Part shown: positions 1 through 38,459 of the stretch, in pieces | How positions within the stretch are numbered: position 1 is the stretch's first letter | Layout of the letters: each line of letters opens with the position of its first letter | Source of the DNA: a virus | DNA length: 38,459 nt | IMG/VR virus record: IMGVR_UViG_3300031566_000166 | Location: 1 to 38,459 of that record | Direction: 5' to 3' (one strand) | The notes under the pieces: generated by a model | The model's database searches: none | Told to the model about the DNA's origin: nothing | What the model saw: the letters and a program-made list of their open reading frames with translations, nothing else | Made by a program: the position numbers and the translations under genes

Positions 1-52
1 TCGCCTACTGGCGTAAAATATTATAATCAAGAGGGGCTATAGGAGAAAAAAA

Positions 53-322
53 ATGGATTTCGGATCTATAATTGGGGAAGTTAAAGGACAAAATCAAAGC
101 CAGGCAGAAACAGTATTAATTCCTGTCGTGTTCGCCAAGCAGAATAAGCAGAATAAGAAAGGCGAGACGATTGAAATGTCCGTCAGTGGTTATGTCTCGC
201 GGTCAATTTCAGGCCCAGAGGAATTAGAGCAGGCGATCGCCGATGTTGCCGAAAAGTACGAATTGCGAATATACTACAAGAAGGCATGGGAGAGCAAGAA
301 GGGATCGTCAATATTCGGCTAA
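53..322 (+). CDS. Small conserved-looking hypothetical protein, 89 aa
   Basis: The protein is 89 residues, mixed charge, with no membrane segment or motif that I recognise. The start is supported by an AGGAG sequence about 8 bases before the ATG. It is the first gene of a (+) run that leads to the exonuclease and the ParM-like gene. The run of Gln/Asn/Lys residues at 30-38 looks like a surface loop. The function is unknown. Upstream bases 1-52 contain a TATAAT-like hexamer at 22-27, but no matching -35 box lies within the window. Confidence 0.7.
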   Translation: MDFGSIIGEVKGQNQSQAETVLIPVVFAKQNKQNKKGETIEMSVSGYVSRSISGPEELEQAIADVAEKYELRIYYKKAWESKKGSSIFG

Positions 323-335
323 GGGGGGGCGTGAA

Positions 336-1064
336 ATGGATCTCAATAAATTTCAAAGTGAAGGCGTTAATATCTACATAGATAGTGAGACTATCTCTGG
401 CCCAGAGGAAGAATTTATACAGGAATTCCTGGATAATTTCAAGCTGTCAGAGATGCCGGAAGAAGGCAAGCTTACTAAGGCACAGAAAAGCTTCCTGGAT
501 ATGCCGGGGGTTAAGAATAGCGCCGAAATCATATTGATAACGGTGAGAGTCAATGGAATCAACATTTGTCTGTCGTGTATGAAAAACGATCTCACGCAAG
601 AGGCGATGATGCTGAAAACTTGCGAAATAGAGGGTTTCTCGATAGATCATGACTTGGTTTTCGATGATGAGAAAGGCATGTTGATCGGGCTGCATGATCT
701 ATGTGATGAGTTAGGTCCGATAAATATTGCGTATTCCTGGAATGGCCCTGGCTTCGATTACGCCAAGATTCGCTTGCGTTGTGGGCGCTATGATATAGAT
801 CCCCCGCATTTTGTGCGGTACCAGACGGAAACAAAGTTGTTTGACGTACAAAAATATTATTCTTATAATTGCACATCTTACAAGATCACCGGATATTATG
901 CATTAAAGAGGGCGTGTAATGACTTAGATTTGGACTCTGGCAAGATGGGCTGTGGTTCAGAAGTACAAGGCATGTATGAGACAGGGCGCTATGGAGAATT
1001 GAAGCCCTACGGGATGAAAGATGCGATCTTATTAGAACAGATCGCGCAACGCTTACGAGTGTAA
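336..1064 (+). CDS. Predicted DEDDy-type 3'-5' exonuclease (DnaQ/RNase H-like fold), 242 aa
   Basis: Three motifs typical of DEDD exonucleases appear in the right order: DSET near the N-terminus (D16, E18), NGPGFD in the middle (N136 to D141), and YGMKD near the C-terminus (Y225-x3-D229), which fits the YX3D form of motif III. Members of this fold remove nucleotides from 3' ends using two metal ions; in phages they act as proofreading or recombination nucleases. An upstream in-frame ATG at 243 exists, but it lies inside the previous gene. The ATG at 336 follows a G-rich stretch (seven G) and a methionine-aspartate start, so I prefer it. The protein is soluble, and its neighbours suggest early DNA metabolism. 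Substrate is unknown. Confidence in the fold is moderate to good, because only the motifs were inspected. Confidence 0.65.
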   Translation: MDLNKFQSEGVNIYIDSETISGPEEEFIQEFLDNFKLSEMPEEGKLTKAQKSFLDMPGVKNSAEIILITVRVNGINICLSCMKNDLTQEAMMLKTCEIEGFSIDHDLVFDDEKGMLIGLHDLCDELGPINIAYSWNGPGFDYAKIRLRCGRYDIDPPHFVRYQTETKLFDVQKYYSYNCTSYKITGYYALKRACNDLDLDSGKMGCGSEVQGMYETGRYGELKPYGMKDAILLEQIAQRLRV

Positions 1065-1081
1065 GCAAGGAGAAAGTAATT

Positions 1082-1360
1082 ATGAGGGGAACAGTAGCGA
1101 AGAGAATTAGAAGGCAGGCGTTGCAAAAAGGTCATTATATCGAAAATCAGAAAAAGTATGTCCAGCGAAAGGAAAATGGAGGCATTACACAAGCTTTCTT
1201 AGGGCGTGTAGTTTCAATATTCAATGGGCACAGAAAGCCGATTAGGAAAGAAGTATATGTAAGTAAGAATAGCGCCACCATATCCGTTAATCCTCTGCAT
1301 GTGCGGGCGATCTATAGGAAACTGAAGAAAGCCTACAGGAGGGGGGGGGTAAAAATATGA
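1082..1360 (+). CDS. Small highly basic hypothetical protein, 92 aa
   Basis: This is a 92-residue protein very rich in Lys and Arg, especially in the first 35 residues and at the C-terminus, which suggests nucleic-acid binding, although no known fold is evident. A clear AAGGAG site precedes the ATG. The stop codon overlaps the next start in an ATGA arrangement, so it is probably translationally coupled to the ParM-like gene. Just before its end there is a nine-G homopolymer at about 1341-1349, which doubles as the strong ribosome binding site of the next gene. Confidence 0.6.
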   Translation: MRGTVAKRIRRQALQKGHYIENQKKYVQRKENGGITQAFLGRVVSIFNGHRKPIRKEVYVSKNSATISVNPLHVRAIYRKLKKAYRRGGVKI

Positions 1361-2391
1361 GTTTAAAAGAGCTTATCATGGAGATTCTGACGGATGGCGG
1401 CAAGCTGTTGGGCTTGGATATTGGGTTCAGGAATATCAAAGTATTTCCGGAGGGAAAGAACCATTCCAAGACAGTCACTTATTGCAATGCTGTGGGGGGA
1501 GCTCCGGTTCAGCGGATCGGAGATTTAGAGCAGCTCCCGGTTGAGGAACGGCTTGTTTTTGAAAATGGTTTCTCGTTGGGGCGCTGGGCAATTAATTTCG
1601 GGAGGGCACGACACCGTATTGACGCAAACTGGCTACTTTCTGAGGCGTGGTATCATAATTTTTTAGGAGCGTGTGCTGTGGCAGGTGTCGAAGATGGTGA
1701 TCGTATTGTTGCAGCGATCCCTATCCCGCTCAATGAATACGCAGCCTATGCTCCTCGGCTGAAGAAAAAGTTGACGGGCATTCATTCTTTCCACCTGAGA
1801 GGGCGCGAGCCGGTATCGTTTGAAGTCCTGCCGGTCATTGTAGCGCAGCTAATCTCTGGCGTCTATCATCAGGCATTCAACATATCAGGCCACCTTCAGA
1901 AGGACTTCGATCAGGGGAAGAATCGCCTGGTTATCGATCCAGGCGGCGGCACGTTGGGATCGGCGGTTTTGAATGGGTTGTCGAACAATCCTGATTTTAT
2001 CGGATCGGTCCCCCGTTCAGGGTATTGGGAAGTTATCAACGCCTGTAAGTCCTCAATAGAGGAGTGTTTCGAGGGGGCGGACACCTCGGCGCTTGTTCTG
2101 GCCGATGGCGTGGAGCGTAAGAAGTGGAAGCACTACGGCGTAGAGCATGACATCTCAGAACTGATCGAAGAGAAAGAAAGGGAATTAGTTGCAGCCCACC
2201 GTCAACAGCTTGAACAATACCCCCTTGAAACCGTTGACGAAGTCCTGGTTATTGGTGGTACAGGGGAACGGCTATTTGACCTATATGAGGAGGCATTCAA
2301 GCCGCTTACTGTTACTTTGGGCGATAATCCCAGAATAGCTAATGTTGTGGGAGCCGTTAAGCAAGTCAGATCGTTACTGTTGGAGGGCTAA
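1357..2391 (+). CDS. ParM/Alp-type actin-like ATPase, predicted plasmid segregation filament protein, 344 aa
   Basis: The protein carries the actin/HSP70 superfamily signature: a phosphate-1 loop LGLDIGF near D21, a phosphate-2 loop IDPGGGT at 193-199, and an adenosine motif VIGGTGER at about 298-305 followed by NPRIANVVGA, which is very like plasmid ParM/StbA C-termini. The length of 344 residues is close to the usual 320-350 for ParM. Such proteins polymerise with ATP and push plasmid copies apart through a ParR-parC complex. The next gene (4 bases downstream) has ParR-like size and composition. A strong AGGAG-plus-poly-G site precedes the start; the internal Met8 is an alternative start. 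In a phage genome this implies stable extrachromosomal maintenance or, less likely, phage DNA positioning during lytic growth. Confidence 0.75.
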   Translation: MSLKELIMEILTDGGKLLGLDIGFRNIKVFPEGKNHSKTVTYCNAVGGAPVQRIGDLEQLPVEERLVFENGFSLGRWAINFGRARHRIDANWLLSEAWYHNFLGACAVAGVEDGDRIVAAIPIPLNEYAAYAPRLKKKLTGIHSFHLRGREPVSFEVLPVIVAQLISGVYHQAFNISGHLQKDFDQGKNRLVIDPGGGTLGSAVLNGLSNNPDFIGSVPRSGYWEVINACKSSIEECFEGADTSALVLADGVERKKWKHYGVEHDISELIEEKERELVAAHRQQLEQYPLETVDEVLVIGGTGERLFDLYEEAFKPLTVTLGDNPRIANVVGAVKQVRSLLLEG

Positions 2392-2394
2392 TCA

Positions 2395-2712
2395 ATGGCA
2401 AGATTACTTGTTGATAGTGAAGGGAATTGTAGGATTACTTTGACGTTCAAGCTTCAGGACCGGCCATTGCAAGCAGCATTTTTTAAGCGGCACACGTCCA
2501 GCGGTGCGGCATCTATGGCTTTAGAGAAAATCCTATCTAAAACGGCTATTGACGAAATGCTGCAAGAAGTAAAGCTTGCAAATCAGCGAATTAAGGCACT
2601 ATCTGACTACGTAATGTCAGAGAATATCAATATTATGGGAGAAGAGAAAATCGACACGATCGATGAAACACTCAAAGCCGCCTCATCTCTCAGTTCAGGA
2701 TTCATGTCGTGA
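2395..2712 (+). CDS. Candidate ParR-like centromere-binding adaptor, 105 aa
   Basis: The gene directly follows the ParM-like gene, with a GGAGG site in the end of that gene, so the two form an operon. The N-terminal part (a short beta segment, RITLTFKL, then a polar loop and two helices with GAASMALEKILS) is compatible with a ribbon-helix-helix DNA-binding unit, as in ParR. The C-terminal half is helical and polar, ending in a Ser-rich tail; in ParR proteins the C-terminus contacts the ParM filament. No clear direct-repeat centromere lies next to the operon. The GATAC repeat cluster at 34826-35025 is a possible candidate. The family assignment rests on context and is tentative. Confidence 0.45.
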   Translation: MARLLVDSEGNCRITLTFKLQDRPLQAAFFKRHTSSGAASMALEKILSKTAIDEMLQEVKLANQRIKALSDYVMSENINIMGEEKIDTIDETLKAASSLSSGFMS

Positions 2713-2713
2713 T

Positions 2714-3064
2714 CTACCATCGCCAGCGGTGCGCTTGGATTAAGGTGCCGCTGGTTATCCCTTGCCAGCAGAAACGGATCAAGGTGCGAAGTGTCCAGGG
2801 GTGAAGCTCGAAAGTATCTCCATTAATCAGCAGCACGTCATCATACAACATTCCGAGCTTTCTGCCATCATAGAGCATGGCCGTCTTTCCCCAGGTTATC
2901 TCAGCGAACTGATAGCCTGTTTCAATTCTAAGTAACCAACATACAACCGCCTTGAGGAATATTCCCCAATATGAGGGGCGATCAATCAAGATCTTATCCT
3001 CATCGGCAGAAGGCCCCAACGGACAAGGTGTCTCTTCCTTCGCAATCATATATAATTTCTTCAC
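2714..3064 (-). CDS. Hypothetical protein at the end of the late operon, 116 aa
   Basis: This is the last gene of the leftward late unit. Its start overlaps the stop of the holin-like gene by 4 bases, which indicates translational coupling. The protein is rich in Trp, Leu and Arg in the second half, with one moderately hydrophobic stretch (IFLKAVVCWLLRI at about 35-47) that could be amphipathic. I looked for endolysin signatures (lysozyme, amidase, NlpC/P60, M15 or M23 peptidase) and found none. Its place beside a candidate holin makes a lysis role possible, but nothing in the sequence shows it. It ends only one base from the convergent (+) gene. Confidence 0.55.
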   Translation of the reverse strand: MKKLYMIAKEETPCPLGPSADEDKILIDRPSYWGIFLKAVVCWLLRIETGYQFAEITWGKTAMLYDGRKLGMLYDDVLLINGDTFELHPWTLRTLIRFCWQGITSGTLIQAHRWRW

Positions 3065-3510
3065 CGCTCGAATTTCTCCACAATATGACTACAACTTCGC
3101 GTAAGCTGATTGACGCTGATCGCCATCTTTTGGACGTGCTCAATCAATATCTTCGTCTCGTGATGGTGTTCCTCTGCTGATTTCTGGTGTTCCTCGGATC
3201 GCCTTCTGGCCTCCTCATGGCTGCGAAAGTGGGTGTTCACCCCCTGAAAAGCGGTGTCTATGTGTTTACTCAAGAAGTGCCCTACCGGAAAAAAGAAGAG
3301 ACCATAAAGCAGAACTAAGGCGATGAAAAATAGAAAAGCGTACCCAGCAGCATTATTGAGTAGCTCGACAAAAGCACTTATGTTGGCGCGTTGTTCCGAA
3401 GTGAATCCGGCGATAAAGTAGAGCCCAGCCCCTAAATAGATTAAGAAAGCATAGGGGCTTTTAAGGGCTGATGAGATTACCGCAGCCTGGGTGACGGGCT
3501 TCAATGACAT
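3061..3510 (-). CDS. Two-helix membrane protein with charged C-terminal coiled coil, candidate holin, 149 aa
   Basis: Two strong membrane segments are visible at about residues 19-37 and 54-78, followed by a highly charged, His/Glu/Arg-rich helical tail of about 65 residues with coiled-coil character (SEEHQKSAEEHHHE region). Size, two segments and a position just after the fibre genes at the end of the late operon fit a holin or another lysis accessory protein. The charged tail is long for a class II holin. No endolysin is recognisable next to it. The start lies directly after the stop of the upstream gene, so it is co-translated. Confidence 0.55.
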   Translation of the reverse strand: MSLKPVTQAAVISSALKSPYAFLIYLGAGLYFIAGFTSEQRANISAFVELLNNAAGYAFLFFIALVLLYGLFFFPVGHFLSKHIDTAFQGVNTHFRSHEEARRRSEEHQKSAEEHHHETKILIEHVQKMAISVNQLTRSCSHIVEKFER

Positions 3511-3828
3511 CTATATATGCTTCCTGGCTTCAATTTCGGCGGCAGCTGTCATAATTGCCGTCTTTCCTCTGCCGGCTGGAATATGTAGATCCGAGTTTTC
3601 AAGCACTTCTCGCAGGATTTCAAGGGTAAGGTTTACAGCATCCTGGATCGGCCCCTCCATCTCTTCAGCCCATTTCATATTTTCATTGACCTGCTCTGTA
3701 GCACCTTCAACGATCTCCTCAACGGAACCTTTAAGCTCCTTCATCTCTTTGCTTTTCGCCGCTATAATAACGTTTGCTACAATTTTTCCCAATTTCGGTA
3801 AAACTAAACCCACGATGTCTAAGTTCAT
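3511..3828 (-). CDS. Small helical hypothetical protein, 105 aa
   Basis: The protein is predicted mostly helical and acidic in the middle (repeats of Glu/Val heptads around 35-80), with an amphipathic or weakly membrane-seeking N-terminus (IVGLVLPKLGKIVANVIIAA at 5-24). It is preceded by an AAAAGGAGAACATAA leader that is nearly identical to those before the genes starting at 6213 and 6789. It lies between the exported fibre-like genes and the candidate holin, so it may be part of a lysis or virion-associated group. The function is not recognised. Confidence 0.55.
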   Translation of the reverse strand: MNLDIVGLVLPKLGKIVANVIIAAKSKEMKELKGSVEEIVEGATEQVNENMKWAEEMEGPIQDAVNLTLEILREVLENSDLHIPAGRGKTAIMTAAAEIEARKHI

Positions 3829-3845
3829 TTTATGTTCTCCTTTTG

Positions 3846-4679
3846 TTAGAATATATAGCCATGACCCATAAAGTCAAGGTCACAGTCTGCACTTGTTGTT
3901 ATTTTGAGCGCATGCCCTGCGCCAGAAAAAACAAAGGGCGTTCTAAATGCATGTGAAAATATGAAATTCTTCTTTGTCGCGACCTCTATACTCCCCTTAA
4001 ACAGGTAGTTTCCGGCTGAGTCCGTTTCGTCAAATAGTTTTACTTGGCAATCTGTTGTACCTGAAATAACAATCACTATATCCGTGGCAACTCCGACATA
4101 TCCTACCGGGACTTGATACACTACTGTATTAGTCTGCGCCGTGGTGTAAGATGCATCTGTGTGAATCGGCGCGTACCCGAAACGATGCGGAGGAGGGCCG
4201 AACTCTTGCCCTTCAAGTGTGGACACGGGCCCTAAAACTTGCCCTATGATTGTTCCAGGGGCTGATCCTGCGCTTGACGTTCGCCACCTAAAAAGCCTTG
4301 CGCCTGAAACAGAACCAACAAAATTAGATCCATTATTCGTTTCTGATTCGATCACGTCATCCGTTATACTCCGCATAGAGACACGCTCAAACGTTATCCC
4401 GTCAAAAGAGGCTTCAAAACACACGATCCCGCCCGTTGGAGCGGTTGCCTTAAAACCTATAGAAGAGTAACCAGACACTGATATGGTCACCGCGTCGTTA
4501 ACATTCCCCCCTAAGTTTCCTGTCGATCCGAACTCAAGGAAGTCTACCGGAGAATTACGAAAGCCCTGTTTTGCGTCATCGAAGCCCTTGATCCCAAGCT
4601 GAGTCAAACTGTCAGTATCGGCACCCAATGCTGTAAAACATAGGCAGGCGAAACAGGCTAATAGAGCAATGCTTTTCAT
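3846..4679 (-). CDS. Signal-peptide-bearing beta-rich virion/fibre-cluster protein, 277 aa
   Basis: The N-terminus is a classical Sec signal peptide: Lys3, a hydrophobic core ALLACFACLCFTAL, and a likely cleavage around ALGA at residues 17-20. The rest is Gly/Ser/Thr-rich and beta-sheet-like, similar in composition to phage tail-fibre or head-fibre proteins, with no further membrane segment. It follows the 510-residue signal-peptide protein by one base, with an AGGGGAA site within that gene's end. A cytoplasmic virion assembly protein would not need export, so this is odd. It could be a periplasmic or surface-exposed protein, or a fibre whose signal peptide has another use. Confidence 0.65.
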   Translation of the reverse strand: MKSIALLACFACLCFTALGADTDSLTQLGIKGFDDAKQGFRNSPVDFLEFGSTGNLGGNVNDAVTISVSGYSSIGFKATAPTGGIVCFEASFDGITFERVSMRSITDDVIESETNNGSNFVGSVSGARLFRWRTSSAGSAPGTIIGQVLGPVSTLEGQEFGPPPHRFGYAPIHTDASYTTAQTNTVVYQVPVGYVGVATDIVIVISGTTDCQVKLFDETDSAGNYLFKGSIEVATKKNFIFSHAFRTPFVFSGAGHALKITTSADCDLDFMGHGYIF

Positions 4680-4680
4680 T

Positions 4681-6213
4681 CTATTCCCCTATATATTCGG
4701 CGTTCATATTAGCATAGGTAAGCGTAATATCAACGCTTCCCCCGAGGTTGTGACGCATTCTAAAATCAAGATCTACAGGTACGCTGCTCACATTAATAAG
4801 GCCAGAGAATGCTGCTGCTCCAGCGTCGGAAGTTGTCGCAATCTTACGCTGGAAATGTATCTGATTCTGCTCGACTCCACCAAGGAACGCCGATCCGATT
4901 AAGACGGCGTTGGCCGTTCCAGAAAACATCGAAACCGCCCCATTGACACGGTATACGCCTGTTTTTGTAATTGTGATCTTATTATTAACCTGGTCTGGGG
5001 TTGCGTTATTGGAAAGGCCGTTGACGGCCCATTGATCAAAGAGAGTGTATCCCGCCCCCGTTGCTACTGCCGTAGCGGTACTATTATCATGAGTGTATAT
5101 CTCCGCATAGGTCCCCTGGTAGTAGAGTAGCTCATTGATGGTCATTTCATCGCCAGTATTAGTGATTGTTGTGTCGCCGTTAGCGTCCGTCGCAATCTCT
5201 GAGTATACCGACCCATCCGTGTGTGTAAGGCGTAATTGGGGATCAGTGTCCAGCACTTCAACCTTGCGGTCTGGTCCAATTGTGCCGATCCCTATATCAC
5301 CATCATCATCCACGGTAAGATCCCCCGCATTGCTACTACTGGCTGACAGCTTAATACTTGAAATGTTGTTTCCTACCCTATTCACGTTTATCGCGACAAC
5401 GGGCGACAAGCCACTGTCAGCTGGCAGACTTATTTGAAAACTGCCCGAATTATAGTTAATCTTCGCCAGTTTTGAGCCCGCTGTGCCGTCTGTGTCGAAG
5501 AGACCTACATTAACGACAGTCCCAGATACTGTAAGCGGCAGCAGGGGGGCCGTAGGGCCGATCCCTACATACCCATTATCTGAGTCGGCAGAAAAAAACG
5601 GGGTTCCGGCTGCATTCTGTAATACGAGGAAATCAGTACTATCTTCAGATGGACTTAGCACAATATTCGCCTTCTGATCGTCAGAGCTTCCGCTATGATT
5701 GATAGACACTACTGCTTGCTCATAGCTTTCGCCTCCGCTCTGTTCGGCCTTAAAAATCAGCTTATTCCGGGCCGTGTTCGCATCGCTCTCCGTAGTGTTG
5801 TACAGTGTGATGGAAGGCGTTGAGGCATGCTGTAAGTTCAGATTGTCATAATTCCTTACGCTGGTTGTATTGAGGAATTGAAGGACTTGCCACTGTGTCG
5901 GCGTCCCTGAATAGTCAGCAGACACCCTACCATCCATCTCGGCACTATTATCAACGGTCTGGAGCGCCCCCAGTACTGGATCGAAAACAGACTGTAGGAT
6001 CTGCGTTGCGCTCTCGGTATTTCCAGTTTGGGGGGCAGTGACGGCCCTGGAGAGAGTGTTGACCTGCAAAGCGCCTAATACAGGATCGTAAGCCTGCATA
6101 TATATCTGTGTTGCGCTGTCAGTATTCCCGGTCTGGGGGGCCGCTTGTACTGCGGCCCATACGATCGCCATAAAAAAAGATGCTACCAATAATGTAATTA
6201 TGTTTCTTTTCAC
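4681..6213 (-). CDS. Signal-peptide-bearing tail-fibre/spike-like protein with C1q/TNF-like C-terminus, 510 aa
   Basis: It starts with GTG, preceded by AAGGAGAACATAAG. Residues 1-24 form a Sec signal peptide ending in AVQA. Two copies of an APQTGNT(D/E)SATQI..DPVLGALQ repeat follow (about residues 25-90). The middle has GIG-type repeats (YVGIGPTAP, DIGIGTIGP) common in trimeric tail spikes and collar fibres. The last 140 residues (from about YTHDNSTATA) resemble a trimeric jelly-roll head of the C1q/TNF type, with GVYRVNGAVSMF and the closing NAEYIGE. It is probably a receptor-binding or adhesive protein. The signal peptide is unusual for a phage fibre and is shared with its two neighbours. 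Confidence 0.65.
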   Translation of the reverse strand: MKRNIITLLVASFFMAIVWAAVQAAPQTGNTDSATQIYMQAYDPVLGALQVNTLSRAVTAPQTGNTESATQILQSVFDPVLGALQTVDNSAEMDGRVSADYSGTPTQWQVLQFLNTTSVRNYDNLNLQHASTPSITLYNTTESDANTARNKLIFKAEQSGGESYEQAVVSINHSGSSDDQKANIVLSPSEDSTDFLVLQNAAGTPFFSADSDNGYVGIGPTAPLLPLTVSGTVVNVGLFDTDGTAGSKLAKINYNSGSFQISLPADSGLSPVVAINVNRVGNNISSIKLSASSSNAGDLTVDDDGDIGIGTIGPDRKVEVLDTDPQLRLTHTDGSVYSEIATDANGDTTITNTGDEMTINELLYYQGTYAEIYTHDNSTATAVATGAGYTLFDQWAVNGLSNNATPDQVNNKITITKTGVYRVNGAVSMFSGTANAVLIGSAFLGGVEQNQIHFQRKIATTSDAGAAAFSGLINVSSVPVDLDFRMRHNLGGSVDITLTYANMNAEYIGE

Positions 6214-6228
6214 CTTATGTTCTCCTTT

Positions 6229-6789
6229 TTATGGCAAGTTGAGAAAGGGCGTTGAGCAAAAGCTATCTGTGCTATAAGTTACGCTGTAATTTCCGGCAGG
6301 TTGCCCAGAGACATCAAATACATCCTTACCTCCTGCGTTTGACGCGACAAGGCCAGTGTCAGTGTATGACTCGACCCCGTCCCAACTAAGCAAATAGGGG
6401 GTTTTACCTGCCGATTCGTCGCAGGTAATATCAGTACCAACAACAGCGCATGCAGCCGGGGCCTTGTGATCGTCCGGAACGACTACGCTGGCATAAGTCC
6501 AGTCGCTCAATTTTGAGACGATCCATGAGTACACGTCTGTGGAAAACACGATCCCTAAACTGTCAGATGATCCGGCCTGGACGCGCAACCACGGGACCAT
6601 GACGCTCTGCATGGTATTCGAAGCCCGATAATTGATGTTAATTGTGTTCGCCTTTCCTACGGTCAAGGGAACCCAACCTGTAGCGGCCACCTGACAAGCT
6701 CTTGTCTCGATCTGTGTCAACTCAATTGCTCCCACCGAAACTGTTAACACCAACGCCATTAATACTATTAAAAAACATACATTCTTCAT
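6229..6789 (-). CDS. Signal-peptide-bearing hypothetical protein with four mature cysteines, 186 aa
   Basis: Residues 1-21 form a Sec signal peptide (MKN followed by a long Val/Leu-rich core, cleavage likely after SVGA). The mature part holds four Cys that could form disulfides, in keeping with export to an oxidising compartment: one early (about residue 32), a pair around residues 110-120, and one near the C-terminus. It is beta-rich with an immunoglobulin-like ending (GQPAGNYSVTYSTDSF). The AAAAGGAGAATATAAG leader before the start matches those of two other genes in this cluster. The family is not recognised. Confidence 0.6.
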   Translation of the reverse strand: MKNVCFLIVLMALVLTVSVGAIELTQIETRACQVAATGWVPLTVGKANTININYRASNTMQSVMVPWLRVQAGSSDSLGIVFSTDVYSWIVSKLSDWTYASVVVPDDHKAPAACAVVGTDITCDESAGKTPYLLSWDGVESYTDTGLVASNAGGKDVFDVSGQPAGNYSVTYSTDSFCSTPFLNLP

Positions 6790-6803
6790 CTTATATTCTC
6801 CTT

Positions 6804-6968
6804 TTATTCTGTTATAGCTTCAATTTTATTAATGATTACAGACAGTACCTCTCGTAATTCGGGATCAACCGACAACGCTTTAATAAGATCTCTAATACTT
6901 TCGCTCGTGACTCCTTCCATAGCTTTTTTATGCTTCTTCCTTTCATTCTCCTTTCCTTCGTGTATCAT
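6804..6968 (-). CDS. Small charged protein, 54 aa
   Basis: This short gene is supported by an AGGAGG site 6 bases before its ATG and by an ATGA overlap with the stop of the upstream gene. The protein begins with a Lys/Glu-rich stretch (MIHEGKENERKKHKKAM) and ends with a predicted amphipathic helix (PELREVLSVIINKIEAITE). There is no membrane segment and no known family. It sits between a baseplate/fibre-type gene and the exported genes. Confidence 0.6.
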   Translation of the reverse strand: MIHEGKENERKKHKKAMEGVTSESIRDLIKALSVDPELREVLSVIINKIEAITE

Positions 6969-7582
6969 TCTATGCCTCCTTCACTATCTATGCGGCCAGA
7001 GCAAATATCAAAAAGGTAAATCATTCCAGGTAACTGGGTAGAGGCGCGATCCTCAGTGTCGGACCACACAAAACCCTCTATCTTGACTGCTCCTTGCGTA
7101 TTCTTATAGGCCGATACCGCAAAATAATGATCAGGGTATGGGCTGAGATCAATAAGAATATCATCTACAAGAACATCTTCGCCACTGATCCAGCCCGCGC
7201 TAATTCCAACGGAACCCCCCGGGAAATACTCAAAAATGGGGCGTGTACTGATATTAAGCTCTCCGACCTCATCAATAGAAATCATGCGAGCCTTTATTAC
7301 TTGGTGTTCCATACCCTTCGGAACTTCTATAATCTCGTAATCATCAGGCTTGCCACCTCCCACCTTAACCGCTTCATTTTTCCTCCGTGAGATCCAGGCA
7401 TCATACTGTAAATTAAGTTTGTCAATCCCGTCCTGAAACATTTTTTTGACTGATCCGTTGACGTTTTTCGGTAGTCCCTCCAACTGTTGTCGGAGTTCAT
7501 TAATTTTTTCTTGAACATTAAAGTGACCAGACTCCCTTATATTAAGGATCTTGCCGCTCTTATTATTCTTAAAAAGTATCAT
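6965..7582 (-). CDS. Tail-cluster protein with coiled-coil N-terminal half, 205 aa
   Basis: The first 80 residues are predicted helical with heptad-like Leu spacing (EKINELRQQLEGL; DGIDKLNLQYDAW), followed by a beta-rich C-terminal half. This organisation is common in fibre-connector or chaperone proteins. Its start overlaps the stop of the upstream repeat protein by 4 bases, and its stop overlaps the next small gene by 4 bases, so it belongs to the tail operon. I do not recognise the family. Confidence 0.6.
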   Translation of the reverse strand: MILFKNNKSGKILNIRESGHFNVQEKINELRQQLEGLPKNVNGSVKKMFQDGIDKLNLQYDAWISRRKNEAVKVGGGKPDDYEIIEVPKGMEHQVIKARMISIDEVGELNISTRPIFEYFPGGSVGISAGWISGEDVLVDDILIDLSPYPDHYFAVSAYKNTQGAVKIEGFVWSDTEDRASTQLPGMIYLFDICSGRIDSEGGIE

Positions 7583-8499
7583 GCGATTTCTCCTATTGCG
7601 ATATAGAAAAATGATTCCTGGTTTGTGTTTAACGCTAAACCCACTTCGAACTCTCCAGTAGTTGAAACGTCCTGAATATAGTCATTGAGAAATAATGTGG
7701 CGGCGACATCCTCGGCCTTGGTATCATCCGCAGCCATTACATCTGTGGCATACCATAACGGCGATCCTGACGAATCAAGATATATAATAAGTTCATGTAT
7801 ATCAATCCTTGGATTGGAGAGGGAGACGGTTCTATCATCCGATCCGTTCCCATCATAGAACCCAGTTTCAATCGCCATCTGACCTGAGAATGGGTTTGTA
7901 GTGTGAGCCCCTGCGTCATTGTGGGCCACGAGAAATTGGGTCTCTATGTGGTTTTCAACCTTATTCGGATCTTCAGTACCAGTACCTGTTGAGGCGTCGG
8001 TGCTGTCGCCATCTTCAACCCACACAGGATCTGAACCCCCAGCCCCAGGCGTGATCGTAGTCAAAACATCATACCCCAGCGCAATTACATAGTAATCCCT
8101 CGACCCATTATTAAGATTGGCATCAACCGTGAATTCTCCTGGGGTAGAACCATCCGTGATATGCGTTCCGATTACTTCTGTGTCCTTGTTATAGTAGGCC
8201 CCTTGTGTTTCACTATCCCAGTGCCAGTAAGCAATGCTTGCGTCATCATAGATAATCAATAGGGCTATCTGCACGTTGGCGTTAGAAAGCGAGATTGTAC
8301 GGTTTGCGCTACCATTCCCGGCATAAGTCAATTCCTCGCCCTGGATCGCGTAATACCGATCTGTGTGTATTCCAGCGGTATCATGTTCTGCAATGAATTG
8401 AGCCCAGATATACTGTCCAGCCTTGTTTTTCGTATCCGCGTATTTCGGGTCGTTCGCCTTCACCACAAGATCGCTATCGGTCAAGTATGCTATCGCCAT
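7579..8499 (-). CDS. Tail fibre/baseplate protein with two copies of a repeated ~120-aa domain, 306 aa
   Basis: Two homologous domains are visible by eye at about residues 25-150 and 180-306. Each contains F.AEHD/HND.AG.HT, a G.GS.(D/N)RT(I/V)SLSN segment, a hydrophobic strand ending in IIY, a GEF(T/E)V strand and a closing YV/IA.G motif. A third copy makes up the next upstream gene (8501-8962). The repeated His in the H(D/N)xAGxHT segment could coordinate metal or line a trimer axis, but this is speculation. Position beside the baseplate genes suggests a structural role as a fibre or its adaptor. Confidence 0.65.
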   Translation of the reverse strand: MAIAYLTDSDLVVKANDPKYADTKNKAGQYIWAQFIAEHDTAGIHTDRYYAIQGEELTYAGNGSANRTISLSNANVQIALLIIYDDASIAYWHWDSETQGAYYNKDTEVIGTHITDGSTPGEFTVDANLNNGSRDYYVIALGYDVLTTITPGAGGSDPVWVEDGDSTDASTGTGTEDPNKVENHIETQFLVAHNDAGAHTTNPFSGQMAIETGFYDGNGSDDRTVSLSNPRIDIHELIIYLDSSGSPLWYATDVMAADDTKAEDVAATLFLNDYIQDVSTTGEFEVGLALNTNQESFFYIAIGEIA

Positions 8500-8500
8500 C

Positions 8501-8962
8501 TTATACCTCCGGGCCGTAGGCTACATAATAATAATCGCTTAGATTCTGATTGACACGTAGGCTTGTCCCCACTTGAAAAGTACCGGTGCCCTGACTCTGG
8601 ATATGATCTGAACTGAAAGTGCCTCCTATTAGAGATACTTTGGCATTATCTCCGGCTATACTTTCATTCCTCAGAACTGAGTTTTCATCGGCCTCTGACC
8701 ATATACGAATATACTTAATATCAAGAGCGGCATTGGATAGGCTTATGTTTCTATCATCAGCACCGTTTCCGGTGTATGTTCCAGTTTCCATTACCCATAG
8801 CCCAGAGGAGAGACTCGCAGCGTGTACGCCGTTTTTCTGATGTTCAGCGGTAAAGACATCCCATATCTCCTTACAAGCCCGGTTGAAGGTGTCTGTATTT
8901 CCGGTTGTCGTATTATGCCCATAGAGTAGTTCCGTATATTGCACCCATTCCGGTATTCCCAT
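8501..8962 (-). CDS. Single-domain homologue of the adjacent repeat fibre protein, 153 aa
   Basis: Residues about 35-153 align by eye with both domains of the neighbouring 306-residue protein: FTAEHQKNGVHA, ETGTYTGNGADDRNISLSN, an I.IW strand, GTFQVG and a final YYVAYG. The upstream 30 residues are unique and may attach the protein to the baseplate. Gene duplication and fusion is the simplest explanation of the three-copy set. The stop and start are one base apart from the neighbours on each side, as in a structural operon. Confidence 0.65.
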   Translation of the reverse strand: MGIPEWVQYTELLYGHNTTTGNTDTFNRACKEIWDVFTAEHQKNGVHAASLSSGLWVMETGTYTGNGADDRNISLSNAALDIKYIRIWSEADENSVLRNESIAGDNAKVSLIGGTFSSDHIQSQGTGTFQVGTSLRVNQNLSDYYYVAYGPEV

Positions 8963-10698
8963 TAATAGTCCCCCCTATCGCGAGTCCTGCCAGTTTCCGT
9001 ACCATCACCGATCCCCCATGAACCATCCCATAATAGAGGCTCGCTCAACAAGAATTTGCCCGTGTCTTTGATCTCATATTGCATAGTGTAGTCATTGAGT
9101 CCGTAGCCCACCGAAACAACCTTTCCAATCTGGTTTTTTAGACGTTCTCCGTCCTCATCGTAGCGTTTTTGCCATGAAAATAAAACATAGTCGTTCGGCT
9201 CGACCGCTACATTTTTCATATCCTGCTCTTGGATATTCATGATCCAGGTGGGTTTTTTGTACTCTTCCACAATATACTCTTGGATTTGGGCTACGTTTGC
9301 GGTTTTTCGTACCCAATTGAGATCTAAGGTCTTGTTTCTCACCCCATACAGGGCTTGAGACTCTGTATCTTTCGTGCTTTCTCCATCATCCGAGACAAGA
9401 AAATTACTAAGTACATCTCTCTTGTAGCGCCGGTCTTTCTTATCGCCTGTGAGCGCGTAATTGACGATCACCTGATTAATTATATTCTTCCGGTTTCTGC
9501 TGCCCGACACAGACATGATACCCGACTCTCTAATCGTTCCAGCCGTCTCGTAGACCCTACTAAGATCTTGCTCAAAATCTATAACCAGTTCACCTATTGA
9601 ATTGAGGTAAGCTCGGCCCAGAAAGCTTGAAAGAATGTCATTAATCGTGAAAAATGGTGTATTTTCAGAGACAATAAAGCCGGCACACTCATAGCCCTGA
9701 TCGTCGGCGAATTGACGCGCCTTTGAAAAAGAGGTCGCATTTTGGGGCGTAGCGTCACCCACGAAAGACAAGAAATCCTGAACCACATCTACTGGATTGG
9801 TGTAATAAGTTGCTGCTGGGTTTCCACTGGATGCCTTCCCCCTAAATTTCGCAGTTACGTTGCCGACAGGATCGTATGATCCTGATATCTGAATATAAGA
9901 GATCGAGAGTTGTTCTTGGTATGGGCTATCCGATACTATAGAAGAGACCTTATTGGATATGTTGCCGGTGTCATCATACACCTCTAAGAAGCTTGATAGG
10001 CCTATACTGTAGATAGCGTGTCCTGCCAGACAATATTTCTTCGTGGCGACATCTATTAGAGGGCAGAAAACCACGCCGCGCTCCCCAGTATTCTCCGTAC
10101 AATCTCCATAGACAATAGGCAGGAAACTTGCTTCATCACCAGGATCGCTATATATTCCGGCTGTTACAGGAGTGTAATTCTCATAGAGCGTTCTTGTCGT
10201 ACTGTCAGAAACAATGCGGACATGCTCTCTGGCAAGATGCTCTTGCGACACAATGCCATTATCAAGAGTGATGTATTCTCCTTTACTCAGGCCAGAGAAT
10301 CCCAAAATTAGGGAGGCAGTATTTTGCAGAAACGAGTCCCCAATATCGCCGGATAGGATGTCCGAAAAGTAGGCATCTGTATTGTCAAGGGTGTAAATCA
10401 GAGACTGTATCTCATTCTGCTGTAGGCTGCCGATCAGGTCTTGAGCCGAAAATGCCGCTTTGAGCCGCAATTGTCCGAAACTAACGACTCTCGCTCCAGT
10501 CGAAGAAATGCCCTGTATCAGACCATCTGCACCGTCGCCGACAAGCCAAGATCCATCCCAAAACAGGGAGCCGCCAGCAAGTTCTGGTTTCTCCTTGCCG
10601 AAAATTCTGGCTTGGGAATTACTCGAAAGCAATAGATAGATCAGGGGCTTATAGTTCGCCTTCAAGCGTTCCAAGAAGTTTTTTGAAATTTCCCTCAT
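8962..10698 (-). CDS. Predicted tail hub/baseplate protein, 578 aa
   Basis: Position two genes after the tape measure gene, size and beta-rich composition fit a tail hub or tip protein that nucleates the tail and connects to fibres. A WDGSW.(I/V)GDG motif occurs twice, near residues 48-57 and again near 557-566, which is unusual and may mark equivalent attachment points. There is no signal peptide. The gene overlaps the previous one by 4 bases. I do not recognise a named family with certainty; a central hub like T4 gp27/Mu gp44 is the best guess. Confidence 0.55.
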   Translation of the reverse strand: MREISKNFLERLKANYKPLIYLLLSSNSQARIFGKEKPELAGGSLFWDGSWLVGDGADGLIQGISSTGARVVSFGQLRLKAAFSAQDLIGSLQQNEIQSLIYTLDNTDAYFSDILSGDIGDSFLQNTASLILGFSGLSKGEYITLDNGIVSQEHLAREHVRIVSDSTTRTLYENYTPVTAGIYSDPGDEASFLPIVYGDCTENTGERGVVFCPLIDVATKKYCLAGHAIYSIGLSSFLEVYDDTGNISNKVSSIVSDSPYQEQLSISYIQISGSYDPVGNVTAKFRGKASSGNPAATYYTNPVDVVQDFLSFVGDATPQNATSFSKARQFADDQGYECAGFIVSENTPFFTINDILSSFLGRAYLNSIGELVIDFEQDLSRVYETAGTIRESGIMSVSGSRNRKNIINQVIVNYALTGDKKDRRYKRDVLSNFLVSDDGESTKDTESQALYGVRNKTLDLNWVRKTANVAQIQEYIVEEYKKPTWIMNIQEQDMKNVAVEPNDYVLFSWQKRYDEDGERLKNQIGKVVSVGYGLNDYTMQYEIKDTGKFLLSEPLLWDGSWGIGDGTETGRTRDRGDY

Positions 10699-11765
10699 AG
10701 CCGTGTCCTTGGAACCTCTTCAAAATTAATACTTGCCAGCCTATCGATCTGGTATCTGAAAAACGAGGCTTCAAAGTCTGCAATGATCCGACATAGCCGC
10801 ATAGTGTCTGATTCATCGAAAAAATAATGAATAAATAGAGGCAGAACTTGGCCTGTATCTACATCGTAAACGCTATCCCACATTGTTCTCAAACTGTCCT
10901 TGTCGGCCCTGGTTAAGAATGGGAACGTCAGGGAAAAAATATCTTGAGTGTTATAGATGTACTGTCTACGAATGCCCGACGCCGAACGCGAATCATCCAT
11001 GTTTCTTTGGGTCGTTATTCCACTACCCCAGGGCGTCTTAGCCCACGTCTCTGCGAGTTGAAGGTAATCCCCTAAATACCAATTTGCAATCTCCAATCCA
11101 TTAGCTACAACGAGTCGCCAATATCTGTATGTTTCGTCGATATAGTCTACTATCGCATTATTGCCAGGGCTTGAAAGAACCTGCGAGAAGGCCGGGGCTC
11201 CCCATGCGTCAGAGGTGTTTCCTTCAAGGGTGACCGTAGCGCCTATCGTGGTATCCAGCAGGACACACGCCTTGACATTCTTAGCCGAGCCGAGATCGGC
11301 CACTATGTTGTAGTTTGCGGCTGACGACTTAAAGTAAATGTCCCGGTCAAGATCAATAAGATTCTGGGGTGAAAACGTAGCATAGGCCCAGAAGTTCCAG
11401 GAGTCGTTCAACTCGAAATCGTCCCCAGAACCAGGATCCCAGGCAACCTTTTTTCCATCGGTTCCGATCGTTGTGAAAGTCTCTGCCGTTGGTACTCCGG
11501 AAGCTTCCCAGGTTCCGGAGGCCGTCTCATTCGTTCGCCATCTGAACGTTGCTTGAGCAATTTCTTTGCCCGCTGACACATCATCTATCTGTACAGTAGT
11601 TATTAGATCGTTGACTCCCGTAAAGCTTCCAGAGGCTTTCATCGTCGCGGATCCTGTTCCAGTCTTCAGTGTTCCCGCAATCTGGCCCGCTGCCTGAGAT
11701 GATGGTGTAAGAGTGGCTTCATTCAGAAAGTTATCATATAGGAATCTATGGGCACCGTAGGCCAT
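10695..11765 (-). CDS. Predicted distal-tail/baseplate protein with discoidin-like segment, 356 aa
   Basis: This is the first gene after the tape measure gene, where the distal tail protein usually lies. Residues about 160-240 (DLGSAKNVKACVLLD, then RYWRLVV) resemble a galactose-binding F5/8C (discoidin) fold. The C-terminal 90 residues (SLTFPFLTRADKD, followed by a beta-rich ending SINFEEVPRTRL) resemble the end of other phage tail-tip proteins. It overlaps its neighbours by 1 and 4 bases. A role in carbohydrate contact at the tail tip is possible but is inference. Confidence 0.6.
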   Translation of the reverse strand: MAYGAHRFLYDNFLNEATLTPSSQAAGQIAGTLKTGTGSATMKASGSFTGVNDLITTVQIDDVSAGKEIAQATFRWRTNETASGTWEASGVPTAETFTTIGTDGKKVAWDPGSGDDFELNDSWNFWAYATFSPQNLIDLDRDIYFKSSAANYNIVADLGSAKNVKACVLLDTTIGATVTLEGNTSDAWGAPAFSQVLSSPGNNAIVDYIDETYRYWRLVVANGLEIANWYLGDYLQLAETWAKTPWGSGITTQRNMDDSRSASGIRRQYIYNTQDIFSLTFPFLTRADKDSLRTMWDSVYDVDTGQVLPLFIHYFFDESDTMRLCRIIADFEASFFRYQIDRLASINFEEVPRTRL

Positions 11766-13888
11766 TAGTTCACCCCTCCAAGCCCTGAGAACTTGCCGCT
11801 ATTTTCTGCCTGCTTTCGAGTGATCTGGTCTGCAAGCGCCCCCAAAGAAAATTCATCAACTACATTGGTTCCGTTCAAATTTATAGTCAAACCCCCTTCC
11901 CCTAATCTCCCAGCCTGTGATCGGGTTTCCGGTTCTGGCCTTAGTGGTTGAATGGGCCATTGTTGCTGAATCGCAGGACTTATACCAGATGTATTAGGTT
12001 GCGTCCGCGCCCTTGTTGTAGGGTCGATCAAGCCTACTGGAAGCATTGTTTTGCCTGCTGTGGTTCCCGCAAAAGTCGCCATGCCGGAAGAGCCGAAGAT
12101 TTGGCCAGATGTGTTGACTTGATTTCCCATCTTCTTCAATGCACTATTACTGCCTATAATGGAATTGGTTAGCCCGTCCTGTGATTCAGTTGTTTTTTTA
12201 ATCCACATATCCATGTCTGGAAAAGTAGATTTCTCATACGCAACCACTCCCATTTGTACGAGCTTGCCAATTATTTTGTCCATCACTTCCCCCATTGTTC
12301 CCAGCGGATCGATGACTTTCTTAATCGCCATAGCTGTTGAATTGAACACATCAACAACGGTATCTTTTATTTTTAGAGCTAAATTTATAACTGCCTCGAA
12401 TTGGCTTGTTAATATATTGTTAAATTCTCGAAATACATCTCCTGTATTCCCTATAGTATCAGGCAGTTTAGCTATAATTTCAAGAAGTTTTTCAAAGCCT
12501 GCCCATATCACGGGCAAAGCCTTGTTAATTAGTGCGAAATTAGCTGCTGCTACCTGTTTAAATCCTTCAAATGCAACTCGCGCCTTATTGATGATGACAT
12601 GCCAGTCGAGCCCTTGGACGAAAACCGCTGCTCTTTGCGCAAGGTCTACGAGACGGTTCTTGATTTCATCCAAAAAAGGCGTCATGATCTTCTGGATCAG
12701 TTGGGTGCGTGTAATCCAGGTGGTGAAATCAATCAATATTGGGTTTATGGCCTTCAAAAGACCGTTGAATGCGTTAATTATAGGCCCCCCGATCTGATTT
12801 TTTAAAATTTCGAGTATGTTTTTCAGCGACTGCCATTGGTTATTAAAGCCCTCCATTGCAGACTTGAACTCGTCTGTATTTGCTGTACCTGCGGCGTACT
12901 GCTCCTCTGAGTTTTTGAGGGCGGTATTTACCGTATCAATGTTTTGTGTCATAGAGGAAAAGATCTGAGAGACGCGCCGGCCCGACAATCCTACGTCCTT
13001 GAGCGCCTGATTGAAGGCCACAGGAGTTTCAATCTTCCCGAACTCATTAAGGACGAATTGAAGCGCGCTAACCATGTCCGTATTCATCAAGTTTACAAAC
13101 TCGGCCCCTTGTTCTTGGCTTAATCCCATTACAGAAATAAAATCATTGACACGTGTAGACATGATTTGAAAAATAGCTGACACATTATTGCCAGCAGTTT
13201 GCGCTTGAGGGGAGAAAGAGGAAACTGCGGCAGCAAGCCCAAAAAGATTTTCAGCGCTCCCTTTGAAGCCATCGAAAGAATCCACCATAGCTTGAGCAGC
13301 ACTTAAAATCTTGCTCTCCTGAGTATTCATGTTATTTCCAAGAAACACTACTGAACTCGCGGCTTGTTCAATATTAGAGGAGATGTCAAGATCTAAAATC
13401 GAGAGTATACGCCCAAAGTTTTCGGCTGCCTTTGATGCGGTAACGTCAGAAGCCAGTTGAAACTTGCCTATCGCCACCGCAAACTCATCAAGACTGCTTG
13501 CGGCGATCCCCATTTGTGCGCCAGTCGCGGCAATCTCTGATAATGTGTTGATGGCGATCCCGCCAGCTACCCCAAACTCATCTATTGGTTTTAAAACCGT
13601 TTCTTCAAGAATCCTCCCAAATTGGTTCATCTCTTCTGTTGTGAGATTTGCGGTCTTTTTGACCTGAATTAGGCCATCTTCAAACTTTGCGAAAGACTTT
13701 GCAGAGTCAACGCCCAAGTCAAACAAGGCCCGTGAAGTTTTTCGCAACCCATCAACAAAAATACCAGTGAACCCTGCAAGCACTCTCTCAGCAATGCCCT
13801 GAGTTTTCTTAAGTTCAGAATTGAACTTCTTCAAGACTGCGCTCGCATCATCTTGTATTTTAAGCTGAAAAACTATCGTGTCGGCCAT
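11765..13888 (-). CDS. Tail tape measure protein, 707 aa
   Basis: The long helical sequence has the TP901/PhageMin-tail core: an N-terminal helical part, then IAATGAQMGIAASSLDEFAVAIGKF with the typical spacing of Ala/Gly-rich helices, FGRILSILDL, and AGNNVSAIFQIMSTRVNDF. A hydrophobic segment in the middle (about 355-385, GGPIINAFNGLLKAINPILIDF) could be the membrane-penetrating part. At roughly 0.15 nm per residue it implies a tail near 100 nm. It follows the tail completion genes and precedes the distal tail gene, which is the standard order. Confidence 0.85.
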   Translation of the reverse strand: MADTIVFQLKIQDDASAVLKKFNSELKKTQGIAERVLAGFTGIFVDGLRKTSRALFDLGVDSAKSFAKFEDGLIQVKKTANLTTEEMNQFGRILEETVLKPIDEFGVAGGIAINTLSEIAATGAQMGIAASSLDEFAVAIGKFQLASDVTASKAAENFGRILSILDLDISSNIEQAASSVVFLGNNMNTQESKILSAAQAMVDSFDGFKGSAENLFGLAAAVSSFSPQAQTAGNNVSAIFQIMSTRVNDFISVMGLSQEQGAEFVNLMNTDMVSALQFVLNEFGKIETPVAFNQALKDVGLSGRRVSQIFSSMTQNIDTVNTALKNSEEQYAAGTANTDEFKSAMEGFNNQWQSLKNILEILKNQIGGPIINAFNGLLKAINPILIDFTTWITRTQLIQKIMTPFLDEIKNRLVDLAQRAAVFVQGLDWHVIINKARVAFEGFKQVAAANFALINKALPVIWAGFEKLLEIIAKLPDTIGNTGDVFREFNNILTSQFEAVINLALKIKDTVVDVFNSTAMAIKKVIDPLGTMGEVMDKIIGKLVQMGVVAYEKSTFPDMDMWIKKTTESQDGLTNSIIGSNSALKKMGNQVNTSGQIFGSSGMATFAGTTAGKTMLPVGLIDPTTRARTQPNTSGISPAIQQQWPIQPLRPEPETRSQAGRLGEGGLTINLNGTNVVDEFSLGALADQITRKQAENSGKFSGLGGVN

Positions 13889-13889
13889 A

Positions 13890-14288
13890 TTAAGCGCCCT
13901 TTATCGTCTCTATGATTATGCTCGTGATTCGCCTAATTTCTTCGGGAACTAGTTTGACACTTTTCCTGACTTCTTGACCGTGCCCGAACTGATGAAAAAC
14001 CCCGTATGAGGTTGACTTGACGGATAATACCCACTGCCTTACTGACCGTCTCCAATTCTGACTACTTCCCTCTTCTGTGTTTTTCTTCTTGCCAGTTTTC
14101 CACAGGATCGCCCATGGATAGGCTCTTTGACGCTCAGGCCATGAGGGAACACGACCCCCAGAAAGATAATTTTGTCTAATTGAGCGTTGAACCTCGTCGC
14201 CAATTTCCCTGTTATATTCTCCACGCTCAACTGCCTCAGCTTTGCGCTTCATCTTCTCTATCGCCTGCTCTATCGTAATATCAGCCAT
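13890..14288 (-). CDS. Phage virion morphogenesis/tail completion protein (HK97 gp10/Mu gpG-like), 132 aa
   Basis: The layout fits the tail completion family: a helical basic N-terminus, then LWKTGKK, a basic middle, and SYGVFHQFGHGQEVRKSVKLVPEEIRRI, matching the usual YA.(I/F)HQFG...R..L pattern near the C-terminus. This protein normally closes the head-proximal end of the tail. Here it lies between the chaperone and the tape measure gene, rather than before the tail tube gene, which is a rearranged order. It lies one base from the tape measure gene. Confidence 0.65.
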   Translation of the reverse strand: MADITIEQAIEKMKRKAEAVERGEYNREIGDEVQRSIRQNYLSGGRVPSWPERQRAYPWAILWKTGKKKNTEEGSSQNWRRSVRQWVLSVKSTSYGVFHQFGHGQEVRKSVKLVPEEIRRITSIIIETIKGA

Positions 14289-14290
14289 GT

Positions 14291-14791
14291 CTAACCCAAT
14301 AAATCAAGATCCTCGTACCTAAGAACGCATTCTACAAGAGCAATCATCTGATCTTCTCCAAGGCCCCCTTGACTATATGTGGCCCCCTGATACTGAGCCC
14401 GAAGACCATCAACGCCCAACGGATTGCGATCGAGAAGATTCTGGATCAATGACTCATATTCGGCTACACCGATCCTATTAATATCGCTCGTAATAGCTCG
14501 ATCATTCTTCGGCCACCACTCTTGAACAATAAGTACCCCGATCTCATATACAGCGTTATTAGCCCTATGATAGACCCCTTCAGCGGTTGTTTGTCCGTCA
14601 CCAATGCAGGCCGCTCCAAAACTCGTTGATAGAGGGTATAGAAGGCAGAAAGGAGGATTATTGAAAACATCGGACGTCATTGCAGAAGGTCGAGCGGCCA
14701 GAACGTCAACGCTCCGGATCGTCGCCAGTGTTGCGCTCGCCTCTATCTCGCTCTTGACTGTTGTCAGTAGATATTGAGTTAAATTTGACAT
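14291..14791 (-). CDS. Predicted tail terminator/minor tail protein, 166 aa
   Basis: The size, the N-terminal TQYLLTTVKSEIEA helix and the alternating strand pattern resemble tail terminator proteins of siphoviruses. It overlaps the last 86 bases of the -1 frame extension of the tail chaperone in a different frame. Its ribosome binding site is weak (AAGGA 13 bases upstream), so it may depend on translation of the upstream frame. It is followed 2 bases later by the tail completion gene. Assignment rests mainly on context. Confidence 0.55.
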   Translation of the reverse strand: MSNLTQYLLTTVKSEIEASATLATIRSVDVLAARPSAMTSDVFNNPPFCLLYPLSTSFGAACIGDGQTTAEGVYHRANNAVYEIGVLIVQEWWPKNDRAITSDINRIGVAEYESLIQNLLDRNPLGVDGLRAQYQGATYSQGGLGEDQMIALVECVLRYEDLDLLG

Positions 14792-15496
14792 TTATGATCT
14801 GTAGTTTCCTTAATAGATCGAGTTTATGCTCAACATTGAACCATTCAGGCCCGCAGAGCGTGTCAATTGTCGCGATATCAAGCACTCTCACGCCTACAGG
14901 CTTATTCTTTTTATATACCGTCTTTGCTGGCAATAGACTGTATATCGTTATTGCCTTGTAGTTGCCTGACATAAGCTGGGAAGGATTCCCGTGATCTGGG
15001 CAATCAATAGATCCCTGTTTCCGCTTATGGACTGGCGTATTCTTTATCTGGTATTCTTCGAGGCATTCAATACAATGTGTTTGAGGTCTCCCGGCAGCCT
15101 CCCACCGGGAAAACCTGATTAGTTTTTTGTTTCTTCCTGGTCTTCTATCACTCGGTCCTGTAATGCTGCCAAGCAGAGTGTCCCGAACGCGAAAGCTTCG
15201 GCATCATCATGCCCCAGATAGTTTCGAGCCTTATCCTTGGAGAATTCACCCTTAACCCCAGTCCAGCCAGTCACGAAATTAATCATGTCTATCGCCAGTG
15301 CTAAAATGTGGGCGGTAAACTGCATTTCTCCACTATCTAAGACCTTATAGGAAGAGTAGACATGCTTATCCATCAATCTTAGGCGCTGTTCAGCAGAAGG
15401 CATTTTAACTGTCAATGTGAGCCGCTTAAGCGGAACTTTAAATTCATTCACATCACGCTCGCACAAGAAGCTATCAATGTCGAAATGTTTTTCCAT
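14706..15496 (-). CDS. Tail assembly chaperone, -1 frameshift product (gpGT-like), ~263 aa
   Basis: This is the fusion made when ribosomes slip -1 at A AAA AAC (15128-15122) at the end of the 125-residue upstream frame. Reading resumes at 15122 and continues for 138 codons to the stop at 14706. The total length of 263 is close to lambda gpGT (279). The extension has a zinc-ribbon-like set C-x2-C (residues 17-20 of the extension) and C-x2-H (residues 41-44), then a beta-rich region and a charged tail. gpGT binds the tape measure protein and recruits tail tube subunits. Without slippage, part of this frame would begin at ATG 14972 (88 residues), but that start has no good binding site. Confidence 0.75.
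15087..15128 (-). promoter_or_regulatory. Programmed -1 ribosomal frameshift signal
   Basis: Read on the minus strand, the sequence has the canonical slippery heptamer A AAA AAC in phase with the gpG-like frame (15128-15122), immediately followed by its TAA stop. After a spacer of 9 bases there is an 8-bp stem: TTTCCCGG at 15112-15105 pairs with CCGGGAGA at 15094-15087, with one G-U pair and a 10-base loop. Heptamer, spacer and stem match the known architecture of -1 frameshift sites. The open -1 frame has no stop for 138 codons. Confidence 0.85.
15119..15496 (-). CDS. Tail assembly chaperone, unshifted product (gpG-like), 125 aa
   Basis: The gene lies directly after the tail tube gene, where gpG-type chaperones are found, and ends at TAA just after the slippery heptamer. 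The 125-residue acidic, helical protein has a typical N-terminus (FKVPLKRLTLTVKMPSAEQRLRL) and an Ala-rich end. Its start is 3 bases from the tail tube stop and has no clear Shine-Dalgarno, so it is probably translated by coupling. In lambda, gpG is made in large excess over gpGT and both are needed for tail assembly but are absent from the virion. Confidence 0.75.
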   Translation of the reverse strand: MEKHFDIDSFLCERDVNEFKVPLKRLTLTVKMPSAEQRLRLMDKHVYSSYKVLDSGEMQFTAHILALAIDMINFVTGWTGVKGEFSKDKARNYLGHDDAEAFAFGTLCLAALQDRVIEDQEETKN

Positions 15497-15499
15497 ATA

Positions 15500-16906
15500 T
15501 TATAAAGACGAAATGAAGATTTCGTCATTCCCCCCAGAAGATTCTTGTCGGCCTGAACCGGTCAAGGATTGCATGACTAATTGATTCCCAAAGTCATACT
15601 CAATTTCAGAGATATAGAAGCGAGGAATGTCAATAGCAATAATATTTCCGGCTGTACTGCCAAGGATCGTTCTTACGTTGCTATACACCACATTGTCGCG
15701 TTGATCAAGATTGTAAAATGATTTGAAATGTTCTTCAAAATTGACTTCTACGGTACGATCTGCTTGAAGTCTTGTCGCCTTGCCTGTGGTTGAACTTGCA
15801 CACTCTACGTCAATCAATTCCATATTGATGTTAATTTCCATTGAGCGCATGCAATTAGGGTTTGACCTTACTATCAGGGCAGTACTCCCAACATTGACCG
15901 CAGAAAAGTTACCATGAGTCAGAGTCACAGGATCGCTTCCGGAATTAGTCACAGAAAGAATCGTTTGTGTTTCATAAGCGCCCGCCCCGTCAGTGTCAAT
16001 AATAATAAGATCCCCAACTGCAACCTCAAGCGGGGCGTTTCCATCACTTGAAGACACCAGCACACTGCCCACAGCAGAAGTTAACGCCTGCGTGCCATGA
16101 TAGATGATATCATGCTGTATGCCCAGGACGATAGGCGGTTTTGTTGTTCGATTATATGTGGGCGTGTAACCCTGGGCTGCATAGCTATGAGCATAAGATA
16201 GCGCCGCCATGTCAAACGTAAGCTTGGCAGGCTGACCAACTTCAAGTGCTATTTGCGCTGCTCTTCCCCTACAGCCTGACAGTACAAGCTTTTTAGTTCC
16301 ATCCATGTAGAAGTAGGCGCTACCGGTTTTGAAGTCAGACACGCCACTTTTCAAAAGGAAATTATACCCACTTTGCGCCGCTAATCCAGCACCGGGAGCC
16401 GCAGAGAACGGCGGCCAGTAACTGAGCAGATCGGTAGCGACAGACAATACACGCCCAAACTCAAAATTACCCGCTGTCACCTCGATTCTATTGATGCCGC
16501 CCTGTTTAAAGTTGCTGCCCGTTGAAACTTCAAAGGCGGTTGTTGTAGGTGCGGGCGCTGCCTCTACAGCATCATTGGTGCCCGCAAAAACATCCCCCAT
16601 GACATGTTTCATGAGGATCGCCCAGTCAGGGGCACTCCCTTGAGTGCCCGACCCCCTCAAATAGCAAGAGGCGTTAAAACCAAGATCCTCAAAGATCCCT
16701 GCCAAAGGAACATCTTTTGACAGCGTCCCTTGCATCCAATTAAGCTCTATAAGCTCACGAGGGAGGTTGACAGCAAGATCGTCTTGAGTCAACAGGACGG
16801 CGTCACCTGCTGCGTCCGTTGGTGCCGTATTCTCCGTAACCTCTTCCTTATAGGAGAAGTCAGTGTTCTTTAGAACAACATAGCTTTCATTTTCACTTGC
16901 TGCCAT
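15500..16906 (-). CDS. Predicted major tail tube protein, 468 aa
   Basis: I choose the ATG at 16906 because GGAGG lies about 9 bases upstream; an earlier in-frame ATG at 16951 overlaps the previous gene and lacks a site. The protein is beta-rich. The middle (about 270-355) is Val/Ser/Thr-rich and looks like an inserted immunoglobulin-like surface domain (GDLIIIDTDGAGAYETQ). The C-terminus (DIPRFYISEIEYDFGN) resembles the ends of tail tube proteins. It stands directly before the chaperone pair, which is the usual place. At 468 residues it is longer than most tail tube proteins, consistent with the insertion. Confidence 0.65.
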   Translation of the reverse strand: MAASENESYVVLKNTDFSYKEEVTENTAPTDAAGDAVLLTQDDLAVNLPRELIELNWMQGTLSKDVPLAGIFEDLGFNASCYLRGSGTQGSAPDWAILMKHVMGDVFAGTNDAVEAAPAPTTTAFEVSTGSNFKQGGINRIEVTAGNFEFGRVLSVATDLLSYWPPFSAAPGAGLAAQSGYNFLLKSGVSDFKTGSAYFYMDGTKKLVLSGCRGRAAQIALEVGQPAKLTFDMAALSYAHSYAAQGYTPTYNRTTKPPIVLGIQHDIIYHGTQALTSAVGSVLVSSSDGNAPLEVAVGDLIIIDTDGAGAYETQTILSVTNSGSDPVTLTHGNFSAVNVGSTALIVRSNPNCMRSMEININMELIDVECASSTTGKATRLQADRTVEVNFEEHFKSFYNLDQRDNVVYSNVRTILGSTAGNIIAIDIPRFYISEIEYDFGNQLVMQSLTGSGRQESSGGNDEIFISSL

Positions 16907-16923
16907 CTTCTCAAACCTCCTTA

Positions 16924-17880
16924 TTACGGGAAAACCCCAGTAACAAACCAATTAGTACCATCGGAAGCAATCGAGACGGCCTCACTGTCTGCGTCCATAG
17001 TGTACGTGGCCGCGCCGCTTATTGTCTCTGCTCCCTCGGTACGGATGACAATGTTATTAGCGTTAGCGTTTGCGTCCTCATCGTAGAATGTCAGGGCTCT
17101 GCCGTCTACTAATAAGTCAGAGTCAAGAAACAGATCAACTGTTCCTGTTGTGGTGTAGTCCACCGCTACAATATAGGCTTTAGATGTTGAATCGAGCGTG
17201 TAACTTGAGGCCGCAACCGAAAAGATAGGGGTGTCAACCCAGGAACTAAAGGTTGTTCCTTCGTCCACCGACAACGATCCCGAAGTGCTGACCGTATCTG
17301 CTGCTGCTGAAACGCTCAATACGTCCGTGTCAACGTCAAGATCACCGCTTAATGTAGCCGCGCCTACAAGCGCATGAGTCGTGGCCGTATAGGTCACTGT
17401 TCCGTCAACCGTATTGTCAATTGTCTCGTCATTGACCAGCGTCACTACACCGGTTGAAGTAACGCTAAAAACTTCAGATTTAGCGGCCCCCGCTGCCATA
17501 AGCTCAACTGAGAATTTGGCGTCTTCCGAAGCCGCCGTTACGTCAGTCATGACAGCATTGACGGCCATAACATCCTCATTGTTTGCCGCGCTTGTTTCCT
17601 GGGTGTAGACAATGCCAGCCCCGATCCCGTTAGCCGGGACGCCACTTGTTTCGTGCGTCAACCCCAGCACCTCTTGAACCGTGTCCGTCTTAGCAGAAGA
17701 GCTTGTCAAGTTGGAGAGTGTTGTCAGCTCGATCTTAAATGCGTCATCGTTCGAGCTTGCATTGATTACGTACTCAATGAGTTCTGTTAACCGTTCTGTG
17801 CCACCGAAAGAGGTTACTCCTACGGCGAAAACTAAGCAGACAGCGAAGATCGCCGCTGCATATCGTGTGCTATTTTTCAT
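16924..17880 (-). CDS. Signal-peptide-bearing Ser/Thr-rich beta protein within the head-tail cluster, 318 aa
   Basis: The N-terminus (MKNSTRYAAAIFAVCLVFAVGVTSFGG) is a Sec signal peptide with basic start, 15-residue hydrophobic core and a plausible cleavage near residue 26. The mature part is acidic and very rich in Thr, Ser, Ala and Val, with repeated strand-turn units, ending in EAVSIASDGTNWFVTGVFP, a type of end often seen in phage fibres or virion decorations. It overlaps the connector gene by 4 bases (ATGA), so it is truly part of the head-tail operon. This is the fourth exported-looking protein in the structural region. Confidence 0.65.
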   Translation of the reverse strand: MKNSTRYAAAIFAVCLVFAVGVTSFGGTERLTELIEYVINASSNDDAFKIELTTLSNLTSSSAKTDTVQEVLGLTHETSGVPANGIGAGIVYTQETSAANNEDVMAVNAVMTDVTAASEDAKFSVELMAAGAAKSEVFSVTSTGVVTLVNDETIDNTVDGTVTYTATTHALVGAATLSGDLDVDTDVLSVSAAADTVSTSGSLSVDEGTTFSSWVDTPIFSVAASSYTLDSTSKAYIVAVDYTTTGTVDLFLDSDLLVDGRALTFYDEDANANANNIVIRTEGAETISGAATYTMDADSEAVSIASDGTNWFVTGVFP

Positions 17881-18350
17881 GATGTTTCACAGCCACAGGC
17901 GTTTCTGTACCCGGTATCACTCGTACAGTCCCGATACAGCACGTCAGCGGTTGAAATTTCTATTTCCGGAGTGTCAGCCTCATATATTAATAGATCGCCC
18001 CCAGGCCCCAATGCCTTGAGTTGTTCAAGCGCCTCATGATAGAGGCCGAGAGCGCGGTTGATGTTTGAGGCTAACGCCGGGTTGGTTGAAACGAAAAACC
18101 AAATGCAAAAATCGTCAGAGATGCCGGCGACTGAAGAGGGCACGGTGTCAGAATCCCATAAATCAATTACGTCCCGCCCATACTTAGACACAAGTGCATT
18201 CCGGCACATGTTCCGGCCAAACTTGAAACCCGCTTCCTCGGTTGCAGCGTCCGCAGCGTCATCGCCATCGAAGTCGATCCACCCTACGATCCGCTGTGAA
18301 GAAGCCCGCGCATTCAGGCTTGCTGGTGTGCTGTAGTATTCAGTCGCCAT
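17877..18350 (-). CDS. Predicted head-tail connector/adaptor protein, 157 aa
   Basis: Position directly after the major capsid gene, size and mostly helical character fit the gp6/gp16-type head-tail adaptors (DUF1320-like). The N-terminus YYSTPASLNARASSQRI and the helix bundle with FKFGRNMCRNALVSKYG agree with this. A Cys-containing tail (CTSDTGYRNACGCETS) is unusual. It precedes the signal-peptide protein with a 4-base overlap. The identification is by context and fold-like pattern, not by a diagnostic motif. Confidence 0.6.
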   Translation of the reverse strand: MATEYYSTPASLNARASSQRIVGWIDFDGDDAADAATEEAGFKFGRNMCRNALVSKYGRDVIDLWDSDTVPSSVAGISDDFCIWFFVSTNPALASNINRALGLYHEALEQLKALGPGGDLLIYEADTPEIEISTADVLYRDCTSDTGYRNACGCETS

Positions 18351-18356
18351 ACCTTA

Positions 18357-19382
18357 CTATACCCCGTCCAATCTCGCTCCGTAAGCCTTCCCGTAGACTT
18401 CGTAGGCGTTAAAATACCCCATAATAAGTTCAACTGTTCCCATCAACCAAGCGTACTGATCAACCTTTTCGAGAGCAATGAAGCCCCCTACAGATTCCGC
18501 AGGCTCATAGACGAATTCTTTCCCCCATGTCGGGATTGATTGTCTACCACCTCCAGCATTAGGATCGACACGCCCAAACCATACGTAGCGCTTGGAGATG
18601 CTCGTTTTGTAGCCGAAGATGTCAGTCTTAGTCTGCGAGGCTTGCGGTAAACTGGAATCGTCTACAGATTCTGCCTCGAGCAGGATTATTTTTAGACCCA
18701 GTGTACGCTCTAACCAGGGCAAGGTTATGTTGGGATCAGTAGATTCCTTGATCGGGGCCGAGGACTCACTTGCATCCAACAATTGCGGATTGAGCAATAG
18801 ATCGCAATAAACATCACGACCACAGGCCATGTGTGTCAAATGTCGATTGTTTTTCTTAATCACATTGACATCACTGCGGGGCTTAGAAAGAAGATTGGAC
18901 CAGGGAACTGTAGAGATAAGGTCGGCATCTTGCGGATCTGCTCCGCCGATCTCATACAGCTGATCTGAATTATAGCTCCCATCTGCCTCAATAACCTCAA
19001 CTCCAGCCGCTTCGCGGTTGATCAATGTTCGATGTCTTAAAAACATCCACTCATCATCCATCCAGGCATCAGGCGTAGCGTAACCATGGGCCATTGGGTT
19101 CTTAATCTTCGCAAGCTCAAGCAGCCTTGACAATCCTCGCGGGCTAAGAGATGCGCTTGTTGTCGAATCGCTTCTATTGATTTGCTCCGGATATCCGTCA
19201 CGGCGTAAGAGCCCACTTGTTCGCTTGAACCAATCATTGATAGCGTCCGTACGATACAGGAATTCTAAATCAGCACGTCTGTCTGGAACAAAGATCTCGC
19301 CAATCTTAAAATCACTGTCTTCATTAGCGTAACGGTACGCGAGATCGGCTTGGTCTTTTTTGATATATGTTAAGCTGCTCAT
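18357..19382 (-). CDS. Predicted major capsid protein, 341 aa
   Basis: The length of 341 and the position between the decoration gene and the head-tail connector match a major capsid protein. An early acidic stretch (ANEDSDFKIGEIFVPDRRADLEFLYRTD) and a long central part with HK97-type alternation are visible. There is no proteolytic delta domain: the decoration and scaffold genes are separate, as in lambda and Mu. GGAGG stands before the start. No diagnostic residue pattern is available by eye, so this is a high-probability contextual call. Confidence 0.75.
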   Translation of the reverse strand: MSSLTYIKKDQADLAYRYANEDSDFKIGEIFVPDRRADLEFLYRTDAINDWFKRTSGLLRRDGYPEQINRSDSTTSASLSPRGLSRLLELAKIKNPMAHGYATPDAWMDDEWMFLRHRTLINREAAGVEVIEADGSYNSDQLYEIGGADPQDADLISTVPWSNLLSKPRSDVNVIKKNNRHLTHMACGRDVYCDLLLNPQLLDASESSAPIKESTDPNITLPWLERTLGLKIILLEAESVDDSSLPQASQTKTDIFGYKTSISKRYVWFGRVDPNAGGGRQSIPTWGKEFVYEPAESVGGFIALEKVDQYAWLMGTVELIMGYFNAYEVYGKAYGARLDGV

Positions 19383-19826
19383 TTATACCTCCAACTTTTC
19401 GCCGATCTGAAGGCGGATCAATGCCGCCCCGCCAACGGTAGCTTGCGGAGTCTCAACAACTCCGAATTTGTAAGTCCCCACGCCAGTCCACAGCTTGACC
19501 CACCCTTCCTTGCCGGTATCAGCCGCCAGCATGACCTGCTCTCCGATCTCAACCGCTTCTGTGACGGGCATCATAAGCATTTCGCCATACCAGCAAGCCG
19601 GCTCATCGTTAAGCGCTATGTCTTTCTGACCGTATACGGCCCCATAAGCCAATTCACCGTCAGAGTCTGGAAGGCGGATCTTGCCGTAGTCTGCCTTGGC
19701 AGTAGTTCCGCTACGGACAACGCCCAACGCCCATTCACTATCCGGTACTGTCATCGCTTCCGACGCGAGAGCGTAAAGTGCTTTGTTGGGGTTTGTTACG
19801 GCCCCTTGTGTTGCAATTACTCCCAT
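19383..19826 (-). CDS. Predicted capsid decoration protein (DUF2190/gpD-like), 147 aa
   Basis: The start at 19826 follows AAGGAGGGAATTAAT, a strong site located in the end of the upstream protease/scaffold gene. A longer reading from 19898 exists without support. The N-terminus (GVIATQGAVTNPNKALYALA) and the beta-barrel-like middle (GEQVMLAADTGKEGW) are similar to DUF2190 and lambda D-type decoration proteins, which cement the expanded capsid. The stop is adjacent to the major capsid start, giving the common decoration-then-capsid order. Confidence 0.65.
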   Translation of the reverse strand: MGVIATQGAVTNPNKALYALASEAMTVPDSEWALGVVRSGTTAKADYGKIRLPDSDGELAYGAVYGQKDIALNDEPACWYGEMLMMPVTEAVEIGEQVMLAADTGKEGWVKLWTGVGTYKFGVVETPQATVGGAALIRLQIGEKLEV

Positions 19827-19827
19827 A

Positions 19828-21051
19828 TTAATTCCCTCCTTGAGTATCACGCTCGAGTTTGGCAAAAAATCCATGCTGCGCCGAATATTCTCTGTCACTG
19901 AGCGCCATGAAATGAGCCTGAGCGCGCTTGATTGGTTTTCCGATCTCTGCCGCCTCTTTCATCAGCTTAATGATTTTAGCGTCAAGGACGGACTCGGCAC
20001 TATCAGCGGGATCGGTGTCCTGTATACCAGCCTGGATTACACCGGGAGACTCCGGAATAGTCAAGTTACCCTCAATCGCCAGCTTAATAATTCCTTCTAA
20101 TGCCCGTTTGAACGCTGCGGTATTACTGATTTCTTCTCCATTGCTCAACTTAACCACGTTGCCGGAAGACAGAAATACTGGCGTGATCAAGTCCTCTGCG
20201 GCCTTAGTTAGACCGAAGTCACTTGTAAGTTTCACAATGGCTGACATTGCATCAGCTTCATGGGCTCTGCGATCTGCCCGATCGATCTTCTCTTCTTGTA
20301 GACGAACGATTTCTCTCAGCTTTTCTTTTTCGTCCCCATCGGCCTGCGCTTGGGCTTCTAAGGCATCTAAGCGCCCAATGAGACTCTTATGATCATCAGC
20401 CGAGAGAGTTACTACGCCTTGCTTTTTATCATCCTGCATGGGTGTCTCTCCTTCTCTATCCGTATTAATATTTGGCGCATCAAAATACACCGTTTGTACT
20501 CCCATTTCATCGGCTGAGAGTTTGACCGCAAATCCTGCGCTTTGAGGCACCGCTGGTTTAGTGTGGCGGTCCAGAAAAGAAACAGCCCTAACTACAACCG
20601 GGTACACCTCCCCAGTATCTGGGTTTTTGAAATTCGGCAAAAATTCAACAGAACGAAAGGGGAATTCGCTTGAAAGAAGCTTCGCCAGTTCTGGATCAAC
20701 ATTCTCAAAGTTGGTAACAAGCCATTCTTCGCCGTTGATTAGGCGTGTTTCAGGGAACATCTTAGCCGTCCTTGCCCAGTCCTTCACAGCCTCAGGCAAG
20801 AGCTTCAAGTGGTACTCGTTCTGAAAAATATCATGATTGACATTGATGAATCCTGGGACTGGTTCTTCGCTCCATTGCGGATTGTTGCCCCTGTAAATAC
20901 CGGTATCAATAGCCTCTTTCAGGTAAGGCATGGCCTTAATTGTATCAGAGGCCACCTGTTTCATGTCGAGCATTTCGGTCCCCTTCCAGTTCCCGCGAGT
21001 CAATACCGGAACCTCCAATAATTCAGCCATCTTCTTAATCGCATCTGCCAT
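19828..21051 (-). CDS. Mu gpI-like prohead protease/scaffold protein, 407 aa
   Basis: The N-terminal half (about 1-200) resembles Mu I protein-type prohead proteases: GTEMLDMKQVASDTIKAMPYLK and FRSVEFLPNFKNPDTGEVYPVVVRAVSFLDRH. A charged coiled-coil of about 50 residues (220-275, IGRLDALEAQ to EEKIDRADRRAHEADA) and a helical C-terminus follow, which is the scaffold part. In Mu, one gene supplies both functions by an internal start. There is no obvious internal start with a strong site here. It overlaps the portal stop by 1 base and contains the site for the decoration gene near its end. Confidence 0.7.
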   Translation of the reverse strand: MADAIKKMAELLEVPVLTRGNWKGTEMLDMKQVASDTIKAMPYLKEAIDTGIYRGNNPQWSEEPVPGFINVNHDIFQNEYHLKLLPEAVKDWARTAKMFPETRLINGEEWLVTNFENVDPELAKLLSSEFPFRSVEFLPNFKNPDTGEVYPVVVRAVSFLDRHTKPAVPQSAGFAVKLSADEMGVQTVYFDAPNINTDREGETPMQDDKKQGVVTLSADDHKSLIGRLDALEAQAQADGDEKEKLREIVRLQEEKIDRADRRAHEADAMSAIVKLTSDFGLTKAAEDLITPVFLSSGNVVKLSNGEEISNTAAFKRALEGIIKLAIEGNLTIPESPGVIQAGIQDTDPADSAESVLDAKIIKLMKEAAEIGKPIKRAQAHFMALSDREYSAQHGFFAKLERDTQGGN

Positions 21052-23045
21052 TATACATATCCTCTGTAAGTATCGCCTGGAAAAGCGCTGGGTAACTGAT
21101 CCGTTGGTGTAATCGGATATTGACTAAGCTCTGAGTTTCGCACCGGTTCTTGTCTACATCTGCACATCATATCCCATGGCGTTCTCATGCGTTCATATAG
21201 CGGAGAGTCTACAGCTATTACGATACCGTTCCATGCCTTATGAACCGGGCGCACTCTATCATCTTCAACCGAGATAAGACGCACGGCCACAATAGGATCT
21301 GACGTTTCTTGACTCTGCTCGATCACTCTTTCGAGAGCGATACTGCGGGCATTCTGCCGTGCCTGCCGAAAAGAAGTAATTAAGTCGCTTCGTGTTTTAG
21401 CGGACATTTCCAGATCGTAACGCTTCAGAATTCCCTCGGCTGCCCGAAAATATATTGTCCACGCTTCCGACTCGCTCTGGGTGTCCAGGGTCGGAATTAT
21501 TGCGTCTTTCAGTTCTGCCATCAATTCCACAGAGTCGGGAAGCGCCCTGAAACGCTTAATAGTGAAAGTGGTTGCCGCTTCGGAGGGATCAAGATCGTTG
21601 TAGTTTTTGACAGGCATGGCAGCAAGGACTTGCTTGGCGCTGGGGGCTAACTCTGTATAGATAGTCGGATCAGGTTCTTCGGAGGGGAATTTCTCGAAGC
21701 TGCCCGGGACCGGTTCTCTTGCCGGCTCCTCTTCCTCTTCTTGAAGTTTGGCTATAAGCTTTGTTGTTTCGCCTTCTTCTTCGCCTTCTATCCTCTCCCC
21801 CACCTCTCCCCCACCATCTGATATTTGACTTTGCGTTGCCTGATGCTCTGGAGTCGTAGCCGTGATAAGCTCCGGTGAGACGATCTGCATATAAGGATAG
21901 GAGGTAGTTTCTGAAAAATTGAAGTCACAAAGCGGTGCGAGAATTTGTTCCGTGAAGGCGTCAGAAAAGTCTGCTGCGTCTGCTTGTTCGAGATTGCTCT
22001 CCTGGCGGACCTCTGTACTTTCAGCCATACTCTGATTTCCAAACTTGCCCTCTTTGAGCGTCGTTGGACTGCCAGTCATCACAAGCGACTCTTGCACCTT
22101 AAGCTCTTCCGTCAGATCGCGAAAGGCATCACTTTGTATAGTGATTTCCTGGTGTTCAACGGTGGTATCCTTATGGAATATCCCCACTACAGAGCTTGAA
22201 AGCTTCTGCATCGCGGCTACAAATTTGGCGCGTAACCCACTATATGAATTACCTTCGAACCGATCTGGATAATACCCAAAGAGTAGCCCTTGACCAGACC
22301 TCTCCACACCTCTTGACCAATCCTTTAGGGCTTTTTGGCGCTTCTTTTCGACTTCTCCACTCAATAGCGGTTCAAATTCTGAAATGCCGTCGTAGTCTTC
22401 ATGTAAGAGATGATTCGTGACGATGAAAAACCGTCTTTCGTCTACTTTTCGCCATTTGTACGATAGACCGTAGTTTTCGACTTCCCGCATATATAGCCCC
22501 GGCTTACTATAGCCTACAGGCTTATTAATGTCAGTATCATAGTAATAATGGAACAGGTCGGGATCGATGTCTTTCAGGTCATCTACGACAATAAACCCGT
22601 CATATTCGCCTCCACTTTGCTTTATCCATCCTATTTCGGCCACTGACTTGCCGCGAGGGAGCTTGTTCCAGATACTTTGCTCTATGATCTGCTTCATTGA
22701 ACGCTGTATACGTTCGTCAATAACCCAACGGCAGAAATCAAGCTGAGGAGTGTCTTTTTTAGCGATCACTTGAGCCCTGGCAAAAGATCCGTCATCTTCC
22801 CGAATCTCGGCGGCCCCTGTCCAGAGTCGAGAAAAATCCCGAAAGCGTAGGCCAGCCCAAAGATAGGGAGTCTTAGCCATAGCCCAATATTCATTAGTAG
22901 TGATCGTTGTCGATATGGTTGATCGTGAGGCTAAGTCATGGAGAGTTTCACGGTTAGACAGGCTTCTTTCCAGCCCGAACAGGCCAGTCCATGTGACGAC
23001 GGGACGCAATAAACTCCGTATTTTGGAAATGAAAGGGGAAACCAT
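21051..23045 (-). CDS. Portal-MuF fusion protein (Mu gp29-like portal plus SPP1 gp7/Mu gpF-like head morphogenesis domain), 664 aa
   Basis: The first 420 residues have portal character (AEIGWIKQSGGEYDGFIVVDDLKDID, and a long helix in the EELKVQESLVMTG region) similar to Mu-type portals. An acidic linker with Glu runs (about 435-475) follows. The C-terminal 200 residues carry the MuF signature: VEDDRVRPVHKAW with His602, then P......P and Cys-x-Cys at 628-630 (MMCRCRQEP). In Mu and lambda relatives these are two adjacent genes; here they are one polypeptide with no stop between. The start is 6 bases after a consensus -10 box, so the transcript is probably leaderless. Confidence 0.8.
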   Translation of the reverse strand: MVSPFISKIRSLLRPVVTWTGLFGLERSLSNRETLHDLASRSTISTTITTNEYWAMAKTPYLWAGLRFRDFSRLWTGAAEIREDDGSFARAQVIAKKDTPQLDFCRWVIDERIQRSMKQIIEQSIWNKLPRGKSVAEIGWIKQSGGEYDGFIVVDDLKDIDPDLFHYYYDTDINKPVGYSKPGLYMREVENYGLSYKWRKVDERRFFIVTNHLLHEDYDGISEFEPLLSGEVEKKRQKALKDWSRGVERSGQGLLFGYYPDRFEGNSYSGLRAKFVAAMQKLSSSVVGIFHKDTTVEHQEITIQSDAFRDLTEELKVQESLVMTGSPTTLKEGKFGNQSMAESTEVRQESNLEQADAADFSDAFTEQILAPLCDFNFSETTSYPYMQIVSPELITATTPEHQATQSQISDGGGEVGERIEGEEEGETTKLIAKLQEEEEEPAREPVPGSFEKFPSEEPDPTIYTELAPSAKQVLAAMPVKNYNDLDPSEAATTFTIKRFRALPDSVELMAELKDAIIPTLDTQSESEAWTIYFRAAEGILKRYDLEMSAKTRSDLITSFRQARQNARSIALERVIEQSQETSDPIVAVRLISVEDDRVRPVHKAWNGIVIAVDSPLYERMRTPWDMMCRCRQEPVRNSELSQYPITPTDQLPSAFPGDTYRGYV

Positions 23046-23051
23046 GTAACC

Positions 23052-23080
23052 AATATACGAAGAAAAGACAAATTTGTCAA
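23052..23080 (-). promoter_or_regulatory. Sigma70-type promoter for the portal gene, giving a leaderless mRNA
   Basis: On the minus strand TTGACA (23080-23075) and TATATT (23057-23052) are separated by exactly 17 bases. The ATG of the portal gene begins 6 bases after the -10 box, where transcription should start, and there is no ribosome binding site. A 12-bp palindrome, GACAAATTTGTC at 23067-23078, overlaps the -35 box and could be an operator. Confidence 0.7.
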
Positions 23081-23099
23081 AAGTTGTTTCTCACACTAC

Positions 23100-23122
23100 G
23101 CCTTATTGGCCTACTATAAGGC
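23100..23122. repeat. Inverted repeat in the divergent promoter region
   Basis: Perfect 7-bp arms GCCTTAT and ATAAGGC are separated by 9 bases. No T-run follows on either strand, so it is not a standard terminator. It lies between the minus-strand portal promoter and the plus-strand cassette promoter and may be a protein-binding site. Confidence 0.45.
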
Positions 23123-23170
23123 ATAACAGGCATCTACTTGAAAATAAATCGGTAAAAAGTAAAATAGTGC

Positions 23171-23199
23171 TTGACATATAGTGCGTGACGCACTATATT
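23171..23199 (+). promoter_or_regulatory. Sigma70-type promoter with embedded palindromic operator
   Basis: TTGACA (23171-23176) and TATATT (23194-23199) are 17 bases apart. The spacer is filled by a near-perfect operator: 10-bp arms ATATAGTGCG and CGCACTATAT around a 3-base centre (23176-23198), overlapping both boxes. A bound dimer would exclude polymerase. The cassette it drives ends with an HTH gene (23721-23891), the obvious candidate repressor. Confidence 0.8.
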
Positions 23200-23249
23200 A
23201 AAAGAGTAAGCAGGCAGTAAACGCAAACAAAAAACTAAAGGAGCCAACA

Positions 23250-23540
23250 ATGAACGCAAAGAGAATAAGCAATGAAGAATGTGCAGTGTTAATGATGATT
23301 ATTGAGGAAGAGGGCGGATCTGGAAATATTTGTGAAATGATAATGAACGGCCAGATCAAATCAGAAAAAGAACTTAGTCTGTATGATGACTTGCAGGCAA
23401 AGGGATTTATCGTATTTCCTGAGCCAGACTACAGAGCACTTCAAGTAGAAAATACCACAGATTTCTACATTCCAGTAGACGTACAAGAAATTGTATCTCT
23501 ACAAAACGCCATCTACAGCGCTAAGGTGGTGAAGAAATGA
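23250..23540 (+). CDS. First gene of the inverted cassette, hypothetical acidic protein, 96 aa
   Basis: The gene starts about 50 bases after the cassette promoter and has AAAGGAG before its ATG. It encodes a 96-residue acidic protein with a helical N-terminal half and two possible strands; no membrane segment and no family known to me. Its stop overlaps the next start (ATGA). It stands in opposite direction to the late genes on both sides, typical of a moron-type cassette expressed independently of the late programme. Confidence 0.65.
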   Translation: MNAKRISNEECAVLMMIIEEEGGSGNICEMIMNGQIKSEKELSLYDDLQAKGFIVFPEPDYRALQVENTTDFYIPVDVQEIVSLQNAIYSAKVVKK

Positions 23541-23758
23541 GAGAGAGAGATCCTCTTCTGCGCGGCGTATACGTGAGGCGATGCAAGTGTGGTTGCCGCC
23601 CATATCTGGATCGTGTAATCGGGAGAAACTGGTGGATCGCCTGTAACTGTGGGAGGTTTGGAATTGTTGGTTGTGACATTTTACAGGCGATTAAAAACTG
23701 GAATAATGGACTAATCGACTATGAAAGATCAAGATTTAGTAAAAAAAATATTAAATAA
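23537..23758 (+). CDS. Lar-like zinc-ribbon protein, 73 aa
   Basis: Four Cys residues are arranged as C-x-C (RCKCGC near 16-20) and C-x-C (ACNCGRFG near 35-38), with a further Cys at about residue 46, and the C-terminal helix has AIKNWNNG. This AxxxWN ending after a zinc ribbon is characteristic of the Lar restriction-alleviation family and related phage zinc-ribbon proteins. Lar modulates type I restriction. The identification is by motif layout only. It is translationally coupled to the previous gene. Confidence 0.55.
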   Translation: MRERDPLLRGVYVRRCKCGCRPYLDRVIGRNWWIACNCGRFGIVGCDILQAIKNWNNGLIDYERSRFSKKNIK

Positions 23759-23891
23759 TTCGGGAATGACTCAGCAAGAACTTGCTGATAAGCTAAGGTT
23801 TAATCGCTCAAACATTTCCAAGATTATCAATGGAAAACAAGAGCTTTCTGCTTTACGGCGGTGGATGGTGGAAGAGCTTAAGCAGGCTTAG
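23721..23891 (+). CDS. Cro/XRE-type helix-turn-helix protein, 56 aa
   Basis: This short gene starts inside the end of the Lar-like gene in another frame. The protein is a bare HTH: MTQQELADKL as the first helix, FNRSNISKIINGKQELS as turn and recognition helix, then a short third helix. Minimal Cro-like proteins of this size bind palindromic operators as dimers. The perfect operator at 23176-23198 lies upstream of the same operon, so autorepression is likely. It overlaps the convergent zinc-finger gene by 14 bases at the 3' end. Confidence 0.7.
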   Translation: MKDQDLVKKILNNSGMTQQELADKLRFNRSNISKIINGKQELSALRRWMVEELKQA

Positions 23892-24129
23892 GCTTATTCG
23901 ACTTGAGAAAAAGGGAGTGTCTTGTTCGATATGTTGCCATGTATTGTCGGTGCTGCTGGCGGTACGTGGCATCATTCCTATAGTCTTTCTGATAGTCGTG
24001 TTGATAGCGCTGGATGGAGTTCCGGTTTTCGTGGCGATAAAGTCGGTCATAGCATGAATCACACAACCCCCGGCCATGTAATCGCCGGCACTTATGCTGT
24101 GACGTTCCGTACCCTTTACAATCAACCAT
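23878..24129 (-). CDS. Small zinc-finger protein, 83 aa
   Basis: The N-terminal 30 residues have a C4-type knuckle: CKGYG...KCRRLHGRGLCDSCYDRLYRH, with the LCxxCY pattern common in small phage and bacterial zinc-finger proteins. The rest is rich in Arg, Gln, His and Tyr, so it may bind nucleic acid. Its ATG overlaps the preceding stop as TAATG, showing translational coupling to the frameshifted gene upstream. A second reading frame over the same bases (23853-24125) lacks this support and is rejected. Confidence 0.55.
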   Translation of the reverse strand: MVDCKGYGTSQHKCRRLHGRGLCDSCYDRLYRHENRNSIQRYQHDYQKDYRNDATYRQQHRQYMATYRTRHSLFLKSNKPKPA

Positions 24130-24343
24130 TATAATAGTTCCGGCTGCACTTTCTCCACTTCATAGTTGGTCACTAAGATCTCGACTTTTCTGTTTTGCAG
24201 GTTCCGGCGCTCCTTGACCTCAGTAATTCTCAAGCCGTGAGGGGTAAAAACTTTTCTCTAACTTCATTTATGATTCTTTCCCAGGATTGCCGTTGGCGCT
24301 TAATTACTGGCACCATTATAGTATTCGCAATATTAGTTTTCAT
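24129..24343 (-). pseudogene. Small gene interrupted by a one-base frameshift, ~71 aa if restored
   Basis: A gene starts at ATG 24343 with GGAGAAG just upstream, coupled to the previous stop. The frame reads about 31 sensible residues (ending SWERIINEVREK) and then hits a stop after AAGTTTTTACC. From the T5 run onward, the -1 frame continues sensibly (TPHGLRITEVKERRN, then YEVEKVQPELL) to a stop that overlaps the next start as TAATG. One extra T in the run would restore a single 71-residue protein. It may be a sequencing or assembly error, a true mutation, or a slippage site; GTTTTTA is not a canonical -1 heptamer. The product is unknown. Confidence 0.5.
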
Positions 24344-24344
24344 C

Positions 24345-24659
24345 TTAACTTCTCCCATCCCTACAGAGTTCTATGTCGAAAGGCTGTAGTTTTGTCTCAA
24401 TCTCTCCGATCTCTATCGCAAATGGATCAGAGAGTGCCAAAGGTATATCACGAGGTGTCTCAGATTCAAACATTACTACAGGGTGACCATAACACAACAT
24501 ATTTTCAATAGCAAAATCCAGAGGGATCTCTTTTTCTATAATCTCTCGTAATACACTCTTAAACTGTTCGTCATCCCTGCAAAGTTTACGAATCTGTAGC
24601 AATGATTGCTCATGTTCGATGTGTTCGGTTAACCAATTAAGGTCTAATCTCCTATTCAT
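24345..24659 (-). CDS. Hypothetical acidic protein after the large terminase gene, 104 aa
   Basis: It has a clear GAGG site before the ATG (GAGGTAAAGGAATAT) and lies 15 bases after the large terminase stop, so it belongs to that operon. The first 65 residues are helical and charged, and the rest alternates. There is no membrane segment, Cys cluster or known family. Its stop lies just before the start of the next gene. Confidence 0.6.
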   Translation of the reverse strand: MNRRLDLNWLTEHIEHEQSLLQIRKLCRDDEQFKSVLREIIEKEIPLDFAIENMLCYGHPVVMFESETPRDIPLALSDPFAIEIGEIETKLQPFDIELCRDGRS

Positions 24660-24674
24660 ATATTCCTTTACCTC

Positions 24675-26021
24675 TCAAAAAGAAATTATCTCAGGGATTC
24701 GCTCATGGAGATAACCTGCTACCCTTACCACGACATAGCGCAAGCAGTCCATGCAATGATTGTCTTGATCCATCGGTTCCCGCTTCTTTTTTGCTGTAGT
24801 CTGCTTATCTTCCGGATACATGGAGTATTTTCCGAGTTCGTCAATGGTGTGTTCGCATGTTCGAAATATTTTTACTCTGGTCGATCCATCGGTACGTACA
24901 CTCATAAAGGAGCGGACTTGTTCAATTCCAGGCCATATGTCTTTTTCCGCTGGTTCTGAATGAATCCCCTGGAAGGCATACTGCATGCGCTCCTGCTTGT
25001 CATGATCGGCCACGGTGTCCAGGAATGGCAAGAGTCCTGCCCCGGCAGTGGTGACGATATCTGAATGTTGCTTGTGCATATTCTCCGCATGTATTTCTAT
25101 TAGGCAATCGTTCTTCACGTATTCGGAGATGACATAAAACGTGGTTCCGTCAAACGCGACAACAAGCGAAACTGTCGGGTCAACAGCCCCGAAGTCAATA
25201 GCCCTATAAATAGGCCAATCCGAAGGAACAGGAAAAGGATCTATGACGTGAACGTCTGGGTTGAAATCGCCATAAACAAGCCCTTTAAAAGTTACAAAGT
25301 CACCGTCAATTCTGGCCTTACGATCTTTTTCTGAAAGCATTTCTATAAATGCGTCCTTCTCTTCCTGGGGGATATATGGATTGTCCAAGAGAGACATGGT
25401 TCCACACCAAATATTTTTTGACGTGGCCGCCTTCCTAAATATCTCGTGGTATACGTATGTTTTTCCCTTCAACGGCGTCATAGAACCCAAAATACGGCCC
25501 TTGTTATCCAAAGTTCCACGGTAGACCTCTTTGTAGATATCCTCTGGGGACTCTTCGTCAAAATGCGCTATGTCCCACTTTGTCCCTTGTAAATTCTCCC
25601 GACCCTGCTCATAGCTACCAAAGTGCAGCCAATATCCGGACTTGATAAATTTGACTATTTCAGGGATCTCCTTCTGCTTGGAGATCCAAGAAATGACCTT
25701 CGCTTCGCCTGGCGCTATATGCTTTTTATATGTCGGCCATAGGTAGAGACCAACCCCCTTAAAACTATTCGTCAGCGCGATCCCCTTACCATTGTTTATC
25801 TTTCGGGCAATGGCTACATGTTCTCCCGATACCGTATATGTTTTAGAGCTTCGGTTGCCTCCGAACAGGAAGCGGACTTTTTCTGGTCGCTTGTGAAATT
25901 CAGCAGCGGTTTTGTTTGATGGCGTATACCTTGGAAGTCCTATGTTGCGTTGTAAAGATAGGTTTTCTCCTTGCTTTGTGGCCCTTGACCTGGCTCGTTT
26001 AGCGTACCGTTCAACCCTCAT
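24675..26021 (-). CDS. terL: Terminase large subunit, 448 aa
   Basis: The ATPase part shows Walker A FGGNRSSKT (54-61, the GxxRxGKS/T variant of phage terminases), Walker B WDIAHFDEE with D155 and catalytic E156, and the coupling motif GSMTPL near 179-184. The nuclease part shows RAIDFG with D276 at 274-278, and an acidic end DNHCMDCLRY that supplies further metal ligands. The length is typical of TerL. The enzyme packages concatemeric DNA into the prohead through the portal. The start overlaps the previous stop by 4 bases. Confidence 0.92.
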   Translation of the reverse strand: MRVERYAKRARSRATKQGENLSLQRNIGLPRYTPSNKTAAEFHKRPEKVRFLFGGNRSSKTYTVSGEHVAIARKINNGKGIALTNSFKGVGLYLWPTYKKHIAPGEAKVISWISKQKEIPEIVKFIKSGYWLHFGSYEQGRENLQGTKWDIAHFDEESPEDIYKEVYRGTLDNKGRILGSMTPLKGKTYVYHEIFRKAATSKNIWCGTMSLLDNPYIPQEEKDAFIEMLSEKDRKARIDGDFVTFKGLVYGDFNPDVHVIDPFPVPSDWPIYRAIDFGAVDPTVSLVVAFDGTTFYVISEYVKNDCLIEIHAENMHKQHSDIVTTAGAGLLPFLDTVADHDKQERMQYAFQGIHSEPAEKDIWPGIEQVRSFMSVRTDGSTRVKIFRTCEHTIDELGKYSMYPEDKQTTAKKKREPMDQDNHCMDCLRYVVVRVAGYLHERIPEIISF

Positions 26022-26377
26022 AGTAGCGTCACCTGTTCGCTTTCTCTGGATATTTCGGACTGATTGACACGGTAAAGCTGGAAGGAAGTAAGGGCATTAA
26101 TGATCTTTTCTCTGTCGGCAGCGATAATATCGTACTGCTCGGTGAGCAACCACTTTTTCACTTCTTCGATCAGTTCTATGGTGGGTTTCAGGGAGTAGAG
26201 GGGGGCTAATTCAGCCGCCAAAAGATCCATAGTCTGCATGAGATCCTTTGCAGAGCGTACTATGTCAGTGATCTTTTCAGCACTCGGATCTAAAGCATCG
26301 ACACTTTCCTTAATCTTTTCGGAAAGCGTAAGCTGAGCCCCCATCAAATTGTTGAATGTTCTATCAAGCGTATTCAT
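26018..26377 (-). CDS. Candidate terminase small subunit, 119 aa
   Basis: The gene lies directly before terL with an ATGA overlap, and it has the size and helical, oligomerisation-prone composition of small terminases (Leu/Ile heptads at 20-80). I do not see a clear HTH at the N-terminus, so this is not certain; the preceding AT-hook/RHH protein could supply DNA recognition instead. The ATG lies 7 bases after a perfect -10 box and has no ribosome binding site, which indicates a leaderless transcript. Confidence 0.5.
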   Translation of the reverse strand: MNTLDRTFNNLMGAQLTLSEKIKESVDALDPSAEKITDIVRSAKDLMQTMDLLAAELAPLYSLKPTIELIEEVKKWLLTEQYDIIAADREKIINALTSFQLYRVNQSEISRESEQVTLL

Positions 26378-26384
26378 TTTACCT

Positions 26385-26413
26385 ATTATACGCCTTTACT
26401 ACGTTTTTGTCAA
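26385..26413 (-). promoter_or_regulatory. Perfect-consensus sigma70 promoter of the terminase operon, leaderless
   Basis: On the minus strand TTGACA (26413-26408), a 17-base spacer and TATAAT (26390-26385) match the consensus exactly. Only AGGTAAA separates the -10 box from the ATG at 26377, so transcription should begin at or next to the A of the start codon. The same geometry is seen before the portal gene. Confidence 0.8.
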
Positions 26414-26422
26414 GAAAACTTT

Positions 26423-26629
26423 TTACCGCGCTTCCCGTAATTGCTTTATTGTAAGCGATAGCCAGCAAGCCGCCACTCGGTTGTAAGATAGTCCCTCTTT
26501 CTTTCCAATGTGCCTTAGAAAGGCCACATCTTCGATATTTAGCGAGACGCTAATCGATTCGATTTTACGCCCCTTCGATCTGCCAGCCTTATGGCCCCTC
26601 TTGTTCTTAGACCCCTTTGGTCTACCCAT
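26423..26629 (-). CDS. AT-hook plus ribbon-helix-helix-like DNA-binding protein, 68 aa
   Basis: I choose the ATG at 26629 since AAGGAG precedes it by about 10 bases; an earlier ATG at 26662 would add 11 residues. The protein starts with an AT-hook motif (MGRPKGSKNK) and a basic linker, then SISVSLNIEDVAFLRHIGKKEGLS, which resembles an Arc/MetJ ribbon-helix-helix. It probably binds DNA. It may regulate the operon or aid packaging, since terminase genes follow after a promoter. It overlaps the previous gene by 8 bases. Confidence 0.6.
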   Translation of the reverse strand: MGRPKGSKNKRGHKAGRSKGRKIESISVSLNIEDVAFLRHIGKKEGLSYNRVAACWLSLTIKQLREAR

Positions 26630-27038
26630 TTTCTTTGGTCTCCTTCTGCCCTGGCTGCACAAACTTTATTTGGTTGGCCCCCACTGTGCAGGTTATCCCG
26701 TTTTCCATCTCAATAACGGCCACGGGCTCTAACCCGTCACCTTCGCAACCTTCTTGGAAAAAACCATGAAACCAACCCTTGCATGGGGTGACTTCGACGA
26801 CGACATATTTATTGTTCTGAAGCTCTTTACGCTGTGCTGTCCCGTTTTCATTGAAACCTGCCCTAACTCCTTTTACAAATAATACTTCTCTCATATTGAC
26901 ATCTCCTTCATGACGAGCGATCAACTCAACCGCTCCGATTAGATTGTTAAGGCACGCCTTACCTGCATTTTGACGTGCAAGGCCATTTCTCCATGCCTCT
27001 ACATTAATTCCTTTAATTTCAACGCATTCTTGCGCCAT
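26622..27038 (-). CDS. Hypothetical protein, 138 aa (or 90 aa from an internal start)
   Basis: The open frame from 27038 has a modest GGGGAG site. An internal ATG at 26894 has a better one (GAAGGAGATGTCAAT), giving a 90-residue protein that begins MREVLFVKGVRAGF. The 48 residues between the two starts (WRNGLARQNAGKACLNNLIGA) look coding, so both forms may be made. The C-terminal part is beta-rich with a GxxCTVGANQIKFVQPG turn. The function is unknown. Confidence 0.5.
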   Translation of the reverse strand: MAQECVEIKGINVEAWRNGLARQNAGKACLNNLIGAVELIARHEGDVNMREVLFVKGVRAGFNENGTAQRKELQNNKYVVVEVTPCKGWFHGFFQEGCEGDGLEPVAVIEMENGITCTVGANQIKFVQPGQKETKENG

Positions 27039-27304
27039 TCACGGTTATGCTCCCCGGTATGTAATGGACATAGAACTACTGACTTTCCGCCATCCGACAC
27101 AGATAACACCAAGTAAGGAGTTCGGAATAGACATTCACCTTCCAAGAATTCCGGTCTAAGTCTCGCCAGAAACTTGTGCTGGCCGAAAGACTCAAACATT
27201 ACCAAGTCCCCCCTTTTTATATTTCTGATAGAGTAGTTTCGCTCCCTAAATTCTTCATTAGGCTCAAAGATGCCAGCCTCTATTAAGCGATCAATTGATT
27301 CCAT
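26999..27304 (-). CDS. Hypothetical beta-rich small protein, 101 aa
   Basis: GAGGGG precedes the ATG by 6 bases. The protein has a helical start followed by alternating strands (GDLVMFESFGQHKFLARLRPEFL, YLVLSVSDGGKSVVLCPL) compatible with an SH3-like or small barrel fold. It overlaps the start of the next gene by 40 bases. It belongs to the short operon driven by the promoter at 27706-27734. No family is recognised. Confidence 0.55.
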   Translation of the reverse strand: MESIDRLIEAGIFEPNEEFRERNYSIRNIKRGDLVMFESFGQHKFLARLRPEFLEGECLFRTPYLVLSVSDGGKSVVLCPLHTGEHNREWRKNALKLKELM

Positions 27305-27313
27305 TTTTTCCCC

Positions 27314-27655
27314 TCATAATGAGTCAAGGTCAATTTCGACCCCATTAATATCATAAGCCGCAACAACAAAAGTATCTCCTACGGCTGCAATATACTCGTT
27401 CTCAAGCATCATTCTGCTATTTACGAAAAAGGGCGATTCAACTTCAACTTCAAGAACTAAGGAAGGTTTTTCAAAGTAACAGTTTTCAATCTCGGTGATT
27501 AATTTCTCTTTATCGCTTGATAAAAAAACGATCTCGCTGAACCCTGACTCCTTCTTTAGATCGTCAATATCTCCACAGGTAGATCCCAGGAGACCATCCT
27601 GCATAATATTGTGTAAATTTTCTATGTCCGTTGCGTGGTAAAAAGTTTTCATCAT
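27314..27655 (-). CDS. Possible ADP-ribosyltransferase-fold protein, 113 aa
   Basis: The opening (TFYHATDIENLHNIMQDGLLGS) closely follows the first strand, His and 'NL..I...GL' helix of the ART superfamily as in DarT/DUF4433-type and KptA-like proteins, followed by a loop and a strand SEIVFLSS. Later strands and an ENEYIA segment could hold the catalytic Glu, but I cannot assign it. At 113 residues it is short for a full ART. Two adjacent ATGs are possible starts after AAAGGAG. ADP-ribosylation of host or defence components is a known phage strategy. This is tentative. Confidence 0.4.
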   Translation of the reverse strand: MMKTFYHATDIENLHNIMQDGLLGSTCGDIDDLKKESGFSEIVFLSSDKEKLITEIENCYFEKPSLVLEVEVESPFFVNSRMMLENEYIAAVGDTFVVAAYDINGVEIDLDSL

Positions 27656-27705
27656 TTGCTCCTTTTTAAGATTGTTCGTTTAGTGACTCCCGGCTTACAA
27701 TATAC

Positions 27706-27734
27706 ACTATAGGTCATAGAGTTATTTTTGTCAA
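27706..27734 (-). promoter_or_regulatory. Sigma70-type promoter for the accessory operon
   Basis: On the minus strand TTGACA (27734-27729), 17 bases, and TATAGT (27711-27706) form a near-consensus promoter about 50 bases before the gene starting at 27655. A CACTATA half-site like that in the operator at 23176-23198 overlaps the -10 box. The rest of the gap 27735-27856 holds no gene or terminator that I can see. Confidence 0.75.
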
Positions 27735-27856
27735 GAGGTTTATTTATTATTTTAGAAAGATGGGCTTTGAAAATCATGGCTTTAGGTTATAGATAGGCAA
27801 TGACAGGCGCAAAGATATTTTATTTTGTGGGGAAAACTACAGAAACCGGGCCGGGC

Positions 27857-28198
27857 TTAATTGATATTATGGGGAAATGTGGGGAAATAAGACTCGATCT
27901 TGCAGGCCAGTTCCAGATCCCCCCCCGTATTGCGGAGAAACGCCTGGAAACGCTGGGAAGAAACGCCCAAAACTTCATGCATAATGCCAAATTTAGAGGG
28001 ATTCTGGGAAAGATACTGATCAAGACGCCTGTATGCGGCCCCTTCCTTGAGCTTTCCGATATTAAGCATGGCAACACATTTCAATTCCCCCAGGAATAAG
28101 CCCCGCCACCACCAGCCGACCCCTTTAACATATTCCCCTTCAGTCTCCAAACACGTTTCATACACCGCCAAACACGTTTCGATCGTATTCTCGTTCAT
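27857..28198 (-). CDS. Hypothetical protein, last gene of the repressor operon, 113 aa
   Basis: AAAGGAG lies about 11 bases before the ATG. The central and C-terminal helices (RLDQYLSQNPSKFGIMHEVLGVSSQRFQAFL) have the look of an HTH or replication-control protein, but no family is certain. It lies 1 base after the ATPase gene. A (+) frame over the same bases (27800-28099) has no ribosome binding site and is treated as a shadow. Confidence 0.5.
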   Translation of the reverse strand: MNENTIETCLAVYETCLETEGEYVKGVGWWWRGLFLGELKCVAMLNIGKLKEGAAYRRLDQYLSQNPSKFGIMHEVLGVSSQRFQAFLRNTGGDLELACKIESYFPTFPHNIN

Positions 28199-28199
28199 A

Positions 28200-29867
28200 T
28201 TAAGAGAATCTCCTTTCGCTGAGGTTTATGACCGTTTCCGGCTTGTTTATAGGCGTTTCCAAGTACACACATAGAGCCTTTTTGAGCCCTATTGAGCCTT
28301 TTTTCCCTTCCAGGTAGTTCTTGATATAGCCTTTGCCGTAGCCTGTGGCCCGGTTTACGTCTCCATAACTTGCCGTTTCCAGTTTCCGCCTCAATCTTTC
28401 CCTGATTTCGGCATCGTCCAATATTGCCGTTTCCAGCGTTTCCGCTTGTGGCCTCACAGTTTCCCCTGCGTTTCCAGTTTTTGGAAAGGAAACGGGAGAC
28501 GCTGGCGAAATTGACGGCAATGCAGCACCGCCCGAAACCATCTTATACACAGTTTGCATGTCTTCCACGGCACAAAACGGAACCTGGACGACCTGCGAGA
28601 AATCTGTGATGTCTGTAAAAACAGCCTGTCCGGGCTTTTTGCATTGCTTTACGAGGTCTGATACCGACCTATCCTTGTAAAATGTCTTGGCTTGGAGATC
28701 CTTCGTCTTGTATACAAGAGATGTAACGAAATTATCACGTACTGCCGTTGAGCCGAAAGCCTCGGCCTTGCCGCTCTTCGAGGTGCAGTGCAAGTACCAT
28801 CCGTATTTGCGCCCTTCATATATCATTTTCTCTTCGAAATCAAGTAGTTCTTTTCCACCATTAGTAGAACTGATCCACACTTTCTGCTCATCGATTACGA
28901 TTATATGAGGAGCGGGGCCGCTATCCATTGACTTATGGGTTTCGAACTCTTGTGTTAATTGGGCGACAATATCAGATAGGCTGAGAGGATTCGAAAAGAT
29001 GCGAACATTAGGCAGATCTACCAGAGGGCCCAGGCGGTCTCCCAGGCTTTCCTGCTTTCGATCCGGATAGTGCGGATCAAGGATTGTATGAGCTGCACCA
29101 TAGGCCAAGATAGAGCTTGCGATCTTGTAGGCCTCGCCGGAAGTCTTGCCGCTGCCACTCTTGCCTATAATTACGGCAGAATAGGAGTCCTCGAGAGGTA
29201 CGCGAACGGGCCGCCCATCTTCCGAAAACCCCGCGATCAATTCCTTTCCCTTGCCGATTTCGCCTTGTTGCAGCAATTCACGAAAAGTAGGAGCCCCCGC
29301 CATCAGAGACATGTTAGCCACGCCTTCCGGAAGAGCGCCCAGCCGATCACCTATATTCTGGGCCATTGCGAGAAGAAGCTCTTTTCTCCGCTCCTCTGCC
29401 ATACCCAGGGCTTCCATTTTTTTGACAGTCTCCATCCCCTGGACATAGGCCGTTGCATCTTTCAGATCGCGTTCATGAACGGCGATATCATTGCCATATA
29501 TCAATATCCTATGGACCCGATCTCTCTTATACTTCGAGAGTGCGACTATTAGGCCGCAAAGTCCCAGGATTGATAAAGATCCGGCGGCGCCCCATTTTTT
29601 GAGGGCCGAGTAAAACGGGATCGCCTGTTTCTGTAATAATAGCCCGGCCATTTCCAGCGCGATCTCTTCTCGCTTCAGCGCGATCTTATCCTTCTCAAGC
29701 CCCTTAATGTCCTCATCGATGAAGGCAAGTAGGCTGTCAGCCGCCCGCCTGGAGTGTTCAGAAAACACAAGCCGCTCCTTAATCACTGCCACGCCTACAA
29801 CGCCCACAACCACCGCAAATAAAAACACCACAACCTTACGCATGAACTTTTGCCCCCAACTCATCAA
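28200..29867 (-). CDS. Membrane-anchored FtsK/HerA-type ATPase with C-terminal HTH-like domain, 555 aa
   Basis: Two membrane segments lie at about residues 12-29 and 94-110. A charged coiled coil separates them, so much of residues 30-90 lies outside or in the periplasm. A Walker A (IIGKSGSGKT, 233-242), Walker B (HIIVIDEQ, D326 E327) and a GKYG/TSKSGKA sensor-like stretch follow, as in FtsK/VirD4/HerA DNA pumps. A Ser/Pro-rich linker leads to a C-terminal HTH-like unit (SYGDVNRATGYGKGYIKNYLEGKKG). Such proteins move double-stranded DNA at a membrane. A phage carrying one next to its repressor is unusual; it could act in segregation, transfer or DNA entry. The start follows a strong GAGGAGGG site. 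Confidence 0.7.
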   Translation of the reverse strand: MMSWGQKFMRKVVVFLFAVVVGVVGVAVIKERLVFSEHSRRAADSLLAFIDEDIKGLEKDKIALKREEIALEMAGLLLQKQAIPFYSALKKWGAAGSLSILGLCGLIVALSKYKRDRVHRILIYGNDIAVHERDLKDATAYVQGMETVKKMEALGMAEERRKELLLAMAQNIGDRLGALPEGVANMSLMAGAPTFRELLQQGEIGKGKELIAGFSEDGRPVRVPLEDSYSAVIIGKSGSGKTSGEAYKIASSILAYGAAHTILDPHYPDRKQESLGDRLGPLVDLPNVRIFSNPLSLSDIVAQLTQEFETHKSMDSGPAPHIIVIDEQKVWISSTNGGKELLDFEEKMIYEGRKYGWYLHCTSKSGKAEAFGSTAVRDNFVTSLVYKTKDLQAKTFYKDRSVSDLVKQCKKPGQAVFTDITDFSQVVQVPFCAVEDMQTVYKMVSGGAALPSISPASPVSFPKTGNAGETVRPQAETLETAILDDAEIRERLRRKLETASYGDVNRATGYGKGYIKNYLEGKKGSIGLKKALCVYLETPINKPETVINLSERRFS

Positions 29868-30465
29868 ACAGCCCTCCTCTTCCTATCAATTCACTTAAGG
29901 TTTCGATGACACTATAATGAAATTCAATAACAATTTGAGTCCACGCATCTATCACACTTATCCACAAAGAACCCGGATACAAACCACCATTTAATCCATG
30001 CCAAAAAGCAAGTGGTGTGCATTTGCCGATATCACCACGTACTGTTACATAGCCTGGATAGTTATATTTATGACCAAAATTATTGATATAATGTTTTTTT
30101 TCTCCGCATCTTAATTTAAATCCAAAATCAGGAGAATCATCCAACCAAAAATCAAACACTTTATTTCCACCAAGACGATTGATCCATCCAGCATAACCCT
30201 CACCTAAATGATTGTGCGCAGTAGTTGATCCGCCGCTGTGACCCCATGCCTTATTTACTGACACCCATAAAGCTTGATCACTTTCCTTTATACTCTCTTC
30301 CTCATCATATTTTACGCGACTTATACTTGTTGCATCTCTATCACCTAATATCTTGTAAAAAAAAGATAATGAATCATAGGCGCTAAGTCCCATCAGGCCG
30401 CTATCGCTATTCATAATCATCCCTAACGCATCACCATTATCTGTAATTTCAGTTACTTTTGCCAT
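29836..30465 (-). CDS. Hypothetical protein of the repressor operon, 209 aa
   Basis: The protein has no membrane segment and is rich in aromatic and Gly residues (GGSTTAHNHLGEGYAGWINRLGGNKVFDFW, GFKLRCGEKKHYINNFGHKYNYPGYVTV). The DNA is more AT-rich than its neighbours, which suggests later acquisition. His-Asn-His and several Asp are present but no catalytic set is certain. Overlaps its neighbours at both ends (13 and 32 bases). Position in a repressor-linked operon suggests expression in the lysogenic or carrier state, such as a defence or host-modifying role. This is inference. Confidence 0.5.
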   Translation of the reverse strand: MAKVTEITDNGDALGMIMNSDSGLMGLSAYDSLSFFYKILGDRDATSISRVKYDEEESIKESDQALWVSVNKAWGHSGGSTTAHNHLGEGYAGWINRLGGNKVFDFWLDDSPDFGFKLRCGEKKHYINNFGHKYNYPGYVTVRGDIGKCTPLAFWHGLNGGLYPGSLWISVIDAWTQIVIEFHYSVIETLSELIGRGGLFDELGAKVHA

Positions 30466-30740
30466 ACATTATAATCCTCCTTTCTTTGATAATAGCTTTT
30501 TAGATCTCGAGAGCCGCCTAATAGAGACACGAGGATGTAAGCGATAATGATCGCCTTTATTGCGCTAATAATGATCCCCCAGAAGACCCCGGTCACTCGT
30601 TCCGGATAAAGTTCACGCAGATTCCGTAGAACTTTCCGTTGACGCCGCGTCAACCTTCGCTCATTAGCTGCAAGCGCAATCTTCAAGGCCAATATGTCAG
30701 TTTCGATCTTAATGTTCGGCTCCTTGTATAGCCAACTCAT
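30453..30740 (-). CDS. Single-pass membrane protein with basic N-terminal region, 95 aa
   Basis: Residues about 53-73 (FWGIIISAIKAIIIAYILVSLL) form one clear membrane helix. The N-terminal part is strongly basic (ERRLTRRQRKVLRNLRELYPER), so it should be cytoplasmic (positive-inside rule), while the short C-terminus is charged. It overlaps both neighbours by 4 and 13 bases, giving tight coupling. It might partner the membrane ATPase three genes on or act in superinfection exclusion; no family is recognised. Confidence 0.55.
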   Translation of the reverse strand: MSWLYKEPNIKIETDILALKIALAANERRLTRRQRKVLRNLRELYPERVTGVFWGIIISAIKAIIIAYILVSLLGGSRDLKSYYQRKEDYNVWQK

Positions 30741-31156
30741 TCGGCAACCTCATGCAGGAGAACAGGTAATGGCATCCAACCTATAATAAACAACTCAACT
30801 ACTGGATATACGCTGTCAGCGTCCTGGTAACTCCAGCCATTCGCATCAAACCAGCATACGCGAAAGTATTCTGTATCATCGCTAATTGATTCCTTGATTT
30901 TCATAAGTATTGGGCCGATGTCTTTTGGTGCTGTAGATGCATCACGTAATACATGGCAGACCCCCTTATATTCTATTTCATCGACTATATCGATCAACGG
31001 TGTGGTAGCGTCACCGTAGCCTTTTTGTCTTAGAATTTGGGCGGCCTGATCTTGCAGAACCAGCTTTGCGGCCAGCATTCGTAAACCTATTTTGTCCCCT
31101 TTTTTAGCCATCTTCACGACTTGCTTAATTCGCTTCATCCATTGCTTTGTTTTCAT
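30737..31156 (-). CDS. Hypothetical protein, 139 aa
   Basis: I choose the ATG at 31156 because AAAGGAGAACAGACGC precedes it. The longer frame from 31189 adds 11 residues without support. The N-terminal 45 residues are basic and helical; the rest is mixed with several strands. It overlaps the end of the repressor gene and the next gene by 4 bases. Function unknown; no motif identified. Confidence 0.55.
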   Translation of the reverse strand: MKTKQWMKRIKQVVKMAKKGDKIGLRMLAAKLVLQDQAAQILRQKGYGDATTPLIDIVDEIEYKGVCHVLRDASTAPKDIGPILMKIKESISDDTEYFRVCWFDANGWSYQDADSVYPVVELFIIGWMPLPVLLHEVAE

Positions 31157-31424
31157 GCGTCTGTTCTCCTTTAATTTCGTCGATATCATGGCCTGAAAAC
31201 CTGGATGTCAGGCGTTCGAACAACCACTCTGCACTAATATCCATAGCATTAAGCAGCTTGCTTAATGTTGTGAGACTGTCCCAATCCCCATTCTCGGCAC
31301 AAGAGATGTAGCGTTGGGCTATTCCATATCTCGCCGCCACCTCCCCCTGTGTCATCTTCTTACCTTGCCTACGAAGCTTTATAATGGACCCTATCGCCTC
31401 TTTCACCGATCGAGTACTAAACAT
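31125..31424 (-). CDS. Cro/CI-type (XRE) helix-turn-helix repressor, 99 aa
   Basis: The start at 31424 follows AAAGGAATATATTTA. The earlier frame from 31595 reads through the promoter region of the opposite operon and is not credible. The HTH is plain: KMTQGEVAARYGIAQRYISCAENGDWD (residues about 25-50), followed by LSKLLNAMDISAEWLFERL, a typical XRE ending. It lacks a C-terminal LexA-type peptidase domain, so it is not cleaved like CI of lambda. It faces away from the early operon across 31425-31623, so it is a good candidate for the control of lytic versus carrier state. Confidence 0.8.
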   Translation of the reverse strand: MFSTRSVKEAIGSIIKLRRQGKKMTQGEVAARYGIAQRYISCAENGDWDSLTTLSKLLNAMDISAEWLFERLTSRFSGHDIDEIKGEQTHENKAMDEAN

Positions 31425-31451
31425 TAAATATATTCCTTTATCCGTATTTTC

Positions 31452-31480
31452 TTGACAATCCAAAAAAACCCTCCTATAGT
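31452..31480 (+). promoter_or_regulatory. Sigma70-type early promoter facing rightward
   Basis: TTGACA (31452-31457), 17 bases, and TATAGT (31475-31480) make a strong promoter for the early genes, with a transcription start near 31487. It is divergent from the repressor gene. No long palindromic operator is seen; TTGAC(T/A) elements on the opposite strand (31484-31489) could be part of the repressor's own promoter. Confidence 0.75.
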
Positions 31481-31491
31481 AGTCAAGATGC

Positions 31492-31559
31492 GGGGGGCCG
31501 GAAGTTAGCCCCCCATCTATGGAGGAGTTGCGAAATGGAATCAAGGGGATGTCTCCCCT
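31492..31559 (+). promoter_or_regulatory. Structured 5' leader with two GC-rich hairpins, possible attenuator
   Basis: Hairpin 1 has 7-bp arms GGGGGGC (31492-31498) and GCCCCCC (31508-31514) around a 9-base loop. Hairpin 2 has 6-bp arms AGGGGA (31544-31549) and TCCCCT (31554-31559) with a 4-base loop. It is followed by AATTTT, a weak T-tract. Between them, an 8-codon open frame (MESRGCLP) begins at 31535 with GGAGG before it and ends in hairpin 2, as in leader-peptide attenuators. The leader is about 135 bases long before the first real start. Confidence 0.45.
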
Positions 31560-31623
31560 AATTTTCAGGATAGCCACTTCATTCGAATTTGTCAAGAAGA
31601 AAATACAAAAGGAGTTTCGCCTT

Positions 31624-31899
31624 ATGTCGATTAATATTCAATTGAAAAGTGCTAACTATATAGTGAAGGAAGTAAAAACAAAGACTTCTGCCAACTTCTG
31701 GAAGCATATCCAGGCAGGAGATCTAATCTATTTCGAGACGCACTTACAGGATACCTACGGAGCATCAGAGGGGGGGCAATATGTTTCCAAGATAACCGTT
31801 TATTGCGACAAAAAGAACCTTAGCCATATTGACGGACAAAACGGGATGCAATGGAATGCGAGCAAGTTTGAATTGGAGGAAATTAGTGAAGATAATTAA
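31624..31899 (+). CDS. Early hypothetical protein, 91 aa
   Basis: I choose the ATG at 31624 after AAAGGAGTTTCGCCTT. The frame extends upstream to 31519, but that part overlaps the leader hairpins. The protein is beta-rich with several polar loops (YIVKEVKTKTSANFW, GDLIYFETHLQD) and no membrane segment or known motif. First gene of the early operon and overlapped by the tiny lipoprotein gene. Confidence 0.6.
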   Translation: MSINIQLKSANYIVKEVKTKTSANFWKHIQAGDLIYFETHLQDTYGASEGGQYVSKITVYCDKKNLSHIDGQNGMQWNASKFELEEISEDN

Positions 31900-31993
31900 G
31901 GAAGTGTTAACGTTCGGCGCTCTGCTACTGTGCGGGGCTATTATTACTGTAGTGTGTGGCCTTATTATGTCCGGCTGTACCCCTTCATATTAG
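31886..31993 (+). CDS. Tiny lipoprotein-like peptide, 35 aa, GTG start
   Basis: GTG at 31886 is preceded by GGAGGAAATTA, a near-perfect site that lies in the end of the previous gene. The peptide has Lys2 and Lys5, a long hydrophobic stretch (LTFGALLLCGAIITVVCGLIM) and then SGC at 29-31, a lipobox-like site for lipid attachment. After processing only five residues would remain (CTPSY). Such tiny lipoproteins occur among lysis, Rz1-like and superinfection-exclusion proteins. Too short for a family call. Confidence 0.55.
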   Translation: MKIIKEVLTFGALLLCGAIITVVCGLIMSGCTPSY

Positions 31994-32005
31994 GGAGGAT
32001 GCACT

Positions 32006-32464
32006 ATGACGACTAAAAGTAGGACTATGAAGTATCTTAGGGATAAGGGGATCGATCCTTATCCGGAGAATGCTGAAAGTATAATACAGAACACTGGACC
32101 TGACGGGCGTGTGTATACGCGAAAACATGATCTATGGAATATTTTCGACATTCTCTCTCTGCAACCGGGGCGCGGGATCGTCGGAATACAAGCATGTGGC
32201 GCAAATGACTTTCAATCGCACATCAAAACGCTAATGATAGATCGGGCAGAGGAAACGACAAGGTTTCTGCTTTCAGGTGGGATCGTAGAGCTCTGGAAGT
32301 GGAGAACCATGAAACAAGTGCTCAAGAGTGGCAAGAAAGGCACTCGCGATATATGGACACCAAAGATCTGTATAGTCTCTTTGGATGGTATGCTCGATAC
32401 GGACACAGGGGGAATAATAGCGAGCTTTGCGGCCTCTGGCGTCTACGAAACAAGCACCCCATAG
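32006..32464 (+). CDS. PD-(D/E)XK-like/VRR-NUC-related phage nuclease candidate, 152 aa
   Basis: The sequence follows a pattern seen in many phage endonuclease-fold proteins: RKHDLWNIFDILSLQPGRGIVGIQACG, then a helix, then GGIVELWKWR, a basic loop, and DIWTPKICIV. The Asp after DLW and the following beta-strand with Gln (GIQA) take the places of the catalytic D...(E/Q)xK positions, though the Lys is not conserved. GGAGG precedes the start. Its function may be recombination or repair. A rho-independent terminator follows immediately. Confidence 0.5.
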   Translation: MTTKSRTMKYLRDKGIDPYPENAESIIQNTGPDGRVYTRKHDLWNIFDILSLQPGRGIVGIQACGANDFQSHIKTLMIDRAEETTRFLLSGGIVELWKWRTMKQVLKSGKKGTRDIWTPKICIVSLDGMLDTDTGGIIASFAASGVYETSTP

Positions 32465-32470
32465 ATAGCG

Positions 32471-32496
32471 GAGGGGCGAAACACCCCTCTTTTTTT
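32471..32496 (+). terminator. Rho-independent terminator
   Basis: GAGGGG (32471-32476) and CCCCTC (32484-32489) form a 6-bp GC-rich stem with a 7-base loop, followed by seven T. It lies 7 bases after the stop of the nuclease-like gene and so ends the first early transcript. Confidence 0.8.
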
Positions 32497-32506
32497 AAGA
32501 TAAAAC

Positions 32507-32536
32507 TTGACACTGTGGGACTTAGTGTTACATACT
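32507..32536 (+). promoter_or_regulatory. Sigma70-type promoter for the replication genes
   Basis: TTGACA (32507-32512) is followed after 18 bases by CATACT (32531-32536), a weaker -10. It lies just after the terminator and about 20 bases before the next gene, so the early region is split into two units. Confidence 0.5.
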
Positions 32537-32557
32537 GTAATCAGGAGGTAACAGAAG

Positions 32558-32842
32558 ATGCAGAAAAAATACCAACCATCAAACGGGACGGAAAGAATGA
32601 TATTTCAAGCAGCGCATTGTGATATGTGCAGCAAAGATCGCTACACTGAAGATCACCCAGAAAGAGGCTGTTCGATCTTGTGTAATGCCCTGATGTATAG
32701 TGTCGATGATAAAGAGTACCCGCAGCAATGGTGCGTCATTAATGGGAAACCTACATGCACGGCATTCAAAGCGCGTAAGAATCCCACACAGCGCAACCGA
32801 CGATCAAAGAAAACAAACCTGAACCAATTAAAATTATTATAG
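32558..32842 (+). CDS. Cys-rich small phage protein, probable zinc-binding, 94 aa
   Basis: The pattern GTERMIFQAAHCDMCSKDR, GCSILCNALMYSVDDKEYPQQWC and CTAFKARK is very like a widespread class of short phage proteins with CxxC...C...C pairs, a conserved D-x-EYP segment and a final CTAF. Zinc binding is expected from the Cys set. An AGGAGG site precedes the start. Role unknown. The C-terminus is basic. Confidence 0.6.
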   Translation: MQKKYQPSNGTERMIFQAAHCDMCSKDRYTEDHPERGCSILCNALMYSVDDKEYPQQWCVINGKPTCTAFKARKNPTQRNRRSKKTNLNQLKLL

Positions 32843-32855
32843 GAGGTAAATAAAA

Positions 32856-33155
32856 ATGACAAGAACTGAGTACAAGAACGCCTTAAATCGCATACAAGAG
32901 AAGACCACAATAAAAATGCGTGAACTTGCGCAAAGATTTGCGCAAGAGAATAACCCTCACAAGATAGGAGATATAGTAGAGGATTCCAGGAATAGGGTGA
33001 AGATTGAAAGGATTTCTATCGCGATTGTAGGATCATTTCCATCATGCGTTTATAGTGGACCACTCCTCAAAAAGAAAGACGGGAAGCCCTACAAGGGTGG
33101 AAGACTTGGTACAGTATACCAGTCGAACATGAAAAAGGAGGAAAAAGAATGTTAA
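32856..33155 (+). CDS. Hypothetical early protein, 99 aa
   Basis: An AGGAGG site precedes the start by 8 bases. The first 35 residues are helical and basic, the remainder forms a strand-rich part (HKIGDIVEDSRNRVKIERISIAI) and a basic Gly/Lys tail. A short anti-restriction or DNA-binding role is possible but not shown. It overlaps the next small HTH gene by 7 bases. Confidence 0.6.
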   Translation: MTRTEYKNALNRIQEKTTIKMRELAQRFAQENNPHKIGDIVEDSRNRVKIERISIAIVGSFPSCVYSGPLLKKKDGKPYKGGRLGTVYQSNMKKEEKEC

Positions 33156-33328
33156 CGAGCAAAGACGTGCAAGAGATGTTCAAAGTATCCAGGCAAACGG
33201 TTTGGAGATGGACGAAGAACGGTCTGAAATCGGTAAAGATCGGGCGTGTAAGGCGCTATGAGCTTACAGACGTGCATGCCTTCAAGGAAATCCATAAGTC
33301 CAGGGAGGTATTGAATGAAAAAAGTTGA
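33149..33328 (+). CDS. MerR/excisionase-type HTH protein, 59 aa
   Basis: The protein is a winged HTH of the HTH_17/excisionase kind: SKDVQEMFKVSRQTVWRWTKNGLKSVKIGRVRRYEL is the typical AAxxLGVSxxTVxRWxxxGxLPxxxxGRxxR pattern. Such proteins bind DNA next to recombination or replication sites. No integrase was found, so a replication or regulatory role is more probable. GGAGG stands about 8 bases before the ATG. It overlaps the helicase start by 14 bases. Confidence 0.7.
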   Translation: MLTSKDVQEMFKVSRQTVWRWTKNGLKSVKIGRVRRYELTDVHAFKEIHKSREVLNEKS

Positions 33329-34838
33329 TAGCAAAGAGCTTCAATCATATCAGCCACCGTTCGACTACGATTCAGAGCGCATGGTGATCGGGGCGTTGAT
33401 GTATGATGCAGAAAGCCTCTACGAGGCTAAGGAATATATGGAGCGGGATGACTTCTTTAAAAACTCACACCGTATCCTGTGGGATTGCATTGAAGAGTAC
33501 ATAGAGGAAGGAATGTTTAACCCACAGTATGGGTTTCAAGTAGACTTCGTAACACTCTGCGATCTTCTCGACAAGAAAGGCTATTTAAACAAGGCGGTAG
33601 ACGCCGCAAATTTAGCAGAGATTTCGGATCAATATTCCTTCACGTCTGCGAATATATCATATCATGCCAAGCAAGTTCATGAATTAGCAAGGAGGCGTGA
33701 ATACTGGCGTCTGGCTTACAAAGTTTTTTCCTCTGCCAGCAACGAAAAAGTAGAGATGGGGGATCTATCGGATATTATGCAAGAGATGTTCGATATCCAC
33801 CATTCAGCGCTATATGGTAGGACGCTCAACATAATCGAAATTAATAACGCCTACCATTATGAGGAGAAACCAGTACTGATCGAAATGGATGGCAGCCACC
33901 TCTTAACTGAGGGTAATATGATGGGGGTCGTCGCGGGAATCGGTGCAGGGAAAAGCCATTTGATGGAAATGTTCGCCTCTTTGTGGGTCCGTGATGATTG
34001 TGAGCCTGAAGGTAACATAGAGATGAATCATGTTGAAGATTCAGTGTGCCTCATGGTAGATACGGAGAGGGATACAGATCTTGCTTTTAAGGGGTTTGAA
34101 CGCATTCAGAAGCGGGTCTTGAATGGTGGAGGTCATGGCGATCTAATATCCGGAAAAGGGATCAAGGGGTTTCGCTTCGTCTCACTTCGTCATGTTTACA
34201 GTATAGCCGAAAAACGAACGGCCATAGTCAAGCTACTAAGAGAAACTGAAAATGTCAAACTCTTGATCGTGGACGGAATTACAGACTTTGTGAATAATGA
34301 GAACGATATTGAACAGGCCGGTTTCGTCACGGACTGGCTTTTTAACCTGGCGGATGAGTACAAGATGGGCGTTCTATTCACAATACACGGAAACAGAAAC
34401 GACTCGACAGGAAAAGGTAAAGGGTGGTTAGGTGCCCGCATGCAGCAGCGCTCCGCAACCTTTATGAGGCTCAAGTCAGATGAGAGCGATCCCAGTGTTA
34501 AGATTCTGACTACAGACTTTGAAAATAAAAAAGTAAGGCTCGGCAGAGACACTGAGCTTGAGACGGCGTTGAAATGGTGTGATGACTTGCATATGTTTCG
34601 TTGCATACAGTGGGATAGTAACCGATCGTTGTCCAGGGATGAGATTCTGCACTTCATTTTTGCCGCTACTGAGTATAAAGGGATCGGCTACAAGACATTA
34701 ACCGAACAATATAGCGAGAAGGCCCAGAGAGCAGAGCCTACAGCAAAGAAACATATCAAGTCAGCCGTTACAGCCGGAACGCTCAGGAAGGTTGACAAAC
34801 TCTATTTTTGGAACGGACAAACCGGAGATACTTTTTAG
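33315..34838 (+). CDS. Replicative helicase: DnaB N-terminal domain plus RepA/DnaB-like RecA-fold ATPase, 507 aa
   Basis: Residues about 14-130 resemble the DnaB N-terminal domain (ERMVIGALMYD, then a helical bundle with FFKNSHRILWD). After a linker the ATPase shows Walker A AGIGAGKS (207-214), a VDTERD segment (248-253) and Walker B KLLIVDG with D320, then a HGNRN segment near 357. This core is closer to RepA/RSF1010-type and AAA_25 ATPases than to classical DnaB. The C-terminus (from ~445, IGYKTLTEQYSEKAQRAE) looks like a winged helix. The hybrid layout should give a self-loading helicase. The GATAC repeats directly downstream are the likely target. Confidence 0.8.
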   Translation: MKKVDSKELQSYQPPFDYDSERMVIGALMYDAESLYEAKEYMERDDFFKNSHRILWDCIEEYIEEGMFNPQYGFQVDFVTLCDLLDKKGYLNKAVDAANLAEISDQYSFTSANISYHAKQVHELARRREYWRLAYKVFSSASNEKVEMGDLSDIMQEMFDIHHSALYGRTLNIIEINNAYHYEEKPVLIEMDGSHLLTEGNMMGVVAGIGAGKSHLMEMFASLWVRDDCEPEGNIEMNHVEDSVCLMVDTERDTDLAFKGFERIQKRVLNGGGHGDLISGKGIKGFRFVSLRHVYSIAEKRTAIVKLLRETENVKLLIVDGITDFVNNENDIEQAGFVTDWLFNLADEYKMGVLFTIHGNRNDSTGKGKGWLGARMQQRSATFMRLKSDESDPSVKILTTDFENKKVRLGRDTELETALKWCDDLHMFRCIQWDSNRSLSRDEILHFIFAATEYKGIGYKTLTEQYSEKAQRAEPTAKKHIKSAVTAGTLRKVDKLYFWNGQTGDTF

Positions 34839-35025
34839 CCGGTATCGTTGAAACGGTATCCCCTCCTATATATATATAGGAGGGAGGGGATACCTTTACT
34901 GCGCGACACTATACAAATACTAAAGTGATACCAAGCGATAGAGGGGAAAGACAGCATAATGATACTATTGATACTAAAACGATCAAAAACGCCGTGATAC
35001 TAAAACGATACTACTACAATGTATC
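34826..35025 (+). repeat. GATAC repeat cluster with palindromes, candidate replication origin or centromere
   Basis: In 200 bases the pentamer GATAC or its complement GTATC occurs ten times (34826, 34841, 34855, 34889, 34927, 34961, 34970, 34996, 35007, 35021), far above chance. A 15-base direct repeat, TGATACTAAAACGAT, occurs at 34969-34983 and 34995-35009, spaced 26 bases, about 2.5 helix turns. A perfect 24-bp palindrome lies at 34861-34884 (arms CCCTCCTATATA and its complement), flanked by 9-bp inverted arms GGTATCCCC and GGGGATACC. Lies directly after the helicase gene and has no ORF. Confidence 0.65.
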
Positions 35026-35037
35026 AGAAGGAGAAGG

Positions 35038-35607
35038 ATGAACGAAAATAAAATATATTTTATCCAACAAGCTGTAACTAATTGCATAAAAATAGGAATA
35101 TCTATAAACCCACAGAATAGACTGAACAGCCTGTCAACGGGATCACCTTACCCCCTCTCAATGCTCTTGTCTTTTCCAGGTAATGAAGAACAAGAGCGAT
35201 TACTACACCATAGATTCTCCAGCCTACGTCTTAGCGGGGAGTGGTTTAGTGCAGGGGATGACTTAATTAAATACATAGAAGAGCATCATAGCTTTGACGG
35301 TAACTGGAATTCCCAAGGAAAATGTTTTACCGTAAAACAAGCGGCTATTTATCTCGATGTGACTTGTCGTACTATACGCAGGCAACTACATGCTGGATCT
35401 TATCCAAACCACTACAGAAGAGGGAAACAAAATCAAATTTTTATACCTGAAAAAGATCTTGTTTCTTTCAAAAATAGTGTCTCTATCAATGTTTCACCTA
35501 TAAAGATCGCGCCAAAAATGATTGAGAAAAAAACTTCCGTTTGGTTTTGGGGGGCATTAAAGATTACACATTACTACGAAGAAAAGGAGGGTGAAATAGA
35601 TGGATAA
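35038..35607 (+). CDS. GIY-YIG (T5orf172-like) nuclease domain fused to HTH, 189 aa
   Basis: Residues 6-82 fit the T5orf172/Mug113 branch of GIY-YIG: YFIQQAVTNCIKIGISINPQNRLNSL (strand, then 'IKIG' and the Arg), a Glu in EQERLLHHRFSSLRLSGEWF. A MerR/excisionase-type HTH follows (about 100-145, KCFTVKQAAIYLDVTCRTIRRQL). The last 30 residues have a hydrophobic, aromatic stretch (VWFWGALKI). Such nuclease-HTH fusions act as homing or DNA-modifying endonucleases with targeted binding. AGGAG stands before the start. It sits right after the repeat cluster, which it could regulate. Confidence 0.6.
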   Translation: MNENKIYFIQQAVTNCIKIGISINPQNRLNSLSTGSPYPLSMLLSFPGNEEQERLLHHRFSSLRLSGEWFSAGDDLIKYIEEHHSFDGNWNSQGKCFTVKQAAIYLDVTCRTIRRQLHAGSYPNHYRRGKQNQIFIPEKDLVSFKNSVSINVSPIKIAPKMIEKKTSVWFWGALKITHYYEEKEGEIDG

Positions 35608-35755
35608 ATATACACCCATATGGTGCCATTGGGAAAAGTGGCCACTTTTTCGTGAAATTAATTACAAGAGTGGATATGCATTTAGCCGAATAAATAAACT
35701 TGACAGTAGGGTCGGCCTAAGCTACTCTATAGAAAAAAAGGGGGAGAGAGTATGA
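35600..35755 (+). CDS. Small basic, Trp-rich protein, 51 aa
   Basis: GGAGG precedes the ATG, and the stop overlaps the next start as ATGA, so the gene is well supported despite its size. The protein is rich in Trp, Tyr, Lys and Ser (IWCHWEKWPLF near the start) with no known motif. It overlaps the previous gene by 8 bases. Confidence 0.55.
   Translation: MDKYTPIWCHWEKWPLFREINYKSGYAFSRINKLDSRVGLSYSIEKKGERV
35700..35728 (+). promoter_or_regulatory. Possible sigma70-type promoter inside the small gene
   Basis: TTGACA (35700-35705) is followed after 17 bases by TACTCT (35723-35728), which matches the -10 consensus only partly. It would drive the zinc-finger gene starting at 35752. Confidence 0.4.
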
Positions 35756-36210
35756 GTAACAAAAAATGCCTACAGGGGGCTTGCGAAGTGTGTGGGGTGA
35801 TAGGGGAAATTGTTGCGAGCCAAAATGTGCAGCTGCGATGTTGCAAAATCCATTATCAACGCATCAGTGCTCTCCTGGGGTCTTATAGAGAGTCTGAATA
35901 CATGGGCACGTGTGCAGATTGCGGTAAGCGCGATCTGGTTTCAACGAACAGGCTTCATGCTGGCAAGGTTTGCCGCTCATGCCTGGTATCAGGATATATA
36001 GATAGGAACACAGTGTCTTATGGGCCTGGGCATAAGATCCCTGTTCCGGAATACATGAAGGATGGGGAAAAAGACACCGATCCTCTATTCTGGGATAGTG
36101 CCGACATAATGCCGTATTTCCTCGAGAAATACGGCTTAGAAGAGAGTCGCACAGAGAAAAAATACCTTGACTTACAGGGGATTACGATCAATAATTTCTG
36201 GAAACGATAA
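35752..36210 (+). CDS. Zinc-finger protein with two CxxC pairs, 152 aa
   Basis: Cys pairs at about 11-14 (CEVCG) and further Cys at 30-31 (CC) form a first finger; a second is CADCGKRD near 54-57 and CRSC near 73-76. This double C4 set suggests DNA or RNA binding. The C-terminal half is acidic and contains FWDSADIMPYFLEKYG. The end of the gene (LDLQGITINNFWKR) contains the first copy of a TTGACTTACAGGG promoter block. Role unknown. Confidence 0.6.
   Translation: MSNKKCLQGACEVCGVIGEIVASQNVQLRCCKIHYQRISALLGSYRESEYMGTCADCGKRDLVSTNRLHAGKVCRSCLVSGYIDRNTVSYGPGHKIPVPEYMKDGEKDTDPLFWDSADIMPYFLEKYGLEESRTEKKYLDLQGITINNFWKR
36158..36195 (+). repeat. Promoter-proximal block duplicated at 36761-36790
   Basis: The stretch around CTTGACTTACAGGG at 36166-36179 occurs again at 36767-36780, with further similarity on both sides (ACAGA.A.AA before, ATT.CGAT after). 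The two copies stand before the two paralogous genes, so the whole unit of promoter plus gene was probably duplicated in tandem. The second copy has a poorer -10 box. Confidence 0.65.
36167..36195 (+). promoter_or_regulatory. Sigma70-type promoter within the end of the zinc-finger gene
   Basis: TTGACT (36167-36172), 17 bases and AATAAT (36190-36195) form a good promoter, with a start near 36202, 20 bases before the first gene of the paralogous pair. Confidence 0.6.
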
Positions 36211-36221
36211 GGGGTAGAACG

Positions 36222-36743
36222 ATGAAACCAAAAGACCAAGGTGTAGTATATTGCTGTGACATCCGGATGCCTGGGCAGGGCCTAAAGAAAGCCCCGATCA
36301 GTGTGCAAGCCTGGGGCTTACAGGGAGAGGGGGCTTTTCCTCAACTTGATATTGAAATCACTTCGGGATTGGATGGAGAAAATATAGCGGCATATACTGA
36401 CCGCGATTTTATTTTACGCTCTATTCCTGAGTTTCTTCGTGATGCCTGGCGTATTAAGCTACCCAATGCATTGAAGCATTCCCATGTTGTTGAAATTACA
36501 ACCATCAGCAACGGTTATCTTTATTTTGGGGTTGACGAATATCTTTGTGGTTATGGTGTTAGCTCCAGGTCCCCTATTATAGAAACGTCGAAAGAGGTAT
36601 ATGTCAATGCCGAGCGAAGTTTAAAATTTGATCTGCAAGTAACATATATGTCTCCAGGTGATGCAGTGTCGTTTTCTCCCATATCAGATCCAAACGCTAA
36701 TATGCACTTGTTCTTTTTTGTGGAGGCCCACCAGAAGAATTAG
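36222..36743 (+). CDS. Hypothetical protein, first of a tandem paralogous pair, 173 aa
   Basis: The protein aligns by eye over its whole length with the next gene: Q(A/I)WG, YTDR.F.L, P..LR.AWR..LPN.LK, G.LY..VDEYL, E(V/I)YV.A.R.L and the final NANMHLFFFVE are shared. It is beta-rich with no signal peptide and no membrane segment. I do not know the family. The aromatic-rich conserved end (MHLFFFVE) suggests a structural core strand. Location among DNA-metabolism genes suggests an early cytoplasmic function. Confidence 0.6.
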   Translation: MKPKDQGVVYCCDIRMPGQGLKKAPISVQAWGLQGEGAFPQLDIEITSGLDGENIAAYTDRDFILRSIPEFLRDAWRIKLPNALKHSHVVEITTISNGYLYFGVDEYLCGYGVSSRSPIIETSKEVYVNAERSLKFDLQVTYMSPGDAVSFSPISDPNANMHLFFFVEAHQKN

Positions 36744-36815
36744 AATAGCCCCACACAGAAACAACCCTTGACTTACAGGGTATTCCGATAAAAACTTAAA
36801 CAATTGGAGGTATTT

Positions 36816-37361
36816 ATGCAACCGGTAGGATTATACTATAGTGATGGAACAGTGAAACTCTTTGATGATATTCAATCTCCAAGAGAAACAATCACACCCG
36901 CCCCTCTTTCATTTCAGATCTGGGGGCCGCTGGACGAAGACGGGGAACAGCGTTTTAGCAAAGGGATTCAGGTCGTTAAAGACTTGGATATAGGGCGAAA
37001 TCAAGTTATATATACAGACAGAATATTTACTTTGAAAGCCCTTCCTGACCTGTTGAGGAATGCCTGGAGGGTAGTACTGCCCAACGATCTCAAGCTTTCT
37101 CCTTCAAACCCTATGATCATGATCAAAACAATGCTGCAAGGATGTCTATATGTTGCCGTAGATGAGTACTTGTCGATCGAAAAGTTGGAACGGTTGGAGC
37201 CGACAGATTACGAGATATATGTTAGGGCTGATCGTACACTCATCTATAATCTTTACAGGGTGCCTCTGCATAAGGGGGAATCGATTCAATTTCCGCCGAT
37301 TGCGGACATTAATGCTAATATGCACTTGTTCTTCTTCGTGGAGGAACGGACCTATGGCTAA
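36816..37361 (+). CDS. Hypothetical protein, second of the tandem paralogous pair, 181 aa
   Basis: ATG 36816 is preceded by GGAGGTATTT; an upstream TTG at 36804 extends the frame but lacks support. The similarity to the preceding gene is throughout, with extra residues at the N-terminus (YYSDGTVKLFDDIQSP). The two differ in the middle loop (SIEKLERLEPT against GYGVSSRSPIIE), as expected for diverged function. It overlaps the methylase start by 8 bases. Confidence 0.6.
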   Translation: MQPVGLYYSDGTVKLFDDIQSPRETITPAPLSFQIWGPLDEDGEQRFSKGIQVVKDLDIGRNQVIYTDRIFTLKALPDLLRNAWRVVLPNDLKLSPSNPMIMIKTMLQGCLYVAVDEYLSIEKLERLEPTDYEIYVRADRTLIYNLYRVPLHKGESIQFPPIADINANMHLFFFVEERTYG

Positions 37362-37956
37362 CGATGAATGCTACACACCATTATGGTATATGGATCTTGT
37401 TCGCAAGGTGCTGGGCACAATTCAGCTTGATCCGGCCTCATGTTATGAGGCTAACAAATTAGTTCAAGCTAAGAAAATCTATACCAAGGCTGATAAAGGT
37501 CAGTTTGCCCCTTGGGACAGGGAACGGATCTTCTGTAACCCTCCATACAGCCAGCCTGAAGCTACGGAGTTTGCGGATCGTGCGGTGGTGGAATATTTAG
37601 TGGATACTAATAAAGAAATCATTTTCCTGCAAAACTCACAGACCGGTTCCGACTGGTATCAAAGGCTGCTCGCTACATGTTCAAACTTATGTCATCACAA
37701 TAAGCGCATATCTTTTTATGGCCCGCAACTTTCGGGAAAAGATAGTAATAGAAACGATAGCACCACATTTTATTTTGGCCGCTTTCCGGAGACATTTAGG
37801 GCGGTTTTTGAGGAACACGGCACAATACTCTACACGCAGGGCGATGTTATTCGGAAAGTTTCTTCATCTATGATGGTTCAAAACCGTCTGCTATTGGAAC
37901 AGAATAAACGCCTTTCTGCCCGGATTGAAGAATTGAGTCAATTGAAATTAATATAG
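37354..37956 (+). CDS. Phage DNA N6-adenine methyltransferase (Dam-like), 200 aa
   Basis: The motif order YTPLWYMDLVRKVLG, LDPAS..EANK, then CNPPY (N62-P-P-Y65) matches the phage Dam family, in which NPPY (motif IV) binds the target adenine. GGAGGAACGGACCT gives the start at 37354; the frame extends upstream within the previous gene. The C-terminal 40 residues are a helical, polar region. Methylation probably protects the phage DNA from restriction, together with the Lar-like protein. Confidence 0.85.
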   Translation: MANDECYTPLWYMDLVRKVLGTIQLDPASCYEANKLVQAKKIYTKADKGQFAPWDRERIFCNPPYSQPEATEFADRAVVEYLVDTNKEIIFLQNSQTGSDWYQRLLATCSNLCHHNKRISFYGPQLSGKDSNRNDSTTFYFGRFPETFRAVFEEHGTILYTQGDVIRKVSSSMMVQNRLLLEQNKRLSARIEELSQLKLI

Positions 37957-37971
37957 TTCTATGGAGGGATC

Positions 37972-38265
37972 ATGAGGATATCGGATATTATTGAACAGGT
38001 GCATCAAAATGCAATTGATCATGGGTGGTGGGAATCGGAAAGGAATATTCCAGAGGTTCTGTGTCTCATTCATGCCGAGGTTTCTGAGGCTTTGGAGGCG
38101 TATCGTGTCGGCGATAATGAGAATTTCAAAGAAGAACTTGCTGATATTGCGATCCGGCTATTCGATGCTTGCGGGGCCTGGAACGTTGACCTTGAAGCTG
38201 AGATCGAAAAGAAACACCAGCGTAACATTGATCGTCCATATCGCCACGGCGGAAAAAAAGCATAA
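37972..38265 (+). CDS. MazG-type nucleotide pyrophosphohydrolase, 97 aa
   Basis: The core HAEVSEALEAY (E-x2-E type) followed by FKEELADIAIRLFDACG (EEL.D) is the metal-binding helix pair of the MazG/all-alpha NTP pyrophosphatase family. About 97 residues is typical for phage single-domain MazG. It may hydrolyse dNTPs or reduce ppGpp effects in the infected cell. GGAGGGATC precedes the start. Confidence 0.8.
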   Translation: MRISDIIEQVHQNAIDHGWWESERNIPEVLCLIHAEVSEALEAYRVGDNENFKEELADIAIRLFDACGAWNVDLEAEIEKKHQRNIDRPYRHGGKKA

Positions 38266-38271
38266 ATTCGC

Positions 38272-38300
38272 TTGACAAAAGGCGAATAAGACGGGATACT
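38272..38300 (+). promoter_or_regulatory. Sigma70-type promoter facing the end of the window
   Basis: TTGACA (38272-38277), 17 bases, and GATACT (38295-38300) make a plausible promoter just after the MazG gene. If the molecule is circular, it would drive the genes from 53 onward, including the ParM-like operon. Confidence 0.6.
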
Positions 38301-38459
38301 TAATGTGAAAGCTGGCATGATGAACACATGTTGGTGCTTTTGCATAGCAGGGCATCAGCAACACAGGGGGGTTTTGGTTGGCTCCTTTATCCCCCTCTCA
38401 TTTAACACAAGACACAAGGTGCATTATGGGTCCATACGAAATAAGAACAAGGTTTGAGG
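38301..38459 (+). other. Mostly non-coding end region, possible short open frames
   Basis: No well-supported gene is visible. A 45-codon frame begins at ATG 38320 and ends at 38457, with no clear ribosome binding site. A second start, ATG 38426, has AAGGTG before it and runs off the end. If the ends join, it would give a 19-residue peptide ending at base 26. A GGGGGG stretch near 38366 and CCCCC near 38391 could pair weakly. Confidence 0.35.

Follow-up and report, generated by a model that had tools for sequence, protein, structure and literature searches.

Gene organization around the cassette

The window, that is, the whole stretch of DNA analysed, is a 38,459-base virus record of IMG/VR with a siphovirus-like gene set lying mostly on the minus strand. 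Genes for a terminase (24675-26021), a portal with a head-morphogenesis part (21051-23045), a putative major capsid protein (18357-19382) and a tape measure (11765-13888) were identified. Three adjacent open reading frames on the minus strand make up the cassette considered here: P1 (3846-4679, 277 aa), P2 (4681-6213, 510 aa, with a GTG start) and P3 (6229-6789, 186 aa). A sequence-only reading of this DNA had assigned Sec signal peptides to these three genes. The reading frames were confirmed, and each product indeed starts with a basic n-region of one or two Lys/Arg residues, followed by a hydrophobic core and a plausible cleavage site. Additionally, each of the three genes is preceded by a Shine-Dalgarno sequence.

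On one side, the cassette faces three ordinary fibre-type genes without signals (6965-7582, 7579-8499 and 8501-8962, minus strand), all of which are kept in the distant relative G019 described below. The product of the last one matched the tail fibre family phrog_24898 (E=2e-4), and these neighbouring genes would be the receptor-binding genes of the phage. A small ORF of 54 aa (6804-6968, minus strand) fills the gap between them and the cassette, and no terminator-like site was found on the minus strand of 2600-9200. Therefore, the cassette appears to be a continuation of the tail genes, which makes it unlike a separately transcribed moron.

On the other side lie three small minus-strand genes (3511-3828, 3061-3510 and 2714-3064), at least one of which encodes transmembrane segments according to hydropathy. 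A weak match to the holin family phrog_2879 (E=0.089) was obtained for this group, and any part in lysis, as a holin or otherwise, is conjecture. G019 has similar-looking small genes that could not be aligned with those of the window. Nearly identical ribosome-binding leaders (AAAAGGAGAAyATAAr) were found before 3511-3828, 4681-6213 and 6229-6789, at 3815-3848, 6200-6233 and 6776-6809, respectively.

Signal sequences and domains of the cassette proteins

Signals were called with our own rule-based caller, which was calibrated on 49 kb of E. coli K-12. There, 11 of 12 exported, none of 23 cytoplasmic and 3 of 9 inner-membrane proteins were called, and the only exported protein that was missed is a Tat substrate. 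The lipobox rule was slightly changed after this calibration and before the shuffle test, in which 0.7-3% of composition-shuffled copies passed overall (P1, 2.5%; P2, 1.0%; P3, 3.0%). The caller also accepts approximately 5% of phage ORFs with 100 aa or more, so that a single signal-bearing gene is unremarkable. Three such genes in a row, together with adjacent ones at the same site in two relatives, are not. Beyond the triplet, the fibre-like protein P318 (16924-17880, minus strand) starts in a similar way, which brings the fibre-like proteins with export signals in this phage to at least four. No lipobox cysteine is present in any of the four.

The N-terminus of P1 reads MKSIALLACFACLCFTALG, followed by AD after the predicted cleavage site, so that the signal covers approximately residues 1-19 (4623-4679). 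It is followed by a domain whose V.FEAS.DG.TF motif many phage proteins share and, at the C-terminus, by a beta part. The single-sequence fold of P1 was poor (mean pLDDT 38.7) and was left out of the fold search. Neither Pfam and PHROG nor tblastn against deposited phages returned a match for P1. As a separate possibility, P1 was considered as a lipoprotein with an 'LLAC' ending at residue 9, which was rejected because this cysteine lies too close to the N-terminus.

P2 starts with MKRNIITLLVASFFMAIVWAAVQA, followed by AP, and its signal extends over approximately residues 1-24 (6142-6213). Two copies of the repeat 'PQTGNT.SATQ....DPVLGALQ' follow (approximately 5938-6141), then a fibre-type 'VGIG..PDRK..LDTDPQLRLTHTDG' region and a variable C-terminal part. 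The middle region has relatives in phages and Patescibacteria. Close relatives of P2 were absent from the IMG/VR scan, tblastn against deposited phages gave no match with either the whole protein or its C-terminal part, and a 'DPVxGAL' pattern derived from the repeat matched only unrelated proteins. The last 150 residues might be C1q-like, a guess for which the database searches gave no match.

P3 starts with MKNVCFLIVLMALVLTVSVGA, followed by IE, with a signal of approximately residues 1-21 (6727-6789) and four cysteines in the mature part. No relatives of P3 were found in Pfam, PHROG or the IMG/VR scan. Fibre or virion domain homology was not detected for P1 and P3 in Pfam and PHROG, and no match of the Lom/Ail kind was found there for P1, P2 or P3. 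The earlier description of the mature parts as soluble and beta-rich is an impression gained from the sequence.

A virion-type domain behind the signal of P318

P318 (318 aa) is encoded one gene downstream of the putative major capsid gene. Its N-terminal 26 or so residues form a hydrophobic signal or signal-anchor and are followed by a fibre-type middle part and a C-terminal domain of the T4 gp9/gp10 type (residues 221-318, 16927-17220). The protein matched the baseplate family phrog_20556 (E=5.7e-8), and a profile search also returned the Acinetobacter phage tailspike 24qj (E=0.0015). An AF2 model based on an alignment of 33 sequences had a block pLDDT of 77-95 over the last 98 residues, and the remainder was poor. 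Foldseek searches with this domain retrieved CBA120 TSP4, T4 gp9, a Klebsiella phage baseplate, the Pa223 capsid spike and chain AC of the T4 baseplate structure 5iv5 (602 residues, presumably gp10). The best-superposed targets had a probability of 1.00 and an rmsd of 2.4-3.5 over approximately 100 columns. These fold matches indicate that in P318 an export signal and a virion-type domain are combined in one protein. Proteins such as T4 gp9 and CBA120 TSP4, whose fold this domain has, assemble into virions in the cytoplasm and carry no signal peptide. A close-relative scan of IMG/VR with P318 found none, and tblastn against deposited phages gave only short matches of low identity.

Conservation of both sites in two distant relatives

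Two distant relatives, G018 (L235, 40.2 kb) and G019 (L241, 46.3 kb), were retrieved with a DNA pattern for the GAETIDG motif, which marks a tip-domain family that includes P318. Their genome plan is that of the window phage. Terminase identity to the window is 28% in G018 and 42% in G019, and the portal (30%), capsid protease, tape measure and several tail proteins are common to the three phages. A TerL scan of IMG/VR for close relatives of the window phage found none.

In both relatives, a P318 orthologue with 36-42% identity to the window protein is encoded in the capsid-gene region. These orthologues begin with MKRNY and a hydrophobic stretch, and the one in G019 narrowly failed the caller. 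At the site of the triplet, G018 carries three adjacent signal-bearing genes for proteins of 416, 152 and 389 aa (L285:16360-19476), and G019 carries two, for 296 and 108 aa (L287:13522-14750); plausible Shine-Dalgarno sequences precede these genes. The cassette proteins of both relatives showed no recognisable kinship with those of the window except for P2 and the 296-aa protein, which are weakly similar overall (25% over 213 aa, E=3e-5). Behind the signal, both of these proteins contain two copies of a 'PQ...TDS..Q......D...G..Q' repeat, and P2 has a conserved stem and a variable tip, as fibres do. Moreover, the 296-aa protein matched three tail-fibre families of PHROG, and the 389-aa cassette protein of G018 contains a ConA-like lectin domain above the Pfam cut-off. 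The retention of signals in proteins that have otherwise diverged is the most compelling evidence for their importance. A clear cleavage site is lacking in the P318 orthologues and in the P2 relative of G019, which suggests that some of these proteins may be anchors.

Recurrence of signal-bearing fibre-type genes

The surveys of other phages were seeded by sequence motifs and are not random samples. Among the relatives found with the 'PQLRLT..DG' motif of P2, 13 had a visible N-terminus, and six of these were signal-bearing; five of the six records contain a terminase gene and the sixth (L023) a major capsid protein gene. The signal-bearing fibre-motif gene lies between the terminase and capsid genes in L025 and after the capsid gene in G003 and in L023, which has two adjacent signal-bearing genes, and it follows structural-type genes in L028. 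For the GAETIDG tip domain, signals were found on 10 of 103 distinct proteins (nine by the caller, plus L241). The contexts included myovirus-type fibre loci shortly past the baseplate wedge gene (phrog_6), and one record (G020) contained a signal-bearing triplet. In L214 and L223, lipobox proteins adjoin signal-bearing fibres at the fibre locus. As a negative control, the 'V.FEA..DG.T' domain of the P1 type bore a signal in none of approximately 30 IMG/VR loci, many of which are near-identical. These counts indicate that the signals are an addition on a minority of fibre-domain proteins rather than a property of the domains.

The P2 motif was also found in bacterial genomes, chiefly those of Patescibacteria, and some of these proteins are signal-bearing. 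These surface proteins share with P2 the fibre-type PQLRLT repeat of its middle part; unlike P2, they are encoded by bacterial genes outside virion clusters.

Signal-bearing relatives were not found in two uncultivated spring-phage records, and the other matches of signal-bearing query proteins to deposited phages were either short or lacking. A literature search, with most subscription journals outside its range, found no precedent for signal-bearing virion fibres or fibre cassettes.

Several single records deserve mention. In G002 (L149:6208-11253), the signal-bearing protein is 1681 aa long and contains pectate-lyase domains as well as the endosialidase N-extension domain typical of phage tailspikes. 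At the loci L045 and L016, a Pacearchaeota-binned contig coincides with the viral record G003 in length (38,618 bases), in its 534-aa signal-bearing fibre frame and in the position of the terminase, and the match could reflect either an archaeal virus or mis-binning. Four signal-bearing loci (L028, L187, L212 and L235) come from one Ace Lake co-assembly, IMG 3300035698, which was described in work on the Cloacimonadota and Omnitrophota of a lake in Antarctica (PMC8542988).

Proposed export and role of the cassette proteins and P318

These observations suggest that the window phage and its relatives probably send fibre-type proteins across the host membrane instead of keeping all of them in the cytoplasm, where virions are built. 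The sequences show the signals, their conservation at two sites, the fibre or virion character of several of the proteins, the operon context and the recurrence in other phages; from these we infer the export of the four proteins, the cleavage of their signals, their final location and their function. Two conserved sites would encode Sec-targeted proteins derived from fibres: P318 in the capsid-gene region, and the cassette of two or three genes placed between tail-fibre genes and small membrane-protein genes. Expressed from the late operon, the products would cross the inner membrane. The signal would probably be cleaved in P1, P2 and P3 and may remain as an anchor in P318 and some orthologues. 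Fibre domains could then act in the periplasm or at the cell surface, most likely by occupying or altering the receptor or surface of the infected cell. Candidate effects include receptor masking, superinfection exclusion, protection of progeny from debris and adhesion; the effect might be comparable to that of T5 Llp, but achieved with fibre domains.

As a whole, the reading of these proteins as Sec-exported, fibre-derived envelope or surface factors of late infection, serving receptor masking or adhesion, is the one we favour, tentatively and with somewhat less than even confidence. The sequence-only reading had considered a phage-encoded surface layer or adhesin, receptor masking, or a fibre whose maturation takes place outside the cytoplasm. 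The anomaly it pointed out was confirmed and is conserved, and there is good support for the export of fibre-like domains, but nothing found speaks specifically for a surface layer.

Llp offers the closest precedent. In T5 and BF23, llp adjoins the receptor-binding gene and its product is a receptor-blocking lipoprotein, and the Llp proteins of the two phages do the same job without being homologous to each other (PMC4728585). An export signal and a gene beside receptor-binding genes would likewise characterize the window phage, and the mutual non-homology of the T5 and BF23 versions resembles that of the diverged cassette proteins. However, Llp is a small lipoprotein without fibre domains, whereas the window proteins have 186-510 aa, no lipobox and, in several cases, fibre or virion-type domains. 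Lambda Lom is a signal-bearing, exported outer-membrane protein that is also encoded near tail-fibre genes (PMC12309495); in contrast to the window proteins, for which Pfam and PHROG gave no match of this kind, Lom is a beta-barrel. PblA and PblB of the Streptococcus mitis phage SM1 are lysogenic-phage proteins that serve as surface adhesins of the bacterium (PMC2920869); they get there through permeabilisation by holin and lysin, whereas a signal peptide route is proposed for the window proteins.

The envelope or surface role is favoured for several reasons: this precedent of exported, mutually non-homologous receptor blockers, the lectin among the cassette proteins of G018, the lipoproteins of comparable cassettes (L214 and L223), and the presence of ordinary fibres without signals, which makes the exported set look like an addition. 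We lean towards an envelope location on account of the lipoprotein genes in the cassettes of unrelated phages. Against this role, the window proteins have no lipobox for attachment to a surface, and the capsid-region position and virion-type domain of P318 fit a component of the particle. Moreover, no domain could be detected that the ordinary fibres of this phage have in common with its exported proteins; such a domain would be expected if the receptor were masked by a fibre copy, and its absence counts against that version.

Alternative explanations

The most serious alternative, although an unlikely one, is that these proteins belong to the virion as fibres or spikes: they would be exported, would mature beyond the cytoplasm through disulfides and trimerisation, and would become attached to the particle at lysis or later. 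Like virion tail fibres, they are encoded in the tail and virion operon, with core synteny with virion genes kept in the three related phages, and fibre or virion domain homology was found for P318 and the P2 orthologue. The T4 gp9/gp10-type domain, which also matched the Pa223 capsid spike, the fibre-like stem-and-tip layout of P2 and the four cysteines of P3 also fit. On the other hand, all four window proteins differ from virion fibres in their signal sequences, ordinary fibre genes are already there, and lipoproteins in comparable cassettes would be held in a membrane. We know of no tailed phage in which fibres are exported and then joined to the particle. The broader version, in which widespread uncultivated tailed phages pass part of their fibre or spike set through the host Sec system and complete their particles outside the cytoplasm at or after lysis, is slightly less probable still.

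Less probable again is that the signals stay uncleaved and hold fibre domains on the inner membrane facing the periplasm, where they would, for example, retain virion parts or other phage proteins or act at lysis. The long hydrophobic stretches without a clear Ala-X-Ala in the G019 orthologue of P318 and in the P2 relative, similar N-termini in G001 and G003, and the small membrane-protein genes that follow the cassette would agree with such anchors. However, P2 has a good site (AVQA before AP), and the sites are likewise clear in P1 and P3 and in the products of several genes from the cassettes of other phages.

It is quite improbable that the hydrophobic N-terminus is an assembly or membrane-penetration element of a fibre assembled in the cytoplasm, with no export. 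Hydrophobic termini do occur on some phage structural proteins, and the genes sit in a virion operon; nevertheless, a Lys/Arg n-region, a core of signal length and a cleavage-like site are combined in most cases, and comparable cassettes include lipobox variants. Chance hydrophobic N-termini or wrong start sites, which the background pass rate of the caller might suggest, are very improbable and already strongly disfavoured, because three adjacent genes and P318 each have a Shine-Dalgarno sequence and a basic n-region and the pattern recurs at the same sites in two relatives.

Tailed phages are generally assumed to build their virions in the cytoplasm, and any fibre-domain protein of a tail operon is usually annotated as a virion part. 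If Sec-targeted fibre-domain genes are as recurrent as they appear, many 'tail fibres' of metagenomes could be envelope or surface factors of infected cells, or else parts of particles completed outside the cytoplasm. Either outcome would alter host-range prediction based on fibre sequences and would indicate a common, little-noticed remodelling of infected-cell surfaces.

Host search and other features of the window

A phage-specific 578-aa tail protein had no match by tblastn against deposited phages. It was also used to search for a host in approximately 1,170 genomes from the phyla of a Moraniibacteriota, a gammaproteobacterial and an Opitutae MAG, where it gave no match, a result that carries little weight because the search had no positive control. 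Elsewhere in the window, 36222-36743 and 36804-37361 form a duplicated gene pair with 42% identity, to which Pfam assigns no family. Additionally, an actin-like protein of the ALP_N/ParM type, below the Pfam cut-off, is encoded at 1357-2391 and has a weakly similar counterpart in G018, which hints at a phage-plasmid style of life.
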